Source: Fibrobacter succinogenes (GTDB taxonomy: Bacteria; Fibrobacterota; Fibrobacteria; Fibrobacterales; Fibrobacteraceae). Taken from it: a stretch of DNA of 64,000 nucleotides. This document shows positions 1-64,000 of the stretch, in pieces. The notes beneath the pieces are model-generated. The model ran no database searches, was not told the DNA's origin, and worked only from the letters and a program-made list of their open reading frames with translations. The position numbers were made by a program, and so were the translations under genes. Where the stretch lies: contig NZ_CACZDK010000022.1 in the NCBI RefSeq assembly GCF_902779965.1, positions 1-64,000 on the forward strand. The letters are read 5' to 3'. Numbering within the stretch: position 1 is the stretch's first letter; each line of letters opens with the position of its first letter.

Positions 1-26
1 ATTCGTAATGGCTTAAGCTCTAATCT

Positions 27-73
27 CACCCGCATAGCGGGTGGTTGTTAAAGCCGATGCTACGCATCGGCTT
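27..73. repeat. two adjacent palindromes
   Basis: Two perfect inverted repeats follow one another: CACCCGC/GCGGGTG (27-43, 3-nt loop) and AAGCCGATGC/GCATCGGCTT (51-73, loop tac). Neither is followed by a clear T run, so they look like dispersed palindromic elements or the tail of a gene to the left rather than typical terminators. Confidence 0.5.
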
Positions 74-91
74 CTTACCTAAAGGACTTAA

Positions 92-122
92 TAAAAAAGG
101 CTCGACATTTGTCGAGCCTTTT
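92..122. terminator. bidirectional intrinsic terminator
   Basis: The hairpin GGCTCGAC-attt-GTCGAGCC (99-118) has an A run on the left and a T run on the right, so it can stop transcription from both sides. On the minus strand it closes the lptC to dksA-like operon, 18 nt after the last stop codon. Confidence 0.85.
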
Positions 123-139
123 GCACACTTGTAATTAAA

Positions 140-613
140 TTACCTTCCGGCAGCCTTGCGAAGCATTTCCTTGCGCTGGGCTTCGGCAAACATCTTGGCC
201 ATTTCCATGCGGTTGTCAAGGATTTCCTTTTTCTTGGTTTCTTCCTTGCAGTTCACGCACTTAGTTGCGGTCGGCACAGCCATGAGTCTTGCCTTCGGGA
301 TCAGCTGTCCGCAAATCTTGCAGACACCAAACGTTCCGTTCTTGATGCGCTTGAGAGCTTCTTCGAGATAAACAAGGTATTTACCTTCGCGAGCCGCCAG
401 CGAGAGGTTGGTTTCGAGCGAATTGATATCCGTTGCAGAATCAGCACCTTCAGAATCGCCACCATCACCGGACTGGTTTTTCTGGTCTAAAAACACGTTA
501 GCCTTTTCGGACTCGCTCTGGGCGGTCACAAGCTCACGTCTCTTTTCCAAAAGCATATCTTCAAAAAACTTAAGATCAGCATCGCTCATCTTTACGGGTT
601 TCTTCTCAGCCAT
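140..613 (-). CDS. DksA/TraR-family zinc-finger regulator
   Basis: This 157-residue protein has the DksA/TraR C4 zinc finger near its C-terminus (C98, C101, C119, C122). It is preceded by a helical, charged region of the kind that enters the RNA polymerase secondary channel in DksA. Members of the family modulate transcription, often with ppGpp. The N-terminus lacks an obvious DDxxDxA-type coiled-coil tip, although acidic residues (GDGGDSEGAD, about 49-58) lie in the hairpin region, so it may be a DksA-like paralogue rather than DksA itself. The ATG follows a good AAGGAG ribosome site. It is the last gene of the operon and has its own AT-rich upstream region. Confidence 0.88.
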   Translation of the reverse strand: MAEKKPVKMSDADLKFFEDMLLEKRRELVTAQSESEKANVFLDQKNQSGDGGDSEGADSATDINSLETNLSLAAREGKYLVYLEEALKRIKNGTFGVCKICGQLIPKARLMAVPTATKCVNCKEETKKKEILDNRMEMAKMFAEAQRKEMLRKAAGR

Positions 614-660
614 ATTAAACTCCTTCTTTGTGAGTTACACTGTGATAAGCACCGCTTTAA

Positions 661-688
661 ATTATCTTTTTTTTACAAAAAAGAACAA
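661..688 (-). promoter_or_regulatory. candidate promoter of the dksA-like gene
   Basis: On the minus strand TTGTTC (683-688) and GATAAT (661-666) are separated by 16 nt of T- and A-tracts, about 50 nt upstream of the dksA-like ATG. The hexamers are reasonable sigma-70 type matches, but the region is so AT-rich that chance matches are likely. Confidence 0.35.
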
Positions 689-737
689 TTTAAATAATAT
701 TTTTTCAAAAAAATTGTTGATAAATCCAGTAACTACT

Positions 738-1655
738 CTAAAAAATATCCACATTGAGCTTGAGACCATTCTTTTTCAAGTCGCTGAGCATGGTATCAAA
801 ATCGTTTCGCAAAGCATCAAAGTCCACTTTCAATTTAGAAGCCTCATCAAGGAACATCTTTGCCGAACCTTCGCTTTCGTCAAATTTAGTCACAATCGCT
901 ACAGCCGCTTCTTTCGAAGCGTTTGCACGTTCCATAAAGGCTCGTGCTCGATCTATGAATTCGCTTGCCTTTGAAGCGCTCTCGCCGCTACGGTCAGAAA
1001 GTTCCTGCAAGGAGCGTTCCATCTTATCGGTAACTTCGTTGTAACCGTCAACCAATTCATCTACGTAAGATTTCCACTTGCGAACATCGGCTTTTGTCAC
1101 GCGAACAAGTTTTTTGGCCTTGTTTGCAATGCGGTCCATTTGCTTGCCCGTTTCACCCACAGTAATCGAATCCACAAAACTGGTAATCATTCTCTGTGCA
1201 TCGCCAATGTCATTAACGGCGTCGGTCAAGTTCTTTGAAATTCCAGAAGTTCCCTCGTCATAGAGACCATTAACGGTATCGCCCTCGGCAACCAGCTTGC
1301 TAGAATTCCCCGTTATAATACTCATCTCGCGTTCGCCCATGAGCCCGGCCGTCACCAAGCGAAATTCCGAATTCACAGGAATTTTTGCTTCGGCGAGCAC
1401 TCGCGCCTTCACATAGACAGCGTCATCCGTCAATTTAACATCGACGATTTCGCCCATGGAAACGCCACGGACACGTACAAGATTTCCCGGAGAAAGCGTA
1501 CCAATGGTCTCGTATTTAACAACAAACGTATAGCGCTTGAAGTACGGGCTTGCCGGATGATAATAATAAGCAGCCATGCCGCACAGCACGACGATTACAA
1601 CAAAAACAAAAATTGCAACAAAGTTTTTCTTGATTTTAATCCACAAACTATTCAT
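738..1655 (-). CDS. MCE/MlaD-family lipid-transport protein
   Basis: The 305-residue protein has one N-terminal membrane helix (about 12-30) and then an MCE domain (about 38-120; motif LSPGNLVRVRGVSMGEI). A long helical, coiled-coil-like C-terminus follows. This is the layout of MlaD-type periplasmic substrate-binding subunits of ABC lipid transporters, which move phospholipids between the inner and outer membranes. The start overlaps the end of hprK by 8 nt, so translation is probably coupled. No MlaE permease or MlaF ATPase lies next to it, so partners must be elsewhere. The family call is strong; the substrate is inferred. Confidence 0.88.
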   Translation of the reverse strand: MNSLWIKIKKNFVAIFVFVVIVVLCGMAAYYYHPASPYFKRYTFVVKYETIGTLSPGNLVRVRGVSMGEIVDVKLTDDAVYVKARVLAEAKIPVNSEFRLVTAGLMGEREMSIITGNSSKLVAEGDTVNGLYDEGTSGISKNLTDAVNDIGDAQRMITSFVDSITVGETGKQMDRIANKAKKLVRVTKADVRKWKSYVDELVDGYNEVTDKMERSLQELSDRSGESASKASEFIDRARAFMERANASKEAAVAIVTKFDESEGSAKMFLDEASKLKVDFDALRNDFDTMLSDLKKNGLKLNVDIF

Positions 1656-2676
1656 AGAAAGACCAGCTCTGTGGATTGAAATCTAGTAAATCATCTGTAA
1701 ATTCGCCTTTCGCCTTAGCCTTAATCTTTTGCAACAACGACTCATTGAACTCTTGAGCCACGTTCTGCCCGCTCATTTTCATGAGGGCGTTCATCGCAAT
1801 GACTTCAGAAATCACGGTCATGTTCTTGCCAGGAGCCACAGGCAATACCACCTTCGGGATATTCACGCCCATGACGTTCTCTTCCATTTCGTTAAGGCCG
1901 GTACGTTCGTACGATACATCCTGGCGCCACTGCTGGAGTTCGACAATCATTTCGATCTTTTTCACCTTGCGAATGGCATGGATACCAAACATCGAGCGAA
2001 TGTCCAAAATGCCTACGCCGCGGATTTCCATGTGATGCCGAATTAGCGGATCAGGGCGACCAATAATAGACTTACCCACATGGCTAATGTGAACAACATC
2101 ATCAGCAACCATGCGGTGCCCGCTTTCGACAAGGTCAAGCACACATTCGGACTTACCCACATTGCTATCGCCCACATAGAGCATGCCCACGCCATAAACA
2201 TCCACAAGGCTTCCGTGAATTACAGCATGCGGAGCAAAGAACTCGTCGAGAATTCTCTGGCTCATCTTGAAAAATTCAAAAGTATGGAGCGTTGTCGAGA
2301 ATATCGGGATATGCAAACGATTGCACATCGCCTTGAGTTCATCATGCGGAGTCTGAGCGTGAGTCACCACCCACATCGGCGCACGGAATACAGACAAATT
2401 TTCAAAGATTTTTGTTCGCGCTTCAGGACCTACCGATTCCAGATAATTCCATTCCGTATGGCCAATTACCTGTATTTGCGTCGAACTATATACTTTGGTA
2501 TAACCCGCCATGGCAAGACCAGGGCGGTGGATTCCGCCTTCTTCGATGCAAGCGTCCATGTCCTCTTCAGGACAGTGCGGCAGCATCTGCAAATCCTTGC
2601 CGTAGCGGATAAAAAAGTCCCGCACCGGGAAACGTTCCCGGTGCAGGATCTTTAAGTCTTTCAATCTATCAGCCAT
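1648..2676 (-). CDS. hprK: HPr kinase/phosphorylase
   Basis: The 342-residue protein matches HprK. It has a catalytic-type His154 in HGSLVDVYGVG, a Walker A loop GDSNVGKS (169-176), the following VADD acidic motif, and the family signature EIRGVGILDI. HprK phosphorylates and dephosphorylates HPr on a serine; in Gram-negatives lacking full sugar PTS it often acts on a regulatory HPr. The P-loop reads GDSNVGKS rather than the common GDSGIGKS. It starts at the TAATG junction with hpf and overlaps the MCE gene. In proteobacterial rpoN clusters the corresponding place is usually taken by ptsN. Confidence 0.93.
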   Translation of the reverse strand: MADRLKDLKILHRERFPVRDFFIRYGKDLQMLPHCPEEDMDACIEEGGIHRPGLAMAGYTKVYSSTQIQVIGHTEWNYLESVGPEARTKIFENLSVFRAPMWVVTHAQTPHDELKAMCNRLHIPIFSTTLHTFEFFKMSQRILDEFFAPHAVIHGSLVDVYGVGMLYVGDSNVGKSECVLDLVESGHRMVADDVVHISHVGKSIIGRPDPLIRHHMEIRGVGILDIRSMFGIHAIRKVKKIEMIVELQQWRQDVSYERTGLNEMEENVMGVNIPKVVLPVAPGKNMTVISEVIAMNALMKMSGQNVAQEFNESLLQKIKAKAKGEFTDDLLDFNPQSWSFYE

Positions 2677-2993
2677 TACGTGAGTTCAGAAATGGGCTGT
2701 GCTCTATGATCGTTCTGCTTGTCGTTGGCCTTCTTGAGCTGGACCTTGATACGTTCAAGCGTTACATCGACTGCCTTACCCATGTTCTCTTCGTCGGCAG
2801 AAGCGACAACGACGGAACCTGTAATGTTGACAGAAATTTCGCAATGACGCTGGTGTTCGACTTCGTGGTCAAGAATAACAGAGGCACTAGTGATATTCGG
2901 GTAAAATTTGGCCAATTTGTCCATTTCTTCCTGAATGCGGTCCTGAAGACCTGCCGATGCGTTAAAATGACGAGCAGAAAACTGAATATCCAT
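2676..2993 (-). CDS. hpf: ribosome hibernation promoting factor (short HPF/YfiA type)
   Basis: The 105-residue protein begins MDIQFSARHF and has the beta-alpha-beta-beta-beta-alpha pattern of HPF/RaiA, with a basic last helix (VTLERIKVQLKKANDKQ). These proteins bind the 30S subunit and keep idle ribosomes inactive. It lacks the long C-terminal domain of long HPF. The ATG follows a strong CGGAGG site. It lies between rpoN and hprK, as hpf does beside rpoN in many Gram-negatives. Confidence 0.92.
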   Translation of the reverse strand: MDIQFSARHFNASAGLQDRIQEEMDKLAKFYPNITSASVILDHEVEHQRHCEISVNITGSVVVASADEENMGKAVDVTLERIKVQLKKANDKQNDHRAQPISELT

Positions 2994-3185
2994 GATGAAC
3001 CTCCGTATGTTAATGTTAACATTTATTAACGTTTAAAAACACTTTGGAACTTTCGTTCCGCAATTAAAGTATATACATCTTTTTATTTGAAAAATCCACA
3101 ACTAATTTGAATTTTAATCAAATAATCGTTCCATTTTGGAATATTTACTAGGGCAAATTGCCCCAAAAACGTTTTTTTGGCGATT
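2994..3185. other. rpoN-hpf intergenic region with several inverted repeats
   Basis: This 192-nt AT-rich gap holds GTTAAT/ATTAAC (around 3014-3031), GGAAC/GTTCC (3051-3064), TTCCATTTTGGAA and GGGCAATTTGCCC-type palindromes. None has a clean T run on the minus strand. The gap could contain a separate hpf promoter or an attenuator between rpoN and hpf. I see no gene in it. Confidence 0.4.
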
Positions 3186-4820
3186 TTATCGTTTTCTTTG
3201 GTTTTTGGGCAATATTTTGAGTTCTTTTTCGCGGTATTTTGCCACTGTACGGCGTGCCACCTTGATTCCCTGCTTCAAAAGTTCATCACTGATGTCCTGA
3301 TCGGAAAGCGGAGAAGACTTGTCTTCTTCATCAATGAGCGTCTTGATGGCATCGATAATCATCGCAGAGCCCACTTCTTCGGCATCCGGGGCTGTGCCCT
3401 GCTTCACACCAGAAGTAAAGAATTGTTTAAGTTCATAGATGCCATAAGGCGTTTCCACGTACTTCTGGTCGGTCGCGCGCTGCACCGTGCTCACCGCCAA
3501 ATGGACATCGTCTGCCACATCCTGGAGAATCATCGGCTTGAGGAATGCGGGACCGTTTTCAAAGAACCCGCGCTGGCGCTTGACAATCGCACGCATCACA
3601 AGTTCAATCGTCGAGAAGCGGTTATCGACCGCCTTGATAAGGTCTGTCGCCTTCGCGAGTTGCGCCTTTACATATTCCTTGTCTTGCTTGGAAGCTGCCG
3701 GATCCGTTAAGATAGCCTTATACGTTTGATTGATGCGCAGCGACTTTTGCATTTTCGTCTTGAAGCAGACAACTTCATAATGGCCCTTCTTTTCGACAAC
3801 TTTCAAGTCCGCATTAATAATATGCGAATACGAATGCGAAAGCTGGAAGCCCGGGTGCGGGCGTAATCGCGAGAGACTCGCGATTGCAGTCTTGACCTCA
3901 TCGGCGGAGACGTTGAGGGCCTTTGCAATTTTGGCATAACGGAGCTGCAAAAGATTCTCGTATTCCTCTTCGAGAATGCGAATCGCAAGACTCGGGAAAT
4001 TCGGAATCGCGTACGCCTGAATCAAGAAGCATTCACGCTGGTCGCGGGCGCCAATGCCGCTCGGCTTGAACGACTGCAAAACGTGAACCGCTTCACGCAC
4101 TGGGAGGCTTGCCTCTTCAAGCACAAGTTCTCCACGAAGCACACGCTCGATTTCGTCGATGTACGTGTCATCGGACTTTACAATCATGGCTTCGGATGCG
4201 CTGTCGCGATTGGTATCGCACAGGAAGCCGTCATCGTTAATCGAGTTGATAAGATACTGGACCAACTTGCGGAAATGCTCTTCGGTCACACCGCATTCTT
4301 GCAACTGTTCCTGCAATTCGCGAGTGCCGTTCCAAAGGCGGAGCTGATCTTCGAGCTGTTCTTGCAAGCTTTTGCCTACATCCTTGATGGGGCGATCCCA
4401 ATCTTCGTCCGGATCCTTGGAGCCCGAATTCAAATCGTTAAAGGGAGCATCATCGTACGATGTTCCATCGCCCAAATAGCTATCCCAATTCACGTCAGAA
4501 GAATCGCCGTCGAGATAACTGCTATCCACTTCAGCGGTATCGTCCAAGGAACCGCGAGCCATATCTTCGATATCTTCCGGATAATCCTCAGCATCTTTCG
4601 AGCGCGGGTCAAGTTCTTCCGGATCCTTATCGACGGGCGCTTCCAATTCATCAAAGTCGCCATCGTCCACTTCCAAAAGCGGGTTGACTTCAACTTCTTC
4701 CTTGATGGCGGTCTCCAATTCCTGCGAAGTTTTCTGAAGCATTTTCACGGACTGCAAAAGCGCAGGCGATAAAGTCTGCTCCTGCGTTTGTCCGATATTC
4801 GCTTGCATCCCGAGATTCAT
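3186..4820 (-). CDS. rpoN: RNA polymerase sigma-54 factor
   Basis: The 544-residue protein has all sigma-54 regions. These are the Gln/Leu-rich region I (QANIGQTQEQTLSPALLQSVKM onward, 6-50), a very acidic region II (about 50-140), the core-binding domain, a helix-turn-helix (DVADDVHLAVSTVQRAT), and the RpoN box ARRTVAKYR near the C-terminus, which contacts the -24 element. The ATG follows TTAGGAGCG. The lptB stop lies 9 nt upstream, so it sits within the lpt operon, a layout shared with many Gram-negatives. Confidence 0.96.
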   Translation of the reverse strand: MNLGMQANIGQTQEQTLSPALLQSVKMLQKTSQELETAIKEEVEVNPLLEVDDGDFDELEAPVDKDPEELDPRSKDAEDYPEDIEDMARGSLDDTAEVDSSYLDGDSSDVNWDSYLGDGTSYDDAPFNDLNSGSKDPDEDWDRPIKDVGKSLQEQLEDQLRLWNGTRELQEQLQECGVTEEHFRKLVQYLINSINDDGFLCDTNRDSASEAMIVKSDDTYIDEIERVLRGELVLEEASLPVREAVHVLQSFKPSGIGARDQRECFLIQAYAIPNFPSLAIRILEEEYENLLQLRYAKIAKALNVSADEVKTAIASLSRLRPHPGFQLSHSYSHIINADLKVVEKKGHYEVVCFKTKMQKSLRINQTYKAILTDPAASKQDKEYVKAQLAKATDLIKAVDNRFSTIELVMRAIVKRQRGFFENGPAFLKPMILQDVADDVHLAVSTVQRATDQKYVETPYGIYELKQFFTSGVKQGTAPDAEEVGSAMIIDAIKTLIDEEDKSSPLSDQDISDELLKQGIKVARRTVAKYREKELKILPKNQRKR

Positions 4821-4829
4821 AAATCGCTC

Positions 4830-5567
4830 CTAATCCAAGCGGAAAGAATCGCCAAGGTAAATGCGACGCGCTTCCGGGTCTTCGGCCAGATGTTGCGAAG
4901 AACCTTCGGTAAGCACTTGGCTCTTGTACATAATGTAAGCGCGGTCCGTAATCGAAAGCGTTTCGCGCACGTTATGGTCAGTAATCAAAACGCCCATGCC
5001 GCGATCCTTGAGTTCCGAAATGATGGACTGGATGTCAGCAACAGCAATCGGGTCAATACCCGCAAAAGGTTCGTCGAGCAAGAGGAACGACGGATCGCTA
5101 GCAAGCGCACGAGCAATTTCAAGGCGGCGGCGTTCGCCACCAGAGCAACTCATGGATTTCGTCTTGCGGATGTGCGTAATCTTGAATTCTTCGAGAAGCT
5201 GTTCCAATTTCTTTTTGCGTTCGGCACGCTTCATGTCTTGCGTTTCGAGAATCGCCATGATGTTGTCTTCAACGGAGAGCTTGCGGAAGATGGAAGCTTC
5301 TTGCGGGAGGTAGCCCACACCCAAGCGGGCGCGCTTGTACATCGGCTTGTCCGTCATTTCGATATCGTCCAAGAAGATGTGGCCTGCATCCGGGCGGACC
5401 ATACCCACAATCATATAGAACGTGGTTGTCTTTCCGGCACCATTCGGGCCAAGCAGCCCAACGATTTCACCTTGCGAAACTTGAATGGAGACATCACTCA
5501 CCACCTGGCGGTGGCCATAAATCTTGCGCAGCTTGTCGGTGCGTATCGTGCTGACCAAATTTTTCAC
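4830..5567 (-). CDS. lptB: LPS export ABC transporter ATP-binding protein
   Basis: The 245-residue ABC ATPase has Walker [10 protein letters not shown] (40-48), a signature SCSGGERRR, and Walker [14 protein letters not shown] with the LptB-typical D-E-P-F. LptB powers extraction of lipopolysaccharide from the inner membrane with LptFG. The signature starts CSGGE rather than LSGGE. It overlaps the lptA stop by 4 nt and is followed closely by rpoN. Confidence 0.95.
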
Positions 5568-6910
5568 TGTGCATCCTCCGTTTTCACAGTTTCGTCCGCC
5601 GGCTTTACTTTTTCTTTCCGGCGATTGAAAAGACCTCTCAGCTTTCTTTCGTTCAAAGACTTTTGGATATAGGCCGAATCCGCTTTAGTCTTGGCCTTTT
5701 TCATATCCAGTTCTTTGCCAAAAAGCGAATCGAGTTTTGCCAAGGAATCTCTCTTAGCGTTTTCCTTGATGCGGTTCGCCTTTTCCAAATCGATGTATCG
5801 CCCGCTCGCGTTCGTCTTGTTGCCCATAAGCCTGAGCGACTTCACAGCATTTTTCTGAGCATCGAACAAGATGTGGATGGTATCACCGGTCGCTTCGTTT
5901 TTGCCAGAAACTGTCCTATCTTTTTTCACATAGAAATAAGTGCTCTGCGCCTTACCCGAAACAACCGCGCGGTCCATTCGGCCTTTTTTAAAATACAAAT
6001 CGAGGCGGTCGCCGTCCATCAAATTTCGATATTCCTTCAAATCCGTTTCGTAGAAAAATCCCTTAGCGTTCACATTCACGTAAAGGCGTTCAATTTTACC
6101 TTTTTTAAATTCGCAATAGAGCGTGTCGCCAAAGGCTTCGGTCACGTTGCCGGGATTGCCGCGTTTGGGTTCTTCGTTCTGGACGCCGTGAGCGTTACGG
6201 ATTACAAGTGCGGACTTGAGCATTTTGCCCGTCTCGTCAAGCACGAGGAAAATGGAATCGCCCGTGAGGTGGTAATTCTTCATGTCGCAAGTCGGGTGGC
6301 CCTTCATGCTAAGCCAGTTATCTTTGCGATTAAAGTAACCCGTATCGCAAGTGACGACCAAGTCTTTTTGCGTGAGCTTCACGTCTTGAAAGGCTTGCGC
6401 AAAACTATTCTTCTTGTCGAAAATGAGGGAACGCGATGAAATCGTTACCGTATCAATCGTACCATTCTTCTGCTTTTCGTACTGATAAAGTTTCGGCGCC
6501 ATCGGAATTGTCACGATGTCTTCTTTGCGGTCGTACTTTAAATACTGACCGGTCATGAGATAATTACCTGCGGAATCGCCAGCGCTCACTTCGCCGGAGG
6601 CAATTGCAATTTCGCTCTTTCTCTGATAAGAGCCGTTCCGCGCGCGCACGAATCCAGACGGATGCGTGAAGAGGAAACCACCGCCACATTCGACCGTTTC
6701 GGTGTTGCGGTTCCAGGAAGCGCGCTGAGTCTTGAAGGCTACACTGTCATGGACAAAGTGGACATTGCCAGTCAAGAGGAGAGTTCCGCGCTTGCGGGAC
6801 ACATCGAGGTTATCGGCGTGATACATGATCAACGGCGAGGACTGCGCAAAAGCGAGAGTCGATGCAAGGAAGGTCGCGGCGATGAAGAGGAATGCGCGGA
6901 AATTCATCAC
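5564..6910 (-). CDS. lptA: LptA/OstA-family periplasmic LPS-transport protein
   Basis: The 448-residue protein has a signal peptide ([22 protein letters not shown]) and OstA-like beta-jellyroll repeats (for example [21 protein letters not shown], then further GxxxxxDxxxG strands to about residue 370). LptA forms the periplasmic bridge for LPS. At 448 residues it is more than twice the usual length of proteobacterial LptA, so it probably carries several jellyroll repeats. The C-terminus is a charged Lys/Glu tail. It overlaps lptB and lptC by 4 nt each, which shows tight coupling. Confidence 0.88.
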
Positions 6911-7695
6911 GGGTTCCCTGCCTTTGGCTTGAGCGGGAGACCGCGTGGCGGAACATTCGGCTTCGGATTCTGGGAAGGAGACGAAGTAGGCTTGGCCGAA
7001 TTTGGTTTTGCAGCCGGAGCAGGCTTAGCTGCTGGAGCCGCCTGCGATGACGAGGACGGCGGATTGTTCAGACGTTCCGCCTCAGCCTGTCGTTTGTCTT
7101 CATCCTTCATGCGCTTTGCCGCATCCTGAAAAATACCCGTCACATTCGAAAGAATTTTCCAGTTGTCGAACTGCGCATCGCTTTCAAAACCGACTCCCTG
7201 CAACACGTCGCCATCTTCGGAGACAACGCGTACATAGCTTGCAGTTCTGACCAAATTATCTTTCTTGTTCCAGAGGAGCGAATCAGCACGGACCGAGGCG
7301 CCCTTGGGAGTCAGCGCATAAACGTGACCGTAAGCGTAAACGTACGTGAATGTCATGTCGAGACTGCCGGAGTCCGCGCGCAAGAACGCCACGCGCTCGC
7401 CGATGGAATCGTAAATGTCCACGAACACCGGACGCACCGTCACAATTTCCTTGTCGGCCCAGCGTTCCAAATAAGCGGTTTTCAGGCGCCAGTTGAGCAC
7501 GCCCTTGTCGTAGCTGTCGAGAAGCGTCGTATCGGTAAAAAGCATCTGCGGGCGCTCGACGCGAATCCAAGGCTTGGGTTCCTCGATTTCTTCGCAACCG
7601 AGGAAAAGCATGGCGCAAAGGGCACAGGCGAAAACCCCGCAAAGACGGGTCGCCGAGAGGATGTTCCATGATATGTTCTGCAAAAATTGTGCCAC
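6907..7695 (-). CDS. lptC: LptC-like lipoprotein
   Basis: This 262-residue protein has a hydrophobic leader with a lipobox (AMLFLGC), then a LptC/YrbK beta domain with repeated VRPVFVDIYD-type strands. It ends in a Pro/Ala/Ser-rich tail (about 205-262). Position upstream of lptA and lptB supports the LptC call. Most LptC proteins keep a membrane anchor rather than a lipobox. The start is uncertain: the only in-frame common start that leaves a full leader is GTG at 7695, with no ribosome site. That GTG overlaps a perfect sigma-54 type motif (see findings). Confidence 0.8.
   Translation of the reverse strand: MAQFLQNISWNILSATRLCGVFACALCAMLFLGCEEIEEPKPWIRVERPQMLFTDTTLLDSYDKGVLNWRLKTAYLERWADKEIVTVRPVFVDIYDSIGERVAFLRADSGSLDMTFTYVYAYGHVYALTPKGASVRADSLLWNKKDNLVRTASYVRVVSEDGDVLQGVGFESDAQFDNWKILSNVTGIFQDAAKRMKDEDKRQAEAERLNNPPSSSSQAAPAAKPAPAAKPNSAKPTSSPSQNPKPNVPPRGLPLKPKAGNP
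7679..7694 (-). promoter_or_regulatory. sigma-54 type -24/-12 motif
   Basis: The minus strand reads TGGCAC-AATTT-TTGCA, matching the sigma-54 consensus TGGCAC-N5-TTGCA with GG and GC exactly 10 nt apart. It lies at the 5' end of the operon that encodes rpoN. If used, transcription would start near 7668, downstream of the GTG assigned to lptC, so either the lptC start or this promoter needs revision. Confidence 0.45.
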
Positions 7696-7814
7696 GAATA
7701 CAAATTACAAATAAAAAGGGGCAGGAATTGGGAAATTATGCTTATTTTGCGTTGTTTTAGCCCTTAAAAACGAAAAAAAGTAAAATGACTTTCAATTTCA
7801 AATGTACATCATGC

Positions 7815-7861
7815 GGGAGGGGCCCAAGCTCGGAGTTGCGAAGGCCGCACGGGCCCCTCCC
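7815..7861. repeat. GC-rich inverted repeat
   Basis: GGGAGGGGCCC (7815-7825) and GGGCCCCTCCC (7851-7861) are perfect 11-bp complements around a 25-nt loop. Composition differs sharply from the AT-rich surroundings, which suggests a mobile or dispersed repeat element. Confidence 0.6.
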
Positions 7862-7901
7862 TGCACCCTCCCCATCCTTGGCCGACGCTTTTGAGTTTCA
7901 G

Positions 7902-7942
7902 AAATTATTTAGTAGAAAAATTATTTTTCTACTAAATAATTT
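7902..7942 (+). promoter_or_regulatory. 41-bp perfect palindrome, candidate operator
   Basis: Two perfectly complementary 19-bp arms (7902-7920 and 7924-7942) flank a 3-nt loop TTA. TATAAT lies 7 nt downstream and the first small gene 56 nt downstream, so the palindrome overlaps the expected -35 region. Toxin-antitoxin operons are commonly autoregulated through palindromes in this position. Confidence 0.6.
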
Positions 7943-7997
7943 TAGATATATAATAAAGGTCTAATACTAATGGCATATTCGAAAGGAGTGTAGTACA

Positions 7998-8174
7998 ATG
8001 TTATCCGTAATAGCAATTGCACAAATCGATGCTCTTTATCGAAAATTGCTCTCATATTCAAATGCATCAGACGATCTTATACAAAAGCACAATGAATATG
8101 TAAACAACAAATACGGAGACATTAGAATCACACAAAAAAATAATAACAACAATGATGTTGATTTACCGTTTTAA
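7998..8174 (+). CDS. small protein of unknown function (58 aa)
   Basis: ATG at 7998 is preceded by an AAAGGAG site 9 nt upstream and the frame runs to TAA at 8172. The product starts MLSVIAIAQIDALYRKLL and ends in an Asn-rich tail (QKNNNNNDVDLPF). I recognise no family. It lies 14 nt before the antitoxin-like gene and shares its promoter and palindrome, so the two probably form one transcript. Confidence 0.55.
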   Translation: MLSVIAIAQIDALYRKLLSYSNASDDLIQKHNEYVNNKYGDIRITQKNNNNNDVDLPF

Positions 8175-8188
8175 ATAAGAGGTCTAGT

Positions 8189-8344
8189 ATGTCCACTTTG
8201 CAAACGAAAACAGACAATAAATCAAACAATAACGCAATTGAATTATCTCTTGAAAAAGCAATCGACGATACAAGAAAGCTAGAGAATTTACATGGGCCTT
8301 TTTCTTCAGCAAAAGAAGCCCTAGCCTCTATGCTAGAAGATTAA
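8189..8344 (+). CDS. RelB/DinJ-like antitoxin fragment or orphan antitoxin (51 aa)
   Basis: ATG at 8189 follows AAGAGG; TAA is at 8342. The C-terminal half, AIDDTRKLENLHGPFSS and the following helix, resembles the toxin-binding end of RelB/DinJ antitoxins, where an alpha helix is followed by a G-P-F motif. The N-terminus is short and Asn/Lys-rich and may lack a full ribbon-helix-helix. No toxin gene follows, because the next 660 nt are mostly non-coding. It may be an orphan antitoxin, a remnant, or part of an unusual pair with the 58-residue protein. The family call is tentative. Confidence 0.5.
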   Translation: MSTLQTKTDNKSNNNAIELSLEKAIDDTRKLENLHGPFSSAKEALASMLED

Positions 8345-8382
8345 TCTTGTACGACAACGCAATCATATTCAGGATGACACAC

Positions 8383-8406
8383 AAAAAAAGCGAGGAACAT
8401 CCTCGC
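8383..8406 (-). terminator. intrinsic terminator, minus strand
   Basis: GCGAGG-aacat-CCTCGC with seven A on its left gives a GC-rich hairpin followed by a U run on the minus strand. No convincing minus-strand gene ends here, so it may stop a transcript coming from the structured region at 8631-8826. Confidence 0.6.
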
Positions 8407-8630
8407 CAAAGATGGACCTGGGTCTTTCGACCAGCCCACTTGTAATTTACCAAATTCTTTGCTAAAAATCAACATAGAGAGCATATTCCAACTTGGAATA
8501 CCGTCTGGCGTTCCCCAATGGGAAGTTTTTGCATTTTTTCGCACAAAAATAGCCTGCTTTATAAACTTTTTAAGCGGAATGCTCTTTTTTGAGTTATTTT
8601 TTAAGCGAAAAAGAGTTTAGCTCTTGTTCT

Positions 8631-8826
8631 CTAAGCGAAATCTGCAAATTTCAAGTATTCGAGGACAAGGCGAACGCTCACGCAGATATGCCGTTTTGCG
8701 GTGTATCTCGGTTTGCTGTACCGACTTCTTAGTCGGTCTTTGGTCGTATGACCAAAGGGCAACAGCCCTTTTGGGGCGTGGGGCGTTTGCGTTTATCGAA
8801 TACAGGCATTGCAGAGCCTCGCTTAG
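8631..8826. ncRNA. candidate structured RNA (nested stems with multi-hairpin head)
   Basis: Perfectly complementary segments are strictly nested: CTAAGCG (8631) with CGCTTAG (8820), TCTGCA (8641) with TGCAGA (8810), GTATTCGA (8655) with TCGAATAC (8796), and GCGAACGC (8670) with GCGTTTGC (8783, one G-U). Inside are hairpins AGATATGCCG/CGGTGTATCT, ACCGACT/AGTCGGT and CTTTGGTC/GACCAAAG, then a GGC-aaca-GCC stem. The whole could be a 196-nt RNA with a long interrupted stem and a branched head. Strand is unclear: a minus-strand terminator lies at 8383-8406. A recombination site that folds as single-stranded DNA is an alternative. No known RNA family was recognised. Confidence 0.55.
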
Positions 8827-8902
8827 GTAAATTGCAACGATCTACGCCTTTTTTGTATATCTGCATAATTGGCGCAAATCTTTGACGAACAGGGGAAAAA
8901 CT

Positions 8903-8987
8903 CTAGGCTATACGCCTAGTGGACTTTTGCATATGCAAAAAACATCGTGCTGAAACCCGCGCGGCATGGTGTTTTACAACCTGCGGG
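8903..8987 (+). promoter_or_regulatory. structured leader of the 62-aa gene
   Basis: Three elements precede the ribosome site: the hairpin CTAGGC-tatac-GCCTAG (8903-8919), a perfect 16-bp palindrome TTTTGCATATGCAAAA (8925-8940), and CCCGC (8956) pairing with GCGGG (8983), which ends 10 nt before AAGGAG. The palindrome resembles a regulator site and the last stem could affect ribosome access. Confidence 0.45.
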
Positions 8988-9008
8988 GATTTTATAAGGA
9001 GAAATAAT

Positions 9009-9197
9009 ATGGCTATTGCGCTTGTGAAAAAAAATGGTGCTTACTACGAGGTAATCGATGAAAATGGCTATGTACTTTTTTCATGGGTGAAGGATGGTCT
9101 GCATGGATATACAAGTTCGACTGTCACCTTTAAAAATGGAGCTTATTTGGAGACGTATAACGCAGAGGGTGAACTCATTAATAGCGTTTTGGAGTGA
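9009..9197 (+). CDS. small beta-rich protein of unknown function (62 aa)
   Basis: ATG at 9009 follows a clear AAGGAG site. The product is 62 residues, begins MAIALVKKNGAYYEVIDENG, and contains repeated short strands separated by turns (VKKNGAYYEV, TFKNGAYLETYNAEG). KNGAY occurs twice, pointing to two similar beta hairpins. No signal peptide or membrane segment is present and no family was recognised. It is preceded by an unusually long structured non-coding stretch and followed by a terminator at 9207, so it forms its own unit. Confidence 0.7.
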   Translation: MAIALVKKNGAYYEVIDENGYVLFSWVKDGLHGYTSSTVTFKNGAYLETYNAEGELINSVLE

Positions 9198-9206
9198 GTT
9201 CTGGTG

Positions 9207-9241
9207 AAAAAAAAGAGCTTAATTAACATGACTCTTTTTTT
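9207..9241 (+). terminator. intrinsic terminator after the 62-aa gene
   Basis: An A-rich arm ending GAG (9207-9217) pairs with CTC followed by a run of T (9232-9241). It is AT-rich but well placed, 10 nt after the stop codon. Confidence 0.5.
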
Positions 9242-9263
9242 ATTGTCTAATAAACGGTTAAAG

Positions 9264-9284
9264 CCCTGCACTTTCTGTGCAGGG
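9264..9284. repeat. hairpin CCCTGCAC/GTGCAGGG
   Basis: A perfect 8-bp stem with a 5-nt loop lies 43 nt upstream of the next start codon. No T run follows it, so it is more likely a leader structure or part of a dispersed element than a terminator. Confidence 0.5.
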
Positions 9285-9327
9285 TAGTTCATTCAAAACA
9301 ATTTACCATATCCGTAAAGGAGTAAAA

Positions 9328-10317
9328 ATGAATGGAATACTTACCTTAAATGGAGTAGAAAAAGCTTCCGTTTCAAATTTGGAATTTGAAGATCTCGGTG
9401 TTCCTAATACCAAAATAAAGGGGGTAATAAATTCTCCACACCCTTTCAAATCTTCATCAGATCTTTTGAGGAAAGATGGATTCAATATAACTGGCATCCA
9501 GCTGGTCTTTTCATCTGTAGTATTCGTGAATATTCAAATAAAAGATGAAGTCTGGTATTTTGAATCTATTGGTTCCTTTAATATACAGTCTGAATCCAAT
9601 CCGAGAGCAACTTTGAAAGACATACAAAATAATGTACAAAATTCTGAAAATGCATTTAGATTAAATTCGGAACAGAAAGATCCCCGTCGATTAACCAACA
9701 TTGATTGGAGTAAAGATACTCCTAAAACAGTGGAGGCATGGAAAGCTCTTTCTCCTGAAGAAAAACTTGACTGGTCGATTTGGCATGAAATCAAACTTCA
9801 ACATTTATTTGCTTCGATTGCCATTCTGTTAGAAATTATTTTGGCAATTGTAGCGATCGTTTGTTTGGAAACTGGTGTAGGCATGTCAATACTGATTTGC
9901 TTGGCAACCTTGGCTCTTGCTATCGTTACAGGCGTTTTCAGTAGTTTTTTGTATCGTGCCCTGCGCGCTTGTGTAGCAGGTGGTTTGATAGGCTCAGTAG
10001 TTGCCTTTATTGTTTTGGCGGCGACATCTGAGGGAACTCTTCGTACGCTGCTAATAATTTTAGGCTATATTGGAAGCATTGCTCTTATGGGTTCTATGGA
10101 AGCGAAGGGTGCCATTGGAAAAAAGATTCCTGATTTTCCTGGGCCAACGGAACCCAGTCTTATAGAAGACATGAAAGAACTTCGTAAGCAATTTAAGAAA
10201 AATATGCCGAAAAGAACTAAGAAACCGAAAAAAAGTAAACCATCTGAAAACTTTGGACAGTATATGGATCGTCAGGTAAAGAGCGCCGAAAAGATGAAAG
10301 ACACTTTCGGTTGGTAA
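9328..10317 (+). CDS. integral membrane protein of unknown function (329 aa)
   Basis: ATG at 9328 follows GTAAAGGAG; the frame is open further upstream, but this start has the ribosome site. The N-terminal 150 residues are soluble. Four membrane helices follow (about 160-180, 185-207, 210-232, 238-258), and then a Lys/Pro-rich cytoplasmic tail (KKNMPKRTKKPKKSKP). No family was recognised. It stands 3 nt before the M50-like peptidase gene, which in turn overlaps a secreted protein, so the three form a tight operon and may act together at the membrane. Confidence 0.85.
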   Translation: MNGILTLNGVEKASVSNLEFEDLGVPNTKIKGVINSPHPFKSSSDLLRKDGFNITGIQLVFSSVVFVNIQIKDEVWYFESIGSFNIQSESNPRATLKDIQNNVQNSENAFRLNSEQKDPRRLTNIDWSKDTPKTVEAWKALSPEEKLDWSIWHEIKLQHLFASIAILLEIILAIVAIVCLETGVGMSILICLATLALAIVTGVFSSFLYRALRACVAGGLIGSVVAFIVLAATSEGTLRTLLIILGYIGSIALMGSMEAKGAIGKKIPDFPGPTEPSLIEDMKELRKQFKKNMPKRTKKPKKSKPSENFGQYMDRQVKSAEKMKDTFGW

Positions 10318-10320
10318 AAA

Positions 10321-10914
10321 ATGCAACAGGTGGTAGCTTGGTTTGGGTGGGGTGATGGCATTGGCGCCCTAGCGGGTGTCAGTGCCGTTTTAACTATACT
10401 CGTTGTTATTGTTCCTGTTGTTATTGGAATGTTGCTTTCTAGTTTGAAACGACTGGAAATTAAAATGATTGCTGTGTTTAGTCACAGTCTAGTGCGCTTT
10501 TTCATGCGTTATGTCACGTTCCCAGGAATCGTTATTCATGAATTATCGCATTTTATTTTTGCCGTAATTACGGGTGCTGAAGTTCGGGATATAAGCTTTT
10601 TCGAAGACGATGACGGTCGGCTTGGACATGTAACAACTCACGCTCGTGGGCCTTGGTTTATTGTTGCAATTCAATATACTCTAATTGCTATAGCTCCAGT
10701 GGTTGTGGGCCTGACTTTAGGATTTCTTTTGCTGCGGTATATTTTTGCAGAACAACATTCTTTGGGGATGAATATCGGTTTGTGGTATTTGGTTGTTTGT
10801 CTTATAAATCATTCTACCATGAGTAAATCCGATATTGAAGGATATTTTCGAGGCGTGTGGATTTTTATAGTTCCTTTTTTCACGCTGTTTTTGATGATGG
10901 GAATATATGCTTAA
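10321..10914 (+). CDS. M50-like membrane metallopeptidase
   Basis: The 197-residue protein has a membrane helix at about 18-40, then the zinc motif HELSH (H73, E74, H77) inside a second hydrophobic segment (FPGIVIHELSHFIFAVITGA), and two or three more helices. HExxH within a membrane helix is typical of site-2-protease-like M50 peptidases. A second aspartate ligand in a later helix is not obvious, so some doubt remains about activity. It starts 3 nt after its upstream neighbour and overlaps the next gene by 8 nt. Confidence 0.75.
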   Translation: MQQVVAWFGWGDGIGALAGVSAVLTILVVIVPVVIGMLLSSLKRLEIKMIAVFSHSLVRFFMRYVTFPGIVIHELSHFIFAVITGAEVRDISFFEDDDGRLGHVTTHARGPWFIVAIQYTLIAIAPVVVGLTLGFLLLRYIFAEQHSLGMNIGLWYLVVCLINHSTMSKSDIEGYFRGVWIFIVPFFTLFLMMGIYA

Positions 10915-11488
10915 ATTGCAGGTTATGACAATAAAACTATTGACAATTGTTTTCTTACTAGTGATTCCTCTTTGGGCTGTTGTTATTAAGCCGCCCTTTT
11001 CGAATAGAGATATTCTGATTTATCTTCAGAATTCAACAAGGACCAGTACTGTAGCGGTTCTCAGTACGATGCCCATGGTTGTTGACGGGAAATACAAATG
11101 CCCTTACATTGGTTCTGTGTATGGTCCTATGGACAAAGATTTTACCTGTGCCGATGCATTTGTCTATCATCTAGTAAGAGTAGCTGCAAACAATAAAAAA
11201 ACTTTAGACTGTTACTATGATTACGACCAACTTAGCGGCGGTCATCCTGTTTCAGTCCCAAATCAAAAGGAATGTCCCGACATTCTTGTCAGCTATGCTG
11301 GAATGAAATTTTTTGCAGCCGTTTACTTCGATGAACTTGATGATTACCGACTGTATTACTACGATATGGAAATTCCGAAACAAGTTTTTCAAGGAGATCT
11401 TGAAAAATTCCCTAAAGTACAATCACAAATACTGTATCGGCAAAAGCACATGCAAAAAGATAAGCCTAAGAAAGAAATTGTTTTTTAA
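10907..11488 (+). CDS. secreted or membrane-anchored protein of unknown function (193 aa)
   Basis: The protein starts with a hydrophobic leader (IKLLTIVFLLVIPLWAVVI) and is then soluble, with two Cys pairs (KCPYIG..FTCADA and DCYYDYD..ECPD). It overlaps the peptidase gene by 8 nt; ATG at 10925 is a possible alternative start. Its location suggests a periplasmic partner or substrate of the M50-like peptidase. That role is inferred from position only. Confidence 0.75.
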   Translation: MLKLQVMTIKLLTIVFLLVIPLWAVVIKPPFSNRDILIYLQNSTRTSTVAVLSTMPMVVDGKYKCPYIGSVYGPMDKDFTCADAFVYHLVRVAANNKKTLDCYYDYDQLSGGHPVSVPNQKECPDILVSYAGMKFFAAVYFDELDDYRLYYYDMEIPKQVFQGDLEKFPKVQSQILYRQKHMQKDKPKKEIVF

Positions 11489-11524
11489 GTGCATTAGGAT
11501 TTATCTTCCCATAGGGGGAACACA

Positions 11525-11710
11525 CATAAAAATGAGACCCCGGCACGGTGGCCGGGGTGACAATGTAATTCGAGAATTTACTGGGTCCTTCCGCCTACGG
11601 CGTCAGGATGACGCTATAAAAAAGGCGACCCCGGCATGGTTCGGCAGGCTCACCAACCTTAGGCCGGGGTGACATTGTAAAGGCGATCCCGCAACAAGTG
11701 CGGGATGACA
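11525..11710. repeat. cluster of dispersed palindromic GGATGACA-type repeats
   Basis: Four repeat units follow each other. They are CCCCGG..CCGGGG with GTGACAATG (11537-11565), a unit ending TCAGGATGACG (about 11581-11612), a CCCCGGCATGG...CCGGGGTGACATTG unit (11629-11676), and ATCCCGC..GCGGGATGACAATG (11687-11713). The same words recur at 19861, 22088 and 50634 and within genes. The last hairpin may also end iorBA transcription, but it lacks a strong T run. Confidence 0.75.
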
Positions 11711-11717
11711 ATGCTAA

Positions 11718-12191
11718 TTAGCCTTCGCGGCCAAGCATGAACGCCTTCTTGTTGCCTTCGTGGAACTTTTCAGCGAAGAGCTTGTTCAAAGCGACGGTCC
11801 ACTGTTCGACGGTGAAGTCGAAGTACTTGGAGAGCTTGCCGAGCATGGCGACGTTCAAAGCCTTCACGTTTTCGAGCTTGGAAACATCGATGTCAGCCGG
11901 CGTGAGGAGCACGCCACCCTGCTTCATGTAGGCTTCGTTCACGACAACCTGCGTTTCGTCAAAGACGACGAGGTAGTCGGCTTCGCCGGTCGGGATCATC
12001 GGGGACTGAACTTCTTCATCCTTCGCAAAGCGGACGTCAGAAGCGATGGAACCGCCGCGCTGGCTCATGCCATGGACTTCGGCCTTCTTCACGTCATAAC
12101 CTTGTTCGAAAACAAGTTCGGCCATCACGTCACTAGCCTTGATAACACCTGTGCCACCGAGGCCTGCAAATTTAACGTTAATTACGCTCAT
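11718..12191 (-). CDS. iorB: indolepyruvate:ferredoxin oxidoreductase, beta subunit
   Basis: The 157-residue protein matches the gamma-type domain of 2-oxoacid:acceptor oxidoreductases: N-terminal GLGGTGVIKASDVMAE, then HGMSQRGGSIASDVRF. IorB works with IorA to convert arylpyruvates, formed from aromatic amino acids, to aryl-acetyl-CoA with reduction of ferredoxin. It is somewhat shorter than typical IorB (about 190). It follows iorA by 18 nt. Confidence 0.9.
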   Translation of the reverse strand: MSVINVKFAGLGGTGVIKASDVMAELVFEQGYDVKKAEVHGMSQRGGSIASDVRFAKDEEVQSPMIPTGEADYLVVFDETQVVVNEAYMKQGGVLLTPADIDVSKLENVKALNVAMLGKLSKYFDFTVEQWTVALNKLFAEKFHEGNKKAFMLGREG

Positions 12192-12209
12192 AATTATTCA
12201 ACCTCTCTA

Positions 12210-13877
12210 TTAAATGTTTCCATTCTTCTTGGCAGCGGCTTCTGCTTCGGCGAGGGCCTTTTCTGCCTTTTCCTTGTTAGCCTTGTCCCAAGCGAGGATG
12301 CTCTTGAGAGCGAGAATGCACGGGCTCTTCGCGACGATGAGCGTGAGTTCGTCCTTTTCAAGGGATTCCTTCACGAGGCGCTTGAATTCTTCCGGTTCCT
12401 TGACCTGGTTCACTTCGTAGACGTTGTCGAAACCGGCGGTCTTTGCAATGGCACCGTAGTCGAGCTTGTATGCCGGAGAGTGGTCGAGGTGACGGCCCGT
12501 ACCCGGATGTTCCTGCTGACCGGTCATAGCGGTGATGCTGTTGTCGAGAATGATGACGACGTGGCCGGTTTCCGGGCGGTTGTAACCCGCTTCCACAAGA
12601 CCAGTAATACCGCTGTGAACAAACGTAGAGTCCCCAATCACGGAGACAACGCGCTTTGCCTGTTCGCGCGGGAGCACGTTGCGGAGGCCGATACCCATAC
12701 CGATAGCGGCACCCATGTCAATCATGTAGTCCATGGCGCTAATCGGCGGAAGAGCGGCGAGCGTGTAGCAGCCGATGTCACCGGAAACGATGCAGTCGAG
12801 TTCCTTGAGAACTGCGAAGGAGCTGCGGTGCGGGCAGCCCGGGCAAAGCATAGGCGGCTTACCCTTGACCGGAACCGGATCCGGGCTCTTGTCGCCAGCG
12901 ATAATGCGGCGGACGCGATTCACGTCGAGTTCACCAAAGCGGAAAATCGGGTCAAACTTGCTTTCGCACTGGATGCCTGCGGCCTTGATGTTTTCAGCAA
13001 GCCACGGGTCGTTTTCTTCGATGACCATGAGGCGCTTGCCTTCGAACTTCTTCGCGAAATCCTTGATGAGCTGCATCGGCAGCGGGTAGGTCATGCCGAG
13101 CTTGAGGATACTTGCTTCCGGAGCGGCTTCACGAACGTGGTGGTAGCTGATGCCGCTGACGATGATACCGAAATCAGCGCTGCGCATTTCGACCTTGTTC
13201 GGGCCTTCGGCAACGTTCCAGGCTTCCATTTCGTCCATCTTGGCGCGGAGGCGACGGCCAGCCGGCTTGGAAAATCCCGGTACCATCACGTGCTGGGCGA
13301 TATTGCGTTCGAAGTTCGGCACCATAGCCGGGAGTTCTTCCTTCGGCACGACGATAGACTTGGAATGATCTACACGGGTGGTCATGCGGAGGATGACAGG
13401 AATCTTGAACTTTTCGCTCGTCTGCATGGCGATGCGGAAGAAGTCGTATGCTTCCTGAGAGTTGGATGGTTCGAACATCGGGCAAACGGATGCCTTCGCG
13501 TGGTTACGCGTATCCTGTTCGTTCTGGGAGCTGCCCTGACCCGGGTCATCGGCAACAATCCACACCATGCCACCATCGACACCCGTGTAAGTTGCAGTAT
13601 AGAGAACATCACTTGCCACATTCAAGCCAACCATCTTCATGGTGACAACACTGCGAGCGTGACCAAAAGCGGCACCGAGAGCAACTTCGGCAGCGACCTT
13701 TTCGTTCGGAGCCCACTGGGCATAGCCACCCAGTTCAGAGTAATCTTCCAAGATTTCGGTGGACGGAGTTCCCGGATAACCTGCGGCAAGCTGCACATTG
13801 CAATGACGCATGGAAAGGGAAATGGCTTCGTTACCCGAAATCAGCATCTTTTTCGCATTTGGATCAAAAGCTGGCAT
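12210..13877 (-). CDS. iorA: indolepyruvate:ferredoxin oxidoreductase, alpha subunit, without ferredoxin domain
   Basis: The 555-residue protein has the pyrimidine-binding domain (ISGNEAISLSMRHCNVQLAA, YPGTPSTEIL) and the thiamine-diphosphate domain (GDSTFVHSGITGLVEAGYN, then LDNSITAMTGQQEHPGTG). The ATG at 13877 follows AAAAAGGAATATC; the frame is open 14 codons further up but without a ribosome site. Classical IorA ends in a domain with two 4Fe-4S clusters. Here the end is an Ala/Glu/Lys helix (NKEKAEKALAEAEAAAKKNG) with no cysteine clusters, so electrons must pass by another route. Confidence 0.92.
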   Translation of the reverse strand: MPAFDPNAKKMLISGNEAISLSMRHCNVQLAAGYPGTPSTEILEDYSELGGYAQWAPNEKVAAEVALGAAFGHARSVVTMKMVGLNVASDVLYTATYTGVDGGMVWIVADDPGQGSSQNEQDTRNHAKASVCPMFEPSNSQEAYDFFRIAMQTSEKFKIPVILRMTTRVDHSKSIVVPKEELPAMVPNFERNIAQHVMVPGFSKPAGRRLRAKMDEMEAWNVAEGPNKVEMRSADFGIIVSGISYHHVREAAPEASILKLGMTYPLPMQLIKDFAKKFEGKRLMVIEENDPWLAENIKAAGIQCESKFDPIFRFGELDVNRVRRIIAGDKSPDPVPVKGKPPMLCPGCPHRSSFAVLKELDCIVSGDIGCYTLAALPPISAMDYMIDMGAAIGMGIGLRNVLPREQAKRVVSVIGDSTFVHSGITGLVEAGYNRPETGHVVIILDNSITAMTGQQEHPGTGRHLDHSPAYKLDYGAIAKTAGFDNVYEVNQVKEPEEFKRLVKESLEKDELTLIVAKSPCILALKSILAWDKANKEKAEKALAEAEAAAKKNGNI

Positions 13878-14112
13878 GATATTCCTTTTTTGTTTTAATC
13901 GTTTTTTAAACGAACGCAAATATAGAAAAAAGGATTGCGCGGGATCCTCGCCGATCCTTGCAACAACACGTTTGGACTACATTTTCGTATTTATCAGTCG
14001 TAATCCAACACATCGATGTACTATCTAGCAGCCATTAAACAAAAAATCTACAAATCAACACACTCAGCAAAATTGGTCTCGACCACTTCCTTTTTTGCTA
14101 TATTACAACCAA
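13878..14112. other. divergent promoter region of iorA and the 14113 lipoprotein
   Basis: A TATATT (minus, 13919-13924) lies about 45 nt upstream of iorA and another TATATT (plus, 14099-14104) ends 8 nt before the 14113 ATG. The second would make the lipoprotein mRNA almost leaderless. Nothing else is visible here. Confidence 0.5.
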
Positions 14113-14604
14113 ATGAATAATGAAAGAAAAACATTCTACACCTTTGCTGTTTTTGCAGCACTATTCCTCACCGGATGCGCATCTATCTTTTTCTCGACTT
14201 TGAATCTACAACATGTCACTGTCGTGGCTGATGACGATGACGCATACGACTTTTATGTAAATGGAATCCTTAAATGCGAAAATACGAACGAGTGTGACTT
14301 TTACCGTTCCACGATTTCGCGATGCCAGTTGACCATTGAAGCAAAAATCGACGAAGTAGTCTTGGGCACGGAAAAATATGGCTACTGGAAAGAATATTCC
14401 TTCATCGAGCAGATGTTTCGAAACAAGGATGATGACGAAAAGGAGAATAAGTGCCCCGAGGGCCTCTTCAGCGGGGCTCAAGCGGTTGTGAAAATCGATC
14501 AAGAAACAAAGAAACGCGAGAGTGCCGCCAGGGAAAGGGCATGGCTTAAAAATTCTGATACACAGTGGGAGGCATCCCCTCACCGTTCAAATTTTGCAAA
14601 ATAG
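14113..14604 (+). CDS. putative lipoprotein (163 aa)
   Basis: The ATG at 14113 gives a leader with a lipobox (AALFLTGCAS). The mature part begins with beta-type sequence (FFSTLNLQHVTVVADDDDAYDFYVNG) and contains two cysteines in CENTNECDF. It ends with charged residues. It may carry a PEGA-like or FIVAR-like small beta domain, but I cannot assign a family. There is no Shine-Dalgarno sequence; TATATT lies 8 nt before the ATG. It is followed by the flavodiiron gene with its own ribosome site. Confidence 0.75.
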   Translation: MNNERKTFYTFAVFAALFLTGCASIFFSTLNLQHVTVVADDDDAYDFYVNGILKCENTNECDFYRSTISRCQLTIEAKIDEVVLGTEKYGYWKEYSFIEQMFRNKDDDEKENKCPEGLFSGAQAVVKIDQETKKRESAARERAWLKNSDTQWEASPHRSNFAK

Positions 14605-14649
14605 GGTCTAATAAAATACTATTATTCCTACAAACCTTTGGAGGTATTC

Positions 14650-15825
14650 ATGATTGTTTCAGATTTTAGTGAAAACATCAAGTTTGTCGGTGTGGATGAT
14701 CGCGAGATTGATCTTTTTGAAGGGCAGTATAAAGTTCCCGATGGAATTTCTTACAATTCTTTTGTGATTTTTGATGAAAAGATTGCTGTGACGGACTCGG
14801 TCGATGCACACAAAGTATCGGAATGGTTGCAGAATATCGAAAACGCATTGCAGGGCAAAACGCCCGACTACTTGATTGTCCACCATTTGGAACCCGACCA
14901 CGCTGGCGGTTTTCTCGAATTCATCAAGAAGTACCCGGACGCAACTATCGCCGCATCTGCAAAAGCGCTTGCGTTCATTCCGCAGTTCTTTAAGCTCCCC
15001 GAAGGCACAAAAACGCTTACGCTCAAGGATGGCGACACGCTTTCGCTCGGCAAGCACACGCTAAAGTTTATCGCAGCCCCGATGGTCCATTGGCCCGAAG
15101 TCTTGCTCAGCTACGATGAATCCGAAAAGCTTCTGTTCTCGGCAGACGCATTCGGCACATTCGGACTTTCTGGAAAACTCGGCGAAGACTGGGTCAGCGA
15201 AGCGAGACGTTACTACATCAACATCGTCGGGAAATACGGCATGCAGGTACAGAGCGTTTTGAAGAAGCTCGCCGGTATCGAAGTCAAGACGATTTGCCCG
15301 TTGCACGGTCCCGTTATTACGGACAATTTAAACTTCTACATTGACAAGTACAACACTTGGAGCAGCTACACGCCTGAAACGCAGGGCGTGTTCGTCGCAT
15401 ACGCAGGCGTTTACGGTCACACGGCAGAAGCCGCAAAGAAGCTCGCCGAATCGCTCCGCGAAAAAGGCGTTGACGTGACGATTATGGATTTGGCCCGCAC
15501 GTATTCTTCGGAGACGGTCGCACAGGCGTTCCGCTACAGCCATCTCGCCGTATGCGCAACAACGCTTGATGCAGGCCTCTTCCCCGCTGCCGAAAAGTTC
15601 CTCACGCACATCAAGGCGAAAAACTACTGCAACCGTAAAGTCGGCATTGTCGAAAACGGCACTTGGGCTCCGATGGCCGCAAAGAAAATGCACGAGATTC
15701 TCGACACGCTCAAGAACGTGACATTCTGCGAAACGACGGTCACGCTCAAGTCCGCACTCGACGAGACTTCAGCCGCGAAGCTCGAAGAACTCGCCGTAGA
15801 ATTCGCGAAGGATTTGGGGAAATAG
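14650..15825 (+). CDS. flavodiiron protein (oxygen/NO reductase)
   Basis: The 391-residue protein has an N-terminal metallo-beta-lactamase-type diiron domain with the flavodiiron ligand motif H79-x-E81-x-D83-H84, further ligands in MVHWPEV, SADAFG and CPLHGPV, and a C-terminal flavodoxin domain (about 250-391, FMN loop VAYAGVYGHTAEAAKK). Such enzymes reduce O2 to water or NO to N2O and protect anaerobes. ATG at 14650 follows TTTGGAGG. There is no fused rubredoxin. Confidence 0.95.
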   Translation: MIVSDFSENIKFVGVDDREIDLFEGQYKVPDGISYNSFVIFDEKIAVTDSVDAHKVSEWLQNIENALQGKTPDYLIVHHLEPDHAGGFLEFIKKYPDATIAASAKALAFIPQFFKLPEGTKTLTLKDGDTLSLGKHTLKFIAAPMVHWPEVLLSYDESEKLLFSADAFGTFGLSGKLGEDWVSEARRYYINIVGKYGMQVQSVLKKLAGIEVKTICPLHGPVITDNLNFYIDKYNTWSSYTPETQGVFVAYAGVYGHTAEAAKKLAESLREKGVDVTIMDLARTYSSETVAQAFRYSHLAVCATTLDAGLFPAAEKFLTHIKAKNYCNRKVGIVENGTWAPMAAKKMHEILDTLKNVTFCETTVTLKSALDETSAAKLEELAVEFAKDLGK

Positions 15826-15884
15826 AACTTAGTTAGCAGAACTTAGAAAAATTGTGCAAAAAAGTCGGCGGAAGCCGACTTTCT
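15824..15884. terminator. AGAACTTAG repeats and bidirectional terminator
   Basis: Two copies of AGAACTTAG (15824-15832, overlapping the stop codon, and 15838-15846) precede a hairpin GTCGGC-ggaa-GCCGAC (15863-15878) flanked by an A run and TTTC. It can end both the flavodiiron transcript and the convergent SUMF1-like transcript. Confidence 0.8.
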
Positions 15885-15911
15885 CGTTTTCAGAGCAGGA
15901 GGTGGTAAAAG

Positions 15912-17230
15912 CTATTCGTAGGAATCTGATTTGACTTCGCTCCATTTGGCGTTATTGCCGATGTTGCGGATGAGGCGGAAACCGGCTGCCTGTCCCCCAT
16001 TGTAATTTGACATATAGAATCCATAGTGAATCCATTTCCAATAAGGCGATGTATCGTAAGAATTGCGTACATAAATTTTTTTGACATAATTATCCCCACC
16101 CTTTAAACAAGACGGTCGACCTTTAAGAAATCGAAAAGGATTTTTTTCTTCAAATAAAACATGTTCTTCAACAAGACCAAATATGTCGTATAGGCCATAT
16201 CCATTTGGAAGCAATTGTCCCACGGGTTCTGAAACTTCAAATTCTTGCCATGTGTCAAATCGAGCGTATTTGGAAGCTTCTTCAAATGTAACAGAAGAGT
16301 CTCCCCAAGGTGCACTATTTTTTTATCTCCGCCACGAGCAAATATCATCCATTCATCATAATAAGGAAGCCTATATCCATCAGATGATTTATCTACAGTA
16401 ACTTGGATTAACCGGTCTTTACTCTTACTTAAATCAAAAAAGCCAATAATATAATGACCTTTTGATAAAATTTTTTGTTCTTCTTGTTCGTCTGTTTTAG
16501 AAAATTTATAATACGGTTTTAGTCCTTCTCTAATGCTACGTGCGTTTGCATACTTCATCGCTTGTAGCAAGAAAACTGTACACGCAGCAGTATCTTTGGG
16601 CATGCAATTTTTGTTTCGTTCACTTCTTTTTTTCCTTTCCATCCATTGATTTGCGTATTTTTGAAGTCTTGAATTTGCAAGAGATGGTTCCATAGAAATC
16701 GAATCCCACATTAATTGTGTGATTTCACAGTTTGTTACTGGGTACTTATCTACTAAATAAGAACCTGTAACTGATATAAGTCTTTCAGGATCTTCTTCAA
16801 CTGGATTGTTGCTTATTATCCGTTTTAATACAGAGTCTTTTCCTCTGAATTCGTTATAACCTATGAGAACCTCTTCATTCTTGAAATCCAGATACTTCAT
16901 CCCGACCGCTAAATTGATTTTGTGGAAACTATCAGTGTCGAAAAACTTCACATTGATTGTGCTAACACCAATAAGCGTTGGAACTCGAACTTTCAAACAA
17001 GATTCACCAAGAACTATAGAATCTAGCGTAGTATTCCATACTCGTACTTTGGAGTCTATGCAGATTTTTACAATTTCGTTTTTTTCAACTTCAAGCCAAG
17101 TTTCGGCTTTTAATGAATCACGTTTTAAAGCGATATATTTTTCCTTATCCGAGCAGGCTGTACAAAACAATGAACAAGCAATGCAGAAAAACACACATAA
17201 AGCCGACATTTTTATTTTCAAGATATTCAT
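15912..17230 (-). pseudogene. SUMF1/formylglycine-enzyme-like lipoprotein, frameshifted
   Basis: The N-terminal part (start ATG 17230, leader with lipobox SLFCTAC) parallels the gene at 17248-19113 through YDEWMIFARGGDKK. The frame then shifts in a seven-base homopolymer (T run, plus strand 16318-16324). Adding one base restores N-S-A-P-W-G-D-S-S and leads into NGYGLYDIFGL and GFRLIRNIGNNAKW, ending at 15912. The domain resembles SUMF1/FGE-type proteins (PVTNCEI, RLPYYDEW, GLYDIFG, GGD, GFRLIRN). The mutation may be inactivating, phase-variable, or a sequencing error. It lacks the second domain present in its neighbour. Confidence 0.85.
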
Positions 17231-17247
17231 CAAAAACCATTTATCAA

Positions 17248-19113
17248 CTATTTTAAAAGTTCATAATAAAATCTATCCGTACTATCTTTTATACATAAAA
17301 TAACAGCATCTTCATAATTTCCGGCATCGTCTTCGTTTTTCGTGAACAGCAACGGTTTTCCTTTTGAATTGGTCATCGTCTGATATATATAATAACCTTT
17401 CTCCTCGCCATTTCTATAAAGCACAAGATTCACCGGTTTAAAATCGTATGGAGTTTTGTCTTCTTTCCAAAGGTTCAAACGAACTTTCAGCGACTTTTTT
17501 CTAGTCTTGGGACTTTTTTTCACATAGACCTTGGCAACTCTCGCAAAATTGCTATTCGCAAAATAGGAACGAATCCAATCGTTTGGGATAGCATTGATAA
17601 GCGGAATCGCGGGAATTTCAGGAGCTACCGTTCCGTTTTCTTGAAGATTCCCATATACAATATTTGAGGAAGTCACAGAAACCAAGCCCGTAAGCAAAAC
17701 TTTGCCTTTACGTACAACAGCAGAATCAACTTTCGGTTTGCTATCGGTTCCCAATATCAAAGGCAAAGACTCGACAAGAATTTCGCTCTTATCTATTTCC
17801 ACTTTACCTTTTTGCGATGAACTATCAGAATTTGATTCATCCGTTTTATTTTCGTTCCATTTGGCGTTATTGCCGATGTTGCGGATGAGACGGAAACCGC
17901 CTGGATAACCTCCGTTATAATTGGGTTCGTATAAACCATAGTTCGCATTTTTCCAGTCAGTGGCTTCATCAAAAGGATAATCATTAGGATTTTTTTTGAT
18001 ATGGTTGTCTCCGCCCTTCAAACAGGAAGGACGGTTTTTTAGATAACTGAAATGGTTCTTTTTTTCGAAAAGAACATGCTCCCATACTAGTCCGAAAATA
18101 TCATATAGACCATATCCATTGGGTTTTAATTGTCCTACGGGTTCTGACTTGCCAAATTGCACCCATGAGTCGAATCGAGCGTATTTGGAAGCTTCTTCAA
18201 ATGTTGCGGAAGAATCTCCCCAAGGAGCTTTGTTTTTTTTGTCACCACCTCGAGCAAACATCATCCATTCGTCATAATAAGGTAGTCTATATCCATCGGA
18301 AGAGGAATCAATAGTGACTTTGATGAAGACATCTTCGTGGTCATGAAATGAATAAAAACCGGTGACAAAATGACCTTTTGATAAAATTTTAGATTCTGAA
18401 ATGAATGCTTTTGAAAACTTGTAGTATGGTTTTAGTCCTTCGCGAACACTGCGTGCGTTTGCATACTTCATTGCTTGCAGTAAAAAAATGATGCTTGCTG
18501 CGGTATCCTTAGATATGCAATTCTTATTGCGTTCGCTATTTTTCTTTCTAAGGGCCCATTCTTCGGCATATTTTTTTAATCTTCCTTTCCCAAAGGAAGG
18601 GTTCGTTGGTATGCTGTCCCACATCAATTGCGTAATCTCGCAGTTTGTTACGGGATATTTATCTACTAGGTACGATCCTGTTATTACCTCTAACCTTTCC
18701 GGGTCTTCTATTTTCTGATATATCCCTGTGATTTTGTTATACCCTAATAGCACTTCTTCATTCTTGAAATTTAAGTACTTCATCCCGACCGCTAAATTGA
18801 TTTTGTGGGAACTATCAGTGTCGAAAAACTTCACATTAATTGGATAGACTCCTATAAGCGTCGGAACTCGAACTTTCAAACAGGATTCACCAAGAACAAT
18901 AGAATCTAGCGTAGTATTCCATACTTGTACTTTTGAGTCGATGCAAATTTTGACGGTCTCGTTTTTCTCAACTTCGAGCCAAGTTTCGGCATTTAATGAG
19001 CTGCGGTTTAAAACGATATATTTTTCCCTATCTGAGCACGCTGTACAAAATAGTGTGCAAGCCATGCAGAGGAATATACCTAAAGCCGATATTGTTATTT
19101 TCAAGACATTCAT
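17248..19113 (-). CDS. two-domain SUMF1-like lipoprotein
   Basis: The 621-residue protein has a lipoprotein leader (TLFCTAC), a beta-rich N-terminal domain (about 25-125), a SUMF1/FGE-like domain (about 130-390) with VTNCEITQLMWD, GYRLPYYDEWMMFARGGD, NGYGLYDIFGLVWEHV and GGFRLIRN, and a C-terminal domain (about 430-621). The C-terminal domain is closely similar to the separate protein encoded at 19131. Most SUMF1-fold proteins outside true FGE lack the catalytic cysteines, and no such pair is evident here, so a binding role is more likely than sulfatase maturation. The start ATG is one of two adjacent ones (19116, 19113). Confidence 0.88.
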   Translation of the reverse strand: MNVLKITISALGIFLCMACTLFCTACSDREKYIVLNRSSLNAETWLEVEKNETVKICIDSKVQVWNTTLDSIVLGESCLKVRVPTLIGVYPINVKFFDTDSSHKINLAVGMKYLNFKNEEVLLGYNKITGIYQKIEDPERLEVITGSYLVDKYPVTNCEITQLMWDSIPTNPSFGKGRLKKYAEEWALRKKNSERNKNCISKDTAASIIFLLQAMKYANARSVREGLKPYYKFSKAFISESKILSKGHFVTGFYSFHDHEDVFIKVTIDSSSDGYRLPYYDEWMMFARGGDKKNKAPWGDSSATFEEASKYARFDSWVQFGKSEPVGQLKPNGYGLYDIFGLVWEHVLFEKKNHFSYLKNRPSCLKGGDNHIKKNPNDYPFDEATDWKNANYGLYEPNYNGGYPGGFRLIRNIGNNAKWNENKTDESNSDSSSQKGKVEIDKSEILVESLPLILGTDSKPKVDSAVVRKGKVLLTGLVSVTSSNIVYGNLQENGTVAPEIPAIPLINAIPNDWIRSYFANSNFARVAKVYVKKSPKTRKKSLKVRLNLWKEDKTPYDFKPVNLVLYRNGEEKGYYIYQTMTNSKGKPLLFTKNEDDAGNYEDAVILCIKDSTDRFYYELLK

Positions 19114-19130
19114 CATAGTCAAACCATCCG

Positions 19131-19664
19131 CTATTCTAGCAAGTCATAATAAAATCTATCCGTAGACTTTTTAATGCACAAGACAACGGCATCATCGAAA
19201 TTCCCGATATCATTTTCATTTTTCGAAAACAGCAATGGCTTGCCTTTTGAATTTGTCATCGTCTGGAATACATAAAAACCATCTTCTTCGCCATTTCTAT
19301 AAAGCACGAAATTCACCGGTTTAAAGTCGTATGGAGTCTTGTCTTCTTTTCGCATAAACAAGCGAATTTTCAACGAGTCTCTATCGGTCATGGAACTCTT
19401 AATCACATAAGCCTTGATGACCCTCGACAATCGGCTATTTATAAGCGTTGATCTTTCCGTAGCAGAAGGAATCGAATCCATCAATGGTATTCTAGGGGAT
19501 AAGGGTTTAACAAATCCATTTTCGCGAAGTTCACCATATACAATACCGGAGAACGTCAAAGGAACGGATTCTGTCAGCAAAACTTTTTCACCAGAATTTT
19601 TATCCGAGCATGCAACGCAGAAAAAAACATATAAAGACAACACTACAGTTTTCAAGATATTCAT
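19131..19664 (-). CDS. lipoprotein corresponding to the C-terminal domain of its neighbour
   Basis: The 177-residue protein has a lipoprotein leader (LYVFFCVAC) and one domain that matches residues about 430-621 of the 17248-19113 product: EDKTPYDFKPVN, VLYRNGEE, QTMTNSKGKPLLF, DRFYYDLLE. ATG at 19664 follows GGGAGGTG. The domain is probably a beta sandwich of unknown function. It lies first in a three-gene minus-strand row, suggesting that the neighbour arose by fusion or that this gene arose by splitting. Confidence 0.85.
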   Translation of the reverse strand: MNILKTVVLSLYVFFCVACSDKNSGEKVLLTESVPLTFSGIVYGELRENGFVKPLSPRIPLMDSIPSATERSTLINSRLSRVIKAYVIKSSMTDRDSLKIRLFMRKEDKTPYDFKPVNFVLYRNGEEDGFYVFQTMTNSKGKPLLFSKNENDIGNFDDAVVLCIKKSTDRFYYDLLE

Positions 19665-19786
19665 ATAAACACCTCCCAAATTGATTTTATAAAAGCAACC
19701 TACAAAATCAAACTCAAGAGAAGCGGCATTCTAAATGAATTAGTGTGTAAAATTAAATTGTATTTTTTTCGTTTTACAAGATGCAA

Positions 19787-19811
19787 AAAAAGTCGGCGGG
19801 GCCGACTTGTG
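19787..19811 (-). terminator. intrinsic terminator
   Basis: AAGTCGGC-gggg-CCGACTT type hairpin with a seven-A run on its left gives a T run on the minus strand. It is about 155 nt past the stop of the 19967 gene; the intervening part is dispersed repeat. Confidence 0.7.
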
Positions 19812-19839
19812 CGTTAAAGAATGTGACTGGATCCCATCG

Positions 19840-19962
19840 CAAATGTAGATACTAGAAATTATGGATCCCCTACGCTACGCTCCGAGGATGACAAGATGCA
19901 TGGATTGCTTCCACCACGCTTTGCTCGTGGCAGGCTTGCTATGCTCCTCGCAATGACGTTCG
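19840..19962. repeat. dispersed palindromic repeats
   Basis: Two units of the dispersed family lie between the SUMF1-like row and the 19967 gene. The first begins ATGGATCCC and ends CGAGGATGACAAG (19860-19894). The second begins ATGGATTGC and ends CTCGCAATGACG (19898-19949), with an internal GCCACGAGCAAAGC-type inverted repeat. Matching words are found within coding regions at 27964, 28051 and 49567. Confidence 0.75.
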
Positions 19963-19966
19963 CCAG

Positions 19967-20314
19967 TTACTTTTTGCCTGCGAGTTCTTCTTCGAGTTTC
20001 TTGTTGCGGCTATCCTGCATTTCGCAAACATTCTTGAGGTTATTGATCTCGGCGTTCTGCTTTGCCACTTGCTCCTTGAGATCTTCACACTTGGCAGCAA
20101 AGGTTTGCTCGGATTCAATGCGGCTGTTCAGCTCTTTGCGGAGACTATCTACAGAATTGCGGAGCTTTTCAACAGCATCATCGGCATCTTTCAAAACCGG
20201 ATTATCGCAAGCTTCGTTTTCTTCACAAGAACTGCACTTAAAAAACTTCTTTGTAACCGCAACCGTCGCAGCTGCACCGAGAATGGCACCGACCAAAAAG
20301 CTATTCGTTTTCAT
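19967..20314 (-). CDS. membrane-anchored coiled-coil protein (115 aa)
   Basis: ATG at 20314 follows AAAGGAGTTTGACC. The product has one N-terminal glycine/alanine-rich membrane segment (SFLVGAILGAAATVAV), a short cysteine motif (CSSCEENEAC), and a coiled coil (about 45-115) ending in KKLEEELAGKK. It resembles small YtxH-like or lipoprotein-like structural proteins. The function is not known. Confidence 0.8.
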   Translation of the reverse strand: MKTNSFLVGAILGAAATVAVTKKFFKCSSCEENEACDNPVLKDADDAVEKLRNSVDSLRKELNSRIESEQTFAAKCEDLKEQVAKQNAEINNLKNVCEMQDSRNKKLEEELAGKK

Positions 20315-20434
20315 GGTCAAACTCCTTTTTTTACATATCCGTCTAATAATATCCATAAAAAAAGAGCAAAAGTCAAGAAGATTTTTCGCCCAAAACGTCA
20401 AAATAGCGACAAAAGCCTCAAAAACAGTCTAAAG

Positions 20435-20463
20435 TTGCAAAGCATTTTTTAAATTCTTATATT
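20435..20463 (+). promoter_or_regulatory. sigma-70 type promoter of the GGDEF gene
   Basis: TTGCAA (20435-20440) and TATATT (20458-20463) are spaced by 17 nt. Transcription would begin near 20470, giving a leader of about 18 nt before the ATG at 20488 and leaving little room for a ribosome site. Confidence 0.6.
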
Positions 20464-20487
20464 GCGTACAGTTTTTTACTAAGATTT

Positions 20488-22086
20488 ATGGCAAATCCAC
20501 TTTATTCAGTTCTTTCGTTTACTTGCGCTCTGGTGCTGCTGATTTTCATGAATCAGTTCAAGATTGTATTGGACAAAAGCGAAAAAACAGACAAAGACTT
20601 TTCACGTCTTTCAAACTGGGTGACTTTTTTTTGCATCCAAGACGGAATTTGGGGCATTTTCAGCAGTGGAACAATCCTCAATCCTTACTACTTTTTCATT
20701 TCATCATCTATTTCCCATGCAGCCGCGGCCATACTGGCCTACATTTGGTTAAGTTACATCCTCAACTTTATCAACATCGAGCGCGACAAAGCAATCCCAG
20801 CCAAGGTACTTTCAATTCTGCTAGTCATTTTCCAGATCGTATTACTTGTCATAAATTACGAATCCAGATTTATTTTTGACATCTCGAACGATGGCGTTTA
20901 CGTCGCCCGCTTAGGCAAGAATCTTCTCTACTACAGCCAATACTTCACGTTCTTCGTCATCGGGCTTTTTACAGCATACAGAACCACACACGCCACAAAT
21001 GCCGGAGACTGGCGCCATTACGCTACAGGATTTTTATTTATTCTTGCGCCGGTCCTTTGTGGCCTGCTCCAAAAGGTGTACCCGCTAGCGCCCTGCAATT
21101 CCATCGGATCGATGCTCGGGTGCTGCACAATCTATGCGTTCTTCATCTCAAAGATTAGCAGAAACAGAGACCTTTCGCAAAAGGCGGTTATCATTTCAGG
21201 GCTTTCCGCCGATTACGACTTGGTCGTGTACGTAAACATCACCAAAAAGTTCGCAACATACTTTCAGGTCAGCGAAAAATTCGCTCCGCTCCTTTGGGAA
21301 GGCCGCAACGCCTCAAGCCTACAAAGTTTCGACAATTTCATGAAACGAATTTACGTGCCCAATGAATATTGTGAATTTATCGAAAACTCAACTATCGAAA
21401 AGTGCGCCGAGATTTTGCAATCCGCCCCTTACTATACGATTCCGTTTCTTGCCAATATAGACGAGCAAATCGAGCATTGCCGCTTAAAAATTGCAAGCGA
21501 TAAAAGCAACTCAGAAGCGTTTATTATAGGAATCACCAGCGTAGAACAAGAATACCGCCTTATAGAAACGACTCAAAAGCTAAGGAAAGACCTACAGCAA
21601 ACCCAAATCATAGCAAACCAAGATCCGCTCACAGGTATCGGGAGTGCTGCCGCGTTCAAGACTATGAGCATTCTTATAGACAAACAGATTAAAGCAGGGC
21701 GCAGCATCAAATTTGCAGTTATAGAATGCGACGTCAACAACCTGAAATACATCAACGACAACCTCGGGCACGACAAGGGGAATGAATATCTCCAAAACTG
21801 CTGCAAGGTTTTCAGTAACGTATTTAGCCAGAATTCAATATTCCGCATTGGCGGCGATGAATTTGTCATCGTCCTATATGATGCTCAATACGAAAAGCGT
21901 ACTGAACTTTTCAAAAAGCTCAAGCTGTCGATAACCGACAATTCAAAATCACCAACGCAATGCGTTTCATTTGCAGCAGGAATGTCTGAATACAACAAAG
22001 AAACCGACAAGAGCATCAATGATGTTCTCAAGCGTGCCGACACGCTCATGTATCAAGACAAAATCAAGATGAAACAGGGGCGTTAA
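20488..22086 (+). CDS. membrane diguanylate cyclase (7TM-like sensor + GGDEF)
   Basis: The 532-residue protein has about seven membrane helices in the first 235 residues, a soluble linker domain (about 245-365, possibly PAS-like), and a GGDEF domain (about 370-530) with the intact motif GGDEF at 455-459 and DPLTGIGS at its start. It should make cyclic di-GMP. The RxxD product-inhibition site expected just before GGDEF is absent. No EAL domain is attached. A plausible promoter lies directly upstream. Confidence 0.92.
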   Translation: MANPLYSVLSFTCALVLLIFMNQFKIVLDKSEKTDKDFSRLSNWVTFFCIQDGIWGIFSSGTILNPYYFFISSSISHAAAAILAYIWLSYILNFINIERDKAIPAKVLSILLVIFQIVLLVINYESRFIFDISNDGVYVARLGKNLLYYSQYFTFFVIGLFTAYRTTHATNAGDWRHYATGFLFILAPVLCGLLQKVYPLAPCNSIGSMLGCCTIYAFFISKISRNRDLSQKAVIISGLSADYDLVVYVNITKKFATYFQVSEKFAPLLWEGRNASSLQSFDNFMKRIYVPNEYCEFIENSTIEKCAEILQSAPYYTIPFLANIDEQIEHCRLKIASDKSNSEAFIIGITSVEQEYRLIETTQKLRKDLQQTQIIANQDPLTGIGSAAAFKTMSILIDKQIKAGRSIKFAVIECDVNNLKYINDNLGHDKGNEYLQNCCKVFSNVFSQNSIFRIGGDEFVIVLYDAQYEKRTELFKKLKLSITDNSKSPTQCVSFAAGMSEYNKETDKSINDVLKRADTLMYQDKIKMKQGR

Positions 22087-22165
22087 GATTCCCGCCTGCG
22101 CGGGAACGACAACTCACGAGATGGACTCCGCCCCAAAACAAGTCCGGGGACAATATAATGCACGA
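22087..22165. repeat. dispersed repeat remnant
   Basis: ATTCCCGCCTGCGCGGGAACGAC is a short hairpin of the family seen around 11687, followed by unmatched sequence. It has no T run and is not a clear terminator for the cyclase gene. Confidence 0.45.
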
Positions 22166-22166
22166 A

Positions 22167-22192
22167 AAAACCCCGAGTCGCATGACTCGGGG
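22167..22192 (-). terminator. terminator of tRNA-Ser
   Basis: CCCCGAGTC-gcat-GACTCGGGG with an A run on its left gives a strong hairpin plus T run on the minus strand, 9 nt after the tRNA 3' end. Confidence 0.9.
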
Positions 22193-22200
22193 CTTTTCAG

Positions 22201-22289
22201 CGGGAAGAGCGAGATTCGAACTCGCGATAGGATTAAGTCCTATACGTCCTTAGCAGGGACGCGCCTTCGGCCAACTCGGCCATCTTCCC
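22201..22289 (-). tRNA. tRNA-Ser (GCU anticodon)
   Basis: The minus strand folds into a class II tRNA. It has a 7-bp acceptor stem GGGAAGA/TCTTCCC, anticodon loop CTGCTAA within GTCC/GGAC giving anticodon GCU, a long variable arm (TATAGGACTTAATCCTAT), and a T arm containing GTTCGAATC. The CCA end is not encoded. Confidence 0.95.
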
Positions 22290-22385
22290 ATCTTGGTTTT
22301 TACATAATGCGAGCCGTTTCGCAGGACGCAGCCCCAAAACTTTTATATTTTGTAAACCGTTATCAGTCAACAAGTTACGCAGAGC

Positions 22386-25300
22386 ATGAATAAGTTCGTT
22401 AAAATTACAGTCGCTTTCTTTCTCGTAGCCCTTATTTGCTACATTCCCTTTTATATAGTCGTGTTCAAGATTCTCCCCGAACGCGATCCGGACAATCTTT
22501 TCAACCGTTCCACCATTTTGCAGGTACTCTCTGGCGAAACGCGCGTTTTCTATGAAGACGGCGAAAATCTGCTGGGAGCCTTCTTCGACGCCAACCACCG
22601 CGTGTACGTTCCCTATGGTGATATCCCGGTAAACCTCATCAACGCCCTTATCGCCGCCGAAGATTCCCGTTACTGGAGTCACAATGGCTACGACCTCAAG
22701 GGTTTTATGCGCGCCATGGTCAACAACATCAAGGCCAGGAGATTCGTCCAAGGCGGCTCCTCGCTCACGCAACAGGCGGTCAAGAACATTTTCGGTCGCG
22801 AAGAACGCAGCATCAAGGAAAAGCTCAAGGAATTTTTGAACGCGCTCCGCATGGAAAAGCATTTTTCCAAGGAAGACATCCTGGAATTTTATCTGAACCA
22901 GTTCCACGTTTCGGGCACGGGCAAGGGCGTTGCCATCGCCGCGCAATACTTCTTTAACAAGGAACTCAAGGATTTGACGCTTGCCGAATGCGCATTCATT
23001 GCAGGCTCCGTCAAGGGACCGTTCAACTACGATCCGTTCATCCAGCGCACCGAAGAACGCAAGCAAAAAGCAATCGAACGCGGAGAAACGCGACTCAAGT
23101 ATGTGCTCGGACGCATGGTCGAAGAAGGCTACATCGAGCAAGCCGAAATGGACTCGGCGCTCACAAAACCGTTGGAATTTAACCACGGCAATTTCCGCTT
23201 TACAATGAGCACGACGCTCGAACGCTTGGAAGAACGCCTGGACAGCGACTTTTTCCACGATTTATTCAAGGAAGAAGGCATCGAAGACTGGCGCAAGGCC
23301 CAGCTCGAAATCACAACAACTTTGAACGCCAAATCGCAGGACGCGGCAAAACGCGCTTTACAGACAAACATCAGCAACCTGCAATTGCAACTGGGCGGTT
23401 TTGTACTCCCGAAGGCGCAATTCGCAAACCGCGCCCGCAACGCCCGCAAAGGCGATTACCTCTACGGCGCCGTGGATAGTGTTTTCTACGACTCCACGGG
23501 CAGGCTCCAATCGCTCAAGCTCAACTTCGGGCAGCTCAAAGGCATTGTCACAGAGCAAGCGGTCAACGATTTTGCAAAACTCGCCGGCGGCGACGTGAAC
23601 AAGATTCTCGCCACCCAGCTCAAGCCGGGCGCCATTCTCCTCGTGAGCATTATCGACGAAACTCCAATCGACGGTTACGCCCCGTGCAAAATTGAAACGG
23701 AACCGGTACTGCAAGGCGCTCTAGTCGCTATCCAAAACGGCAAGGTGCTCGCCAGCCAAGGCGGATTCCACAACACCGGATTCGACCGTAGCTTCAAGGC
23801 ACTCCGCCAGCTCGGTTCTAGCTGGAAGCCCATTCTTTACGCACTTGCACTCAAGTACCACTGGAACTACCTCGACAATCTCGAAAACGAATTCAACGTT
23901 TTCCAATACGGCAACCAGTTCTACTTCCCGCGCCCGGACCACAAGAACAAGGGTGATGTCGTAAGCATCGCCTGGGCCGCCACGCGCTCCGAAAACATTG
24001 CAAGTATTTGGCTTTTAGAACATCTTTTAGACAAACTCTCGGACAAGGAATTTGAAGATGTCGCACGCCAAAACGGTTTTGCACGTGAACCGGGTGAAGA
24101 ACGCATCCGATTCGTCGAACGTCTGCGCGATAAATCGGGACTCATGATGAAGGAAGAAGTCAAGCGCGAAATCGAATTTACGAAGGCACGCGATGCACTT
24201 GTAGAACGTTATATGAACGACGGCAAGATTTTGCAAGCTCGCGCCGTGCAGAATTTGCGCTACGGCATGTTCAACGATATCGGGCTAAAACAAGCAAAGA
24301 GAGACCCGAAGGTTACAAAGTACGTCAACCACAACTTCAAACGTTATTCCGAAATTTGGCGCGCTCGTGAAATTCAGGAGCTCGACCCGGATGAATCCGC
24401 AAACTTGCAGCCGCTCGATTCCGTACAGCTTATAGACAACTTCACTCTCGCTGACTTTAAGCGCTTGAACGCCATGATCGAACCCGTCGATAGCGATGCC
24501 GATTACTACGATATGGCGCACCTACGCTATTGGCCGGATTACCGCCGCGCACTCTCGATGGCCGACTACGCACGTTTTGCAAACGAAATCGGTATCCGTC
24601 AGAAATTGCAGAAAGTGTTCAGCATGCCGCTTGGCGTGAACGACATTACACTTGCCGAAATCAGTACCGCCTACCAAACCATCCTCACGGGAAAAATTTT
24701 CAAGTGCAAGGACGCCGATTGGACAGAACCGTGCTTTATCAAAGAAATCCGCAACCGCGATGGGCGCGTTATCTTTAGAAATAAAATGGAATCCAGAAAA
24801 GTGCTTGACGACACTGTAACGACTCAGGTGGGCGTAATGCTCCGCTCCGTATTTACAAACGGTACAGCGCACAGCCAGCTCAAAGCACTCAGCATCAAGA
24901 ATCCCGAAGGCGCCGCCAAGCTCCGCTTCCCAGTGATGGGCAAGACGGGTACGACAAACGATTACAGGAACGTGGCGTTTTTGGGTGCACTCCCGACATA
25001 CGTCAAGGAAAAGAACGGCATTGCATTGGATAGCGTTATCGCCATCGGAAGCTATGTGGGCTTTGACGACAACAAACCTTTGAAATCAGGACGCACACGT
25101 ATTGCAGGCGCTTCGGGCGGTCTCCCGCAATGGGCTACATTTGCAAAAGAAGAAATGGACATTATCGGGCTCCCGAAAAAGATTGACTTCCTCGACATTT
25201 CGATGCTTGCCACAGGCGAAGTTCCGCTAATGCTAACAAACGAACGCGGAGAATTGACCGTAGATCCGATGACCGGTGAAGCGCTCGTGAATGGCGAAAA

Positions 25301-25778
25301 GGGCCGCCCGCTCCCATGGATTGATGTACCAGGATTCACGCCACCGCAAGTGCAGAAAATCGCCGCAGAGACAATTGCAAAATCTGGAATTGTCGTAAGC
25401 TTGCCGATGCCGCAAACAGAAACTGTTCCGGCAGAAAATGCACCGCACGGAACAACGCCTGATTCCGCAGCCGTTTCTGCACAAGGAACCACAACGTCTC
25501 AGCAAGCCATTCCGGCAGATGCAAGGCCAGTTTCAGAAGTCATGAAGGCAGATTCCTTGAAGAAAGCCGCAGAAGCAGCGAAGAACGTTCCTGCAGAAAC
25601 GCAAACCCCGCAACCGAAGCCGGCCGCAACACAAGCGCCACAAACGGCAACGCCAGCAGTCAAGGAAATCCAGCCGCCCAAACCGCAGGCCGCCATGCCT
25701 AAGGACGATGATTGGGATTTACCGGAAAACTTCAACAGCAAAAACGCATTCGTTCCTATCGAAGTTGATACAGAATAG
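22386..25778 (+). CDS. class A penicillin-binding protein (PBP1A-like), unusually long
   Basis: The 1130-residue protein has an N-terminal membrane helix (7-28), a GT51 glycosyltransferase domain (catalytic-type E92 in AAEDSRYWSHNG; GGSSLTQQAVKN), and a transpeptidase domain. The latter has S478-x-x-K481, S535-E-N537 and K853-T-G. It polymerises and cross-links peptidoglycan. Over 300 residues separate SxN from KTG, well above what is usual, so a large insertion lies inside the transpeptidase domain. The C-terminal 130 residues are Pro/Ala/Thr-rich and likely disordered. No close Shine-Dalgarno sequence is visible before the ATG. Confidence 0.94.
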   Translation: MNKFVKITVAFFLVALICYIPFYIVVFKILPERDPDNLFNRSTILQVLSGETRVFYEDGENLLGAFFDANHRVYVPYGDIPVNLINALIAAEDSRYWSHNGYDLKGFMRAMVNNIKARRFVQGGSSLTQQAVKNIFGREERSIKEKLKEFLNALRMEKHFSKEDILEFYLNQFHVSGTGKGVAIAAQYFFNKELKDLTLAECAFIAGSVKGPFNYDPFIQRTEERKQKAIERGETRLKYVLGRMVEEGYIEQAEMDSALTKPLEFNHGNFRFTMSTTLERLEERLDSDFFHDLFKEEGIEDWRKAQLEITTTLNAKSQDAAKRALQTNISNLQLQLGGFVLPKAQFANRARNARKGDYLYGAVDSVFYDSTGRLQSLKLNFGQLKGIVTEQAVNDFAKLAGGDVNKILATQLKPGAILLVSIIDETPIDGYAPCKIETEPVLQGALVAIQNGKVLASQGGFHNTGFDRSFKALRQLGSSWKPILYALALKYHWNYLDNLENEFNVFQYGNQFYFPRPDHKNKGDVVSIAWAATRSENIASIWLLEHLLDKLSDKEFEDVARQNGFAREPGEERIRFVERLRDKSGLMMKEEVKREIEFTKARDALVERYMNDGKILQARAVQNLRYGMFNDIGLKQAKRDPKVTKYVNHNFKRYSEIWRAREIQELDPDESANLQPLDSVQLIDNFTLADFKRLNAMIEPVDSDADYYDMAHLRYWPDYRRALSMADYARFANEIGIRQKLQKVFSMPLGVNDITLAEISTAYQTILTGKIFKCKDADWTEPCFIKEIRNRDGRVIFRNKMESRKVLDDTVTTQVGVMLRSVFTNGTAHSQLKALSIKNPEGAAKLRFPVMGKTGTTNDYRNVAFLGALPTYVKEKNGIALDSVIAIGSYVGFDDNKPLKSGRTRIAGASGGLPQWATFAKEEMDIIGLPKKIDFLDISMLATGEVPLMLTNERGELTVDPMTGEALVNGEKGRPLPWIDVPGFTPPQVQKIAAETIAKSGIVVSLPMPQTETVPAENAPHGTTPDSAAVSAQGTTTSQQAIPADARPVSEVMKADSLKKAAEAAKNVPAETQTPQPKPAATQAPQTATPAVKEIQPPKPQAAMPKDDDWDLPENFNSKNAFVPIEVDTE

Positions 25779-25851
25779 AATATTCGAAAGTATAGCGAAA
25801 ACCCCATAAACGCATCAAAAAGGGCAAATAACAGAAAAAGTTAAGAAAAGC

Positions 25852-25880
25852 CACCCGTGACTCGAATCACGGGTGTTTTA
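25852..25880 (+). terminator. intrinsic terminator after the PBP gene
   Basis: CACCCGTGA-ctcgaa-TCACGGGTG is followed by TTTTATT, 74 nt after the PBP stop codon. Confidence 0.9.
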
Positions 25881-25900
25881 TTAAATTGCAATTCAACATA

Positions 25901-25934
25901 TATATTTCAGGTTACCCATAGAATAGAGGTAACC
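25901..25934 (+). promoter_or_regulatory. promoter and 5'-terminal hairpin masking a ribosome site
   Basis: TATATT (25901-25906) is followed at the expected start of transcription by GGTTACC (25910-25916), which pairs with GGTAACC (25928-25934). The AGAGG ribosome site sits in the 3' arm, 2 nt before the ATG at 25937. Translation may depend on melting this stem. Confidence 0.55.
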
Positions 25935-25936
25935 CA

Positions 25937-26428
25937 ATGAATTTTTTGAAGAATATCATTTTTATATTCTTACTAACAAGTTCACTTCTTTGCAGTGCCA
26001 ACGCCGCACAAAATCATCAAGTTTCCTCTAAAGTCGAATCAAAGCTCGACAACATTGATTTTTATAAAAATTCCGTCGCCAATAAAACAACAGCCCAGCC
26101 TGAAGAAAAGGGAATTGTTCTTGGAAGCGAACTCACCGTTTTCGGGATTATGTGCCTCATGTCGGCAACAGCAAGCCCTACCGAAGCCAAAGACAAATCG
26201 AACAAGAAATCTGCAGAAAGCATTGGGGATGCCATGGGAAACGCTGTAGAAGCAGGCGCGCTGACTGTCATGGGAGTCATTTGCACACTCATCGGGTTAC
26301 CTATTTTGATATACAATGGATATAAATACAGCCAAGCACAACAAGACCAAAAACAGGATGAACAAAAAATAACCCTCGAAAAAAGCAAGCCTCAAAAACA
26401 ATTTGCGCAGTTCATTCCATCCTTATAA
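25937..26428 (+). CDS. small paralogous membrane protein 1 (163 aa)
   Basis: It has a signal-type leader (LKNIIFIFLLTSSLLCSANA), then a hydrophobic segment GIVLGSELTVFGIMCLMSA, and a second one ending in GLPILIYNGYKYSQ. The layout and the G-x-P-I-L-I-Y-N motif are shared with the next two genes, so the three arose by tandem duplication. Unlike them it ends KPQKQFAQFIPSL and lacks the shared NATLRF terminus. The function is unknown. Confidence 0.8.
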   Translation: MNFLKNIIFIFLLTSSLLCSANAAQNHQVSSKVESKLDNIDFYKNSVANKTTAQPEEKGIVLGSELTVFGIMCLMSATASPTEAKDKSNKKSAESIGDAMGNAVEAGALTVMGVICTLIGLPILIYNGYKYSQAQQDQKQDEQKITLEKSKPQKQFAQFIPSL

Positions 26429-26547
26429 ATCCGATAATAGTCCATTTCATCAAAAAGGCATATTCTTTTCTGTAGCATCGTTTTTCTCAAAAATAGATCT
26501 ACTATTTCTGACATTACATATTTTTAACAAGAAAGGGGAGCATCATT

Positions 26548-27057
26548 ATGATATTTTGCAAAAATACCATTTTCGCCTTTTTATTAATAGGGGCGCTTTT
26601 TTGTTACAGTCATGCGGAACTGTATCCGGACGAAGTAGTTCTTGATACCAACTACAACGAATCTTCTTCATCAAGTAAAACCGGCATAGTCATAGGAAGT
26701 GTCCTTACTGGCTTAGGTGTTGTTTTTTTCATCTCGGCCGCAGTTTATACTCCGGAAAAAGAAGAAAACACCTCCTTAAAAGACTGTTTAAACAACAATA
26801 GTTGCTCATTAGTGGGAGACTTAACCGTTCCTGTGCTCGGAGGAGCTAGTCTACTCTTTTTACTTATTGGAGTTCCCATACTAATATACAACATTGGCAA
26901 GAACTCTATTACACCAAACCATCCTCTAATGAACGAAGATTTTGTGTATTCTCCAGAGCGCTACAAGCCTCAAAAAAGTTCCGTACAAATAAAGTTCACC
27001 CCAACCGTGAATTTTATGAAATCTAGTGCAGGATTCAATGCGACTCTAAGATTCTAA
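26548..27057 (+). CDS. small paralogous membrane protein 2 (169 aa)
   Basis: It has a leader (MIFCKNTIFAFLLIGALFCYSHA), a Ser-rich stretch, two hydrophobic segments (GIVIGSVLTGLGVVFFISAAV and LLFLLIGVPILIYN) and the C-terminus KSSAGFNATLRF. The last residues, with a terminal phenylalanine, resemble an outer-membrane beta-barrel end, although the protein is too short for a full barrel. ATG follows GGGGAG. It is a paralogue of its neighbours on both sides. Confidence 0.8.
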   Translation: MIFCKNTIFAFLLIGALFCYSHAELYPDEVVLDTNYNESSSSSKTGIVIGSVLTGLGVVFFISAAVYTPEKEENTSLKDCLNNNSCSLVGDLTVPVLGGASLLFLLIGVPILIYNIGKNSITPNHPLMNEDFVYSPERYKPQKSSVQIKFTPTVNFMKSSAGFNATLRF

Positions 27058-27090
27058 TAAACTTTCAAATTAAGAAGGAGGAGTAATAAA

Positions 27091-27633
27091 ATGAATTGCT
27101 ATAAAAACATCATTATCATGCTATTACTCATCGGTTCGTTATTTTGCAATACATTTGCTACAGAAAGCGAGCCTGATCCTCTTAAATCGGAGACAGAACT
27201 AAGCCAAAACAATTCCAAAACAGAGATTGATAGTATCGCCGTTTATGAATATTTAATTAGAGAATATAGTGAAGACGCTTCATACGCTCAAAATATTGTT
27301 GGCATGATTATTGGACTTCCTTTTACTATCGCAGGATCCGTAATTGTCATTGGCGGATTAGCCTTGATATCATCGGGCAACGCCTTAGCAGGAGTTATAG
27401 GAGTCATTGCAATTCTCATTTGTGCATCTCCAGCTCTTCTTATAGGAGCACCCATTCTTATATATAATTACAAAAAATATAAAGTTCACAAAAGAAACGC
27501 CGACAAACGAGACGAACTTCAAGAAGCATTAGAGCAATACAAGCAAAGGCAACACTCTATACAAGTTGTAATTACTCCTGTTACAAATTTAGAAAGTTCC
27601 AGCATTGGCTTAAATGCGACTTTAAGATTCTAA
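27091..27633 (+). CDS. small paralogous membrane protein 3 (180 aa)
   Basis: It has a leader (YKNIIIMLLLIGSLFCNTFA), a helical region, two or three hydrophobic segments (GLPFTIAGSVIVIGGLALIS, IGVIAILICASPALLIGAPILIYN), a Lys-rich helix, and the end SSSIGLNATLRF shared with paralogue 2. The ATG follows AAGGAGGAG. The stop overlaps the convergent 27630 gene by 4 nt. Confidence 0.8.
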   Translation: MNCYKNIIIMLLLIGSLFCNTFATESEPDPLKSETELSQNNSKTEIDSIAVYEYLIREYSEDASYAQNIVGMIIGLPFTIAGSVIVIGGLALISSGNALAGVIGVIAILICASPALLIGAPILIYNYKKYKVHKRNADKRDELQEALEQYKQRQHSIQVVITPVTNLESSSIGLNATLRF

Positions 27634-29486
27634 TTAATGCCTGCAAGGATTGTCTTTTCAATTTCGAAAGCGCTAGGCTTGTCTTTAGGCGTAAGGCAGG
27701 GGCCGGTACCGTAGAGGTGGCGCATCATTTCAAATAACGTGTATTCGCGGTTAAAATAGCCAATGTCAGGATTTGGGCAAATTGTGACCGGTTCGAGAGT
27801 GCGAGCGGGCTGCGAGCCACGAGCAACGGCAACGAATTCCGGCTGGTAATGGAGCGAGGGATTTTTCTCTCGGATTTCTTCGCGACCCGCATTCCCGAGG
27901 AATCGGCAAATGCACTCGCGTTCTAAAGTTTCGCGACGGAGCGCATTGTACCTCTCATGAATTGTATGGATTCCGTCGGTCGCTACGCTCCCTCCAGAAT
28001 GACAGCTCATTTGATTGCCAACAGGCGTAATATTAGTGCAATAAGAACTGTATGGATCCTCCTTCGGAGGATAACAGCAATTGTAACGTTTATCGAGGTC
28101 TGCCGCCTCTCCAGAATGGCAAATTGCGCGAAGTTCATCTTTTTCCAAAGTATCGATTTCGGCTAAGCGCTGCATCACGTACTCGCGGGAAGCCCGACAC
28201 ACGGGGTGATCAAAACCTGAAATTTTTTGGCAAAGGTAATGCTGACGGCACGGGAATCCCGGTTTCAATTCCGGCAATCCAGACTTTTCATTTTCAGGCG
28301 CAAAAAATTCTTCGACCTTTTTACGGCAAAGTTCTGCCGCAGTAGACGTTCGCAAATTCACAAACGGAATCCCAAGCGGAGACGCATGACTGATATAAAC
28401 GTCTTCCGGCGTCGCAGCCGCAAGCATGCGGCGGGTGGCTTTGTCCATGCTTGTCGCTTGGGGCACGAGCAAGAACGGAGTTCCAACGCCCACGCCATCA
28501 ATCCCAAGCGACATGATTTTCTCGATATCCTCGGGGGTGCAAAGCCCACCCTGCGCGGTAATCCGCGCAGGCGCCGTCGGCGGAACAATTCCCTGAACCG
28601 GCGCATTCGAATTAACAAACTGCGCGGCAGTTCCACCCGCAGAAAAAATCACATTTTCAGCAGACTGCGCAAACTTCGCAATCATAGCACGCGTTGTTTC
28701 GAAAAGTTCCTTGCGCTTTTCAACAAATTCTCGAACAACATCAAGCAGCAACTTTTTCGATTCAAAGAACGCATGGCCACCGCAGTTCACGCCCGATTCA
28801 ATGCGGTATTCGTAAACTTCTAAACCCTTCTTCGCCAAATAGCGCCCTTGCACAAGCGCCGAGCGGTAATCCGAAACTTTCAGAATAATCTTCTTCGTTG
28901 GCGCTTTATCACGAGTTCTATAAAAATCCTTATACTTAGCGATTTCTTCGAACACCGCCAAGTTCACGCCCGCACTCAACACAAGCGATCCCTTGACCTT
29001 CGAAGCAGCAAAGCCGCGCACAGCATCAAACGCCGCTTCATCGTGATTGAGGCTCACCATGATGTTTGCCTGGATTTCGCCTGGTTCCATTTTTTCGGTA
29101 AGCGCCGCCTCAGCCGCAATCCGAGCAAGTCCCGTCTTTGCAAAAATGCCGTCATACTCTACGCGGAGCCTTGAATCTAACGGCAACATCAAAAAATAAA
29201 GGTCCTTGTCGCTACCGCCATCAAAACGTTCCGCACAAAGTCTCGTAAACTTGCGGTCCACTTCGTCCGCCACAAAATCCAAATACGAACGAATGCGCCC
29301 AATGCGAGTCGTCTGCGGAGAGCCCAAGTCAAGGCCCAGGCGTTCTGCATAAGCCATGCGGTATTCTTCGAGAAGTCCATCGTCCACAAGCGAAATCACG
29401 GAGGTAATGCCCAAATGCGCCACGCGAATCGGCGTATCTGCCGTATAGCAAATCCCCATGACCGGGATGTGAATTTCGTGAACCAT
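27630..29486 (-). CDS. nitronate monooxygenase-like FMN enzyme with in-frame repeat insertions
   Basis: The 618-residue protein has an FMN-binding TIM barrel of the nitronate monooxygenase / 2-nitropropane dioxygenase type: GICYTADTPIRVAHLGI at the N-terminus, SGVNCGGHAFF, FSAGGTAAQFV and GGLCTPEDIEKIMSLGIDGVGVGTPFLL. The C-terminal 200 residues are Cys-rich (CRQHYLCQ, CHSGE, YNCCYPP). Two copies of the dispersed genomic repeat lie in frame within that part, encoding CHSGGSVATDGIHTIHE and YNCCYPPKEDPYSSYC. ATG at 29486 follows CGAGGGTC. The substrate is unknown; PfaD/FabK-like roles are also possible. Confidence 0.8.
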   Translation of the reverse strand: MVHEIHIPVMGICYTADTPIRVAHLGITSVISLVDDGLLEEYRMAYAERLGLDLGSPQTTRIGRIRSYLDFVADEVDRKFTRLCAERFDGGSDKDLYFLMLPLDSRLRVEYDGIFAKTGLARIAAEAALTEKMEPGEIQANIMVSLNHDEAAFDAVRGFAASKVKGSLVLSAGVNLAVFEEIAKYKDFYRTRDKAPTKKIILKVSDYRSALVQGRYLAKKGLEVYEYRIESGVNCGGHAFFESKKLLLDVVREFVEKRKELFETTRAMIAKFAQSAENVIFSAGGTAAQFVNSNAPVQGIVPPTAPARITAQGGLCTPEDIEKIMSLGIDGVGVGTPFLLVPQATSMDKATRRMLAAATPEDVYISHASPLGIPFVNLRTSTAAELCRKKVEEFFAPENEKSGLPELKPGFPCRQHYLCQKISGFDHPVCRASREYVMQRLAEIDTLEKDELRAICHSGEAADLDKRYNCCYPPKEDPYSSYCTNITPVGNQMSCHSGGSVATDGIHTIHERYNALRRETLERECICRFLGNAGREEIREKNPSLHYQPEFVAVARGSQPARTLEPVTICPNPDIGYFNREYTLFEMMRHLYGTGPCLTPKDKPSAFEIEKTILAGIN

Positions 29487-29536
29487 GACCCTCGAAAACC
29501 TCGCGAATACCCAAAATGCGATGGACAATATAAAAA

Positions 29537-29586
29537 AGAACTTAGAACTTAGAGCTTAGAACTTAGAGAAAATATCTAAGTTCTGC
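29537..29586. repeat. AGAACTTAG tandem repeats
   Basis: Three close copies of (A)GAACTTAG occur, one variant reading GAGCTTAG, and an inverted copy CTAAGTTCT (29576-29584). The same word overlaps the stop of the flavodiiron gene and occurs near the right end of the window. Confidence 0.7.
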
Positions 29587-29589
29587 CAA

Positions 29590-30504
29590 CTACGGCGAAG
29601 CCGGTACAACCACGCCCATGCTAGGGTAGATTTCAAAGCTAATGGAGCCATGCAAATCCGTGCGGTAAAGTTTCGTCGAGTCTTCTAGCACAACGTTCAA
29701 TTTACGAACAACAGATGGTGCCGGGTGCCCATAGCGGTTCCCCGCTCCAACGCTTACAAAAGCGTACTTCGGAGACACTTGCGATAAAAATTTTAGCGTG
29801 TTGCTCCCCGCCGATCCATGATGCCCCACCTGCAAAAGTTCCGCCGAGAGCGTCGGGTTCATCTCAAGTAGTAGCCGTTCCCCCACCGAATCCAAGTCGC
29901 CCGTCAACAGCAACTTGCCAACGCCCAATCGTCCAAGAAACACCACGCTCGCCCGATTCTCGCCAACTCGCGTGTATCGCGTTGGCCATAGCACATCAAA
30001 CCGCGGGCATTCATCAAGCGCGCATCCCGCCCCTGCAACAACATCCCCGCCAGCAGTCATGCCGTTAACCCCCTCCCCAAAACTAACGCTCTCGCCTCGC
30101 AATAGCGTATCCACAAACGTCCCAAGCGTTCTCGCTACCCGCAACACGCTATCGCAAAAGAAACTGCAAGCAGTATCCGGCCCCACATAAAGCCGCCGCA
30201 CAAAAACGCCCCGTCCGGGGAGTTCCATAAACCCGCCAATATGGTCCCGATGGAAATGGCTCAGCACCACCCAATCCAGCGTATCTACCCCGCGCGCCAC
30301 AAGCGAATCCACCACACCGACCGAATCTGGCCCGAAATCGTACATTGCATACCGCCCGTTCCACTCCAAAAGCACGGCAAGCCCCTGCCCCACATCAATC
30401 GCCGTAAGACGCATCGGCGCCTCCTCCGCTGCCGTTTCGCTCACGTACATGCAGCCGCCAATAATCGCCGACAACGCCACCACAAAAATCCACAAACGTT
30501 TCAT
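29590..30504 (-). CDS. MBL-fold hydrolase lipoprotein (ComEC C-terminal type)
   Basis: The 304-residue protein starts at ATG 30504 (AAGGA site 6 nt upstream) with a lipobox IIGGC18. It has the metallo-beta-lactamase motif HFHRDH (H83, H85, D87, H88), IDVGQGLAVLLEWNGRYAMYDFG before it, LLTGDLDSVGE and QVGHHGSAGSNT after it. This is the ComEC/Rec2 hydrolase module without the channel. It may be a secreted nuclease or phosphodiesterase. The gene stands alone. Confidence 0.85.
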   Translation of the reverse strand: MKRLWIFVVALSAIIGGCMYVSETAAEEAPMRLTAIDVGQGLAVLLEWNGRYAMYDFGPDSVGVVDSLVARGVDTLDWVVLSHFHRDHIGGFMELPGRGVFVRRLYVGPDTACSFFCDSVLRVARTLGTFVDTLLRGESVSFGEGVNGMTAGGDVVAGAGCALDECPRFDVLWPTRYTRVGENRASVVFLGRLGVGKLLLTGDLDSVGERLLLEMNPTLSAELLQVGHHGSAGSNTLKFLSQVSPKYAFVSVGAGNRYGHPAPSVVRKLNVVLEDSTKLYRTDLHGSISFEIYPSMGVVVPASP

Positions 30505-30639
30505 AAACATTCCTTTTTTAAGATTCCTACTTATATAACACGTTTTTTTCATGGATTTGGCCTAAAACAGCCTTCATAAAATTCAACTTTTTTACAAAAC
30601 CCCCGTTTTTTATTATCTTTACGGCCAATTGAGGTCACT
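30505..30639. other. divergent intergenic region
   Basis: This AT-rich gap lies between the MBL lipoprotein and the zinc protein. It holds the GAGG ribosome site of the latter (30631) and TATTATC (30610-30616) as a possible -10 element. Nothing else is recognisable. Confidence 0.4.
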
Positions 30640-30996
30640 ATGCAATTACCTAAGTACAAAAAGAAGAAACGCATCAAGCTCAAAGTCTGCCAGGAACCCG
30701 GTTGCGGCCGCGAATTCTGGGGTCACCCGATTGCGAAGTATTGCGAACTGCACCGCGACATCAAGCAGCGCCAAAAGCAAAAGAAAGACATCGAGAACAT
30801 CGAATCCAAGAACATCATCTTCCGTCACAACTACACGGAAGCCATGGACCTCGAATTCAAGTGCTGCCTCGATGGCTGTGACAAGACCTTCACGATCCGC
30901 ATTTTCCCGAAGCAGTACGTGTACCCGCGCTTCTGCATGGAACACAGGAACGACTTTAAGCGTGCCAACTTCCTCAGAATTATGCAGAAAAAGTAG
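30640..30996 (+). CDS. small basic protein with two zinc knuckles (118 aa)
   Basis: The very basic N-terminus (MQLPKYKKKKRIKLKVC) is followed by two similar zinc sites. The first is C-x4-C..C-x2-H (CQEPGCGREF..YCELH), and the second is CCLDGC..FCMEH near the C-terminus. A Lys-rich helix separates them. It probably binds nucleic acid or the ribosome, but I do not recognise the family. ATG follows GAGGTCACT. It ends just before a terminator and tRNA-His. Confidence 0.8.
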   Translation: MQLPKYKKKKRIKLKVCQEPGCGREFWGHPIAKYCELHRDIKQRQKQKKDIENIESKNIIFRHNYTEAMDLEFKCCLDGCDKTFTIRIFPKQYVYPRFCMEHRNDFKRANFLRIMQKK

Positions 30997-31037
30997 TCGC
31001 TACGCACTAAAAACAAATTTTTTAGAAAAAAGTTGCT

Positions 31038-31069
31038 GCCATCCCTTGAAATTTGGGATGGCTTTTTTA
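31038..31069 (+). terminator. terminator of the zinc-knuckle gene
   Basis: GCCATCCC/GGGATGGC with a 9-nt loop is followed by six T. The tRNA-His promoter is nested in it. Confidence 0.9.
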
Positions 31070-31073
31070 TATT
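31046..31073 (+). promoter_or_regulatory. tRNA-His promoter nested in a terminator
   Basis: TTGAAA (31046-31051) lies in the terminator loop and TATATT (31068-31073) overlaps the end of its T run, with 16 nt between them. Transcription would start near 31080, 8 nt before the mature tRNA. Confidence 0.65.
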
Positions 31074-31087
31074 TGGTCTCGCTACAT

Positions 31088-31162
31088 GGTGGATGTAGCT
31101 CAATTGGTTAGAGTCCCAGATTGTGATTCTGGATGTTGCCGGTTCGAGTCCGGTCATCCACC
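31088..31162 (+). tRNA. tRNA-His (GUG anticodon)
   Basis: The sequence folds as a tRNA with acceptor GTGGATG/CATCCAC extended by the G-1:C73 pair typical of tRNA-His. The anticodon loop is TTGTGAT (anticodon GUG) and the T arm contains GGTTCGAGTCC. The CCA end is not encoded. Confidence 0.95.
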
Positions 31163-31170
31163 CGCAAAAG

Positions 31171-31197
31171 TCCCGCGATTATTCGCGGGATTTTTTT
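31171..31197 (+). terminator. terminator of tRNA-His
   Basis: TCCCGCGA-ttat-TCGCGGGA is followed by seven T, 8 nt after the tRNA. Confidence 0.92.
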
Positions 31198-31211
31198 GTT
31201 TTTTACAGTAC

Positions 31212-31247
31212 CGAAGAAAAAGGCCCGCAACACAATTACGGGGCCTT
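31212..31247 (-). terminator. terminator of regulator module A
   Basis: AAGGCCC (31220-31226) pairs with GGGCCTT (31241-31247), and the A run on the left is a T run on the minus strand. It closes the module that begins with the TIGR02147 gene at 36191. Confidence 0.8.
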
Positions 31248-31274
31248 AGTCTTTTGAGGTGCAAAGTTCGAGAT

Positions 31275-33110
31275 CTAGTTTTTCACGCAACGGACATTTT
31301 GACCGTTATACTTGCTACCGCGATACATGTACGCCTTGGTATAGATGTTGTTCATATTCATGTATTCGGCTTCATATTCCGTATATTCGCTGGTGCTCCA
31401 GAAGTAATTATCAGTGGAGACCTTTTGATATGATCCTGATTCAAGTCTTCTGCCGACCGGTAGCGCCGTAAACCCATAAGCATCAATGCCGCGACCTTCC
31501 GCAGAAGGGCCCCATCCACTCAACGATTTGAGATTCCGGCCTGCAATTTCGCTATTGCCCAAGGCGACAATCAATTTTCCCAATTCATGTCGCGTCGGCA
31601 AGTGCCAACCATCCGGGCAAATTCCCTGCACACTGCGTGCCAGCCCGCACTCTTTGCCATAGCCACACACCAACGGATTAGCCGTATCCGCAGCAAGTGC
31701 CGCTGAATCGATTGCAGCCATCCATGTGTAATAGCGCCCCGAAACCTTGCAATACTTTTCATCATCATGGTAGCACCAACTTTGTTTCTTCAAGATTGGC
31801 ATCTGGGCAGTATCGGCATAGTTCAAATTTTCGGCCATCCACACTTGAGAATAGTCCTTTCCCTCAGGCGCAATTTTCACGATTCTATACACCTGTTTAT
31901 CGCGCGGGTCAATCATCGTGTCGTATTTAATATTTGGATTAAAGTAATCTTCCTTGGGGATATCCCAGTCCCAATTTTTCGAAGCAATCAAGCTACTGCT
32001 AGATTTGGCTTCACTGCTGCTTGAAACGGCAGAACTGCTGCTGGACTTCGCGGAACTGCTACTCGATTTTGCAGAGCTACTGCTGGACTTCGCAGAGCTA
32101 CTGGACGACGCCGCAACAGGTTCGCCCTTCACGCAACGGACACTTTGTCCATAATACTTGTAATTCTGGTATATATAAAATTTGGTGTAAATGTTGTTTA
32201 TATTCGAATATCGGGCATAATCGGCACTCTGTTCGGTGGAACTCCAGTAATAAACATCCGAGCCCACCTTTTCCCAACGAGTAGCAGAAATCCTTCTTCC
32301 AGTCGGGAGCGCCGTAAAGCCATATTTATCCGTACCGTTGTTGTCAGCCGTTCCGGCGTAGTTCCACCCGGTCAAAGCCTTGAGAGAATCGCCAGCTACA
32401 CCAGCATTTCCTAACGCCACGCTCAACTTGCCCCATTCATCGATTGTCGGCAAATGCCAGCCATCCGGACAAATTCCCTGGATACCATGATTAAGTGCAC
32501 ATATCCTGCCATAACCGCAATTTAACGGTTCCTTCGGATCATTTGCCAAAGCAACTGAGTCAATTGCAGCTGCCCAGGTGTAATAACGGCCACCCACCTT
32601 GCAGTTTTTTTCATCATCGTTGTAGCACCAGTTGCTGCCCTTCAAGCTTGGCGTCTTGACACTATCGGCATAGTTGAGATTTTCTGCCATCCAGACTTGA
32701 GAATAGTTTTTGCCTTCAGGTGCAATCTTCACGATTTTATACACGTGATTATCACGCGGGTCAATCATCGTGTCATACTTGATTTCGGGATTCAAGCGAG
32801 CGGACTGCGGCACGTCCCAGCTCCATTCTTTAGGGATAGCCGAACTAGACGACTTTGCATCATCACGCAAAGCAGACGAAGACGATGTGGACTTCACACT
32901 ACTACTCGACATTCCGACTTCCTTGCCGGAATCCTTCTTGCTGCTGCTCGATTTAGACAAGCTAAATTCCGATTTCATGGAGCTGCTAGATTCTATTTCC
33001 GAGCTGGACGAAACATCGTCTGCACCCGTCACCCCCTCAATTTCAAGTTCAGCGCACGCCCAAAACAACGACGTACACGAGACAACTGTCAGTAATTTAT
33101 TCCATTTCAT
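31275..33110 (-). CDS. FISUMP lipoprotein with two FISUMP domains
   Basis: The 611-residue protein starts at ATG 33110 (MKWNKLL) with a lipobox SLFWAC19. A Ser-rich stalk (about 25-100) follows, then FISUMP domain 1 (about 110-335; VYKIVKIAPEGKNYSQVWMAENLNYADS, QGICPDGWHLP, SVRCVKG), a linker of SSSSSAK repeats, and FISUMP domain 2 (about 390-611). Unlike the other lipoproteins here it lacks the AGVAQKGPF N-terminal domain. FISUMP domains are abundant in Fibrobacter; their role is unproven and probably involves extracellular binding. It is the last gene of module A. Confidence 0.9.
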   Translation of the reverse strand: MKWNKLLTVVSCTSLFWACAELEIEGVTGADDVSSSSEIESSSSMKSEFSLSKSSSSKKDSGKEVGMSSSSVKSTSSSSALRDDAKSSSSAIPKEWSWDVPQSARLNPEIKYDTMIDPRDNHVYKIVKIAPEGKNYSQVWMAENLNYADSVKTPSLKGSNWCYNDDEKNCKVGGRYYTWAAAIDSVALANDPKEPLNCGYGRICALNHGIQGICPDGWHLPTIDEWGKLSVALGNAGVAGDSLKALTGWNYAGTADNNGTDKYGFTALPTGRRISATRWEKVGSDVYYWSSTEQSADYARYSNINNIYTKFYIYQNYKYYGQSVRCVKGEPVAASSSSSAKSSSSSAKSSSSSAKSSSSSAVSSSSEAKSSSSLIASKNWDWDIPKEDYFNPNIKYDTMIDPRDKQVYRIVKIAPEGKDYSQVWMAENLNYADTAQMPILKKQSWCYHDDEKYCKVSGRYYTWMAAIDSAALAADTANPLVCGYGKECGLARSVQGICPDGWHLPTRHELGKLIVALGNSEIAGRNLKSLSGWGPSAEGRGIDAYGFTALPVGRRLESGSYQKVSTDNYFWSTSEYTEYEAEYMNMNNIYTKAYMYRGSKYNGQNVRCVKN

Positions 33111-33223
33111 AGATTTCTCCTTTTTTTGAAAAATGTTCCCCTTAGCGAATGACAAATCCGCCATTCGCCATATTAATTTCAAAACTTATTCAAGCTATTT
33201 TAAAGAGCGCTACATTTGCTTCG

Positions 33224-35317
33224 CTAGTCTTTTACGCAACGAACACTCTGTCCATAATATTTTGCGCCTTGATACAGATAGAATTTGGTGTAGATGTTAT
33301 TCATGTTCGAATATTGCGCTTCATTCGCACTATATTCTTGGGAACTCCAATAATAAACATCAGAACCAATATTACTCCAGCTAGTATCAGAGACTCTTCT
33401 TCCAGTCGGGAGTGCCGTAAACCCATAGGCATCCACGCCGTTATTATTTTCCGTCCCGGCATAATCCCAACCGGTCAGCGCCTTGAGGCTATCACCGGAC
33501 ACGCCCGCATTCCCTAAGTAAACGCTCAACCAGCCCCATTCATCACGGTTCGGCAAGTGCCAACCGTCGGGACAAATTCCCTGTATGCGTTGTTCGCCAA
33601 TTTCGCACGTTTTGCCATATCCGCAATCTAAAGGAGCAACCGTATCAGAGGCAAGCGCAACCGAGTCAATCGCCGCCGCCCAAGTGTAATAGCGGCCGCT
33701 CACCTCACAATATTTTGCACTGTCGCGATAGCACCAGCTTTTACCCTTCAAGCTCGGAGTCTTGACGCTATCATCATAGTTCAAATTCTCTGCCATCCAG
33801 ACCTTCGAATAATCCCTTTCCTTCACTTCGATTTTTACCACTCTGTACACACGCTTGTCGCGCGGATCCACCATTGAATCGTACTTGATATTCGGATTAA
33901 AGCGAGCAGCCAAAGGCACATCCCAGCTCCATTCCTTCGTCACAACATAGCCCTTCACGCAGCGGACGGACATTCCATCATCCCTGTAGTAGTCAACTTC
34001 ATCCGCTTCGTCGTTTTGGTATTTCAAGAATATGTAGTACGAGCGATTTTTTCCGTACTCTGTAGAACTCCAGAAATACGCACCACCATCACCACCATAG
34101 AAACTTTCATTGGTACTCCTGCCACCAGCAGGCAACGCAGTAAACGAGTAATCATCCGTGCCGTTGCCGTCTTTTATCCAGCCGCTGGCTGACTTGAGTT
34201 TCTTGCCCGCTGTAGATTGTCCGCCGACCGTAGTGAACAATGTTTCAAATTCATCTATTGTCGGCAAGTGCCAGCCTTCAGGGCATGCTTTATTCGCAGC
34301 AGCCCATGAGTAAAGGCGACCGTACTTTGTACAATATTCAGCGGAATCATTATAGCAGTAACTAGAGTCTGTTTCAAAGTTCAGGTTTTCCGCCATCCAC
34401 ACCTGATTACCGATCTTGACCGTCTTGTATGTCTGACCGTCGCGGGCATCCGTCATTACATTCGAGTCATTAGTTGACGAATCGCCCACAAACTTTTCTA
34501 CGACCTTTTCAAAATCGGGAATTTCGTTTGCGAATCCCCAATTTTCCATATTCTTGCGAATTGAATCCATCACATCCGTCGCCACAGCATCTGCAATCCA
34601 GTCGGCAATCGCTGTTTTCGTATCGGAGTCGTCCCACTCGCCACTTTTAGCAAAGGAATCGCTGAACTTATCCAGACGTTCCGCAAGCGTTTTCACATCG
34701 ACATCGCCTTGCATCAACACACTTATAGCAAGGAGCGTCGCATCTGCATCGCTTGTTCCAAAAATATCCAAGCTTTCAAACTCCGTCGATTCGCCCGCCA
34801 TGCCAAACGCAGCAAGTACATCGTTTTCAGCCAATTCCTTCGCCTTGTCGAAAGCCTCGCCCTTTTCTGCGACATAGTACATCACGCGCTCGTATTCCAG
34901 GTTCGTAAGCAAGTTGACATTCACATACGTACGGTCCTTGAGATTCGTCAACGCACGGAGCGTCAATTTATCCGAGACCTTCTTCCCTGTCATTTCACTA
35001 CGGTATTCACCAGTGACTTCAACAACAGCACAAGTCGTCGACAAGTTCACATTATTAACAACAAATTCACCCATATTGTTTTTGACAGAACCCTCAAAAA
35101 TTTCATCCGTGAATTCCATCGTCTTGCAGTCAATTCCCCGTACCGTCACTTCAGAACCCTTAGCAAACGGACCCTTCTGCGCCACGCCAGCCACATTCAG
35201 GTCAGCAATGATGCCTGCATCATCCGAAGAACCGCCCGCGACTTTGTCATCGGAGCATGCCGAAAACATCGACACAATGGCAAACACCAACGCGAAAGTA
35301 AAAACATCCCTAAACAT
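33224..35317 (-). CDS. FISUMP lipoprotein with N-terminal QKGPF domain and two FISUMP domains
   Basis: The 697-residue protein (ATG 35317 after AAAAGAGCC; ATG 35338 is possible but its site is too close) has lipobox SMFSAC. An N-terminal domain shared by eight lipoproteins of this region (about 25-270) follows, with LNVAGVAQKGPFAKGSEVTVRGIDCKT and a VNVNLLTNLEYERV helix. Two FISUMP domains follow (about 290-455 and 460-697). The N-terminal domain joins a small beta domain with carboxypeptidase-regulatory-like turns to a helical part. The gene begins at the stop of the TIGR02147 gene, so the two are translationally coupled. Confidence 0.92.
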   Translation of the reverse strand: MFRDVFTFALVFAIVSMFSACSDDKVAGGSSDDAGIIADLNVAGVAQKGPFAKGSEVTVRGIDCKTMEFTDEIFEGSVKNNMGEFVVNNVNLSTTCAVVEVTGEYRSEMTGKKVSDKLTLRALTNLKDRTYVNVNLLTNLEYERVMYYVAEKGEAFDKAKELAENDVLAAFGMAGESTEFESLDIFGTSDADATLLAISVLMQGDVDVKTLAERLDKFSDSFAKSGEWDDSDTKTAIADWIADAVATDVMDSIRKNMENWGFANEIPDFEKVVEKFVGDSSTNDSNVMTDARDGQTYKTVKIGNQVWMAENLNFETDSSYCYNDSAEYCTKYGRLYSWAAANKACPEGWHLPTIDEFETLFTTVGGQSTAGKKLKSASGWIKDGNGTDDYSFTALPAGGRSTNESFYGGDGGAYFWSSTEYGKNRSYYIFLKYQNDEADEVDYYRDDGMSVRCVKGYVVTKEWSWDVPLAARFNPNIKYDSMVDPRDKRVYRVVKIEVKERDYSKVWMAENLNYDDSVKTPSLKGKSWCYRDSAKYCEVSGRYYTWAAAIDSVALASDTVAPLDCGYGKTCEIGEQRIQGICPDGWHLPNRDEWGWLSVYLGNAGVSGDSLKALTGWDYAGTENNNGVDAYGFTALPTGRRVSDTSWSNIGSDVYYWSSQEYSANEAQYSNMNNIYTKFYLYQGAKYYGQSVRCVKD

Positions 35318-35318
35318 T

Positions 35319-36191
35319 CTAGGCTCTTTTCTTTTCATTTCCCTCTTCCTTATTTTTTAAAGTCTTGTTTGCAACTTCCAGATTTTCGCTTATCGGAAAC
35401 AGTTGCAAGTTCAAACGGTACACACGCTGCGTTTCGTTACTTTCCGTAGCAATCGCAATAATGCGGCGGCGAAATTCCAAAAGTTCCTTCTTGATTCGTT
35501 CGTAAGAATCTTGCGTCAGTCCAACTACAACTCCCGACATAGAGCGTTCCGCAAGCGGCAAGTCCAATGCCTTCACGGCAAGCTCGCCCATTTGGCGCTG
35601 CAAATCTTTTGCAGCAATCGGCACCGCATCCACGGAGCCCATCGATATGGACTTATCCGTCTGCACATAATTTCCATTACGGTCTTTTTTCAGGAGGTTC
35701 GCATCTTCCAAAAAATCAAGCGTCTCAACGGCTTCCGCTGTAGAAATTTTCGGCTTGCACGCACGCGCCATTTCGGCAGGTCTTGCACCAGGCATATGCG
35801 GAGCGAGTTCACGGAGCAACGGATTTTTCCAGGACTTGTAGTAGTCAAATTCTTCGCCACCGAGCACACGAACCTTATGAGCCCTCGCCAACGCACAGCG
35901 TTTTTCGAACGCTACCATTTTCGCCTCGTCCCCTTTGGCATGGGCGTACGTTACCATCAAAACAAAATATGTCTTTTCAAATCCGGCAAGTCCCATGGCG
36001 TTCGCAACTGAACTTGCGGCACTGATGCTCAGATTCTTTTTTCCTTCAGCAACATACTTCAGAAAAATTGCCGATGCAAAACCGGCATTCTGAGCAAACT
36101 CACGCCAAGTAAAAGCGGATTCGCGTTTGCGTTCATCATAGTAATCCTGAATGAACTTGCGATAATCTGTATATTCAACAATCGCCTTCAT
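35319..36191 (-). CDS. TIGR02147/DUF4423 family regulator A
   Basis: The 290-residue protein begins EYTDYRKFIQDYYDERKR, followed by a helix-turn-helix (about 26-50, FTWREFAQNAGF then ASAIFLKYV). The central helical region and C-terminal DUF4423 region (about 170-270, SMGSVDAVPIAAKDLQRQMGELAVKALDLP) are typical of the family. TIGR02147 proteins are paralogous in Fibrobacter and Bdellovibrio and are thought to regulate transcription. The start is 7 nt from a TATATT, with no ribosome site. Its stop overlaps the following lipoprotein frame. Confidence 0.93.
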   Translation of the reverse strand: MKAIVEYTDYRKFIQDYYDERKRESAFTWREFAQNAGFASAIFLKYVAEGKKNLSISAASSVANAMGLAGFEKTYFVLMVTYAHAKGDEAKMVAFEKRCALARAHKVRVLGGEEFDYYKSWKNPLLRELAPHMPGARPAEMARACKPKISTAEAVETLDFLEDANLLKKDRNGNYVQTDKSISMGSVDAVPIAAKDLQRQMGELAVKALDLPLAERSMSGVVVGLTQDSYERIKKELLEFRRRIIAIATESNETQRVYRLNLQLFPISENLEVANKTLKNKEEGNEKKRA

Positions 36192-36322
36192 GATTACAAA
36201 TATAGCTTTTCAATATTATTAGAATACAAAAATTGCCGTTTTCAGCATAATTTTTACGTTTTTAGCCATTTTTAAACTAATTTCACAAAATTCTAGAACA
36301 CAAGATGTGTCCCTGGGACACA
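36192..36322 (-). promoter_or_regulatory. promoter/operator of module A
   Basis: Reading toward the gene on the minus strand there is a perfect palindrome TGTGTCC-CAG-GGACACA (36306-36322). The half-site GTGTTC (36296-36301), a 68-nt A/T-tract core, a proximal half-site GTATTC (36222-36227) and TATATT (36199-36204) follow, the last ending 7 nt before the ATG. The layout matches modules B and C, but the hexamer words differ. Confidence 0.7.
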
Positions 36323-36348
36323 AAAAAAGACCCGCAACCAAGTGCGGG
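36322..36348 (-). terminator. terminator of regulator module B
   Basis: CCCGC (36332-36336) pairs with GCGGG (36343-36347), with seven A on the left giving a T run on the minus strand. It lies about 50 nt after the long GLUG gene and abuts the module A operator. Confidence 0.75.
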
Positions 36349-36398
36349 CCTATGATATCGTCAATCAAATAAAACTTTTAAAATCTATTCTGCTATCA

Positions 36399-39300
36399 TC
36401 ATTTGAGCAGCACAGTTTTTTCGACAGCCTTGCCGCCAACCTGCAAAAATCCGATGTAACGCCCGCGAGCAATTTCCGCAGCATCGAGCGTTTCGAAGTA
36501 GCCACCCGCAGCACGACGGCCAAGGTCGAACGCCCGCACAACACGTCCCTGCATATCGACGAGCGAGAACTTTACATTACCCGATTTCGGCAATTCGTAG
36601 CGAAGCGACACAAGATTTCCATTGAAAGCAACATTAAAACGACCGCGAGATTTCTGTGCAATCAATTTTACGGAGCCATTCAAAGTAAGCTTTGTCTGCG
36701 CAGCATCACTCCAAAGAGTATCGCCCGCAAATACAATCCCCACGCGATAATCAATATTGAAGTTCCCTGAAGCGACAGCCCCTGCCTTTTCCAGCGAATC
36801 AAGGCGTTTTTCGCTCGTTGAGTCGAACTTGACAACCAAAGTATAAGATGGATCGAAGACAATCGCATTTTTCTGCAAATCAGCACGAACCGCACTAACC
36901 TTAAACTTATCTGCATCGTACTTCAAGTCAACTTTACCTGCATAAAACACGTTTGGCAAACCGCGCAACATCGGATAAGTAATTCCTTCCTTAATATCCC
37001 AAATTGATTCAAAGTCAAACCCAGTAAAATTATTTTTCGTTCTTATTCCGATAGAATCAAGAGCTTGGCCATAATATTTTTCATCTTCGATATAACAAAA
37101 TTTTGAAGATGTTTCGAAAAATACGTTTTCAAACGTTTTTGAATCATTCAGGGCGTGATAATTAAATTGACAGGAGTTGCTAGCAATAAAGCTATTCTTG
37201 ATACCATCCTTCTCATTTTCAGGTCTATTGGTATAAACAAAATATTGCACCCCTATAGCATAGCAATTTTCAATGGATTTATTGTTTTGATTGACAAAAA
37301 CATCGTTTTCATGTCCAATGATATAAGCTCTATCAATAGTCCCATAGTTTTCGTAAACCAAAGCTTCTGTTGAATCAATCATAGCGAACGATTTTATAAT
37401 AGTCCCCTTGTTGGTATCCACTAAGCCGCTTCTTCTCCCTCCATGGAAAATAAAGGCTCCCGTAGTATGGCAGTTTTCTATAACGCCGTTATTTTTGTAA
37501 ACAAGGGCTGCACCACTTATGGAACCTTTAGCAACAGTAGTCGAACTGTTCACGATAGTTCCATTATTCTCGAAAACAAGACCCGCTCTTTCTATAGGGC
37601 CTTTTACATGGACCGCATTAACAAGGCCATAATTTTTTTGAGCAAGTATCCCAGATACGCGAGAACTGTCCGTAAGCACAATGCTCAAGCTGTCAACTTT
37701 CGCTTCTTCGCCAATCGTTCTGAACAGTCCCACATTACCCATATGCAAATTCTTTATCGAATAGCCATTTCCATGGAACACGCCCGTAAAAGTCGATTCC
37801 CCATCACGATCGTACAAAGCTCCAAACAGCTTATAACAATTATCTCGATAAACACCAATAGTCGCAAATCCATGCCACACAGAGCACCGAGAAGACCCAT
37901 CTGCATAATGTATATAATACTCTTCATTTAGCGATGCAGACGCATCAATGTCATTTGCAAGGCTATAGATTGCAGACATTTTATATTTTCCATAACCAAT
38001 AACCTTTAAATCATCGTATGTTTTAACAAGGAATGGATCCTTTTCTGTACCAGAGCCTTTCATTTCATATTTTAATTCACGCTCACCATCTCGTACAGGA
38101 CGGACATCTGTACCAGCCCAAATAAGTCGTGGATAATAATCTGCATCTTTTTTTGTCCATACATTTTCAAAATCCCAGTCCTTATACGAGGAAACATCCA
38201 GCATTTCTGCGGTAGTCAAAGCTTTACCAACAGAACTTTGATTATACTGCCAAACTTCCTTATCGTAATAAACAGAAGTAAAAGTGGAGCCCGAACTAGA
38301 ACCAACTAGATTTCCCGTTTTAGAATTCCCCTGTACATGACTAATAGCATAAAGGTTTTTATATGTAGATGCAGAATCTATTCCAGAAAAACCTCCAACA
38401 TAAGATTCGCCTGTCACCGTTGCCATAGCAATATCATTCATATATGAAGCTTTTTGAGATTCTCCAGCAACTGCCCCTACATATTTTTCGCCTATAGCAT
38501 TTCCATCCGCAATAACTAGACTTGCGGAGCCACCCTTTTTGGAACCAAAAAGCATCCCAACATAACTATTTCCTTGAATCGTAGAATTAAAAATCCACAC
38601 ACGTTCAATCGAGGCTCCCTTGTCAACGCCAGCCAAACCGCCCGCATAGTTTTTGCCCTTGATAACCAAAGAATCCAACATCAAGCCCGTTACCTTGGCC
38701 GTCGGCGAAAGCGAACGGAAAAGGCCCACAGAATCTTCATCTGGACGATTGATATATAAGCCTGTAATCATTTTATTATCGCCTATAAAGACACCACTAA
38801 ATTCAGGAATCGGTTCAAAGCCCTTGCATTCCGTTCCATCACTGTTGCAGTCTTCTCTCTCATTTTCCCATACATAAATATTATCTGTAAGTTTGTAATA
38901 AAGGTCTGTTTTGTACTCATACTTGCCAATATACTTGAGGTCATTGTAACGAGAAATAAGATACGGACTTTCTTCTGTACCTTCACCAAGCAAGACATTT
39001 ACAGAACCATCATCAACAAACTTTCCGGGAAGCACCGCATCCGTCCCCTTGAAATAAGGATACGACTTGCCTTCCTGAATTGTCCATACGCCATTAAAAT
39101 CAAAATTCTCGAACGAGGCCTGATGCAACATCTGCTCACTTGAAAGCACAGTTCCTTCAGTCACATTCCAATTATAGGCATGAACTATCTGCGTCAGGCC
39201 GCCATCATAATACAGATTTTCAAATATGCCATCGTGATTGTTGATATGATCCCCTATAACTCCATTTAGATTGTCTTTAGGACCTTTTAAGATACTTGCG

Positions 39301-41630
39301 GAATAAACGTTGTACACAGTATCACCTATCAGCAATCTAGCATTAGCTCCACCGATAGCGCCACCAACATCTTCATGGCCTTTGACTACACTCACAGCAT
39401 ACCCATCTTTAAGATAAGAGGCAAAACAGCCGATAAGGCCTCCAACATTCCTCGCCCCCTTGACAGAGCCCGTGCTACCCACCTTGAGAATGCTGTCTTT
39501 ATATGCGGCACCAATAAGACCACCCACCTGATCATCCCCTTTAACATTGCCATCATACGAAACAACATTACTTATAAAAGATTTCTCTATTTGACCGCCA
39601 AGTACACCTGCATATTCCCCACCACTAACTTTTGAATTTTTGAAGACAAGATTTTTTATTGATGATTGACTTGCAAATCCGAAAAGCCCTGCATAAAATT
39701 GGTTTTGCGTATCGACAGTCAAACCTTCAATAACATGATTATTCCCTTCAAAGGTTCCCGTAAACGGTTTACGTTCTTCTCCTATAGGGGTAAAGTTTGA
39801 GGAAGAAGCATCGATATCTTCGACAAGTTCATAATTTGCAAACAACGGATGACTCATGAAATTGCCTATTTTTTTAAGATCATCAAAAGTTGCAATTTCA
39901 ATATGGTTCGGCACCGCCATATAACTGATCGTTCCCCAAACTGTATCGGACTCATTGGCGTAACCGATTCTATAACTGTAATAAATGGAATCCTTCGCTT
40001 CGTTCAAACGAACAAGTTCCAGCCACTTACCAAACAGTTCGTAACCGACATCTTTTTCAGCGGCAACTATAGGTTTCTCTTGCCATTTCGCCGCTTTTGT
40101 GGGGACAGCGACAGCAATAATATTTGCGGTAGCCTTTGCATTTTTACCCAAGTTCGCCAAATAAGGATAAGACTCGCCTTCATCAATATTCCAAATGCCT
40201 AAAGTATCTCTTGTACCAAGCTCATAGAAATCGCACGTTTCATAAATATCAAATACAGTTCCTTCGTATTCTATTTTAAAATTGCATTTTGACATGTTTT
40301 CCCAGCCGACAAAACTGGACAAATGCTTCATGGCAGAATCCGAAAGCCCAATACCGACCTTGCTCGTATCAATTCCAGCCAAATCAACATTCCAATAGCA
40401 ACTATTTACAGAATCACCCTCGCTAAAACCGCTGACATACAAATACGCAGTATCCCTATCATCGGGCAATTCAATCTTCCCGACAGAATAGCTCCCATAA
40501 ATCGATCCCCAGTTACCGCCAGCAAAACCACCAATTTCCATATACTTGTTTCTCAACACCTTTACAGAGCCCGTAGCATACGAATATTCAATTTGTCCAC
40601 CGCGAGAATTTTTACCGACCAAGCCACCAACAGTTTCATACCCCGTAACATTTCCCGTCGCGTAAGCTTCGGATATTTTAGCCTTATTCAATCCAACAAG
40701 CCCACCAATACATTCCGAAAAGTATCCCTGATTAAAGGACATGATATCAACAGAGGCATAGCTCAGCTCAACAAAGCCATCTTCATTCAACCCGACAAGG
40801 CCACCAATGTTCGACGCAGCCTTTTCAACCTCAGGAACAATAATCCCCATAGCATAGCTTTTAGTAATTGACGGGTAAACACGAGAATTACTTTCACCAA
40901 CAAGACCACCTACATTCTTAGATTCATTATTAATCCCTACAAATATTTCAACATCGGCAAAACTTTCTTGAACATGACCTTCAAGGGTACCGATTAAACC
41001 ACCCACATTTCTTCGACCTTGAACAACCCCTTCAAACGATGAGTTGCTAACAAATGATTTATTCGTTTCCAATTGACCAACAAGACCACCGACATAGCGC
41101 AAGCCTTCTACATGGCCATCCTTCACATGGACATTTGTAATTTGCCCCTTAGATAAGCCTACAACACCGCCAACATAATCCGAATGAGGAGCGTAATCCG
41201 TATCATATCCACCATACACTCTCAAATGTTCGAATTTTAGATTGGATAAAGAACCTTCCAATTGTGCAATAAAACCTACATAGTGAAGGCACGGTAGCCA
41301 TATACGGAGATTCTTGATAACGTGATCCTGCCCGTCGATGCTCCCGGAAAATGGGATAATAACTGTCGAGTTTTGAACTTGACCAATGGCAATAAAACTA
41401 TTGCACACATGACCGTTACAGTATTCATGCTCCGATGCCGATGCATCAATATCTTTTGTCACGATGTAATTTGACGAATAAAGATAGGCGTTCTTGCCAA
41501 TAGATTTCAAATCTTCATAATCTTCAATTTGGAACGGCTTTGCTGTGGAGCCGTCACCTTTCATAATGCCGTTCGCGGCAAATGCCTGAACAGCAAATAA
41601 AGCTACTGCAGTTGCAAAAATCAACCTCAT
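36399..41630 (-). CDS. giant GLUG-repeat secreted protein (1743 aa)
   Basis: ATG at 41630 gives a signal peptide (RLIFATAVALFAVQAFA). The protein is built of four large blocks. Each begins with a GDGSTAKPFQIEDYEDLKSIG-like segment and contains GLUG motifs of the form VGGLVG-x4-G-x-I-x3-Y-A-x-G. The C-terminal 85 residues (KFSLVDMQGRVVRAFDLGRR..GRYIGFLQVGGKAVEKTVL) form a Por/T9SS-like sorting module. GLUG proteins form beta helices and are found in secreted adhesins and peptidases. It is the last gene of module B. Confidence 0.92.
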   Translation of the reverse strand: MRLIFATAVALFAVQAFAANGIMKGDGSTAKPFQIEDYEDLKSIGKNAYLYSSNYIVTKDIDASASEHEYCNGHVCNSFIAIGQVQNSTVIIPFSGSIDGQDHVIKNLRIWLPCLHYVGFIAQLEGSLSNLKFEHLRVYGGYDTDYAPHSDYVGGVVGLSKGQITNVHVKDGHVEGLRYVGGLVGQLETNKSFVSNSSFEGVVQGRRNVGGLIGTLEGHVQESFADVEIFVGINNESKNVGGLVGESNSRVYPSITKSYAMGIIVPEVEKAASNIGGLVGLNEDGFVELSYASVDIMSFNQGYFSECIGGLVGLNKAKISEAYATGNVTGYETVGGLVGKNSRGGQIEYSYATGSVKVLRNKYMEIGGFAGGNWGSIYGSYSVGKIELPDDRDTAYLYVSGFSEGDSVNSCYWNVDLAGIDTSKVGIGLSDSAMKHLSSFVGWENMSKCNFKIEYEGTVFDIYETCDFYELGTRDTLGIWNIDEGESYPYLANLGKNAKATANIIAVAVPTKAAKWQEKPIVAAEKDVGYELFGKWLELVRLNEAKDSIYYSYRIGYANESDTVWGTISYMAVPNHIEIATFDDLKKIGNFMSHPLFANYELVEDIDASSSNFTPIGEERKPFTGTFEGNNHVIEGLTVDTQNQFYAGLFGFASQSSIKNLVFKNSKVSGGEYAGVLGGQIEKSFISNVVSYDGNVKGDDQVGGLIGAAYKDSILKVGSTGSVKGARNVGGLIGCFASYLKDGYAVSVVKGHEDVGGAIGGANARLLIGDTVYNVYSASILKGPKDNLNGVIGDHINNHDGIFENLYYDGGLTQIVHAYNWNVTEGTVLSSEQMLHQASFENFDFNGVWTIQEGKSYPYFKGTDAVLPGKFVDDGSVNVLLGEGTEESPYLISRYNDLKYIGKYEYKTDLYYKLTDNIYVWENEREDCNSDGTECKGFEPIPEFSGVFIGDNKMITGLYINRPDEDSVGLFRSLSPTAKVTGLMLDSLVIKGKNYAGGLAGVDKGASIERVWIFNSTIQGNSYVGMLFGSKKGGSASLVIADGNAIGEKYVGAVAGESQKASYMNDIAMATVTGESYVGGFSGIDSASTYKNLYAISHVQGNSKTGNLVGSSSGSTFTSVYYDKEVWQYNQSSVGKALTTAEMLDVSSYKDWDFENVWTKKDADYYPRLIWAGTDVRPVRDGERELKYEMKGSGTEKDPFLVKTYDDLKVIGYGKYKMSAIYSLANDIDASASLNEEYYIHYADGSSRCSVWHGFATIGVYRDNCYKLFGALYDRDGESTFTGVFHGNGYSIKNLHMGNVGLFRTIGEEAKVDSLSIVLTDSSRVSGILAQKNYGLVNAVHVKGPIERAGLVFENNGTIVNSSTTVAKGSISGAALVYKNNGVIENCHTTGAFIFHGGRRSGLVDTNKGTIIKSFAMIDSTEALVYENYGTIDRAYIIGHENDVFVNQNNKSIENCYAIGVQYFVYTNRPENEKDGIKNSFIASNSCQFNYHALNDSKTFENVFFETSSKFCYIEDEKYYGQALDSIGIRTKNNFTGFDFESIWDIKEGITYPMLRGLPNVFYAGKVDLKYDADKFKVSAVRADLQKNAIVFDPSYTLVVKFDSTSEKRLDSLEKAGAVASGNFNIDYRVGIVFAGDTLWSDAAQTKLTLNGSVKLIAQKSRGRFNVAFNGNLVSLRYELPKSGNVKFSLVDMQGRVVRAFDLGRRAAGGYFETLDAAEIARGRYIGFLQVGGKAVEKTVLLK

Positions 41631-41678
41631 ATTTTCACCATTCCTTCTCATTTTATCTTATTTAAAATATAAAAACCT

Positions 41679-43505
41679 TTAATGTTTATTTAGCACTGTT
41701 TTTTCGACAACCTTACCGCCAACCTGCAACACGCCGACATAACGCCCGCGAGCAATTTTCGCAGCATCGAGCGTTTCGAAGTAGCCACCCGCAGCACGAC
41801 GGCCAAGGTCGAACGCCCGCACAACACGCCCCTGCATATCGACGAGCGAGAACTTTACCGCACTTGCAGTTTGAATTTCAAAGCGGAGGGAAACAAGCCC
41901 ACCATCGAACTTTGCGCCAAAGGAATGCGATTTCGTATTCAACTTGTTTTTTATTTTCGTTGTATACTCTTCATTAATTTCGGCATAATATATAGGTTTC
42001 AAATCCCTATTAATGTAGGGATAGGACAAGCCTTCATCAATCATCCAAACTTTAATAAACTTATCGGTTTGGCACATACAGTCTTCTTCTGGCACAAGCA
42101 CATTACGCCATTCGCATTTTTTATTTACGCAAGGTTCAAATACAACATCTCTAACGGAATCCCAACCTACAAAAGAAGACCATGTTTTCATTTCTTTTGT
42201 CGTCAGTCCCTCACCCCAAGCACTGGAATCAACCTTAGAGACTTCAACATCCCAATAAGACGGTATATTACGGCCGGGTCCAAGCCAAAGAGAATCAACG
42301 TCTTCATTATATCCAGCAACACCTCCGATATTCTCAATGCCTTCGACAGCATTAGCAGCATAGCAGGCATAAATAACGCTATGATTTCGGCCAACAAGAC
42401 CACCAACATTTTTTGTTCCCTTCACCTCACCAATAGCATAAGAGACTTCAACATAACCTAGATCGGTATATCCAATAAGGCCGCCAACCTCACTCGTTCC
42501 TTCAATAGTTCCTGTAGCATAAGAACCATACACATTTCCGAATTTAGAAGATCCGACAAGCCCTCCTATTTCATAACTAGACTTTTTATTTTCTTTTGTT
42601 GTTGAGTCATCTAAAATATTCATTGTTGAATAGCACAACACAATAGCACCAGAACTTAAAAGACCCGCAATTCCGCCCACCTGATTCACTTCTTTCGCAA
42701 CATCATAAGACAGTGTAATCGTCCCATCAGAATGACTATTCATTATAAAATCATCATAGCTTTTACCGACTATGCCACCCACTTTCTGAGATTTTGCAAC
42801 AATGTCCGCATCGACATACGCACTGTCATAAAAGACAGAATAAGATTCACCAGCAATGCCGCCAGTCGTTTTAGCACCTTCTACACGTCCGTGAAAAGAC
42901 ACATTTTTTATGAGGATTTTTTCCCATGATATATCTGTTGGCAAAATATCACTTTCAATATAACCTACAATTCCCCCGACATTTCCAACCCCCTGAACGT
43001 TTCCATTAAACACATGGATATTATGGATTTCACCTCCATAAGAATTTGCCACAACACCAGCAACATAAAAAGCACTATTCGCAATCACGCTCAAATAATC
43101 AAATTTCAGATTGCGAATGGAACCCGACAAAGAACAAATGAATGCGACAGAACTATGATCTGCACTCTTAATGTACAAGTTGTTAATTGAATGGTCCTGC
43201 CCATCAATAGTACCATAGAAAATAGTACTATCCACAACATCCTTCACTTTGCCGATAGGTATAAAACCTCGACAAATATCGCCACTGCAATTTCCATTCT
43301 TCGAAGCAGAAGCATCAATATCCTTCGTCAAGATGTAATTGGACGAATAAAGATAATCGCCCTTACCTATCGCCTTGAGGTCTTCGTAATCCTCAATCTG
43401 GAAAGGATTTTCAGCAGAGCCATCGCCCTTCATGGAACCATTTGCGGCAAACGCAGGAATTACAAACAAAATCAATAAAGTTTGAGCAATATTTTTGAAT
43501 TTCAT
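41679..43505 (-). CDS. GLUG-repeat secreted protein (608 aa)
   Basis: ATG at 43505 follows GATGAGGTATGAT and gives a signal peptide ending VIPAFA. The mature start NGSMKGDGSAENPFQIEDYEDLKAIG is nearly the same as in the giant paralogue. One block of GLUG motifs follows (VGGIVG, VGGLIGYTDLGYVEVSYA, NVGGLVGRN), ending in the same sorting module (VRAFDLGRRAAGGYFETLDA). The DNA of the C-terminal module is almost identical to that of the downstream gene, which suggests gene conversion. Confidence 0.92.
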   Translation of the reverse strand: MKFKNIAQTLLILFVIPAFAANGSMKGDGSAENPFQIEDYEDLKAIGKGDYLYSSNYILTKDIDASASKNGNCSGDICRGFIPIGKVKDVVDSTIFYGTIDGQDHSINNLYIKSADHSSVAFICSLSGSIRNLKFDYLSVIANSAFYVAGVVANSYGGEIHNIHVFNGNVQGVGNVGGIVGYIESDILPTDISWEKILIKNVSFHGRVEGAKTTGGIAGESYSVFYDSAYVDADIVAKSQKVGGIVGKSYDDFIMNSHSDGTITLSYDVAKEVNQVGGIAGLLSSGAIVLCYSTMNILDDSTTKENKKSSYEIGGLVGSSKFGNVYGSYATGTIEGTSEVGGLIGYTDLGYVEVSYAIGEVKGTKNVGGLVGRNHSVIYACYAANAVEGIENIGGVAGYNEDVDSLWLGPGRNIPSYWDVEVSKVDSSAWGEGLTTKEMKTWSSFVGWDSVRDVVFEPCVNKKCEWRNVLVPEEDCMCQTDKFIKVWMIDEGLSYPYINRDLKPIYYAEINEEYTTKIKNKLNTKSHSFGAKFDGGLVSLRFEIQTASAVKFSLVDMQGRVVRAFDLGRRAAGGYFETLDAAKIARGRYVGVLQVGGKVVEKTVLNKH

Positions 43506-43523
43506 ATCATACCTCATCCATCT

Positions 43524-45818
43524 TTAGTCCTTAATACAACGGATGGAGTATCCGTTATCCTTATAACCATCGACAAATGAATTTATCCTATTATTTCCTA
43601 TATGGATGCTATAAACCTGAGCCGTATTTTCCGATGTTTTTTCAGTAGAAGCCCAAAAATAAGTGCTACCATCAATAGCTTCAAAATCTTTATTATGATC
43701 TCTTATACCTCCAGCAAGAGCCGAAAAACCGTAATCATCAGAGCCCTTAAAATAAGGCCAGCCAACTTGTGACTTTAGGACCTTACCTGCATTATTCCAG
43801 CCACCTACCGCAGCCACCAAGGTGCTCCATTCGGTCGTATCGGGTAAATGGTAGCCTTCAGGACAGATTCCTTGCACACGCCCCCAAAGGAAGCATCGTT
43901 TCCCGTATCCACAATCAAGCGGATCATCTAGATCTTGTGAAAGTTTTACAGAATCTATTGCAGCAGTCCATGAGTAAAGGCGTCCAAAAGTCTTGCAATT
44001 TATTGGATTATTACCATAGCACCAGTTTCGATTCAAAAGGCTCGGCGTTTGAGTACTATCCGCATAATTCAAATTTTCCGCCATCCAAGTTTGATCTCCA
44101 ATTTTCACTATCCTATAAGTTTGTCCGTCACGAGCATCCGTCAATGAACCATATTCACAATTATCTTCTGTTGCAGTCTTACAAACGGGCAAAGAAGATT
44201 GAGTTTGAGGTTCAATTTCATTTTTGACGCAACGGACATACTTACCGCAATCCTTGAACGAACTTGTAATAGCCACCATATTATACGTATGAGCGAGGGC
44301 GCCATTATTCCCTTGATATTGTTCAGCAGTCCAAAAATCAGATGACATTCTGCCATAAGAATAAGTTCCATCTCTGTATCTATCACCAGCATAAATCACA
44401 GAAAAGCCATATTCATCAGCATACTCTCCATAATCCCATCCAATCTGCGATTTAAGCAAATCACCATAATGATTTTTTTCACCAATCGAAGCAAGCAAAA
44501 TACTCCACTCCGTTGTATCCGGCAAATGATACCCATCAGGACAAATCCCCTGCAATTGATAAGGAAGCGTACACTGCTTAAACATGCCACATTCTTGCGG
44601 TGCGTCAGCCTTAGTATCGTTCGACGCAAGCTTTACAGAATCAATCGCGGCAGTCCACGAATACAAACGCCCCACAACTTTACACTTTTGGGGATCATCT
44701 TCATAGCACCAATTATTACCCAAAAGACTCGGCGTTTGAGTACTATCCGCATAGTTCAAATTCTCCGCCATCCATGTCTGGTTTCCAATTTTCACAGTTT
44801 TGTAAACATTTCCATCGCGAGCATCAACAATAGAATCATACTTTACACTTTGATTCAAATAAGCTTCTTTGGAAAGGCTCCAGTCAAAGCCGCTACTACT
44901 GGATTTTTTTTCACTGCTAGACGATGAACGGGGATTCTCGACCGAGTCGGGAATGACATCGGAAACATACGCCTCGAACGCCGGGACTTCAGCGGTATAG
45001 CCCCAGCTTTCGATGTTCTTGCGAATAGAGTCGAGCGTTCCATTTGCAGTAGCAACCGACGCCCAGTTCGCCATTCGCGTTTTTACGCTATCATCAAGCG
45101 TTCCGTTATTCACAATCGCTGCGGCGGATCGTTGCAAGTGTTCATAAACTTTTGCCTCGTCCGTACTCGCCGCCATCAAAACGCTCACCGCCAAGAGAGC
45201 CGCATTACCTTCGCCTTTTTCAAAAATATCTAAGTCTTCGGCTTTTGCAAAATCGCCCTTGATTCCAAACGAAGCAAACACTTCTTTTTCAGCTAGCGCC
45301 TTCGCTTCGTCCAAAGACATTTTCCGTTCCAAGACCAAACGCGCAACACGTGAGTATTCCAAACTTGTAAGCACATTGACATTCACGTTTTTGCGCTCTT
45401 TGAGATTTGCAATCGCTGTAAGCCTTACAAATCCCGAGGACTTTTGTCCGCTAACTTCGTTGAGATAATAACCAGCTACTTCGAAAACAGCGCACGGCGA
45501 AGACAAGTTTATATTCTTGACTTCAAAATCGCCCTTGTCGCTATTGACAACACCATCGAAGCGCTCGCCTGTCGACTTGAACGTTTTGCAGTCGATTCCC
45601 CGCACTGTCACCTCAGAACCTTTGACAAGCGGGCCCTTCTGCGCCACGCCAGCCACATTCAAATCGGCGATGATTCCCGCATCTTCCGTAGTGCCGCCAG
45701 CAGTTTTATCGCCATCGGAACAAGCACAAAGCATAATCGCTACGAAAAACGCTAAAAAAGCATTCAGATGACGGATCAAGTCCGCCATGACGTATTTATG
45801 CAGTTTATTCCATTTCAT
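43524..45818 (-). CDS. FISUMP lipoprotein, two FISUMP domains, repeat in signal peptide
   Basis: The 764-residue protein has an unusually long leader (MKWNKLHKYVMADLIRHLNA then a hydrophobic core and lipobox IMLCAC). The YVMADLIRHL part is encoded by a dispersed palindromic repeat. The AGVAQKGPLVKGS domain (about 50-270), a Ser-rich linker (SSSSEKKSSSSG, about 300) and two FISUMP domains (about 310-540 and 560-764) follow. It is in module B between a FISUMP lipoprotein and the shorter GLUG gene. Other ATGs lie up to 12 nt upstream. Confidence 0.9.
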   Translation of the reverse strand: MKWNKLHKYVMADLIRHLNAFLAFFVAIMLCACSDGDKTAGGTTEDAGIIADLNVAGVAQKGPLVKGSEVTVRGIDCKTFKSTGERFDGVVNSDKGDFEVKNINLSSPCAVFEVAGYYLNEVSGQKSSGFVRLTAIANLKERKNVNVNVLTSLEYSRVARLVLERKMSLDEAKALAEKEVFASFGIKGDFAKAEDLDIFEKGEGNAALLAVSVLMAASTDEAKVYEHLQRSAAAIVNNGTLDDSVKTRMANWASVATANGTLDSIRKNIESWGYTAEVPAFEAYVSDVIPDSVENPRSSSSSEKKSSSSGFDWSLSKEAYLNQSVKYDSIVDARDGNVYKTVKIGNQTWMAENLNYADSTQTPSLLGNNWCYEDDPQKCKVVGRLYSWTAAIDSVKLASNDTKADAPQECGMFKQCTLPYQLQGICPDGYHLPDTTEWSILLASIGEKNHYGDLLKSQIGWDYGEYADEYGFSVIYAGDRYRDGTYSYGRMSSDFWTAEQYQGNNGALAHTYNMVAITSSFKDCGKYVRCVKNEIEPQTQSSLPVCKTATEDNCEYGSLTDARDGQTYRIVKIGDQTWMAENLNYADSTQTPSLLNRNWCYGNNPINCKTFGRLYSWTAAIDSVKLSQDLDDPLDCGYGKRCFLWGRVQGICPEGYHLPDTTEWSTLVAAVGGWNNAGKVLKSQVGWPYFKGSDDYGFSALAGGIRDHNKDFEAIDGSTYFWASTEKTSENTAQVYSIHIGNNRINSFVDGYKDNGYSIRCIKD

Positions 45819-45858
45819 ACGCATTTCCATCTAATGACCATTGACCAACCACTACTTA

Positions 45859-48198
45859 CTAATTCTTTAAGCAACGGATTGAAAACCCGCTATCCTTGAA
45901 GTCGCCCGTGTAACCGGTACCACCATAAAAGATTCTGAACGAATAACCCAACTGTTTGTCACGCGTATTCTCAGTAATGCTCCAGAAAAAGGCAGTCCGA
46001 TTATCAGGAGCGAATTCTGAAAAATCATAATCACGATACTTATCCCCAACAGGATACGCTGAAAATCCATAATCATCGGTGCCGTTAGCTTCTTCAAACC
46101 AGCCGACACGAGAAGCGAGCTTATAGCCAGCCACACTCGCATCATTCGAAACTTGGAAAATCAACGTACGCCATTCCGTCGTATCGGGCAAATGCCAACC
46201 TTCAGGGCAAATGCCTTGATACTTCGCGGGGAAACTACAATTCGTTAGGTATCCACAGAATTGCGGATTTTCGGCATCGTTTGCGAGCTTTATAGAATCA
46301 ACCGCAGCAGCCCAAGTATAAAGTCGTCCACCAAATTCACAATTTTCAGGTTTATCGCCGTAGCACCAGTTTCTCTTCAAAAGGCTCGGGGTATTTACAC
46401 TATCAGCATAATTCAAGTTCTGCGCCATCCAAATTTGAGTGCCGATTTTGACAGTCTTGTAAACTTGTCCGTCTCGTTTATCAACAATAGAATCATATTT
46501 AATGTTCGGATTCAAGTGATCTTCTTTAGGAATGCTCCAATTAATGTCACGTGGAGACACATACGCTTCATCGCTGCTACTGCTGTTCAATACAGCATTA
46601 TTCGAAGAGCTCGACAACGACACCGCAGCAGGCTCATCCCTAACGCAACGGACAGAAAGACCATTGTCCTTAAAGCCACAGGAAAACCAAACAGAAGCAT
46701 AAGAGAAATCTGCGGAACAAGAAGAACGATCATCTTTCGATTCTTCAGAAGCTGTCCAAAAATGAACATCTCGACTATCTTCAAAGAAAAATCGATCTCG
46801 ATACTTTTCGCCAGCAGGGAAGGCTGAAAAGCCAAAATCATCAGTACCAGAATCTTCATACATTCCAATATGCGATTCCAGTCTTTCTCCGGCAATATCA
46901 TCACCACCGGCAAAAGAAATCAGGGTTTTCCACTCGGTCGTATCCGGCAAATGCCAACCTTCAGGACAAATGCCCCGCACCTTTTCCGTAAACACGCAAT
47001 GCTCACCAAAGCCACATTTCTGAGGTTTCTCGACATCTGTTGCAAGTTTCACAGAATCAATAATAGCAGCCCACGTGTACAAACGACCCGCGACATCGCA
47101 ATTTTCAGATCTGTACGCAAAGCACCAGCTACGCTTCAAAAGACTTGGAGTTTTCACGCTATCGGCATAATTCAGATTTTGAGCCATCCATACCTGAGTG
47201 CCAATCGTCACCGTCTTGTAAACTTGTCCGTCACGGCTATCCACAATGGAGTCATACTTTATTTCAGGATTTAAGTACGCCTCCTTAGGAATACTCCAGT
47301 CAATATAGAAACCACTATAATTTACTGAAGGATACTCAACAAGTGCCGTTTCACCGAAGTTCTTTACGGATGTTTCAAATGAAGGAATTTCACTTGCAAA
47401 GCCCCAACTTTCAATATTCTTTCGAATCGAATCAAGTTTACCATCGGCTGCGGCATCTTGAGCCCATTTCGCGATTTCAAGTTTTGCATAGGAATCGTAC
47501 CATACGCCATTCTTTGCAAAAAATTCATTGAATCTTTCAAAATGTTCTTCAAGAGTCGTGTCTTCAAATTCCGCCTGCATCATCACACTTATAGCCAACA
47601 AAGCCGCATTGCCATCACCTGCTTCAAAGATGTTCAAGTCTTCGGCTTCGGCAAAATCACCCTTGATATTGAACACAGCAAATATTTCTTTTTCAGCCTG
47701 TTTTTTCGCGTCAGCTAAAGACATCTTGTTCACGGTAACCAAATACATCACGCGTTCGTATTCCAAATGAGTGAGCACGTTGATATTCACACGATCTCGA
47801 TTCTTGAGATTCGTCACCGCACGGAGTGTTAACTTTTCGGAAGACACCGCTCCTGTAATTTCGCTCAAGTAATAACCAGAGACCTCGAATACGGCGCATA
47901 CCGAAGACAAATTAACGTCATCGACTTCATAGTCACCGCCGTTACTCTTGATAGTGGTTTCATAATACTCGCCTGTAGGCTCGAATGTTCGGCAATTAAT
48001 ACCTTGCACACTCACGACAGAGCCCTTGACAAACGGACCTTTCTGGGCAACACCCGCCACGTTCAACTCGGCGATGATTCCCGCATCTTCCGTGGTGCCG
48101 CCAGCCATGCCCTTATCATCAGAGCATGCCCAAAACATCGCCCCGACAATCAAGGCTTCTGCAATTTGGAACCATTTCTTAACCAAACACTTGTTCAT
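45859..48198 (-). CDS. FISUMP lipoprotein, two FISUMP domains
   Basis: The 779-residue protein (ATG 48198 after AAGGATTCGT) has lipobox AMFWAC, the AGVAQKGPFVKGS domain (about 30-270), FISUMP 1 (about 305-530), a short SSSSNNAVLNSSSSD linker and FISUMP 2 (about 550-779). The domain words WMAQNLNYADS, GICPEGWHLPDTTEW and SVRCVRD are present. It is in module B. Confidence 0.92.
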   Translation of the reverse strand: MNKCLVKKWFQIAEALIVGAMFWACSDDKGMAGGTTEDAGIIAELNVAGVAQKGPFVKGSVVSVQGINCRTFEPTGEYYETTIKSNGGDYEVDDVNLSSVCAVFEVSGYYLSEITGAVSSEKLTLRAVTNLKNRDRVNINVLTHLEYERVMYLVTVNKMSLADAKKQAEKEIFAVFNIKGDFAEAEDLNIFEAGDGNAALLAISVMMQAEFEDTTLEEHFERFNEFFAKNGVWYDSYAKLEIAKWAQDAAADGKLDSIRKNIESWGFASEIPSFETSVKNFGETALVEYPSVNYSGFYIDWSIPKEAYLNPEIKYDSIVDSRDGQVYKTVTIGTQVWMAQNLNYADSVKTPSLLKRSWCFAYRSENCDVAGRLYTWAAIIDSVKLATDVEKPQKCGFGEHCVFTEKVRGICPEGWHLPDTTEWKTLISFAGGDDIAGERLESHIGMYEDSGTDDFGFSAFPAGEKYRDRFFFEDSRDVHFWTASEESKDDRSSCSADFSYASVWFSCGFKDNGLSVRCVRDEPAAVSLSSSSNNAVLNSSSSDEAYVSPRDINWSIPKEDHLNPNIKYDSIVDKRDGQVYKTVKIGTQIWMAQNLNYADSVNTPSLLKRNWCYGDKPENCEFGGRLYTWAAAVDSIKLANDAENPQFCGYLTNCSFPAKYQGICPEGWHLPDTTEWRTLIFQVSNDASVAGYKLASRVGWFEEANGTDDYGFSAYPVGDKYRDYDFSEFAPDNRTAFFWSITENTRDKQLGYSFRIFYGGTGYTGDFKDSGFSIRCLKN

Positions 48199-48248
48199 AC
48201 GAATCCTTCTCTTTTTTCCAAACACGAATTAATTTTTATTTGAGCCTT

Positions 48249-50597
48249 CTAGTTCTTGATACAGCGGACAGACCTTGCATTGTACTTATACGACCAAGCC
48301 AATTTTGCATATCTCGAAGAATAATCCATTGCAAGCGCATACCCATCATCATGATCGCGACTCACAATACTCCAGAAATACGTCAAACCTCCGGCGTAAT
48401 CGAAATGAGGATTGATGGAGCGGTCTTCGTCTCGGTAATCATAACCACCGGCGGGTAAGGCAGAAAAGCCATACGGATTTTCATAGGATACACCCCAAGC
48501 CTCGTTCGCCTTCAACTTTGTAGCAGAACTATCGCCTACAAAATTGAGCAGCTCTCTAAATTCCGTCGTGTCAGGCAAATGCCATCCACTCGGGCAAACA
48601 CCGCGAACTTTCCCTTCAAATTCGCAGACAACTTCATTACCGCATCCTTCTCCATCTTTACTGAATTGTGCAGCAGAATCCAGAGCCGCAGACCAAAGGT
48701 ATAGACGTCCATACTTACCGCACGAATCCGGTTCATTCTTATAACAGAAACTAGAAGCGGAACCCGACCTAGTCTTTTGTTCATAAGCATAATTCAGATT
48801 TTGTGCCATCCAAATCTGATTACCGATTTTCACAGACTTGTATTTCTGATTATCGCGATCATCGACAAACTCACCATATTCAATCGAGGGGTTAAGGAAA
48901 TCAAGTGCAGTCTTAGGCGGTTCCGCGCTGCTACTGCTTTCCACGCTAGACGAAGAAGCCACAGAGGAACTAGAAACGGCTGAACCCATGACGCAGCGGA
49001 TTTGACTCATGCATATTGAGGGAGAAACCGAAGTAAAACCGCCCCCAGAAATTCCAATAGCATAATACATAGCACCATCGCCATCGAGAGAATCCGTCCA
49101 AAAGGTAGAAAGTCCATCATAACGGTCCCAATAACAATCTTCATACTTTTTTGAACTATCCTCCATCAAGGGTTCATAATACGGTAACGTCATGGAAAAT
49201 CCATATTCATTAGTATATCGGTCCCACACCTTACTAGACGTAAGTGGACTAATAAGATCCATGTTGTGCTTATTCCATACATAACCGACCAAAGAATCCA
49301 TTTCATCATACGAAGGAAGATGCCAGCCGTCAGGGCAAACGTTCACAGCCTCTTCCCATGTGTAAATAAGTCCATGAACTGGGCAAGATTTTTCAGTCGC
49401 AGATGGGCAAAGTGCACTTGACGCATTGGGAGTCGCATAGTTCATGCTCTGCGCCATCCAAGTGATTCCATTGATTTCTACATACTTATAAACCTGGCCA
49501 TCGCGTTTATCCGTAAATTCACCGTAAACAATATCCGGGTTCAAGTAAGAGTCTTTTGAATCGTCACTGGATCCTATCGCTCCGCTCCAGGATGACGAAC
49601 TGCTTACGTCATTGCGAGGAGTCGAAGACGACGAAGCAATCTCCTTGCCGCTAGACAAAGCGCCCGAACTGCTGGACGTTTCGGCAGGCTCAACGTTCTT
49701 GCTACTGCTCGTCATTCCGGCCTTAGTGCCGAACGAACTGCTACTCAGCGTAACACTGTCGCCATTAGCAACGGCTTTCACGTACGTTTCGAACAGAGGA
49801 ACTTCATCAGCGTAGCCCCAGCTTTCGATATTCTTGCGGATTGTATCAAGTTTGCCGTTAGCCGCAGCACTTGTAGCCCAATTTGCAATTTCTCTTTTCG
49901 TATCGCCATCCAACGAGCCGTTCTGCGAAATTGCCGCAGAATATTCATCCAAACGTTCCGCGATTTGCGATTCCTTTGCATCGGCCAAAGCCATCACGCT
50001 CACAGCCAAGAGCGCCGCATTGCCTTCGCCCTTTTCAAGGATATTCAAGTCTTCGGATTTCGCGACATCGCCATTGATGTTAAACGATGCGAGAACTTCT
50101 TTTTCAGCCTGCTTTTTCGCTTCCGCAAACGTCTCGCCCTTTTCAGTCACCAAGTTCATCACGCGCTCGTATTCCAATTCCGTAAGCACGTTGATGTTCA
50201 CATTCTTGCGATCCTTGAGGTTTGTCAGCGCATGGAGCGTCAGCTTTTCCGAAGACTTCTTTCCGGTGAGTTCGTTGAGGTAATAACCCGAAACTTCGAA
50301 CATAGCGCATGTAGACGACAAAGTAACACTATCAACAACAAATTCACCTTTATCGTTCTTGACAGAGCCTTCGAAAAGTTCGCTCGTAAATTTCAACGTC
50401 TTGCAATCAATTCCCTGCACAGTTACGGCAGAGCCCTTGACAAACGGCCCTTTCTGCGTCACACCCGCCACGTTCAATTCGGCGACAATTCCCGCATCTT
50501 CCGTAGTACCGCCTGCAAAGCCGCCATCGTTCGAAGACGTGCAAGCCCCCAAAAGAGATAGAAACAAAAGAGTCGCTAAAAGTTTATTCAAGTTCAT
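48249..50597 (-). CDS. FISUMP lipoprotein, two FISUMP domains, repeat-derived linker
   Basis: The 782-residue protein starts at ATG 50597 after AAAGGAG with lipobox SLLGAC. The AGVTQKGPFVKGS domain (about 25-265) is followed by a Ser-rich linker (about 275-355), part of which is encoded by dispersed repeats (GTKAGMTSSSKN, STPRNDVSSSSSWSGAIGSS). A divergent short FISUMP domain (about 355-540) and a second FISUMP domain (about 560-782) follow. It is the first structural gene after regulator B. Confidence 0.92.
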   Translation of the reverse strand: MNLNKLLATLLFLSLLGACTSSNDGGFAGGTTEDAGIVAELNVAGVTQKGPFVKGSAVTVQGIDCKTLKFTSELFEGSVKNDKGEFVVDSVTLSSTCAMFEVSGYYLNELTGKKSSEKLTLHALTNLKDRKNVNINVLTELEYERVMNLVTEKGETFAEAKKQAEKEVLASFNINGDVAKSEDLNILEKGEGNAALLAVSVMALADAKESQIAERLDEYSAAISQNGSLDGDTKREIANWATSAAANGKLDTIRKNIESWGYADEVPLFETYVKAVANGDSVTLSSSSFGTKAGMTSSSKNVEPAETSSSSGALSSGKEIASSSSTPRNDVSSSSSWSGAIGSSDDSKDSYLNPDIVYGEFTDKRDGQVYKYVEINGITWMAQSMNYATPNASSALCPSATEKSCPVHGLIYTWEEAVNVCPDGWHLPSYDEMDSLVGYVWNKHNMDLISPLTSSKVWDRYTNEYGFSMTLPYYEPLMEDSSKKYEDCYWDRYDGLSTFWTDSLDGDGAMYYAIGISGGGFTSVSPSICMSQIRCVMGSAVSSSSVASSSSVESSSSAEPPKTALDFLNPSIEYGEFVDDRDNQKYKSVKIGNQIWMAQNLNYAYEQKTRSGSASSFCYKNEPDSCGKYGRLYLWSAALDSAAQFSKDGEGCGNEVVCEFEGKVRGVCPSGWHLPDTTEFRELLNFVGDSSATKLKANEAWGVSYENPYGFSALPAGGYDYRDEDRSINPHFDYAGGLTYFWSIVSRDHDDGYALAMDYSSRYAKLAWSYKYNARSVRCIKN

Positions 50598-50684
50598 AAA
50601 TTTTTTCTCCTTTCAACAACCCACAAACTTCACTGGATCTTTCGCCTTTACAGGCTCCGCTCAGGATGACACCTAAATACACCC
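50598..50684. repeat. dispersed repeat within module B
   Basis: CACTGGATC (50633) through GCTCAGGATGACACC (50674) is a copy of the GGATGACA family between regulator B and its first lipoprotein gene. Confidence 0.65.
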
Positions 50685-51608
50685 TCATTTTCCAATCTCC
50701 TTTTCCTTAACACATACAACCGAACCCGGAGCATTTCCAGCATTCCCCGCGCATTCCGCATTTTCGCGGTGTTCATCACAGCCGGCACAATTATCAATTC
50801 GTTCGCTCATCGGGAACAGTTGCAAATTCAAACGGTAAACCTGTTCCGTTTCATCCTCTTCGCTAGCAATCGCCACAATGCGACGGCGACAATCCGCAAG
50901 TTCTTTTTTAATTCGTTCGTAGGCACGGCGCGTAAGCCCCATCGTAATGCCCGACATATCGCGTTCCGACAGCGGCAAGTCCAATGCTTTGACCGCAAAC
51001 TCTCCCATTTGGCGCTGCATGTCACGAGCCGCCACCGGAACCGCGTCTACGCTCCCCATCGAAACAGACTTATCCGTCTGGCAATAGTTACCGCTCTTGT
51101 CCTTCTTCAAGAGGTTCGCCTTCACCAAAAAATCTAGCGTTTCAGAAACTTCTGCCGCTGAAATCTTCGGTTTACAGGCACGCGCTATTTCGAGAGGTTT
51201 TGCACCCGGCATGTGAGCGGCAAGCTCACGAATCACCGGGTTTTTCCACGATTTGAAGTAATCGAATTCCTCGTTCCCCAACACTCGGACCTTATGCGCC
51301 ATCGCAAGCGCACAACGTTCTTCGAACGCCGATCTCTTCGCCTCGTCGTTTTTTGCATGGGCATAAGAAACCATCAGGACAAAATAGTCGTATTCAAAGC
51401 CGACAAGTCCCATGGCACCGGCAACCGACCCTGCGGAGCCAATGCTCAAATTCTTCTTGCCCTCGCAAACGTATTTCAGGTAAATCGGCGACGTAAAACC
51501 AGCCTTTCGAGCGAACTCACGCCACGTAAATGCCGAACAGCGCTTACGTTCATCGTAGTAGTCCTGGATGAACTTGCGATAATCGGTATATTCTACGATC
51601 TCCTTCAT
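50685..51608 (-). CDS. TIGR02147/DUF4423 family regulator B
   Basis: The 307-residue protein has the N-terminal EYTDYRKFIQDYYDERKR segment and a helix-turn-helix with recognition-helix start GF-TSPIY-LKYV (residues 37-47). The DUF4423-like C-terminal half (SMGSVDAVPVAARDMQRQMGEFAVKALDLP) is followed by an extra Cys-containing tail (CAGCDEHRENAECAGNAGN) not seen in the other three. The ATG is 7 nt after TATATT and has no Shine-Dalgarno sequence. It heads a six-gene module. Confidence 0.93.
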   Translation of the reverse strand: MKEIVEYTDYRKFIQDYYDERKRCSAFTWREFARKAGFTSPIYLKYVCEGKKNLSIGSAGSVAGAMGLVGFEYDYFVLMVSYAHAKNDEAKRSAFEERCALAMAHKVRVLGNEEFDYFKSWKNPVIRELAAHMPGAKPLEIARACKPKISAAEVSETLDFLVKANLLKKDKSGNYCQTDKSVSMGSVDAVPVAARDMQRQMGEFAVKALDLPLSERDMSGITMGLTRRAYERIKKELADCRRRIVAIASEEDETEQVYRLNLQLFPMSERIDNCAGCDEHRENAECAGNAGNAPGSVVCVKEKEIGK

Positions 51609-51738
51609 GTTTACAAATATAGCTAAACAAAATCATTTAGGAATACAAAATTGGCGTTTTTAGTCAAATTTTACCACTTTTAGCGTTTTTATAAAAATTT
51701 AAGCAATTTAGAATACAAACATGTATTCCAAGAATACA
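51609..51738 (-). promoter_or_regulatory. promoter/operator of module B
   Basis: There is a perfect palindrome TGTATTC-N3-GAATACA (51722-51738), a half-site GTATTC (51711-51716), a 64-nt core with A-tracts at roughly helical spacing (51647-51710), a proximal GTATTC (51641-51646), and TATATT (51616-51621) ending 7 nt before the ATG. The proximal half-site overlaps the expected -35 position. Confidence 0.75.
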
Positions 51739-51739
51739 A

Positions 51740-51768
51740 GAAAACCCCGCGGCACTTTGTCCGCGGGG
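51740..51768 (-). terminator. terminator of regulator module C
   Basis: CCCCGCGG-cactttgt-CCGCGGGG with an A run on its left. Stem and loop are identical to the terminator at 54344-54374. Confidence 0.88.
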
Positions 51769-51794
51769 GCTTCCCTCCTTATTTAAAAGATTTT

Positions 51795-51879
51795 TTATTC
51801 GGCGTCTTTCACGCAACGAACACTTTGTCCATAGTACTTGTAATTCCGGTACGCATAAGCATTGGTGTAGACGTTATTT
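51795..51879 (-). pseudogene. remnant C-terminus of a FISUMP domain
   Basis: Downstream of the 51878 stop and in another frame the sequence encodes NNVYTNAYAYRNYKYYGQSVRCVKDAE and a stop, which is the last part of a FISUMP domain. It shows that module C once had a second FISUMP domain, and that a deletion removed all but this tail. Confidence 0.8.
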
Positions 51880-53365
51880 AGTTAGAAGGCCTTACCGGCG
51901 CAGTCGAAGGATCCCCTTTGACGCAACGGACACTTTGTCCATAAGACTTGCTATTCTGATACGTATAAGAATTGGTATAAATGTAATAAACATCCGAGCC
52001 CACCTTTTGCCAACTCGTTGCAGAAATTTTTCTTCCGGTCGGGAGTGCGGCAAAGCCGTAAAGATCCGTACCGTTATTGTCAGGCGTTCCGGCGTAGTCC
52101 CACCCGGTCAAGGCCTTGAGAGGCTCGCCAGCTACGCCGCCAGATCCTAACGCCACGCTCAACAACCCCCATTCATAGATTGACGGCAAATGCCAGCCAT
52201 CAGGACAAATTCCCTGCACAGCGCGATCAAGTCCGCACTTTTTACCATAGCCGCAAACCAACGGTTCCTTCGAATCATTCGCCAAGGCAACAGAGTCAAT
52301 TGCCGCCGCCCAGCTGTAATAACGACCGCCCACCTGGCAATTTTTTTCTTCATTATTGTAGCACCAGTTGCCGCCCTTCAAGCTCGGAGTCTTGACGCTA
52401 TCGGCATAGTTCAGGTTTTCAGCCATCCACACCTGCGAATAATTCGAGTCTGGCACTTCAATTTTCACGACCTTGTAAACTTTCTTGTCGCGCGGGTCAA
52501 TCATCGAAGCGGTCCCAAACTCTTCAACCACCTCTTCAAACGCAGGAATTTCATCGGACCCGCTCCACTTCTCTAGATTGTCGCGGACTGTTTCAAATTT
52601 ACCATCGTCCTTAGCAGCGCTTGCCCAATCCGCCATTTTCGTTTTTGTTTTTTCGTCGTTCCATTCACCAGTCTTCGTGATAGACGAAGCAATAGCATCT
52701 ATACGATCTGTCAATTCTTCGGCATTCAAATCCGATTGCAACAACACACTCGTTGCAAGGAGGGTCGAGTTTCCATCGCCCTTTTCATAAATGCTCATGC
52801 CTTCAAACGACTCAAAAAGGTCCATTATGCCCAACGAAGCAAGGACTTCTTTTTCGGCCTGCATTTTCGCATCGGCAAAGGACATTTTTTCTTTAGAGAC
52901 AAGGTTCATCACGCGCTCGTATTCCAGTTCCGTGAGCACGTTGATGTTCACAGACTTTCTGTCGCTCAAATCCGAGATTGCATGAAGCGTCAACTTATTC
53001 GAAGACTTCTCACCAGTAAATTCATTGAGGTAATAGCCGGAGACCTCGAATAAAGCGCAAGACGCCGAGAGGTTCACATCGTCAACGCCAAAGTCACCCT
53101 TGTTGCTCTTGACTTTTCCCGTGAATTTCTCCTCCGTGAATTCCATGGTCTTGCAGTCAAGGCCTTGCACCGTCACCTCAGACCCCTTCACGAACGGCCC
53201 CTTTTGCGCCAAGCCGGCCACATCCAGATCCTTGATGGCTACAACACCCGCATCACCCGAAGCACCGCCCGCGACCTTTTCAGAAGAACACGCCGCAAGA
53301 ATCAAGGATACCACAGCAATGGCCGGAAAGACATTGCCAAATAATTTATACAAGTTATTTCTCAT
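51878..53365 (-). CDS. FISUMP lipoprotein with one truncated FISUMP domain
   Basis: The 495-residue protein has lipobox LILAAC, the AGLAQKGPFVKGS domain (about 30-290) and one FISUMP domain (about 300-485). In that domain the YYWSS...N segment is missing: DVYY runs straight into IYTNSYTYQN. It ends VKGDPSTAPVRPSN instead of entering a second domain. Its ATG lies inside the end of the regulator gene (ATGAGAAATAA overlap), which implies coupling. Confidence 0.88.
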   Translation of the reverse strand: MRNNLYKLFGNVFPAIAVVSLILAACSSEKVAGGASGDAGVVAIKDLDVAGLAQKGPFVKGSEVTVQGLDCKTMEFTEEKFTGKVKSNKGDFGVDDVNLSASCALFEVSGYYLNEFTGEKSSNKLTLHAISDLSDRKSVNINVLTELEYERVMNLVSKEKMSFADAKMQAEKEVLASLGIMDLFESFEGMSIYEKGDGNSTLLATSVLLQSDLNAEELTDRIDAIASSITKTGEWNDEKTKTKMADWASAAKDDGKFETVRDNLEKWSGSDEIPAFEEVVEEFGTASMIDPRDKKVYKVVKIEVPDSNYSQVWMAENLNYADSVKTPSLKGGNWCYNNEEKNCQVGGRYYSWAAAIDSVALANDSKEPLVCGYGKKCGLDRAVQGICPDGWHLPSIYEWGLLSVALGSGGVAGEPLKALTGWDYAGTPDNNGTDLYGFAALPTGRKISATSWQKVGSDVYYIYTNSYTYQNSKSYGQSVRCVKGDPSTAPVRPSN

Positions 53366-54215
53366 TTTTCTCTTCCTTATTCAAAACTGTTTCACTTTTA
53401 TTCAGCCATTCGCTCATCGGGAACAACTGCATATTCAAACGATAAACGCAATCGGTTTCGTCATCGTCCGTCGCGATAGCCACCACACGCCGCCAAAAAT
53501 CTTCCATTTCCTTTTTTATCCGTTCGTAAGCGCGATGCGTAAGGCCAAGCGTGTACCCCGACATCACGCGTTCCGAAAGCGGCAAGTCAAGCGACTGGAT
53601 TGCAAATTCCCCCATCTGGCGCTGCAAATCACGAGCCGCCAAAGGTACCGCCTCCACAGGCGCCATCTTAATAGCCTTATCCGTTTGCTGGTAGTTTCCG
53701 CTCTTGTCCTTCTTCAAGAGTTTCGCCTTCACCAAAAAATCAAGCGTTTCAGAAACTTCGGCCGCCGAAATCTTTTGCTTGCAGGCATGAGCTATTTCAA
53801 GAGGCTTTGCACCAGGCATGTGCGGGGCCAATTCGCGAATCACGGAATTTTTCCATGACTTAAAATAATTGAACTCTTCATCCCCAAGAACACGCATCTT
53901 GTGCGCCCGCGCCATTGCACAACGTTCTTCAAACGCGGCACGCTTCTCCCCATCGCTTTTCGCATGCGCATACGACACCATAAGAACAAAATAATCATAT
54001 TCAAAACCGACAAGCCCCATGGCATTCGCAACTGAGCCCGCCGATCCAACACTCAGATTTTTCTTGCCTTCGCAAACATACTTTAAATAAACATCCGAAG
54101 AAAAGCCCGCCTTCTGGGCGAACGCATGCCAAGAAAACGCTGAAGTACGCTTACGTTCATCGTAGTAGTCCTGGATGAACTTGCGGTAATCTGTATATTC
54201 AACAATTTCCTTCAT
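53355..54215 (-). CDS. TIGR02147/DUF4423 family regulator C
   Basis: The 286-residue protein parallels regulator B along most of its length, with recognition-helix start GF-SSDVY-LKYV (37-47) and MAPVEAVPLAARDLQRQMGEFAIQSLDLP in the second half. The start is 7 nt after TATATT without a ribosome site. The stop overlaps the lipoprotein start by 11 nt. Confidence 0.93.
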   Translation of the reverse strand: MKEIVEYTDYRKFIQDYYDERKRTSAFSWHAFAQKAGFSSDVYLKYVCEGKKNLSVGSAGSVANAMGLVGFEYDYFVLMVSYAHAKSDGEKRAAFEERCAMARAHKMRVLGDEEFNYFKSWKNSVIRELAPHMPGAKPLEIAHACKQKISAAEVSETLDFLVKAKLLKKDKSGNYQQTDKAIKMAPVEAVPLAARDLQRQMGEFAIQSLDLPLSERVMSGYTLGLTHRAYERIKKEMEDFWRRVVAIATDDDETDCVYRLNMQLFPMSEWLNKSETVLNKEEKNEK

Positions 54216-54344
54216 GAGTACAAATATAACTTTTCCGGCGTATTTAGAACATAAAATTGGCGTTTTTCGTCAAATTTTACCATTTTTCGCAATTTTACAA
54301 AAATTTCAGCAATTTAGAACATGACACAAATGTTCTAGGAACAT
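54216..54344 (-). promoter_or_regulatory. promoter/operator of module C
   Basis: There is a perfect palindrome ATGTTC-N3-GAACAT (54330-54344), a half-site ATGTTC (54317-54322), a 64-nt core (54253-54316) matching the module B core at 57 of 64 positions, a proximal ATGTTC (54247-54252), and TATATT (54223-54228) ending 7 nt before the ATG. All four half-sites carry the module C word. Confidence 0.75.
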
Positions 54345-54374
54345 AAAAATCCCCGCGGCACTTTGTCCGCGGGG
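54344..54374 (-). terminator. terminator of regulator module D
   Basis: CCCCGCGG-cactttgt-CCGCGGGG preceded by an A-rich run; it is a duplicate of the module C terminator and abuts the module C operator. Confidence 0.88.
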
Positions 54375-54398
54375 AGTCCTCCTTACAAAAAATCACTT

Positions 54399-55907
54399 TT
54401 ACTGTTCAACATATCTTATGCAACGGACAAAAGCGCTATGCGGCGCATTACTACTACACGTCACTTTTATGGAATAATCGACATCCACCGTCATCCAATA
54501 TCGACATCCACCCCAGTGCATGCCGGGACCCGATATATTGGAAACCCAATATGGCACAACGTTGCCGCCATCCGCAAAAATAAAGTCCCTTTCAGCATCC
54601 GAAAAAAGTTGTTTTTTGTCATCTTCGGAAGCGCGATTCAACAAGATGTCAAAATCACCGCTCGTCGGAACACGCCATCCACTAGGGCAAACACCTGCAG
54701 CAGGGTCATCAGGATTATAACCTCCATAATATTCTACACCATCATAAGTATATGTTCCTGGACCGTCATAGAGATAACCATAAGCATCACAATTTCCACG
54801 GAAGCACTCATAAGCACCTTCATAAGAATCGTCGTCATATCTAAGATTTGAAGCCATCCAGTCAACGCCATCTATATTCACAACCTTATACACACGGTCA
54901 TCTCGAGGATCTCTCATCGCACGGCAAGTATCACAACCAATAAGATGTCCATTAACATTCGCCGTCCAACCAATATCCTTTTCACAAACAAATTCCAACC
55001 CAGAGTAAATACTAAACGGATTATTATTTTTCGCACTTTTCCCCACATTCGACGCATCGCACTTTCCAAGGCCATACTGTTTAGCCCAGAAATATTCCAC
55101 ATAAGGTTCAAATGCCGGAACTTCTGCAATTTCCCACGACTCGATATTCTTGCGAATTACTCCCAATTCGTTATTGCCCGAAAGACTCAAGCCACAAGCA
55201 ACATCCGCTATTTTCGTTTTTAGAGCAGAATCACTCCAAACGCCGTCATCAGCAAGATCATCGCTGATTTCGGTTAAACGTCCCAATAACGCAGCTTCCG
55301 ATTCCTTTCCAAGCAAAAGAATATTAATTGCAAGTAAAGCCGCATCGCCTTCGCTATTGCCAAAAATATCCAAATGCTCAACATTTTCATGCACAACATC
55401 ATCATAAAAAGTGGCAAACACTTCACGATCCGATTGGCGTTTAGCCTCGGCAAAAGATTTATTTTTTTCTTGCACAAGATTACGCATTCTTTCGTATTCA
55501 AGATGCGTCAGCAAATTGATATTCACTTGAGACTGGCCATCCAATTCAGCAAGAGCTTTTAAAAAAATCGAGCCATTTGAATTAGCACCCGTCATCTCAT
55601 TGCGATAATAACCATACACCTCAAGTAGAACATACGGAGATTCCAGTTTCAAATAATCAATAAAGAACTCTCCCTTATTGTTATTGATTTTTCCTTTAAA
55701 GTTTTTCCCAGTCTGTTCAAGGGTGCGACCATCAAGTTCCCGTACAGTCACAGATGAGCCTACTAAAAGAGGACCTTTTTGAGAAACACCTTCAATAGAG
55801 CCATTAAACAGAACCACCGAATTCGAGAAATCAGATGATTCTTCTAGAGCGCAGCCACCAAACAAGCTTACCAAAACAAACTCAATAAAAAACAGCATCT
55901 TTTTCAT
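54399..55907 (-). CDS. lipoprotein with QKGPL domain and one FISUMP domain
   Basis: The 502-residue protein has lipobox SLFGGC, an N-terminal domain (about 30-255; IEGVSQKGPLLVGSSVTVREL) and a short cysteine module (YGLGKCDASN..LEFVCEKDIGW, about 270-320). A single shortened FISUMP domain (about 325-500; ASNLRYDDD, AGVCPSGWRVPTS, FVRCIRYVEQ) completes it. It is the last gene of module D. Confidence 0.88.
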   Translation of the reverse strand: MKKMLFFIEFVLVSLFGGCALEESSDFSNSVVLFNGSIEGVSQKGPLLVGSSVTVRELDGRTLEQTGKNFKGKINNNKGEFFIDYLKLESPYVLLEVYGYYRNEMTGANSNGSIFLKALAELDGQSQVNINLLTHLEYERMRNLVQEKNKSFAEAKRQSDREVFATFYDDVVHENVEHLDIFGNSEGDAALLAINILLLGKESEAALLGRLTEISDDLADDGVWSDSALKTKIADVACGLSLSGNNELGVIRKNIESWEIAEVPAFEPYVEYFWAKQYGLGKCDASNVGKSAKNNNPFSIYSGLEFVCEKDIGWTANVNGHLIGCDTCRAMRDPRDDRVYKVVNIDGVDWMASNLRYDDDSYEGAYECFRGNCDAYGYLYDGPGTYTYDGVEYYGGYNPDDPAAGVCPSGWRVPTSGDFDILLNRASEDDKKQLFSDAERDFIFADGGNVVPYWVSNISGPGMHWGGCRYWMTVDVDYSIKVTCSSNAPHSAFVRCIRYVEQ

Positions 55908-55923
55908 TTTAAAATTCTCCCAT

Positions 55924-58056
55924 TTACAAATCCTTTACACAGCGAACCGAATAAAGTCTATTAGCTCTTGTTATACTCATATTAATCTTCAAATATCCAT
56001 CAAATTCAATAGCAACGCCACCCTGATATTGAACTTCAACACCATTTCTATTTACACCCCAATCATTAAAAATGCCGCTAGAACTTGTCCAAAATCCAGA
56101 AAATCGTTCATCGCGAAGCCCATCATAAAACGAACCCACAGGTTTAACGCTAAAGCCATAAGGATCATTCACTTCATGAATAACATAACCATTTTCAAAC
56201 CAATCATGAACATCACTTAAGTCATTATTAGCTCCATAATAAGTTTTTTCAATAGAACCAATCCTACTAATTTCAACATTGTCAGCAACCATCGTAAGCA
56301 AAGAATCCCATTCATCGCGACTAGGGATATGCCATCCTTCAGGACAAATTCCTCTAGCCGAATCAACTCCCACAGCATCTTTCCACAAATAAAAACATTC
56401 TTTCTCATACGGCATACACAAATTACTTGTCGAATCGCCCTTATAACGCAAATTTTCCGCCATCCAAAACTTGCCCGCAATTTCGGTAAAACGATAAGTA
56501 TTTCCATCGCGAGAATCTTTCATATAACTATTGGCATCGTAAACCTTTTCCTTTTTTTCAATGCACCGAACAGATGCCTTAAAAAACAAATCCTCTTTCG
56601 GTATGGAATCCACGCTAACACCAAGAGAATCAATTCTCAAAACATATTTCCCATCAATCCAATATGTTCCAAACTCATATATTCCCTTAAACTTGTACAC
56701 AGAATCGTAAGTCATCTGTCCACCATATTCGAGTCCTAGGCCCGACGGCGAACGAAGTGCCGGCAACACTTCCTGATTCAATCCTTGATAATATTGCAAA
56801 AGAGCTTTAACTTCATCAAGATTCGGCACACGATATCCAGTCGGACATGAAGCAGAGGCACCTTCGAAACTATACAGTTTCCCCAAAGTATTACAATACG
56901 ATTGTTTAAAATCATAACAATAGCTTTTCAAATGGTCATAAGCAATATAAAAAGCACTAGAGTCCTCTCGTCTCAAGTTTTCGGCCATCCATTTTTGATT
57001 ACCAATCATAACAGTTTTGTAAACATTGCCATCTTCCGCATCATTCAGCAAGCCAAATCCATCATTCAATATTTCCCTATTCCGAATAAAAGACCAACGG
57101 CCATTTGAATTACAGATAAAATTAATATTATAATACTGACTCAAAATATTCTCATTCTTTCGTATTTCATTTACATTATTGACAGAGCATTCACCAAGAC
57201 CATATTCGTGAACCCAGAATTTATATATGGCGGTTTCAAAGTCAGGAATTGTGGTTCCATCTTTCCAAGATTCAACATTTTTACGGACCCGACGCAGAAT
57301 ATTTTTATCATTAGATGAGTTATACCAATAATCACGTTCAACATCGAAAGCCCAATCCGCTATTTCCGCATCAAAGTCCGCATATTCAGCAAATACAAAC
57401 ACCGCTTTCGACAGCCGTTCCGACAGGTCAGCTGCAGAACCATCTCTTTGCATCATAATACTCAAGGCCAAAAGTATCGCGCCCTCCTCTCCAGCAAATA
57501 AATTTGCATCTTCGGCTTTTCCCAAATCATAGGTTGCACCAAATAACGAAAACAGTTCTCGTTCCGCCTGCACCTTGGCCTCATCAAAAGTCATTCCCGC
57601 ATAATCAACAAGACGATGAATACGTTCCACTTCTAAATGAGTAAGCAAATTTACATTCACATGATTACGACCATTTAAATTCGTCAAAGCATTCAAAGTA
57701 ACCATGCCTTCAGATTCTTTTCCAGCAACCTCATTACGATAATAACCTTTAACTTCAAGCAACGCATATTGCGAAACCAAGTTAATACCCTTTATAGTAA
57801 AATCACCCCAATTACTCTTCACACTCGTGTTATAACTTTTTCCAGTCTGAGCCAAAGTACGACCATCAAGTTCTTGAACAGTCACCGAAGCACCCTTCAA
57901 AAAAGGTCCCTTCTGCGTAACACCCGCAATTTCTCTATTCTTGACAGCCACAATCCCTTCGCTCTGTTCGTCAATACCGGCCGTTTTGCAAACATCAGAA
58001 CATGCGCAAAGCATCATCACAGAAGAAAGACAGATAAATTTCACCATATTTTTCAT
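55924..58056 (-). CDS. FISUMP lipoprotein, cysteine module plus two FISUMP domains
   Basis: The 710-residue protein has lipobox MMLCAC, the AGVTQKGPFLKGASV domain (about 35-265), a cysteine module (YGLGECSVNN..NFICNSNGRW, about 285-330), and two FISUMP domains (about 335-510 and 520-710; WMAENLRRED, WMAENLRYKGDS, RGICPEGWHIPSRDEW). ATG follows AAGGATGCGGTTGT. It sits in the middle of module D. Confidence 0.9.
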   Translation of the reverse strand: MKNMVKFICLSSVMMLCACSDVCKTAGIDEQSEGIVAVKNREIAGVTQKGPFLKGASVTVQELDGRTLAQTGKSYNTSVKSNWGDFTIKGINLVSQYALLEVKGYYRNEVAGKESEGMVTLNALTNLNGRNHVNVNLLTHLEVERIHRLVDYAGMTFDEAKVQAERELFSLFGATYDLGKAEDANLFAGEEGAILLALSIMMQRDGSAADLSERLSKAVFVFAEYADFDAEIADWAFDVERDYWYNSSNDKNILRRVRKNVESWKDGTTIPDFETAIYKFWVHEYGLGECSVNNVNEIRKNENILSQYYNINFICNSNGRWSFIRNREILNDGFGLLNDAEDGNVYKTVMIGNQKWMAENLRREDSSAFYIAYDHLKSYCYDFKQSYCNTLGKLYSFEGASASCPTGYRVPNLDEVKALLQYYQGLNQEVLPALRSPSGLGLEYGGQMTYDSVYKFKGIYEFGTYWIDGKYVLRIDSLGVSVDSIPKEDLFFKASVRCIEKKEKVYDANSYMKDSRDGNTYRFTEIAGKFWMAENLRYKGDSTSNLCMPYEKECFYLWKDAVGVDSARGICPEGWHIPSRDEWDSLLTMVADNVEISRIGSIEKTYYGANNDLSDVHDWFENGYVIHEVNDPYGFSVKPVGSFYDGLRDERFSGFWTSSSGIFNDWGVNRNGVEVQYQGGVAIEFDGYLKINMSITRANRLYSVRCVKDL

Positions 58057-58071
58057 ACAACCGCATCCTTT

Positions 58072-60231
58072 TTAATCTTTTACGCAACGAACAGGACAAC
58101 GGTTTAGCTTATTTTCAGCCAATAAAGAAGCTTTCATGCTCATTGATCTTTCTTCCAAAGAAATCAGCAAGCCACCCTCATCAGCATCAGCATAACCAGC
58201 ATCCACAATCAAAGTATCAGAGCTTGTCCAAAATTCAGTCCTTACTTCATCGTAATACAAATCAGATCTAATCAATCCTACAGGTTTAACACTGAAATCG
58301 TACAGATTATCCACCTCCTGAAGAACAAAATCGTCTTTATTCCAGTCTCTAAAACTACCCAATCTATATCCAATATCATAGTATTTCCACAACGGATCCC
58401 ATCTGCCCCAAGAGCTGTCTATACGATCCGCAACGAATGTTAGCATTTCATTCCATTCAAATTGACTAGGGAGATGCCAACTTTCGGGGCACACATCATG
58501 AGTAGAATCAGAACCAACAGCCTCGTACCACGAATAAAAACAGCCTTCATCACCGCATATATAATAGCATTCATCATGACCGCATATTGAATCTTTCGTC
58601 ACGGCCGCTTTATAACGCAGATTTTCAGCCATCCAATATTTACCATTGATTTCTGTAAAACGATACTTTTCGTTATCACGTGCATCTATTATGTATTTAT
58701 CAGCGCTATACTGTTTCGGTTCATCACTCACCTGTACAGAATCAATAACACAACGAACTAAAGCTCGGCTTCTGTCGCTATAAAAATCAAACTCTCTAAT
58801 ATCAGCTATCGAAGAATCAATCCATAAAACAAATCCATTTTGAGAATAATATGAGCTAGTACTATCTTCAAAATAAAGACCTTTCGTCGAAATCCACAAT
58901 GCCAAGGTTCCATCGTCTCCTAGTATTGCATTAAAGCCATTCTTGGCAAGCAAAGAATCGGCGGCATTTTTTCCAGCGCCTCCATACTGTTGCAATAAAT
59001 TTTCAGCCTCACTATATCGCGGCAATCGGAAACCCTTAGGGCATGCTGACAAAGCAGAATCACGTCTATATAAATTTCCATTTTTTCTGATATTTTGACG
59101 AGATTTTCCATATCGCAAATTTTCCGCCATCCAAGTAACATTCCCTATACGTAATGTCTTATATATCGTCCCATCTCGTAAATCAATAATTTCCACATTC
59201 GTCGAATCAGATTTTTTTCGATATCCACCCCATATCCATCGTTTATTATCCCCATCACATCTAAATACCACTCCATAATACTTACTTTGTTCGTTTATAT
59301 TTTTGCGGATTTCTTCATCATTTTTTTCATCGCACTTACCAAGACCAAAATTCTGCGCCCAAAAATCATACATATAGTTCACAAATTTTTCACTATTCCA
59401 CCCCTGTATCCATGATTCCATATTTCTAGATACTTTATATAAGATATTTTTCTCAAAGCCTAATTCACCAGATTCATGATAGAGACCTTTTTCAAAATAA
59501 TCATATTCAGTTTCAAAAGTCCAGTCTACCATTTCCGCCCCAAATCCTTCATTTTTCTCAAATGAAAGTGCAGCCAACGCAAGCCGTTCTGAGAGATCCG
59601 CCATTGCGCCATTCCTCTGCATCATCACACTCAATGCAGCCAAGAATTCACGCCCTTCTCCGGCAAACAAATCCATATCTTCAGATTTTTCTAGACCACC
59701 TTCAATACCAAACAAAGCAAGGGCTTCCTCTTCGGCCTGTTTTTTTGCCTCTGTAAAAGATTTTCCTTCTTTTTGTACCAAGCGGAGAACACGGTCAACC
59801 ATCAAATGAGTCAATACATTCACATTCACATGATTACGGTCAGTTAAATCCGTAAGGGCATTCAAAGTAACCATTCCCTCAGATTTTTCCCAGGAAACTT
59901 CATTGAAATAATAACCATTCACTTCTAACAAAGCATAAGGTGAAACCAAGCTCACACCTCTGAGCACGAAATCGCCTTGGTCACTTTTTACACTCGTCTT
60001 AAAACTTCTTCCAGTCTGAACTAACGTTACGCGGTTCAATTCTTGAATCGTCACCGAAGAACCCACCAAGAAGGGCCCCTTCTGTGTAACGCCCGCGATT
60101 TCACGATCCTTCACAGCGAACACGCCTTCGCTCTGTTCATCAGTACCAGCAGTCTTACCAACATCGGAGCATGCACAAAGCATGGATACAATCGTCAAAA
60201 ATTCAAAAAAGCGACTCATTTTCATCTTCAT
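58072..60231 (-). CDS. FISUMP lipoprotein, cysteine module plus two FISUMP domains
   Basis: The 719-residue protein has lipobox SMLCAC, the AGVTQKGPFLVGSSV domain (about 35-265), a cysteine module (FGLGKCDEKN..VFRCDGDNKRW, about 290-335) and two FISUMP domains (about 345-510 and 520-719; WMAENLRYGKS, WMAENLRYKA). It is closely paralogous to the next gene downstream. It begins 21 nt after the regulator D stop, with AAGAG upstream. Confidence 0.9.
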   Translation of the reverse strand: MKMKMSRFFEFLTIVSMLCACSDVGKTAGTDEQSEGVFAVKDREIAGVTQKGPFLVGSSVTIQELNRVTLVQTGRSFKTSVKSDQGDFVLRGVSLVSPYALLEVNGYYFNEVSWEKSEGMVTLNALTDLTDRNHVNVNVLTHLMVDRVLRLVQKEGKSFTEAKKQAEEEALALFGIEGGLEKSEDMDLFAGEGREFLAALSVMMQRNGAMADLSERLALAALSFEKNEGFGAEMVDWTFETEYDYFEKGLYHESGELGFEKNILYKVSRNMESWIQGWNSEKFVNYMYDFWAQNFGLGKCDEKNDEEIRKNINEQSKYYGVVFRCDGDNKRWIWGGYRKKSDSTNVEIIDLRDGTIYKTLRIGNVTWMAENLRYGKSRQNIRKNGNLYRRDSALSACPKGFRLPRYSEAENLLQQYGGAGKNAADSLLAKNGFNAILGDDGTLALWISTKGLYFEDSTSSYYSQNGFVLWIDSSIADIREFDFYSDRSRALVRCVIDSVQVSDEPKQYSADKYIIDARDNEKYRFTEINGKYWMAENLRYKAAVTKDSICGHDECYYICGDEGCFYSWYEAVGSDSTHDVCPESWHLPSQFEWNEMLTFVADRIDSSWGRWDPLWKYYDIGYRLGSFRDWNKDDFVLQEVDNLYDFSVKPVGLIRSDLYYDEVRTEFWTSSDTLIVDAGYADADEGGLLISLEERSMSMKASLLAENKLNRCPVRCVKD

Positions 60232-60252
60232 ACCAACTCTTTTATATTCTAT

Positions 60253-61122
60253 TTACTTTTGCGGTCCATAACTATTTTGCGCATTTGGCGCTACCGCACG
60301 GCCATGAATATTTTCCGTCAGCGGGAAAAGTTGCATATTCAAGCGACAAACTTTTTCTATGCTCTTATTCGCAGATACAATCGACACAATGCGCTTACGG
60401 CACTCCGCCAATTCTTCCACGACCTTCTTGTAGCATTCATCCGTCATGCCCATCGTGATGCCGCTAAAGTGGCGTTCCGAGATAGGCAATTTGTCCAAAG
60501 CCTCAAGCGCAAGCTCGCCCATTTGGCGCAATTGCGAATGCACCGCCACGGCTACCACATTCAAATTTCCTGTCGATAGCGAAGCATTAGTCTGGTGGTA
60601 GTTGCCCTTGATATCGCGCTTTAAGAGTCCGGACTTTACCAAGAACCGCAAGCTTTCGCTGACATCCGCCGCAGAAATCGCAGGTTTGCACACCTTGGCA
60701 ATTTCGATCGGTTTCGCGCCCGGCATCGCGACCGCCAATTCACGGACAACGGAATGCTTCCAAGTCTCGTAGTAAGTGTACATTTCGCTACCGAGGATTC
60801 TCACGCGGTTCACTTCGCCAAGCGCCTGCATTTCCTCAAAACACTTCTTCTTTTCCTGCTCCGTCTTTGCGCTTTCGTACCGCACCAACAAAACAAAATA
60901 ATCCAGTTCATAGCCAAGCAAGCCCATCGCAAGGCCAGTTTTCTTAGCGCCTTCTTCGCGCAAACGCGTTTTGCCGTCACAAACAAGTTTCAGGTACGAC
61001 CCCGAGGCAAACCCGGCCAATTTTGCAAATTCGCGCCAGGTAAACGCCGAGCAACGTTTGCGTTCGCGATAGTAATCCAGCACATATTCGCGGTATTCCT
61101 TATATTCAGTTACAGACTTCAT
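60253..61122 (-). CDS. TIGR02147/DUF4423 family regulator D
   Basis: The 289-residue protein is the most divergent of the four: EYKEYREYVLDYYRERKR, helix-turn-helix FTWREFAKLAGF-ASGSY-LKLV, and a later LSTGNLNVVAVAVHSQLRQMGELALEALDKLP. The start at 61122 is chosen by alignment with the other three. The frame is open 24 codons upstream, but no ribosome site supports that. It heads the module of three lipoproteins. Confidence 0.92.
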   Translation of the reverse strand: MKSVTEYKEYREYVLDYYRERKRCSAFTWREFAKLAGFASGSYLKLVCDGKTRLREEGAKKTGLAMGLLGYELDYFVLLVRYESAKTEQEKKKCFEEMQALGEVNRVRILGSEMYTYYETWKHSVVRELAVAMPGAKPIEIAKVCKPAISAADVSESLRFLVKSGLLKRDIKGNYHQTNASLSTGNLNVVAVAVHSQLRQMGELALEALDKLPISERHFSGITMGMTDECYKKVVEELAECRKRIVSIVSANKSIEKVCRLNMQLFPLTENIHGRAVAPNAQNSYGPQK

Positions 61123-61266
61123 GAATTTAAAATTAAAAATTCGCACTCTTGTCTGCAATATTTTCACGAAAACAAAAATGGCATTTTTAAACAAATTTCG
61201 GCAATTATAAATTAAAACACAAAAAAGTATTCATTCATAAAACAAACATTAAATTCTATAGAACAA
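61123..61266 (-). promoter_or_regulatory. divergent control region of module D
   Basis: The gap contains a related core (CAAATTT, GGCATTTTT and AAATGGC words, 61178-61206) and GAAAAC (plus strand, around 61170) where modules A-C have the proximal half-site. It has a TTCTATAGAA palindrome near 61255 instead of the 6-3-6 element. TATATT at -7 is absent; AATATT near 61160 would give a leader of about 33 nt. Confidence 0.4.
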
Positions 61267-61297
61267 AAAAATCCCCCGGCGCATTGCCGAGGGAATT
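61267..61297 (-). terminator. terminator of the decarboxylase operon
   Basis: TCCC-CGGC/GCCG-GGGA hairpin (61275-61294, one mismatch) with a seven-A run on its left gives a T run on the minus strand, 22 nt after the beta-subunit stop. Confidence 0.85.
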
Positions 61298-61318
61298 TAA
61301 AGGCGATTCGCGATTATC

Positions 61319-62479
61319 TTAGCTCAAGCGGCTGATCATATAACCAGCGCAAACTGCCGTACCAATCACGCCGGACACGTTCGGGCCCATAGCGTGCATG
61401 AGGAGGAAGTTCTGCGGGTCATACTTAGCGCCTTCAACCTGAGAAACGCGGGCGGCCATCGGCACAGCAGAAACACCTGCGGAACCGATAAGCGGGTTCA
61501 CCGGATTCTTCGGAGAGCACTTGTTCATGATCTTTGCGAGGAGAAGACCGCCGAAAGTGGAGAAGCCAAAGGCAACCACACCCATAGCGATAATCATGAT
61601 GGTCTGCGGCTTGAGGAAGATGTCGGCAGACATGGTGAGACCCACGGAAGTTCCGAGGAAAATCGTCACGATATTCATGAGTTCGTTGGAGGAAGTCTTC
61701 ACGAGACGTTCAACGACACCGGCTTCCTTGAAGATGTTGCCCATCATGAGCATGATGATAAGGGCAGAAGCATCCGGCACAACGAGCACGCAGACAATCA
61801 TCACCATGATAGCGAAGACGATGCGTTCGGCCTTGGAAACCTGGCGGAGAGCCTTCATGCGGATCTTGCGTTCGGCATCGTTCGTCATAGCGCGCATGAT
61901 AGGCGGCTGGATGAGCGGCACGAGAGCCATGTAGGTGTAAGCAGCAACGGCGATGGGGCCGATGAGGTGCTTAGCAAGCTTGTTTGCAGTGAAGATGGAG
62001 GTCGGACCGTCAGCACCACCGATGATACCGATGGAAGCAGCTTCACCGAGAGTAAAGCCACCGAGAGCGACAGCTGCAAACATGGTCATGAACACACCGA
62101 ACTGGGCGCCACCACCAAGAATGAGCGTACGCGGATTTGCGATAAGCGGTCCAAAGTCCGTCATGGCGCCCACGCCCAAGAAGATGATGGGCGGGAAGAG
62201 TTCCAGATGGATACCCTGGCTGATGTAGTAGTAGAGACCGTTCGTCGGGCTGAACATACCTTCGATGCTCCAGCCACCGTCGTAGAACGCGACGGACGGG
62301 ATGTTCACCGCAAGTGCACCGATAGCGATCGGCAAGAGCAGAAGCGGCTCGTATTTTTTGACAATCGCAAGGAACATCAACACGAAGCTCACGATCCACA
62401 TGATTACCATCGGAACGGTAATCTGCGCGAATCCTGTGCTCGAGGCGAAGTCCGCGACTGAGTTAATAATTCCACTCAT
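61319..62479 (-). CDS. sodium-translocating decarboxylase, beta subunit
   Basis: The 386-residue membrane protein matches OadB/MmdB/GcdB. About nine to eleven helices are visible, with PIIFLGVGAMTDFGPLIANP, GEAASIGIIGGADGPTSIFTANKLA (the conserved sodium-binding GGADGPT motif) and a final MHAMGPNVSGVIGTAVCAG. It couples decarboxylation of carboxybiotin to Na+ export. ATG follows GAGGTAAAAG. Which acid (oxaloacetate or methylmalonyl-CoA) cannot be told from the beta subunit. Confidence 0.95.
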   Translation of the reverse strand: MSGIINSVADFASSTGFAQITVPMVIMWIVSFVLMFLAIVKKYEPLLLLPIAIGALAVNIPSVAFYDGGWSIEGMFSPTNGLYYYISQGIHLELFPPIIFLGVGAMTDFGPLIANPRTLILGGGAQFGVFMTMFAAVALGGFTLGEAASIGIIGGADGPTSIFTANKLAKHLIGPIAVAAYTYMALVPLIQPPIMRAMTNDAERKIRMKALRQVSKAERIVFAIMVMIVCVLVVPDASALIIMLMMGNIFKEAGVVERLVKTSSNELMNIVTIFLGTSVGLTMSADIFLKPQTIMIIAMGVVAFGFSTFGGLLLAKIMNKCSPKNPVNPLIGSAGVSAVPMAARVSQVEGAKYDPQNFLLMHAMGPNVSGVIGTAVCAGYMISRLS

Positions 62480-62493
62480 TGACTTTTACCTCA

Positions 62494-62859
62494 TTAGGCA
62501 ATGGTCATCAAGACCTGGCCATCAGTAACGGTGTCGGTTTCCTTGACGGAGATAGAAGTGACCTTGCCTGCGCACGGAGCGACGACCGGGTTTTCCATCT
62601 TGAGAGCTTCGATAACAGCCACTTCCTGGTTGGCAGCAACGGTGTCGCCAACAGCAACCTTGAGCTTGAACACGGAACCAGCGAGCGGGCTCTTGACTTC
62701 GGTACCTGCACCAGCAGCAACCGGAGCAGCGGCCGGAGCCGGAGCGGCAGCAGGAGCGGCAACCGGAGCAGCAGGAGCTGCGGCAACGGCGGAATCAAGA
62801 ACTTCAACTTCAACGTCGTAGGTCTTGCCTTCGAAACTGATACGGACTGTTTTCTTCAT
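62494..62859 (-). CDS. biotin carboxyl carrier subunit of the decarboxylase
   Basis: The 121-residue protein has an N-terminal segment (VRISFEGKTYDVEVEVLD), an Ala/Pro linker (24-52) and a biotinyl domain with the acceptor lysine K87 in IEALKMEN. The usual motif is AMKM; here it is ALKM. It carries carboxybiotin between the carboxyltransferase and the beta subunit. It is a separate subunit, as in MmdC-type systems. Confidence 0.93.
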   Translation of the reverse strand: MKKTVRISFEGKTYDVEVEVLDSAVAAAPAAPVAAPAAAPAPAAAPVAAGAGTEVKSPLAGSVFKLKVAVGDTVAANQEVAVIEALKMENPVVAPCAGKVTSISVKETDTVTDGQVLMTIA

Positions 62860-62908
62860 TTTGATTTTTCCTGGCTTAAAAGCCTGTTAAGTTTTTAAAA
62901 GTTTAGCC

Positions 62909-63745
62909 TTACTTGACGATCGTCCAAGCAGGGGAGTTAATGTTTCTGTAAGCCGTGACGCGGCACGGCTGACCAATAGCCTGAGATGCAGCAGCTGTTG
63001 CGATAACGAGGAACTGTTCGTTTGTCAGTCCCGGATGTTCTTCGAGAGCGGCGACAGCGGCAATGCCGAGGAACGCCTGGAGCTGCTTGTTGGTGAATCC
63101 CGGATGAACGCTCTTTGCATTCGGATCCCAATCGCAGTGTGCCGGAGCACGAACCGCAGGAGCCGGAGCGGCAGCAGCCGGAGCCGGTGCAGCCTTCTTC
63201 GGAGCAGGAGCCGGAACTTTATCGAAGCCGAGCTTCTTCATGACGAAGCTCATGAGAGAGCAAAGGATCAAGAGGCCAACAATAACGGACATCACGACGA
63301 TGAGACCCGTAGCCTGGAATTCGACGAGCTTGCCAATGGTGAACTTCTGGACTTCACCATGGCACTTGCCACCTTCCATCTTGCCCTGGCAGTATTCGCT
63401 ATTGAGCTTAGCCTTTGCAATCGGGAGCACGGCCGTACCGTTAGCATTTTCGACGGAATCGCGAATATCGCGGGCGCGAACGGACTGTTCGTATGTCTTA
63501 TAAAGAATGGAATAGCCACCACCGTGAGTTTCCACAATCTGGAAAACAGTAGATTCATCCATCCACTTGAGCTGTTCCTTGATCGGAGCGGCAATGGAGT
63601 CCGGCATCAGAGCAATCTGCTCGTCAAAACGGCCAACCTTTGCAGCCTTAGAAGCAGCAGGTTGAGCTACGATTTCAGACGCGAAGGCACCGGAAACCGT
63701 TGTCACCGCGGCAAAAAGCATAGCTTTCTTTAGTGTATCATTCAT
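62909..63745 (-). CDS. decarboxylase gamma-type subunit with extended ends
   Basis: The 278-residue protein has a signal-like N-terminus (LFAAVTTVSGAFASEI) and a periplasmic region (about 30-140). A membrane helix with the OadG look (FQATGLIVVMSVIVGLLILCSLMSFVMKKLGF, in part) follows, then an Ala/Pro linker and a small C-terminal domain ending VTAYRNINSPAWTIVK. Typical OadG proteins are about 80-130 residues, so this one is enlarged at both ends. It is the first gene of the three-gene operon. Confidence 0.8.
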   Translation of the reverse strand: MNDTLKKAMLFAAVTTVSGAFASEIVAQPAASKAAKVGRFDEQIALMPDSIAAPIKEQLKWMDESTVFQIVETHGGGYSILYKTYEQSVRARDIRDSVENANGTAVLPIAKAKLNSEYCQGKMEGGKCHGEVQKFTIGKLVEFQATGLIVVMSVIVGLLILCSLMSFVMKKLGFDKVPAPAPKKAAPAPAAAAPAPAVRAPAHCDWDPNAKSVHPGFTNKQLQAFLGIAAVAALEEHPGLTNEQFLVIATAAASQAIGQPCRVTAYRNINSPAWTIVK

Positions 63746-64000
63746 ATCGGAATGCGTCCATGTTTAATTAAGTGAACTGTTTGATAAAAATCAACGCGCG
63801 AGAATATAGCAATTTTTGATGGGTAGTAGGAAGTAGACGGTAAGAAGTAGGAAGTTAGAAGTAGGCAGAACTTAGTAGGCAGAGCTTAGTCTTTAGTTAC
63901 TAGGTACTAGTTAATAGTTACTAGTGAATTTCATCTTAATACATTCTAGCAACTAGTAACTCAGAACTCTTAACTGCCGCAAAGCGGCCTCAGTAACTAG
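63746..64000. repeat. promoter region and AGAACTTAG / AGTTACTAG repeat tract
   Basis: A TATATT on the minus strand (63801-63806) is a plausible -10 for the decarboxylase operon. Beyond 63820 the sequence is a degenerate tract of short words: GTAGGAAGT, GCAGAACTTAG, GCAGAGCTTAG, TTACTAGGTACTAGTT and AGTTACTAG. It has no open frame and resembles the repeat at 29537. Confidence 0.6.

What the first reader, a model, noticed from the sequence alone, without database searches (positions are those of the whole stretch)
8631..8826. Nested-stem RNA of about 196 nt with a branched head
Four perfect or near-perfect complementary pairs (7, 6, 8 and 8 bp) are ordered 5' to 3' as a strict nest over 196 nt, enclosing three or four hairpins. 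Random sequence rarely gives this. It lies in a long gene-free stretch of an accessory island beside a small gene with its own structured leader. It could be a new ncRNA or a folded recombination site.
Basis: partly seen in the sequence, partly recalled or inferred. Interest (0 to 1): 0.75.

Follow-up and report, generated by a model that had tools for sequence, protein, structure and literature searches.

The report
Terminator-bearing leader RNA of Fibrobacter genes
The feature is one copy of a large, previously unlisted RNA family of gut bacteria (Fibrobacteraceae) that sits just ahead of dozens of unrelated accessory genes, DNA-modification genes among them, and probably decides through an RNA fold whether the gene behind it is transcribed.

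Summary
In detail: window 8631-8826 folds far better than shuffles (z -8.9; 0 of 200). It belongs to a multicopy RNA family: 6 copies in this genome, 2-20 in each of 37 related genomes, and in 77 of 151 phylum genomes searched, all in one family. No Rfam 15 family matches. Covariation is extreme. In 63 copies under 85% identical, three 7-bp helices (P1-P3) pair cognately almost without exception while their sequences vary; no permutation of 20,000 matched. H3 is an intrinsic-terminator hairpin, with a U-run in 62 of 66 copies. Nested P1-P4 and H5+H3 are nearly isoenergetic. Copies carry a promoter-like box upstream and usually a gene start 60-100 nt (or 240-420 nt) downstream. The genes are unrelated: 90 distinct first genes, enriched in restriction-modification and FISUMP lipoproteins. 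Cargo is exchanged behind a conserved leader. Best explanation: a cis-acting transcription attenuator, trigger unknown. A recombination site is not supported. An intramolecular paranemic fold is the most novel reading left open.

The parts
8593..8601 (+). promoter-like box (TTATTTTTT), inferred -10/-7 element
   Evidence: sequence; TATWTTT-type box in the 70 nt upstream of 73% of 64 diverse copies versus 14% of shuffles; role inferred
8612..8624 (+). H0: small hairpin AGAG/CUCU at the 5' end of the conserved unit
   Evidence: alternates AGAG:CUCU, GAGC:GCUC, GAGA-uucg-UCUC in other copies
8623..8669 (+). H5: hairpin, outer stem 8623-8631/8661-8669, inner stem 8637-8641/8648-8652; its loops hold the 5' strands of P1, P2, P3
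   Evidence: outer stem paired in 57-63 of 63 copies at each position, inner stem 5/5 in 54 of 63
8631..8637 (+). P1 5' strand (CUAAGCG), pairs with 8820-8826
   Evidence: 7/7 in 60 of 63 copies, 36 different sequences, 0/20000 permutations
8641..8647 (+). P2 5' strand (UCUGCAA), apical loop of H5, pairs with 8809-8815
8655..8661 (+). P3 5' strand (GUAUUCG), pairs with 8797-8803
8673..8682 (+). near-invariant RACGCUCACG: P4 5' strand, inferred antiterminator strand, complementary to CGUGRGU of H3
   Evidence: GCTCACG near invariant in the diverse copies; pairing invariant, so not testable by covariation; role inferred
8683..8772 (+). variable head (three to four hairpins here; 7 to about 180 nt in other copies, several sequence types)
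8773..8850 (+). H3: terminator hairpin, outer stem 8773-8797/8827-8850, inner stem AGGC/GCCU 8804-8807/8816-8819; loops hold the 3' strands of P3, P2, P1
   Evidence: -31.8 kcal/mol for 8770-8860 alone; nearly all of 23 pairs kept in 28-30 of 30 copies
8849..8854 (+). U-run of the intrinsic terminator
   Evidence: at least 6 T in 8 in 62 of 66 copies
9009..9197 (+). first gene behind the element in this copy: 62-aa ORF with Shine-Dalgarno (AAGGAG)
   Evidence: not scanned against family libraries
9328..10317 (+). next co-directional ORF (about 329 aa), probably same accessory unit

Best explanation
The element is a cis-acting 5' leader RNA, a transcription attenuator. Transcription starts just upstream of 8612. 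The nascent RNA folds H5, then the head, and then has two outcomes. (1) H3 forms with its U-run and RNA polymerase stops before the gene. (2) The 3' strand zips onto the 5' arm (P4, P3, P2, P1), the base of H3 cannot close, and transcription continues into the gene. Shown by sequence and covariation: the helices P1-P3, H5 and H3, the U-run, the position ahead of genes, the multicopy distribution and the cargo exchange behind a conserved leader. Inferred: that it is transcribed from the + strand, that H3 terminates, that the two folds alternate, and that this controls the gene. The trigger (a protein, a ligand or RNA polymerase kinetics) is unknown. The copy-specific P1-P3 sequences probably keep each leader folding on itself and not with other copies.
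For: Fold z -8.9. P1, P2, P3 cognate pairing about 7/7 versus 4.1-4.5 non-cognate, 0/20000 permutations; kept in nearly all copies of four genomes down to weak CM hits. H3 pairs and U-run conserved. Two states nearly isoenergetic: mean difference -1.9 kcal/mol; the MFE contains P1 in 20 of 63 copies and lacks it, mostly in favour of H5 + terminator, in 43. TATWTTT-type box upstream 73% vs 14%. Start codon mostly 60-100 nt after the terminator, 90 distinct first genes among 120. Leader shared up to the start codon while the genes differ. Present across Fibrobacteraceae, absent outside it in the genomes searched. No Rfam match.
Against: No transcript or termination data. P4 is invariant, so the antiterminator itself is not supported by covariation. 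H5/H3 and P1-P3 share only one base at each junction, unlike ordinary attenuators in which the alternative helices compete for the same bases; they could coexist. No ligand, no dedicated NusG paralogue (one NusG only), and no common function of the downstream genes points to a trigger.
Confidence: 0.6

Rival explanations
1. A free-standing multicopy small RNA gene (promoter, 250-nt structured RNA, terminator) that happens to sit upstream of accessory genes and acts in trans.
For: It has its own promoter-like box and a strong terminator; near-identical copies occur with different neighbours.
Against: A gene with a Shine-Dalgarno starts at a fixed short distance in most loci, and leader sequence is conserved up to the start codon between loci with different genes. 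In about 30 loci, among them DNA-methyltransferase loci, a second H5-like hairpin with the same code lies about 47 nt behind the terminator, which makes most sense if RNA polymerase reads through.
Confidence: 0.15
2. An intramolecular docked (paranemic or kissing) RNA: H5 and H3 both form and their internal and apical loops pair at the same time through P1, P3 and P2, making a rigid body that a protein or RNA polymerase reads.
For: All helices of both sets are conserved in the same copies. The sets use disjoint nucleotides except one base per junction. Block lengths are about 8-7-4-7-4-7-8, and 7+4 equals one A-form turn. P2 fills both apical loops as in 7-nt kissing loops.
Against: Covariation cannot tell coexistence from alternation. 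Secondary-structure energies already allow a switch. Spacers between P2 and P3 are unequal (7-8 vs 5 nt). No natural example is known to me.
Confidence: 0.2
3. A folded recombination or cassette-insertion site (integron attC-like) or small mobile element.
For: Cargo genes are exchanged behind the element (L060/L068, L078/L081, L134/L153) and near-identical elements occur at different sites (L019/L168, L127/L130). The window's copy lies in an lptC-iorB insertion hot spot that is nearly empty in other genomes.
Against: Divergence points are scattered (about +10 to +378) and mostly at start codons; no fixed crossover, and no recombinase recognised at the compared loci; attC-type ends (RYYYAAC/GTTRRRY) not seen by eye. 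Upstream 1 kb is shared in several swaps, so this looks like homologous exchange. Terminator, U-run and promoter-like box are not expected of an att site.
Confidence: 0.05

Closest known systems
Terminator/antiterminator leaders (trp-type attenuators, riboswitch expression platforms)
   Same: 5' leader, intrinsic terminator, alternative pairing that spares the terminator, gene shortly downstream.
   Different: The alternative helices hardly share bases with the terminator. Their sequences differ from copy to copy but are always self-complementary. One leader family serves many unrelated accessory genes; no ligand or leader peptide recognised.
LoaP / UpxY / RfaH-type antitermination leaders
   Same: A common 5' leader element in front of different accessory operons with terminators (PMC12691694 for LoaP, abstract only; UpxY and RfaH from own knowledge).
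   Different: Those need a specialised NusG paralogue; only one NusG gene was found in this genome, and those leaders are not known to me to carry copy-specific paired codes.
RNAI/RNAII-type kissing hairpins and designed paranemic RNA motifs
   Same: Two hairpins with fully complementary 7-nt apical loops, and here also complementary internal loops.
   Different: Intramolecular, three paired segments, in a leader with a terminator; docking not demonstrated.
DUF3800-XI and freshwater-2 RNAs (Rfam RF02975, RF02980)
   Same: One passes its threshold and the other has a sub-threshold hit in the same intergenic stretch of the window.
   Different: They lie outside the element; no sequence or structural relation seen.

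Membership tests
Any Rfam 15 family | score at or above the family's gathering threshold | tested here: not met
   No family passes its threshold over 8612-8858 in the window (at E up to 5 only a chance-level microRNA hit), and none in 14 loci with diverse copies.
Transcription attenuator (cis-acting leader) | intrinsic terminator hairpin with U-run in the leader | tested here: met
   H3 conserved in pairing, U-run in 62/66 copies.
Transcription attenuator (cis-acting leader) | alternative conserved pairing incompatible with the complete terminator | tested here: inconclusive
   P1-P3 covary strongly and the two folds are nearly isoenergetic, but P4, the part that competes base for base, is invariant.
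Transcription attenuator (cis-acting leader) | located 5' of a gene in the same direction | tested here: met
   120 of 139 elements have a + strand ORF with ribosome-binding site downstream, most 60-100 nt away.
Transcription attenuator (cis-acting leader) | signal-dependent read-through | not testable with these tools
   needs RNA data
Riboswitch | target genes of one pathway, as expected of a metabolite sensor | tested here: not met
   Target genes are unrelated (90 distinct first genes).
Riboswitch | direct ligand binding | not testable with these tools
   needs binding or probing experiments
Specialised-NusG (LoaP/UpxY/RfaH) antitermination | a dedicated NusG paralogue in the genome | tested here: not met
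   Single PF02357 match in the 4.09-Mb assembly, about 97% complete.
Integron attC or other site-specific recombination site | fixed crossover point | tested here: not met
   Divergence points scattered from about +10 to +378.
Integron attC or other site-specific recombination site | associated recombinase | not tested
   No recombinase was recognised among the genes of the compared loci, but none was searched for specifically.

The most novel reading that the evidence does not exclude
A natural intramolecular paranemic-crossover RNA. Two hairpins, one of them the transcription terminator, dock through complementary internal and apical loops whose sequences act as a copy-specific address, so that each of up to 20 or more paralogous leaders in a cell folds only with itself. 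In some loci, including several DNA-methyltransferase loci, a second hairpin (H5b) with the same address competes for the terminator after read-through.
Probability: 0.22. Interest if true: 0.9.

Novelty: new variant of a known kind. Interest (0 to 1): 0.7.

Why it matters
It is an abundant, strongly supported RNA family of a major group of cellulose-degrading gut bacteria that Rfam 15 does not list. It links one leader design to many exchangeable accessory genes, restriction-modification systems among them, and so raises a testable idea: newly gained genes come under control by landing behind a ready-made RNA switch. Its paired-hairpin architecture, with sequences that differ between copies but always match within a copy, would be structurally new if both helix sets form together.

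Tried and rejected
Rfam (4 searches): only DUF3800-XI and a sub-threshold freshwater-2-like hit, both outside the element, plus chance-level hits. IMG/VR pattern scan: no viral copy. NusG paralogue: none. boxA-like reading of UGCUCUUGUUCUC: not kept in divergent copies. Automatic RNAalifold on the 5' arm found no structure, probably because MAFFT misaligns the variable loops; per-copy parsing was used instead, after a first parse with a wrong P2 offset. Site-specific recombination: no fixed breakpoint. Two protein-family calls failed on coordinates, so the window's own small proteins were not scanned. Two loci have no convincing or a misassigned 5' arm (L216, L225).

Full report
WHAT IS THERE. 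Searching the window's own genome with the element found further copies. A covariance model of the 3' hairpin (R1) finds 6 copies in this genome, 2-20 in each of 37 genomes of the genus, and none in 24 other genomes of the phylum. In a wider draw of 151 phylum genomes there are 77 positives, all in the same family, in five genera. The records that carry it are Fibrobacter or Fibrobacteraceae; a few MAG contigs labelled Bacilli, Lachnospiraceae or Bacteroidales are probably misbinned (inference). No viral contig matched the core pattern.

ANATOMY. Similarity between copies covers about 8612-8858. The conserved parts are the two arms; the head between them (8683-8772) varies from 7 to about 180 nt and in sequence type. 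The 5' arm is a hairpin H5: CUUGUUCUC - P1 strand - GAAAU - P2 strand - AUUUC - P3 strand - GAGGACAAG. The 3' arm is a hairpin H3: GGGGCGUGGGUCGUUUGCGUUUAUC - P3' - AGGC - P2' - GCCU - P1' - GGUAAAUGCAACGAUCUGCGCC - UUUUUU (family consensus). The variable segments of the two hairpins are complementary: internal loop to internal loop (P1, P3) and apical loop to apical loop (P2).

COVARIATION. In 63 copies under 85% identical to each other, P1 pairs 7 of 7 in 60, P2 and P3 in nearly all. Most exceptions are one-base offsets of my parser. Non-cognate arms give 4.1-4.5 of 7, and 0 of 20,000 permutations reach the observed sums. P1 occurs in 36 and P3 in 37 different sequences. H5's outer stem is paired in 57-63 of 63 copies at each of nine positions, and its inner stem is complete in 54. 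H3's pairs are kept in 28-30 of 30 copies, mostly by G-U/G-C exchanges, so the double-change evidence there is weaker. Copies down to weak CM hits in four genomes keep all three P helices. So both helix sets are under selection. They share only the base at each junction. The permutation test does not correct for relatedness, but codes this varied and this consistently matched do not depend on one lineage.

TWO STATES OR ONE. Nearest-neighbour energies put the nested fold and the H5 + head + terminator fold within -1.9 kcal/mol on average. P1 is in the minimum-energy fold of 20 of 63 copies and absent from 43. Folding growing transcripts of the window copy, H5 and the head form first, then P4, and then P3, P2 and P1 zip up as the 3' strand appears. 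This fits a co-transcriptional switch. The regular block lengths (7 + 4 = one A-form turn) and the disjoint bases also fit a docked, paranemic form. Covariation cannot decide between them.

WHERE IT SITS. A TATWTTT-type box lies upstream in 73% of copies against 14% of shuffles, and the U-run is present in 62 of 66. Of 139 elements, 120 have a + strand ORF with a ribosome-binding site behind them, most 60-100 nt after the terminator, others 240-420 nt. The first genes fall in 90 dissimilar groups. Of 85 scanned, 20 carry the FISUMP domain (PF09603), 11 are C5-cytosine methyltransferases, and a few more match other methyltransferases or a restriction enzyme. PADLOC agrees on the methyltransferases. 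Divergent copies lie largely before genes that look by sequence like type I, II and III modification genes (my reading of the translations). In the four genomes checked, about six of some 17 C5-methyltransferase genes have an element directly upstream. FISUMP genes number 69-137 per genome, so that association is less striking.

CARGO EXCHANGE. Between genomes with near-identical elements, the leader is often shared up to the start codon while the gene differs: L078/L081, L019/L168, L102/L159, L041/L125. In L060/L068 the upstream 2 kb, the element and the downstream neighbour are the same but the genes between are unrelated. The window's copy lies in a hot spot between lptC and iorB that is 208-271 nt in two genomes, about 4 kb here, and about 5.8 kb in another, where the element points the other way.

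SECOND HAIRPIN. About 30 loci, including several of the methyltransferase loci, carry H5b, a second H5-like hairpin about 47 nt behind the terminator, with the same P1-P3 code as the first (19.2 of 21 letters against 15.1 for codes of other loci). The 30 were selected by that match, so the comparison between them and other codes is the informative part. Some of these have a further terminator-like hairpin. This suggests that H3 has two possible partners after read-through. I cannot say what that does.

VERDICT. This is a new RNA family by Rfam and by the literature held here. The most likely function is a cis-acting transcription attenuator serving exchangeable accessory genes; the trigger is unknown. 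Shown: structure, family, position, exchange. Inferred: transcription, termination, switching and regulation.

Noticed in passing
window 8392-8438 (-): DUF3800-XI RNA (RF02975) above its gathering score, in the same intergenic stretch on the opposite strand.
   Followed up: partly
window 8925-9011 (+): Freshwater-2-like hairpins (30.7 bits, below the 49.9 cut-off) ending at the start codon of the 62-aa ORF; a similar hairpin stretch follows the element in L013 and L020, without Rfam match.
   Followed up: partly
window 7696-11717: lptC-iorB intergenic region is an insertion hot spot: about 0.2 kb in some genomes, up to 6 kb in others.
   Followed up: partly
L041, L042, L043, L050, L190, L198 downstream of the element: Long leaders, in most of these before DNA-methyltransferase genes, with a second H5-like hairpin carrying the same code; in the four read in full a second terminator-like hairpin and a hairpin near the ribosome-binding site follow.
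   Followed up: partly
window 31281-48833 (-): Cluster of FISUMP (PF09603) domains; 104 matches in the genome.
   Followed up: no
window 7902-7942: Perfect 20-nt inverted repeat with a 1-nt spacer in AT-rich sequence near the island edge.
   Followed up: no
L101, L126, L180, L183, L194 upstream of the element: TTGACATA or TGACAT motif just before H0 in many divergent copies, near the expected transcript start; unexplained.
   Followed up: no
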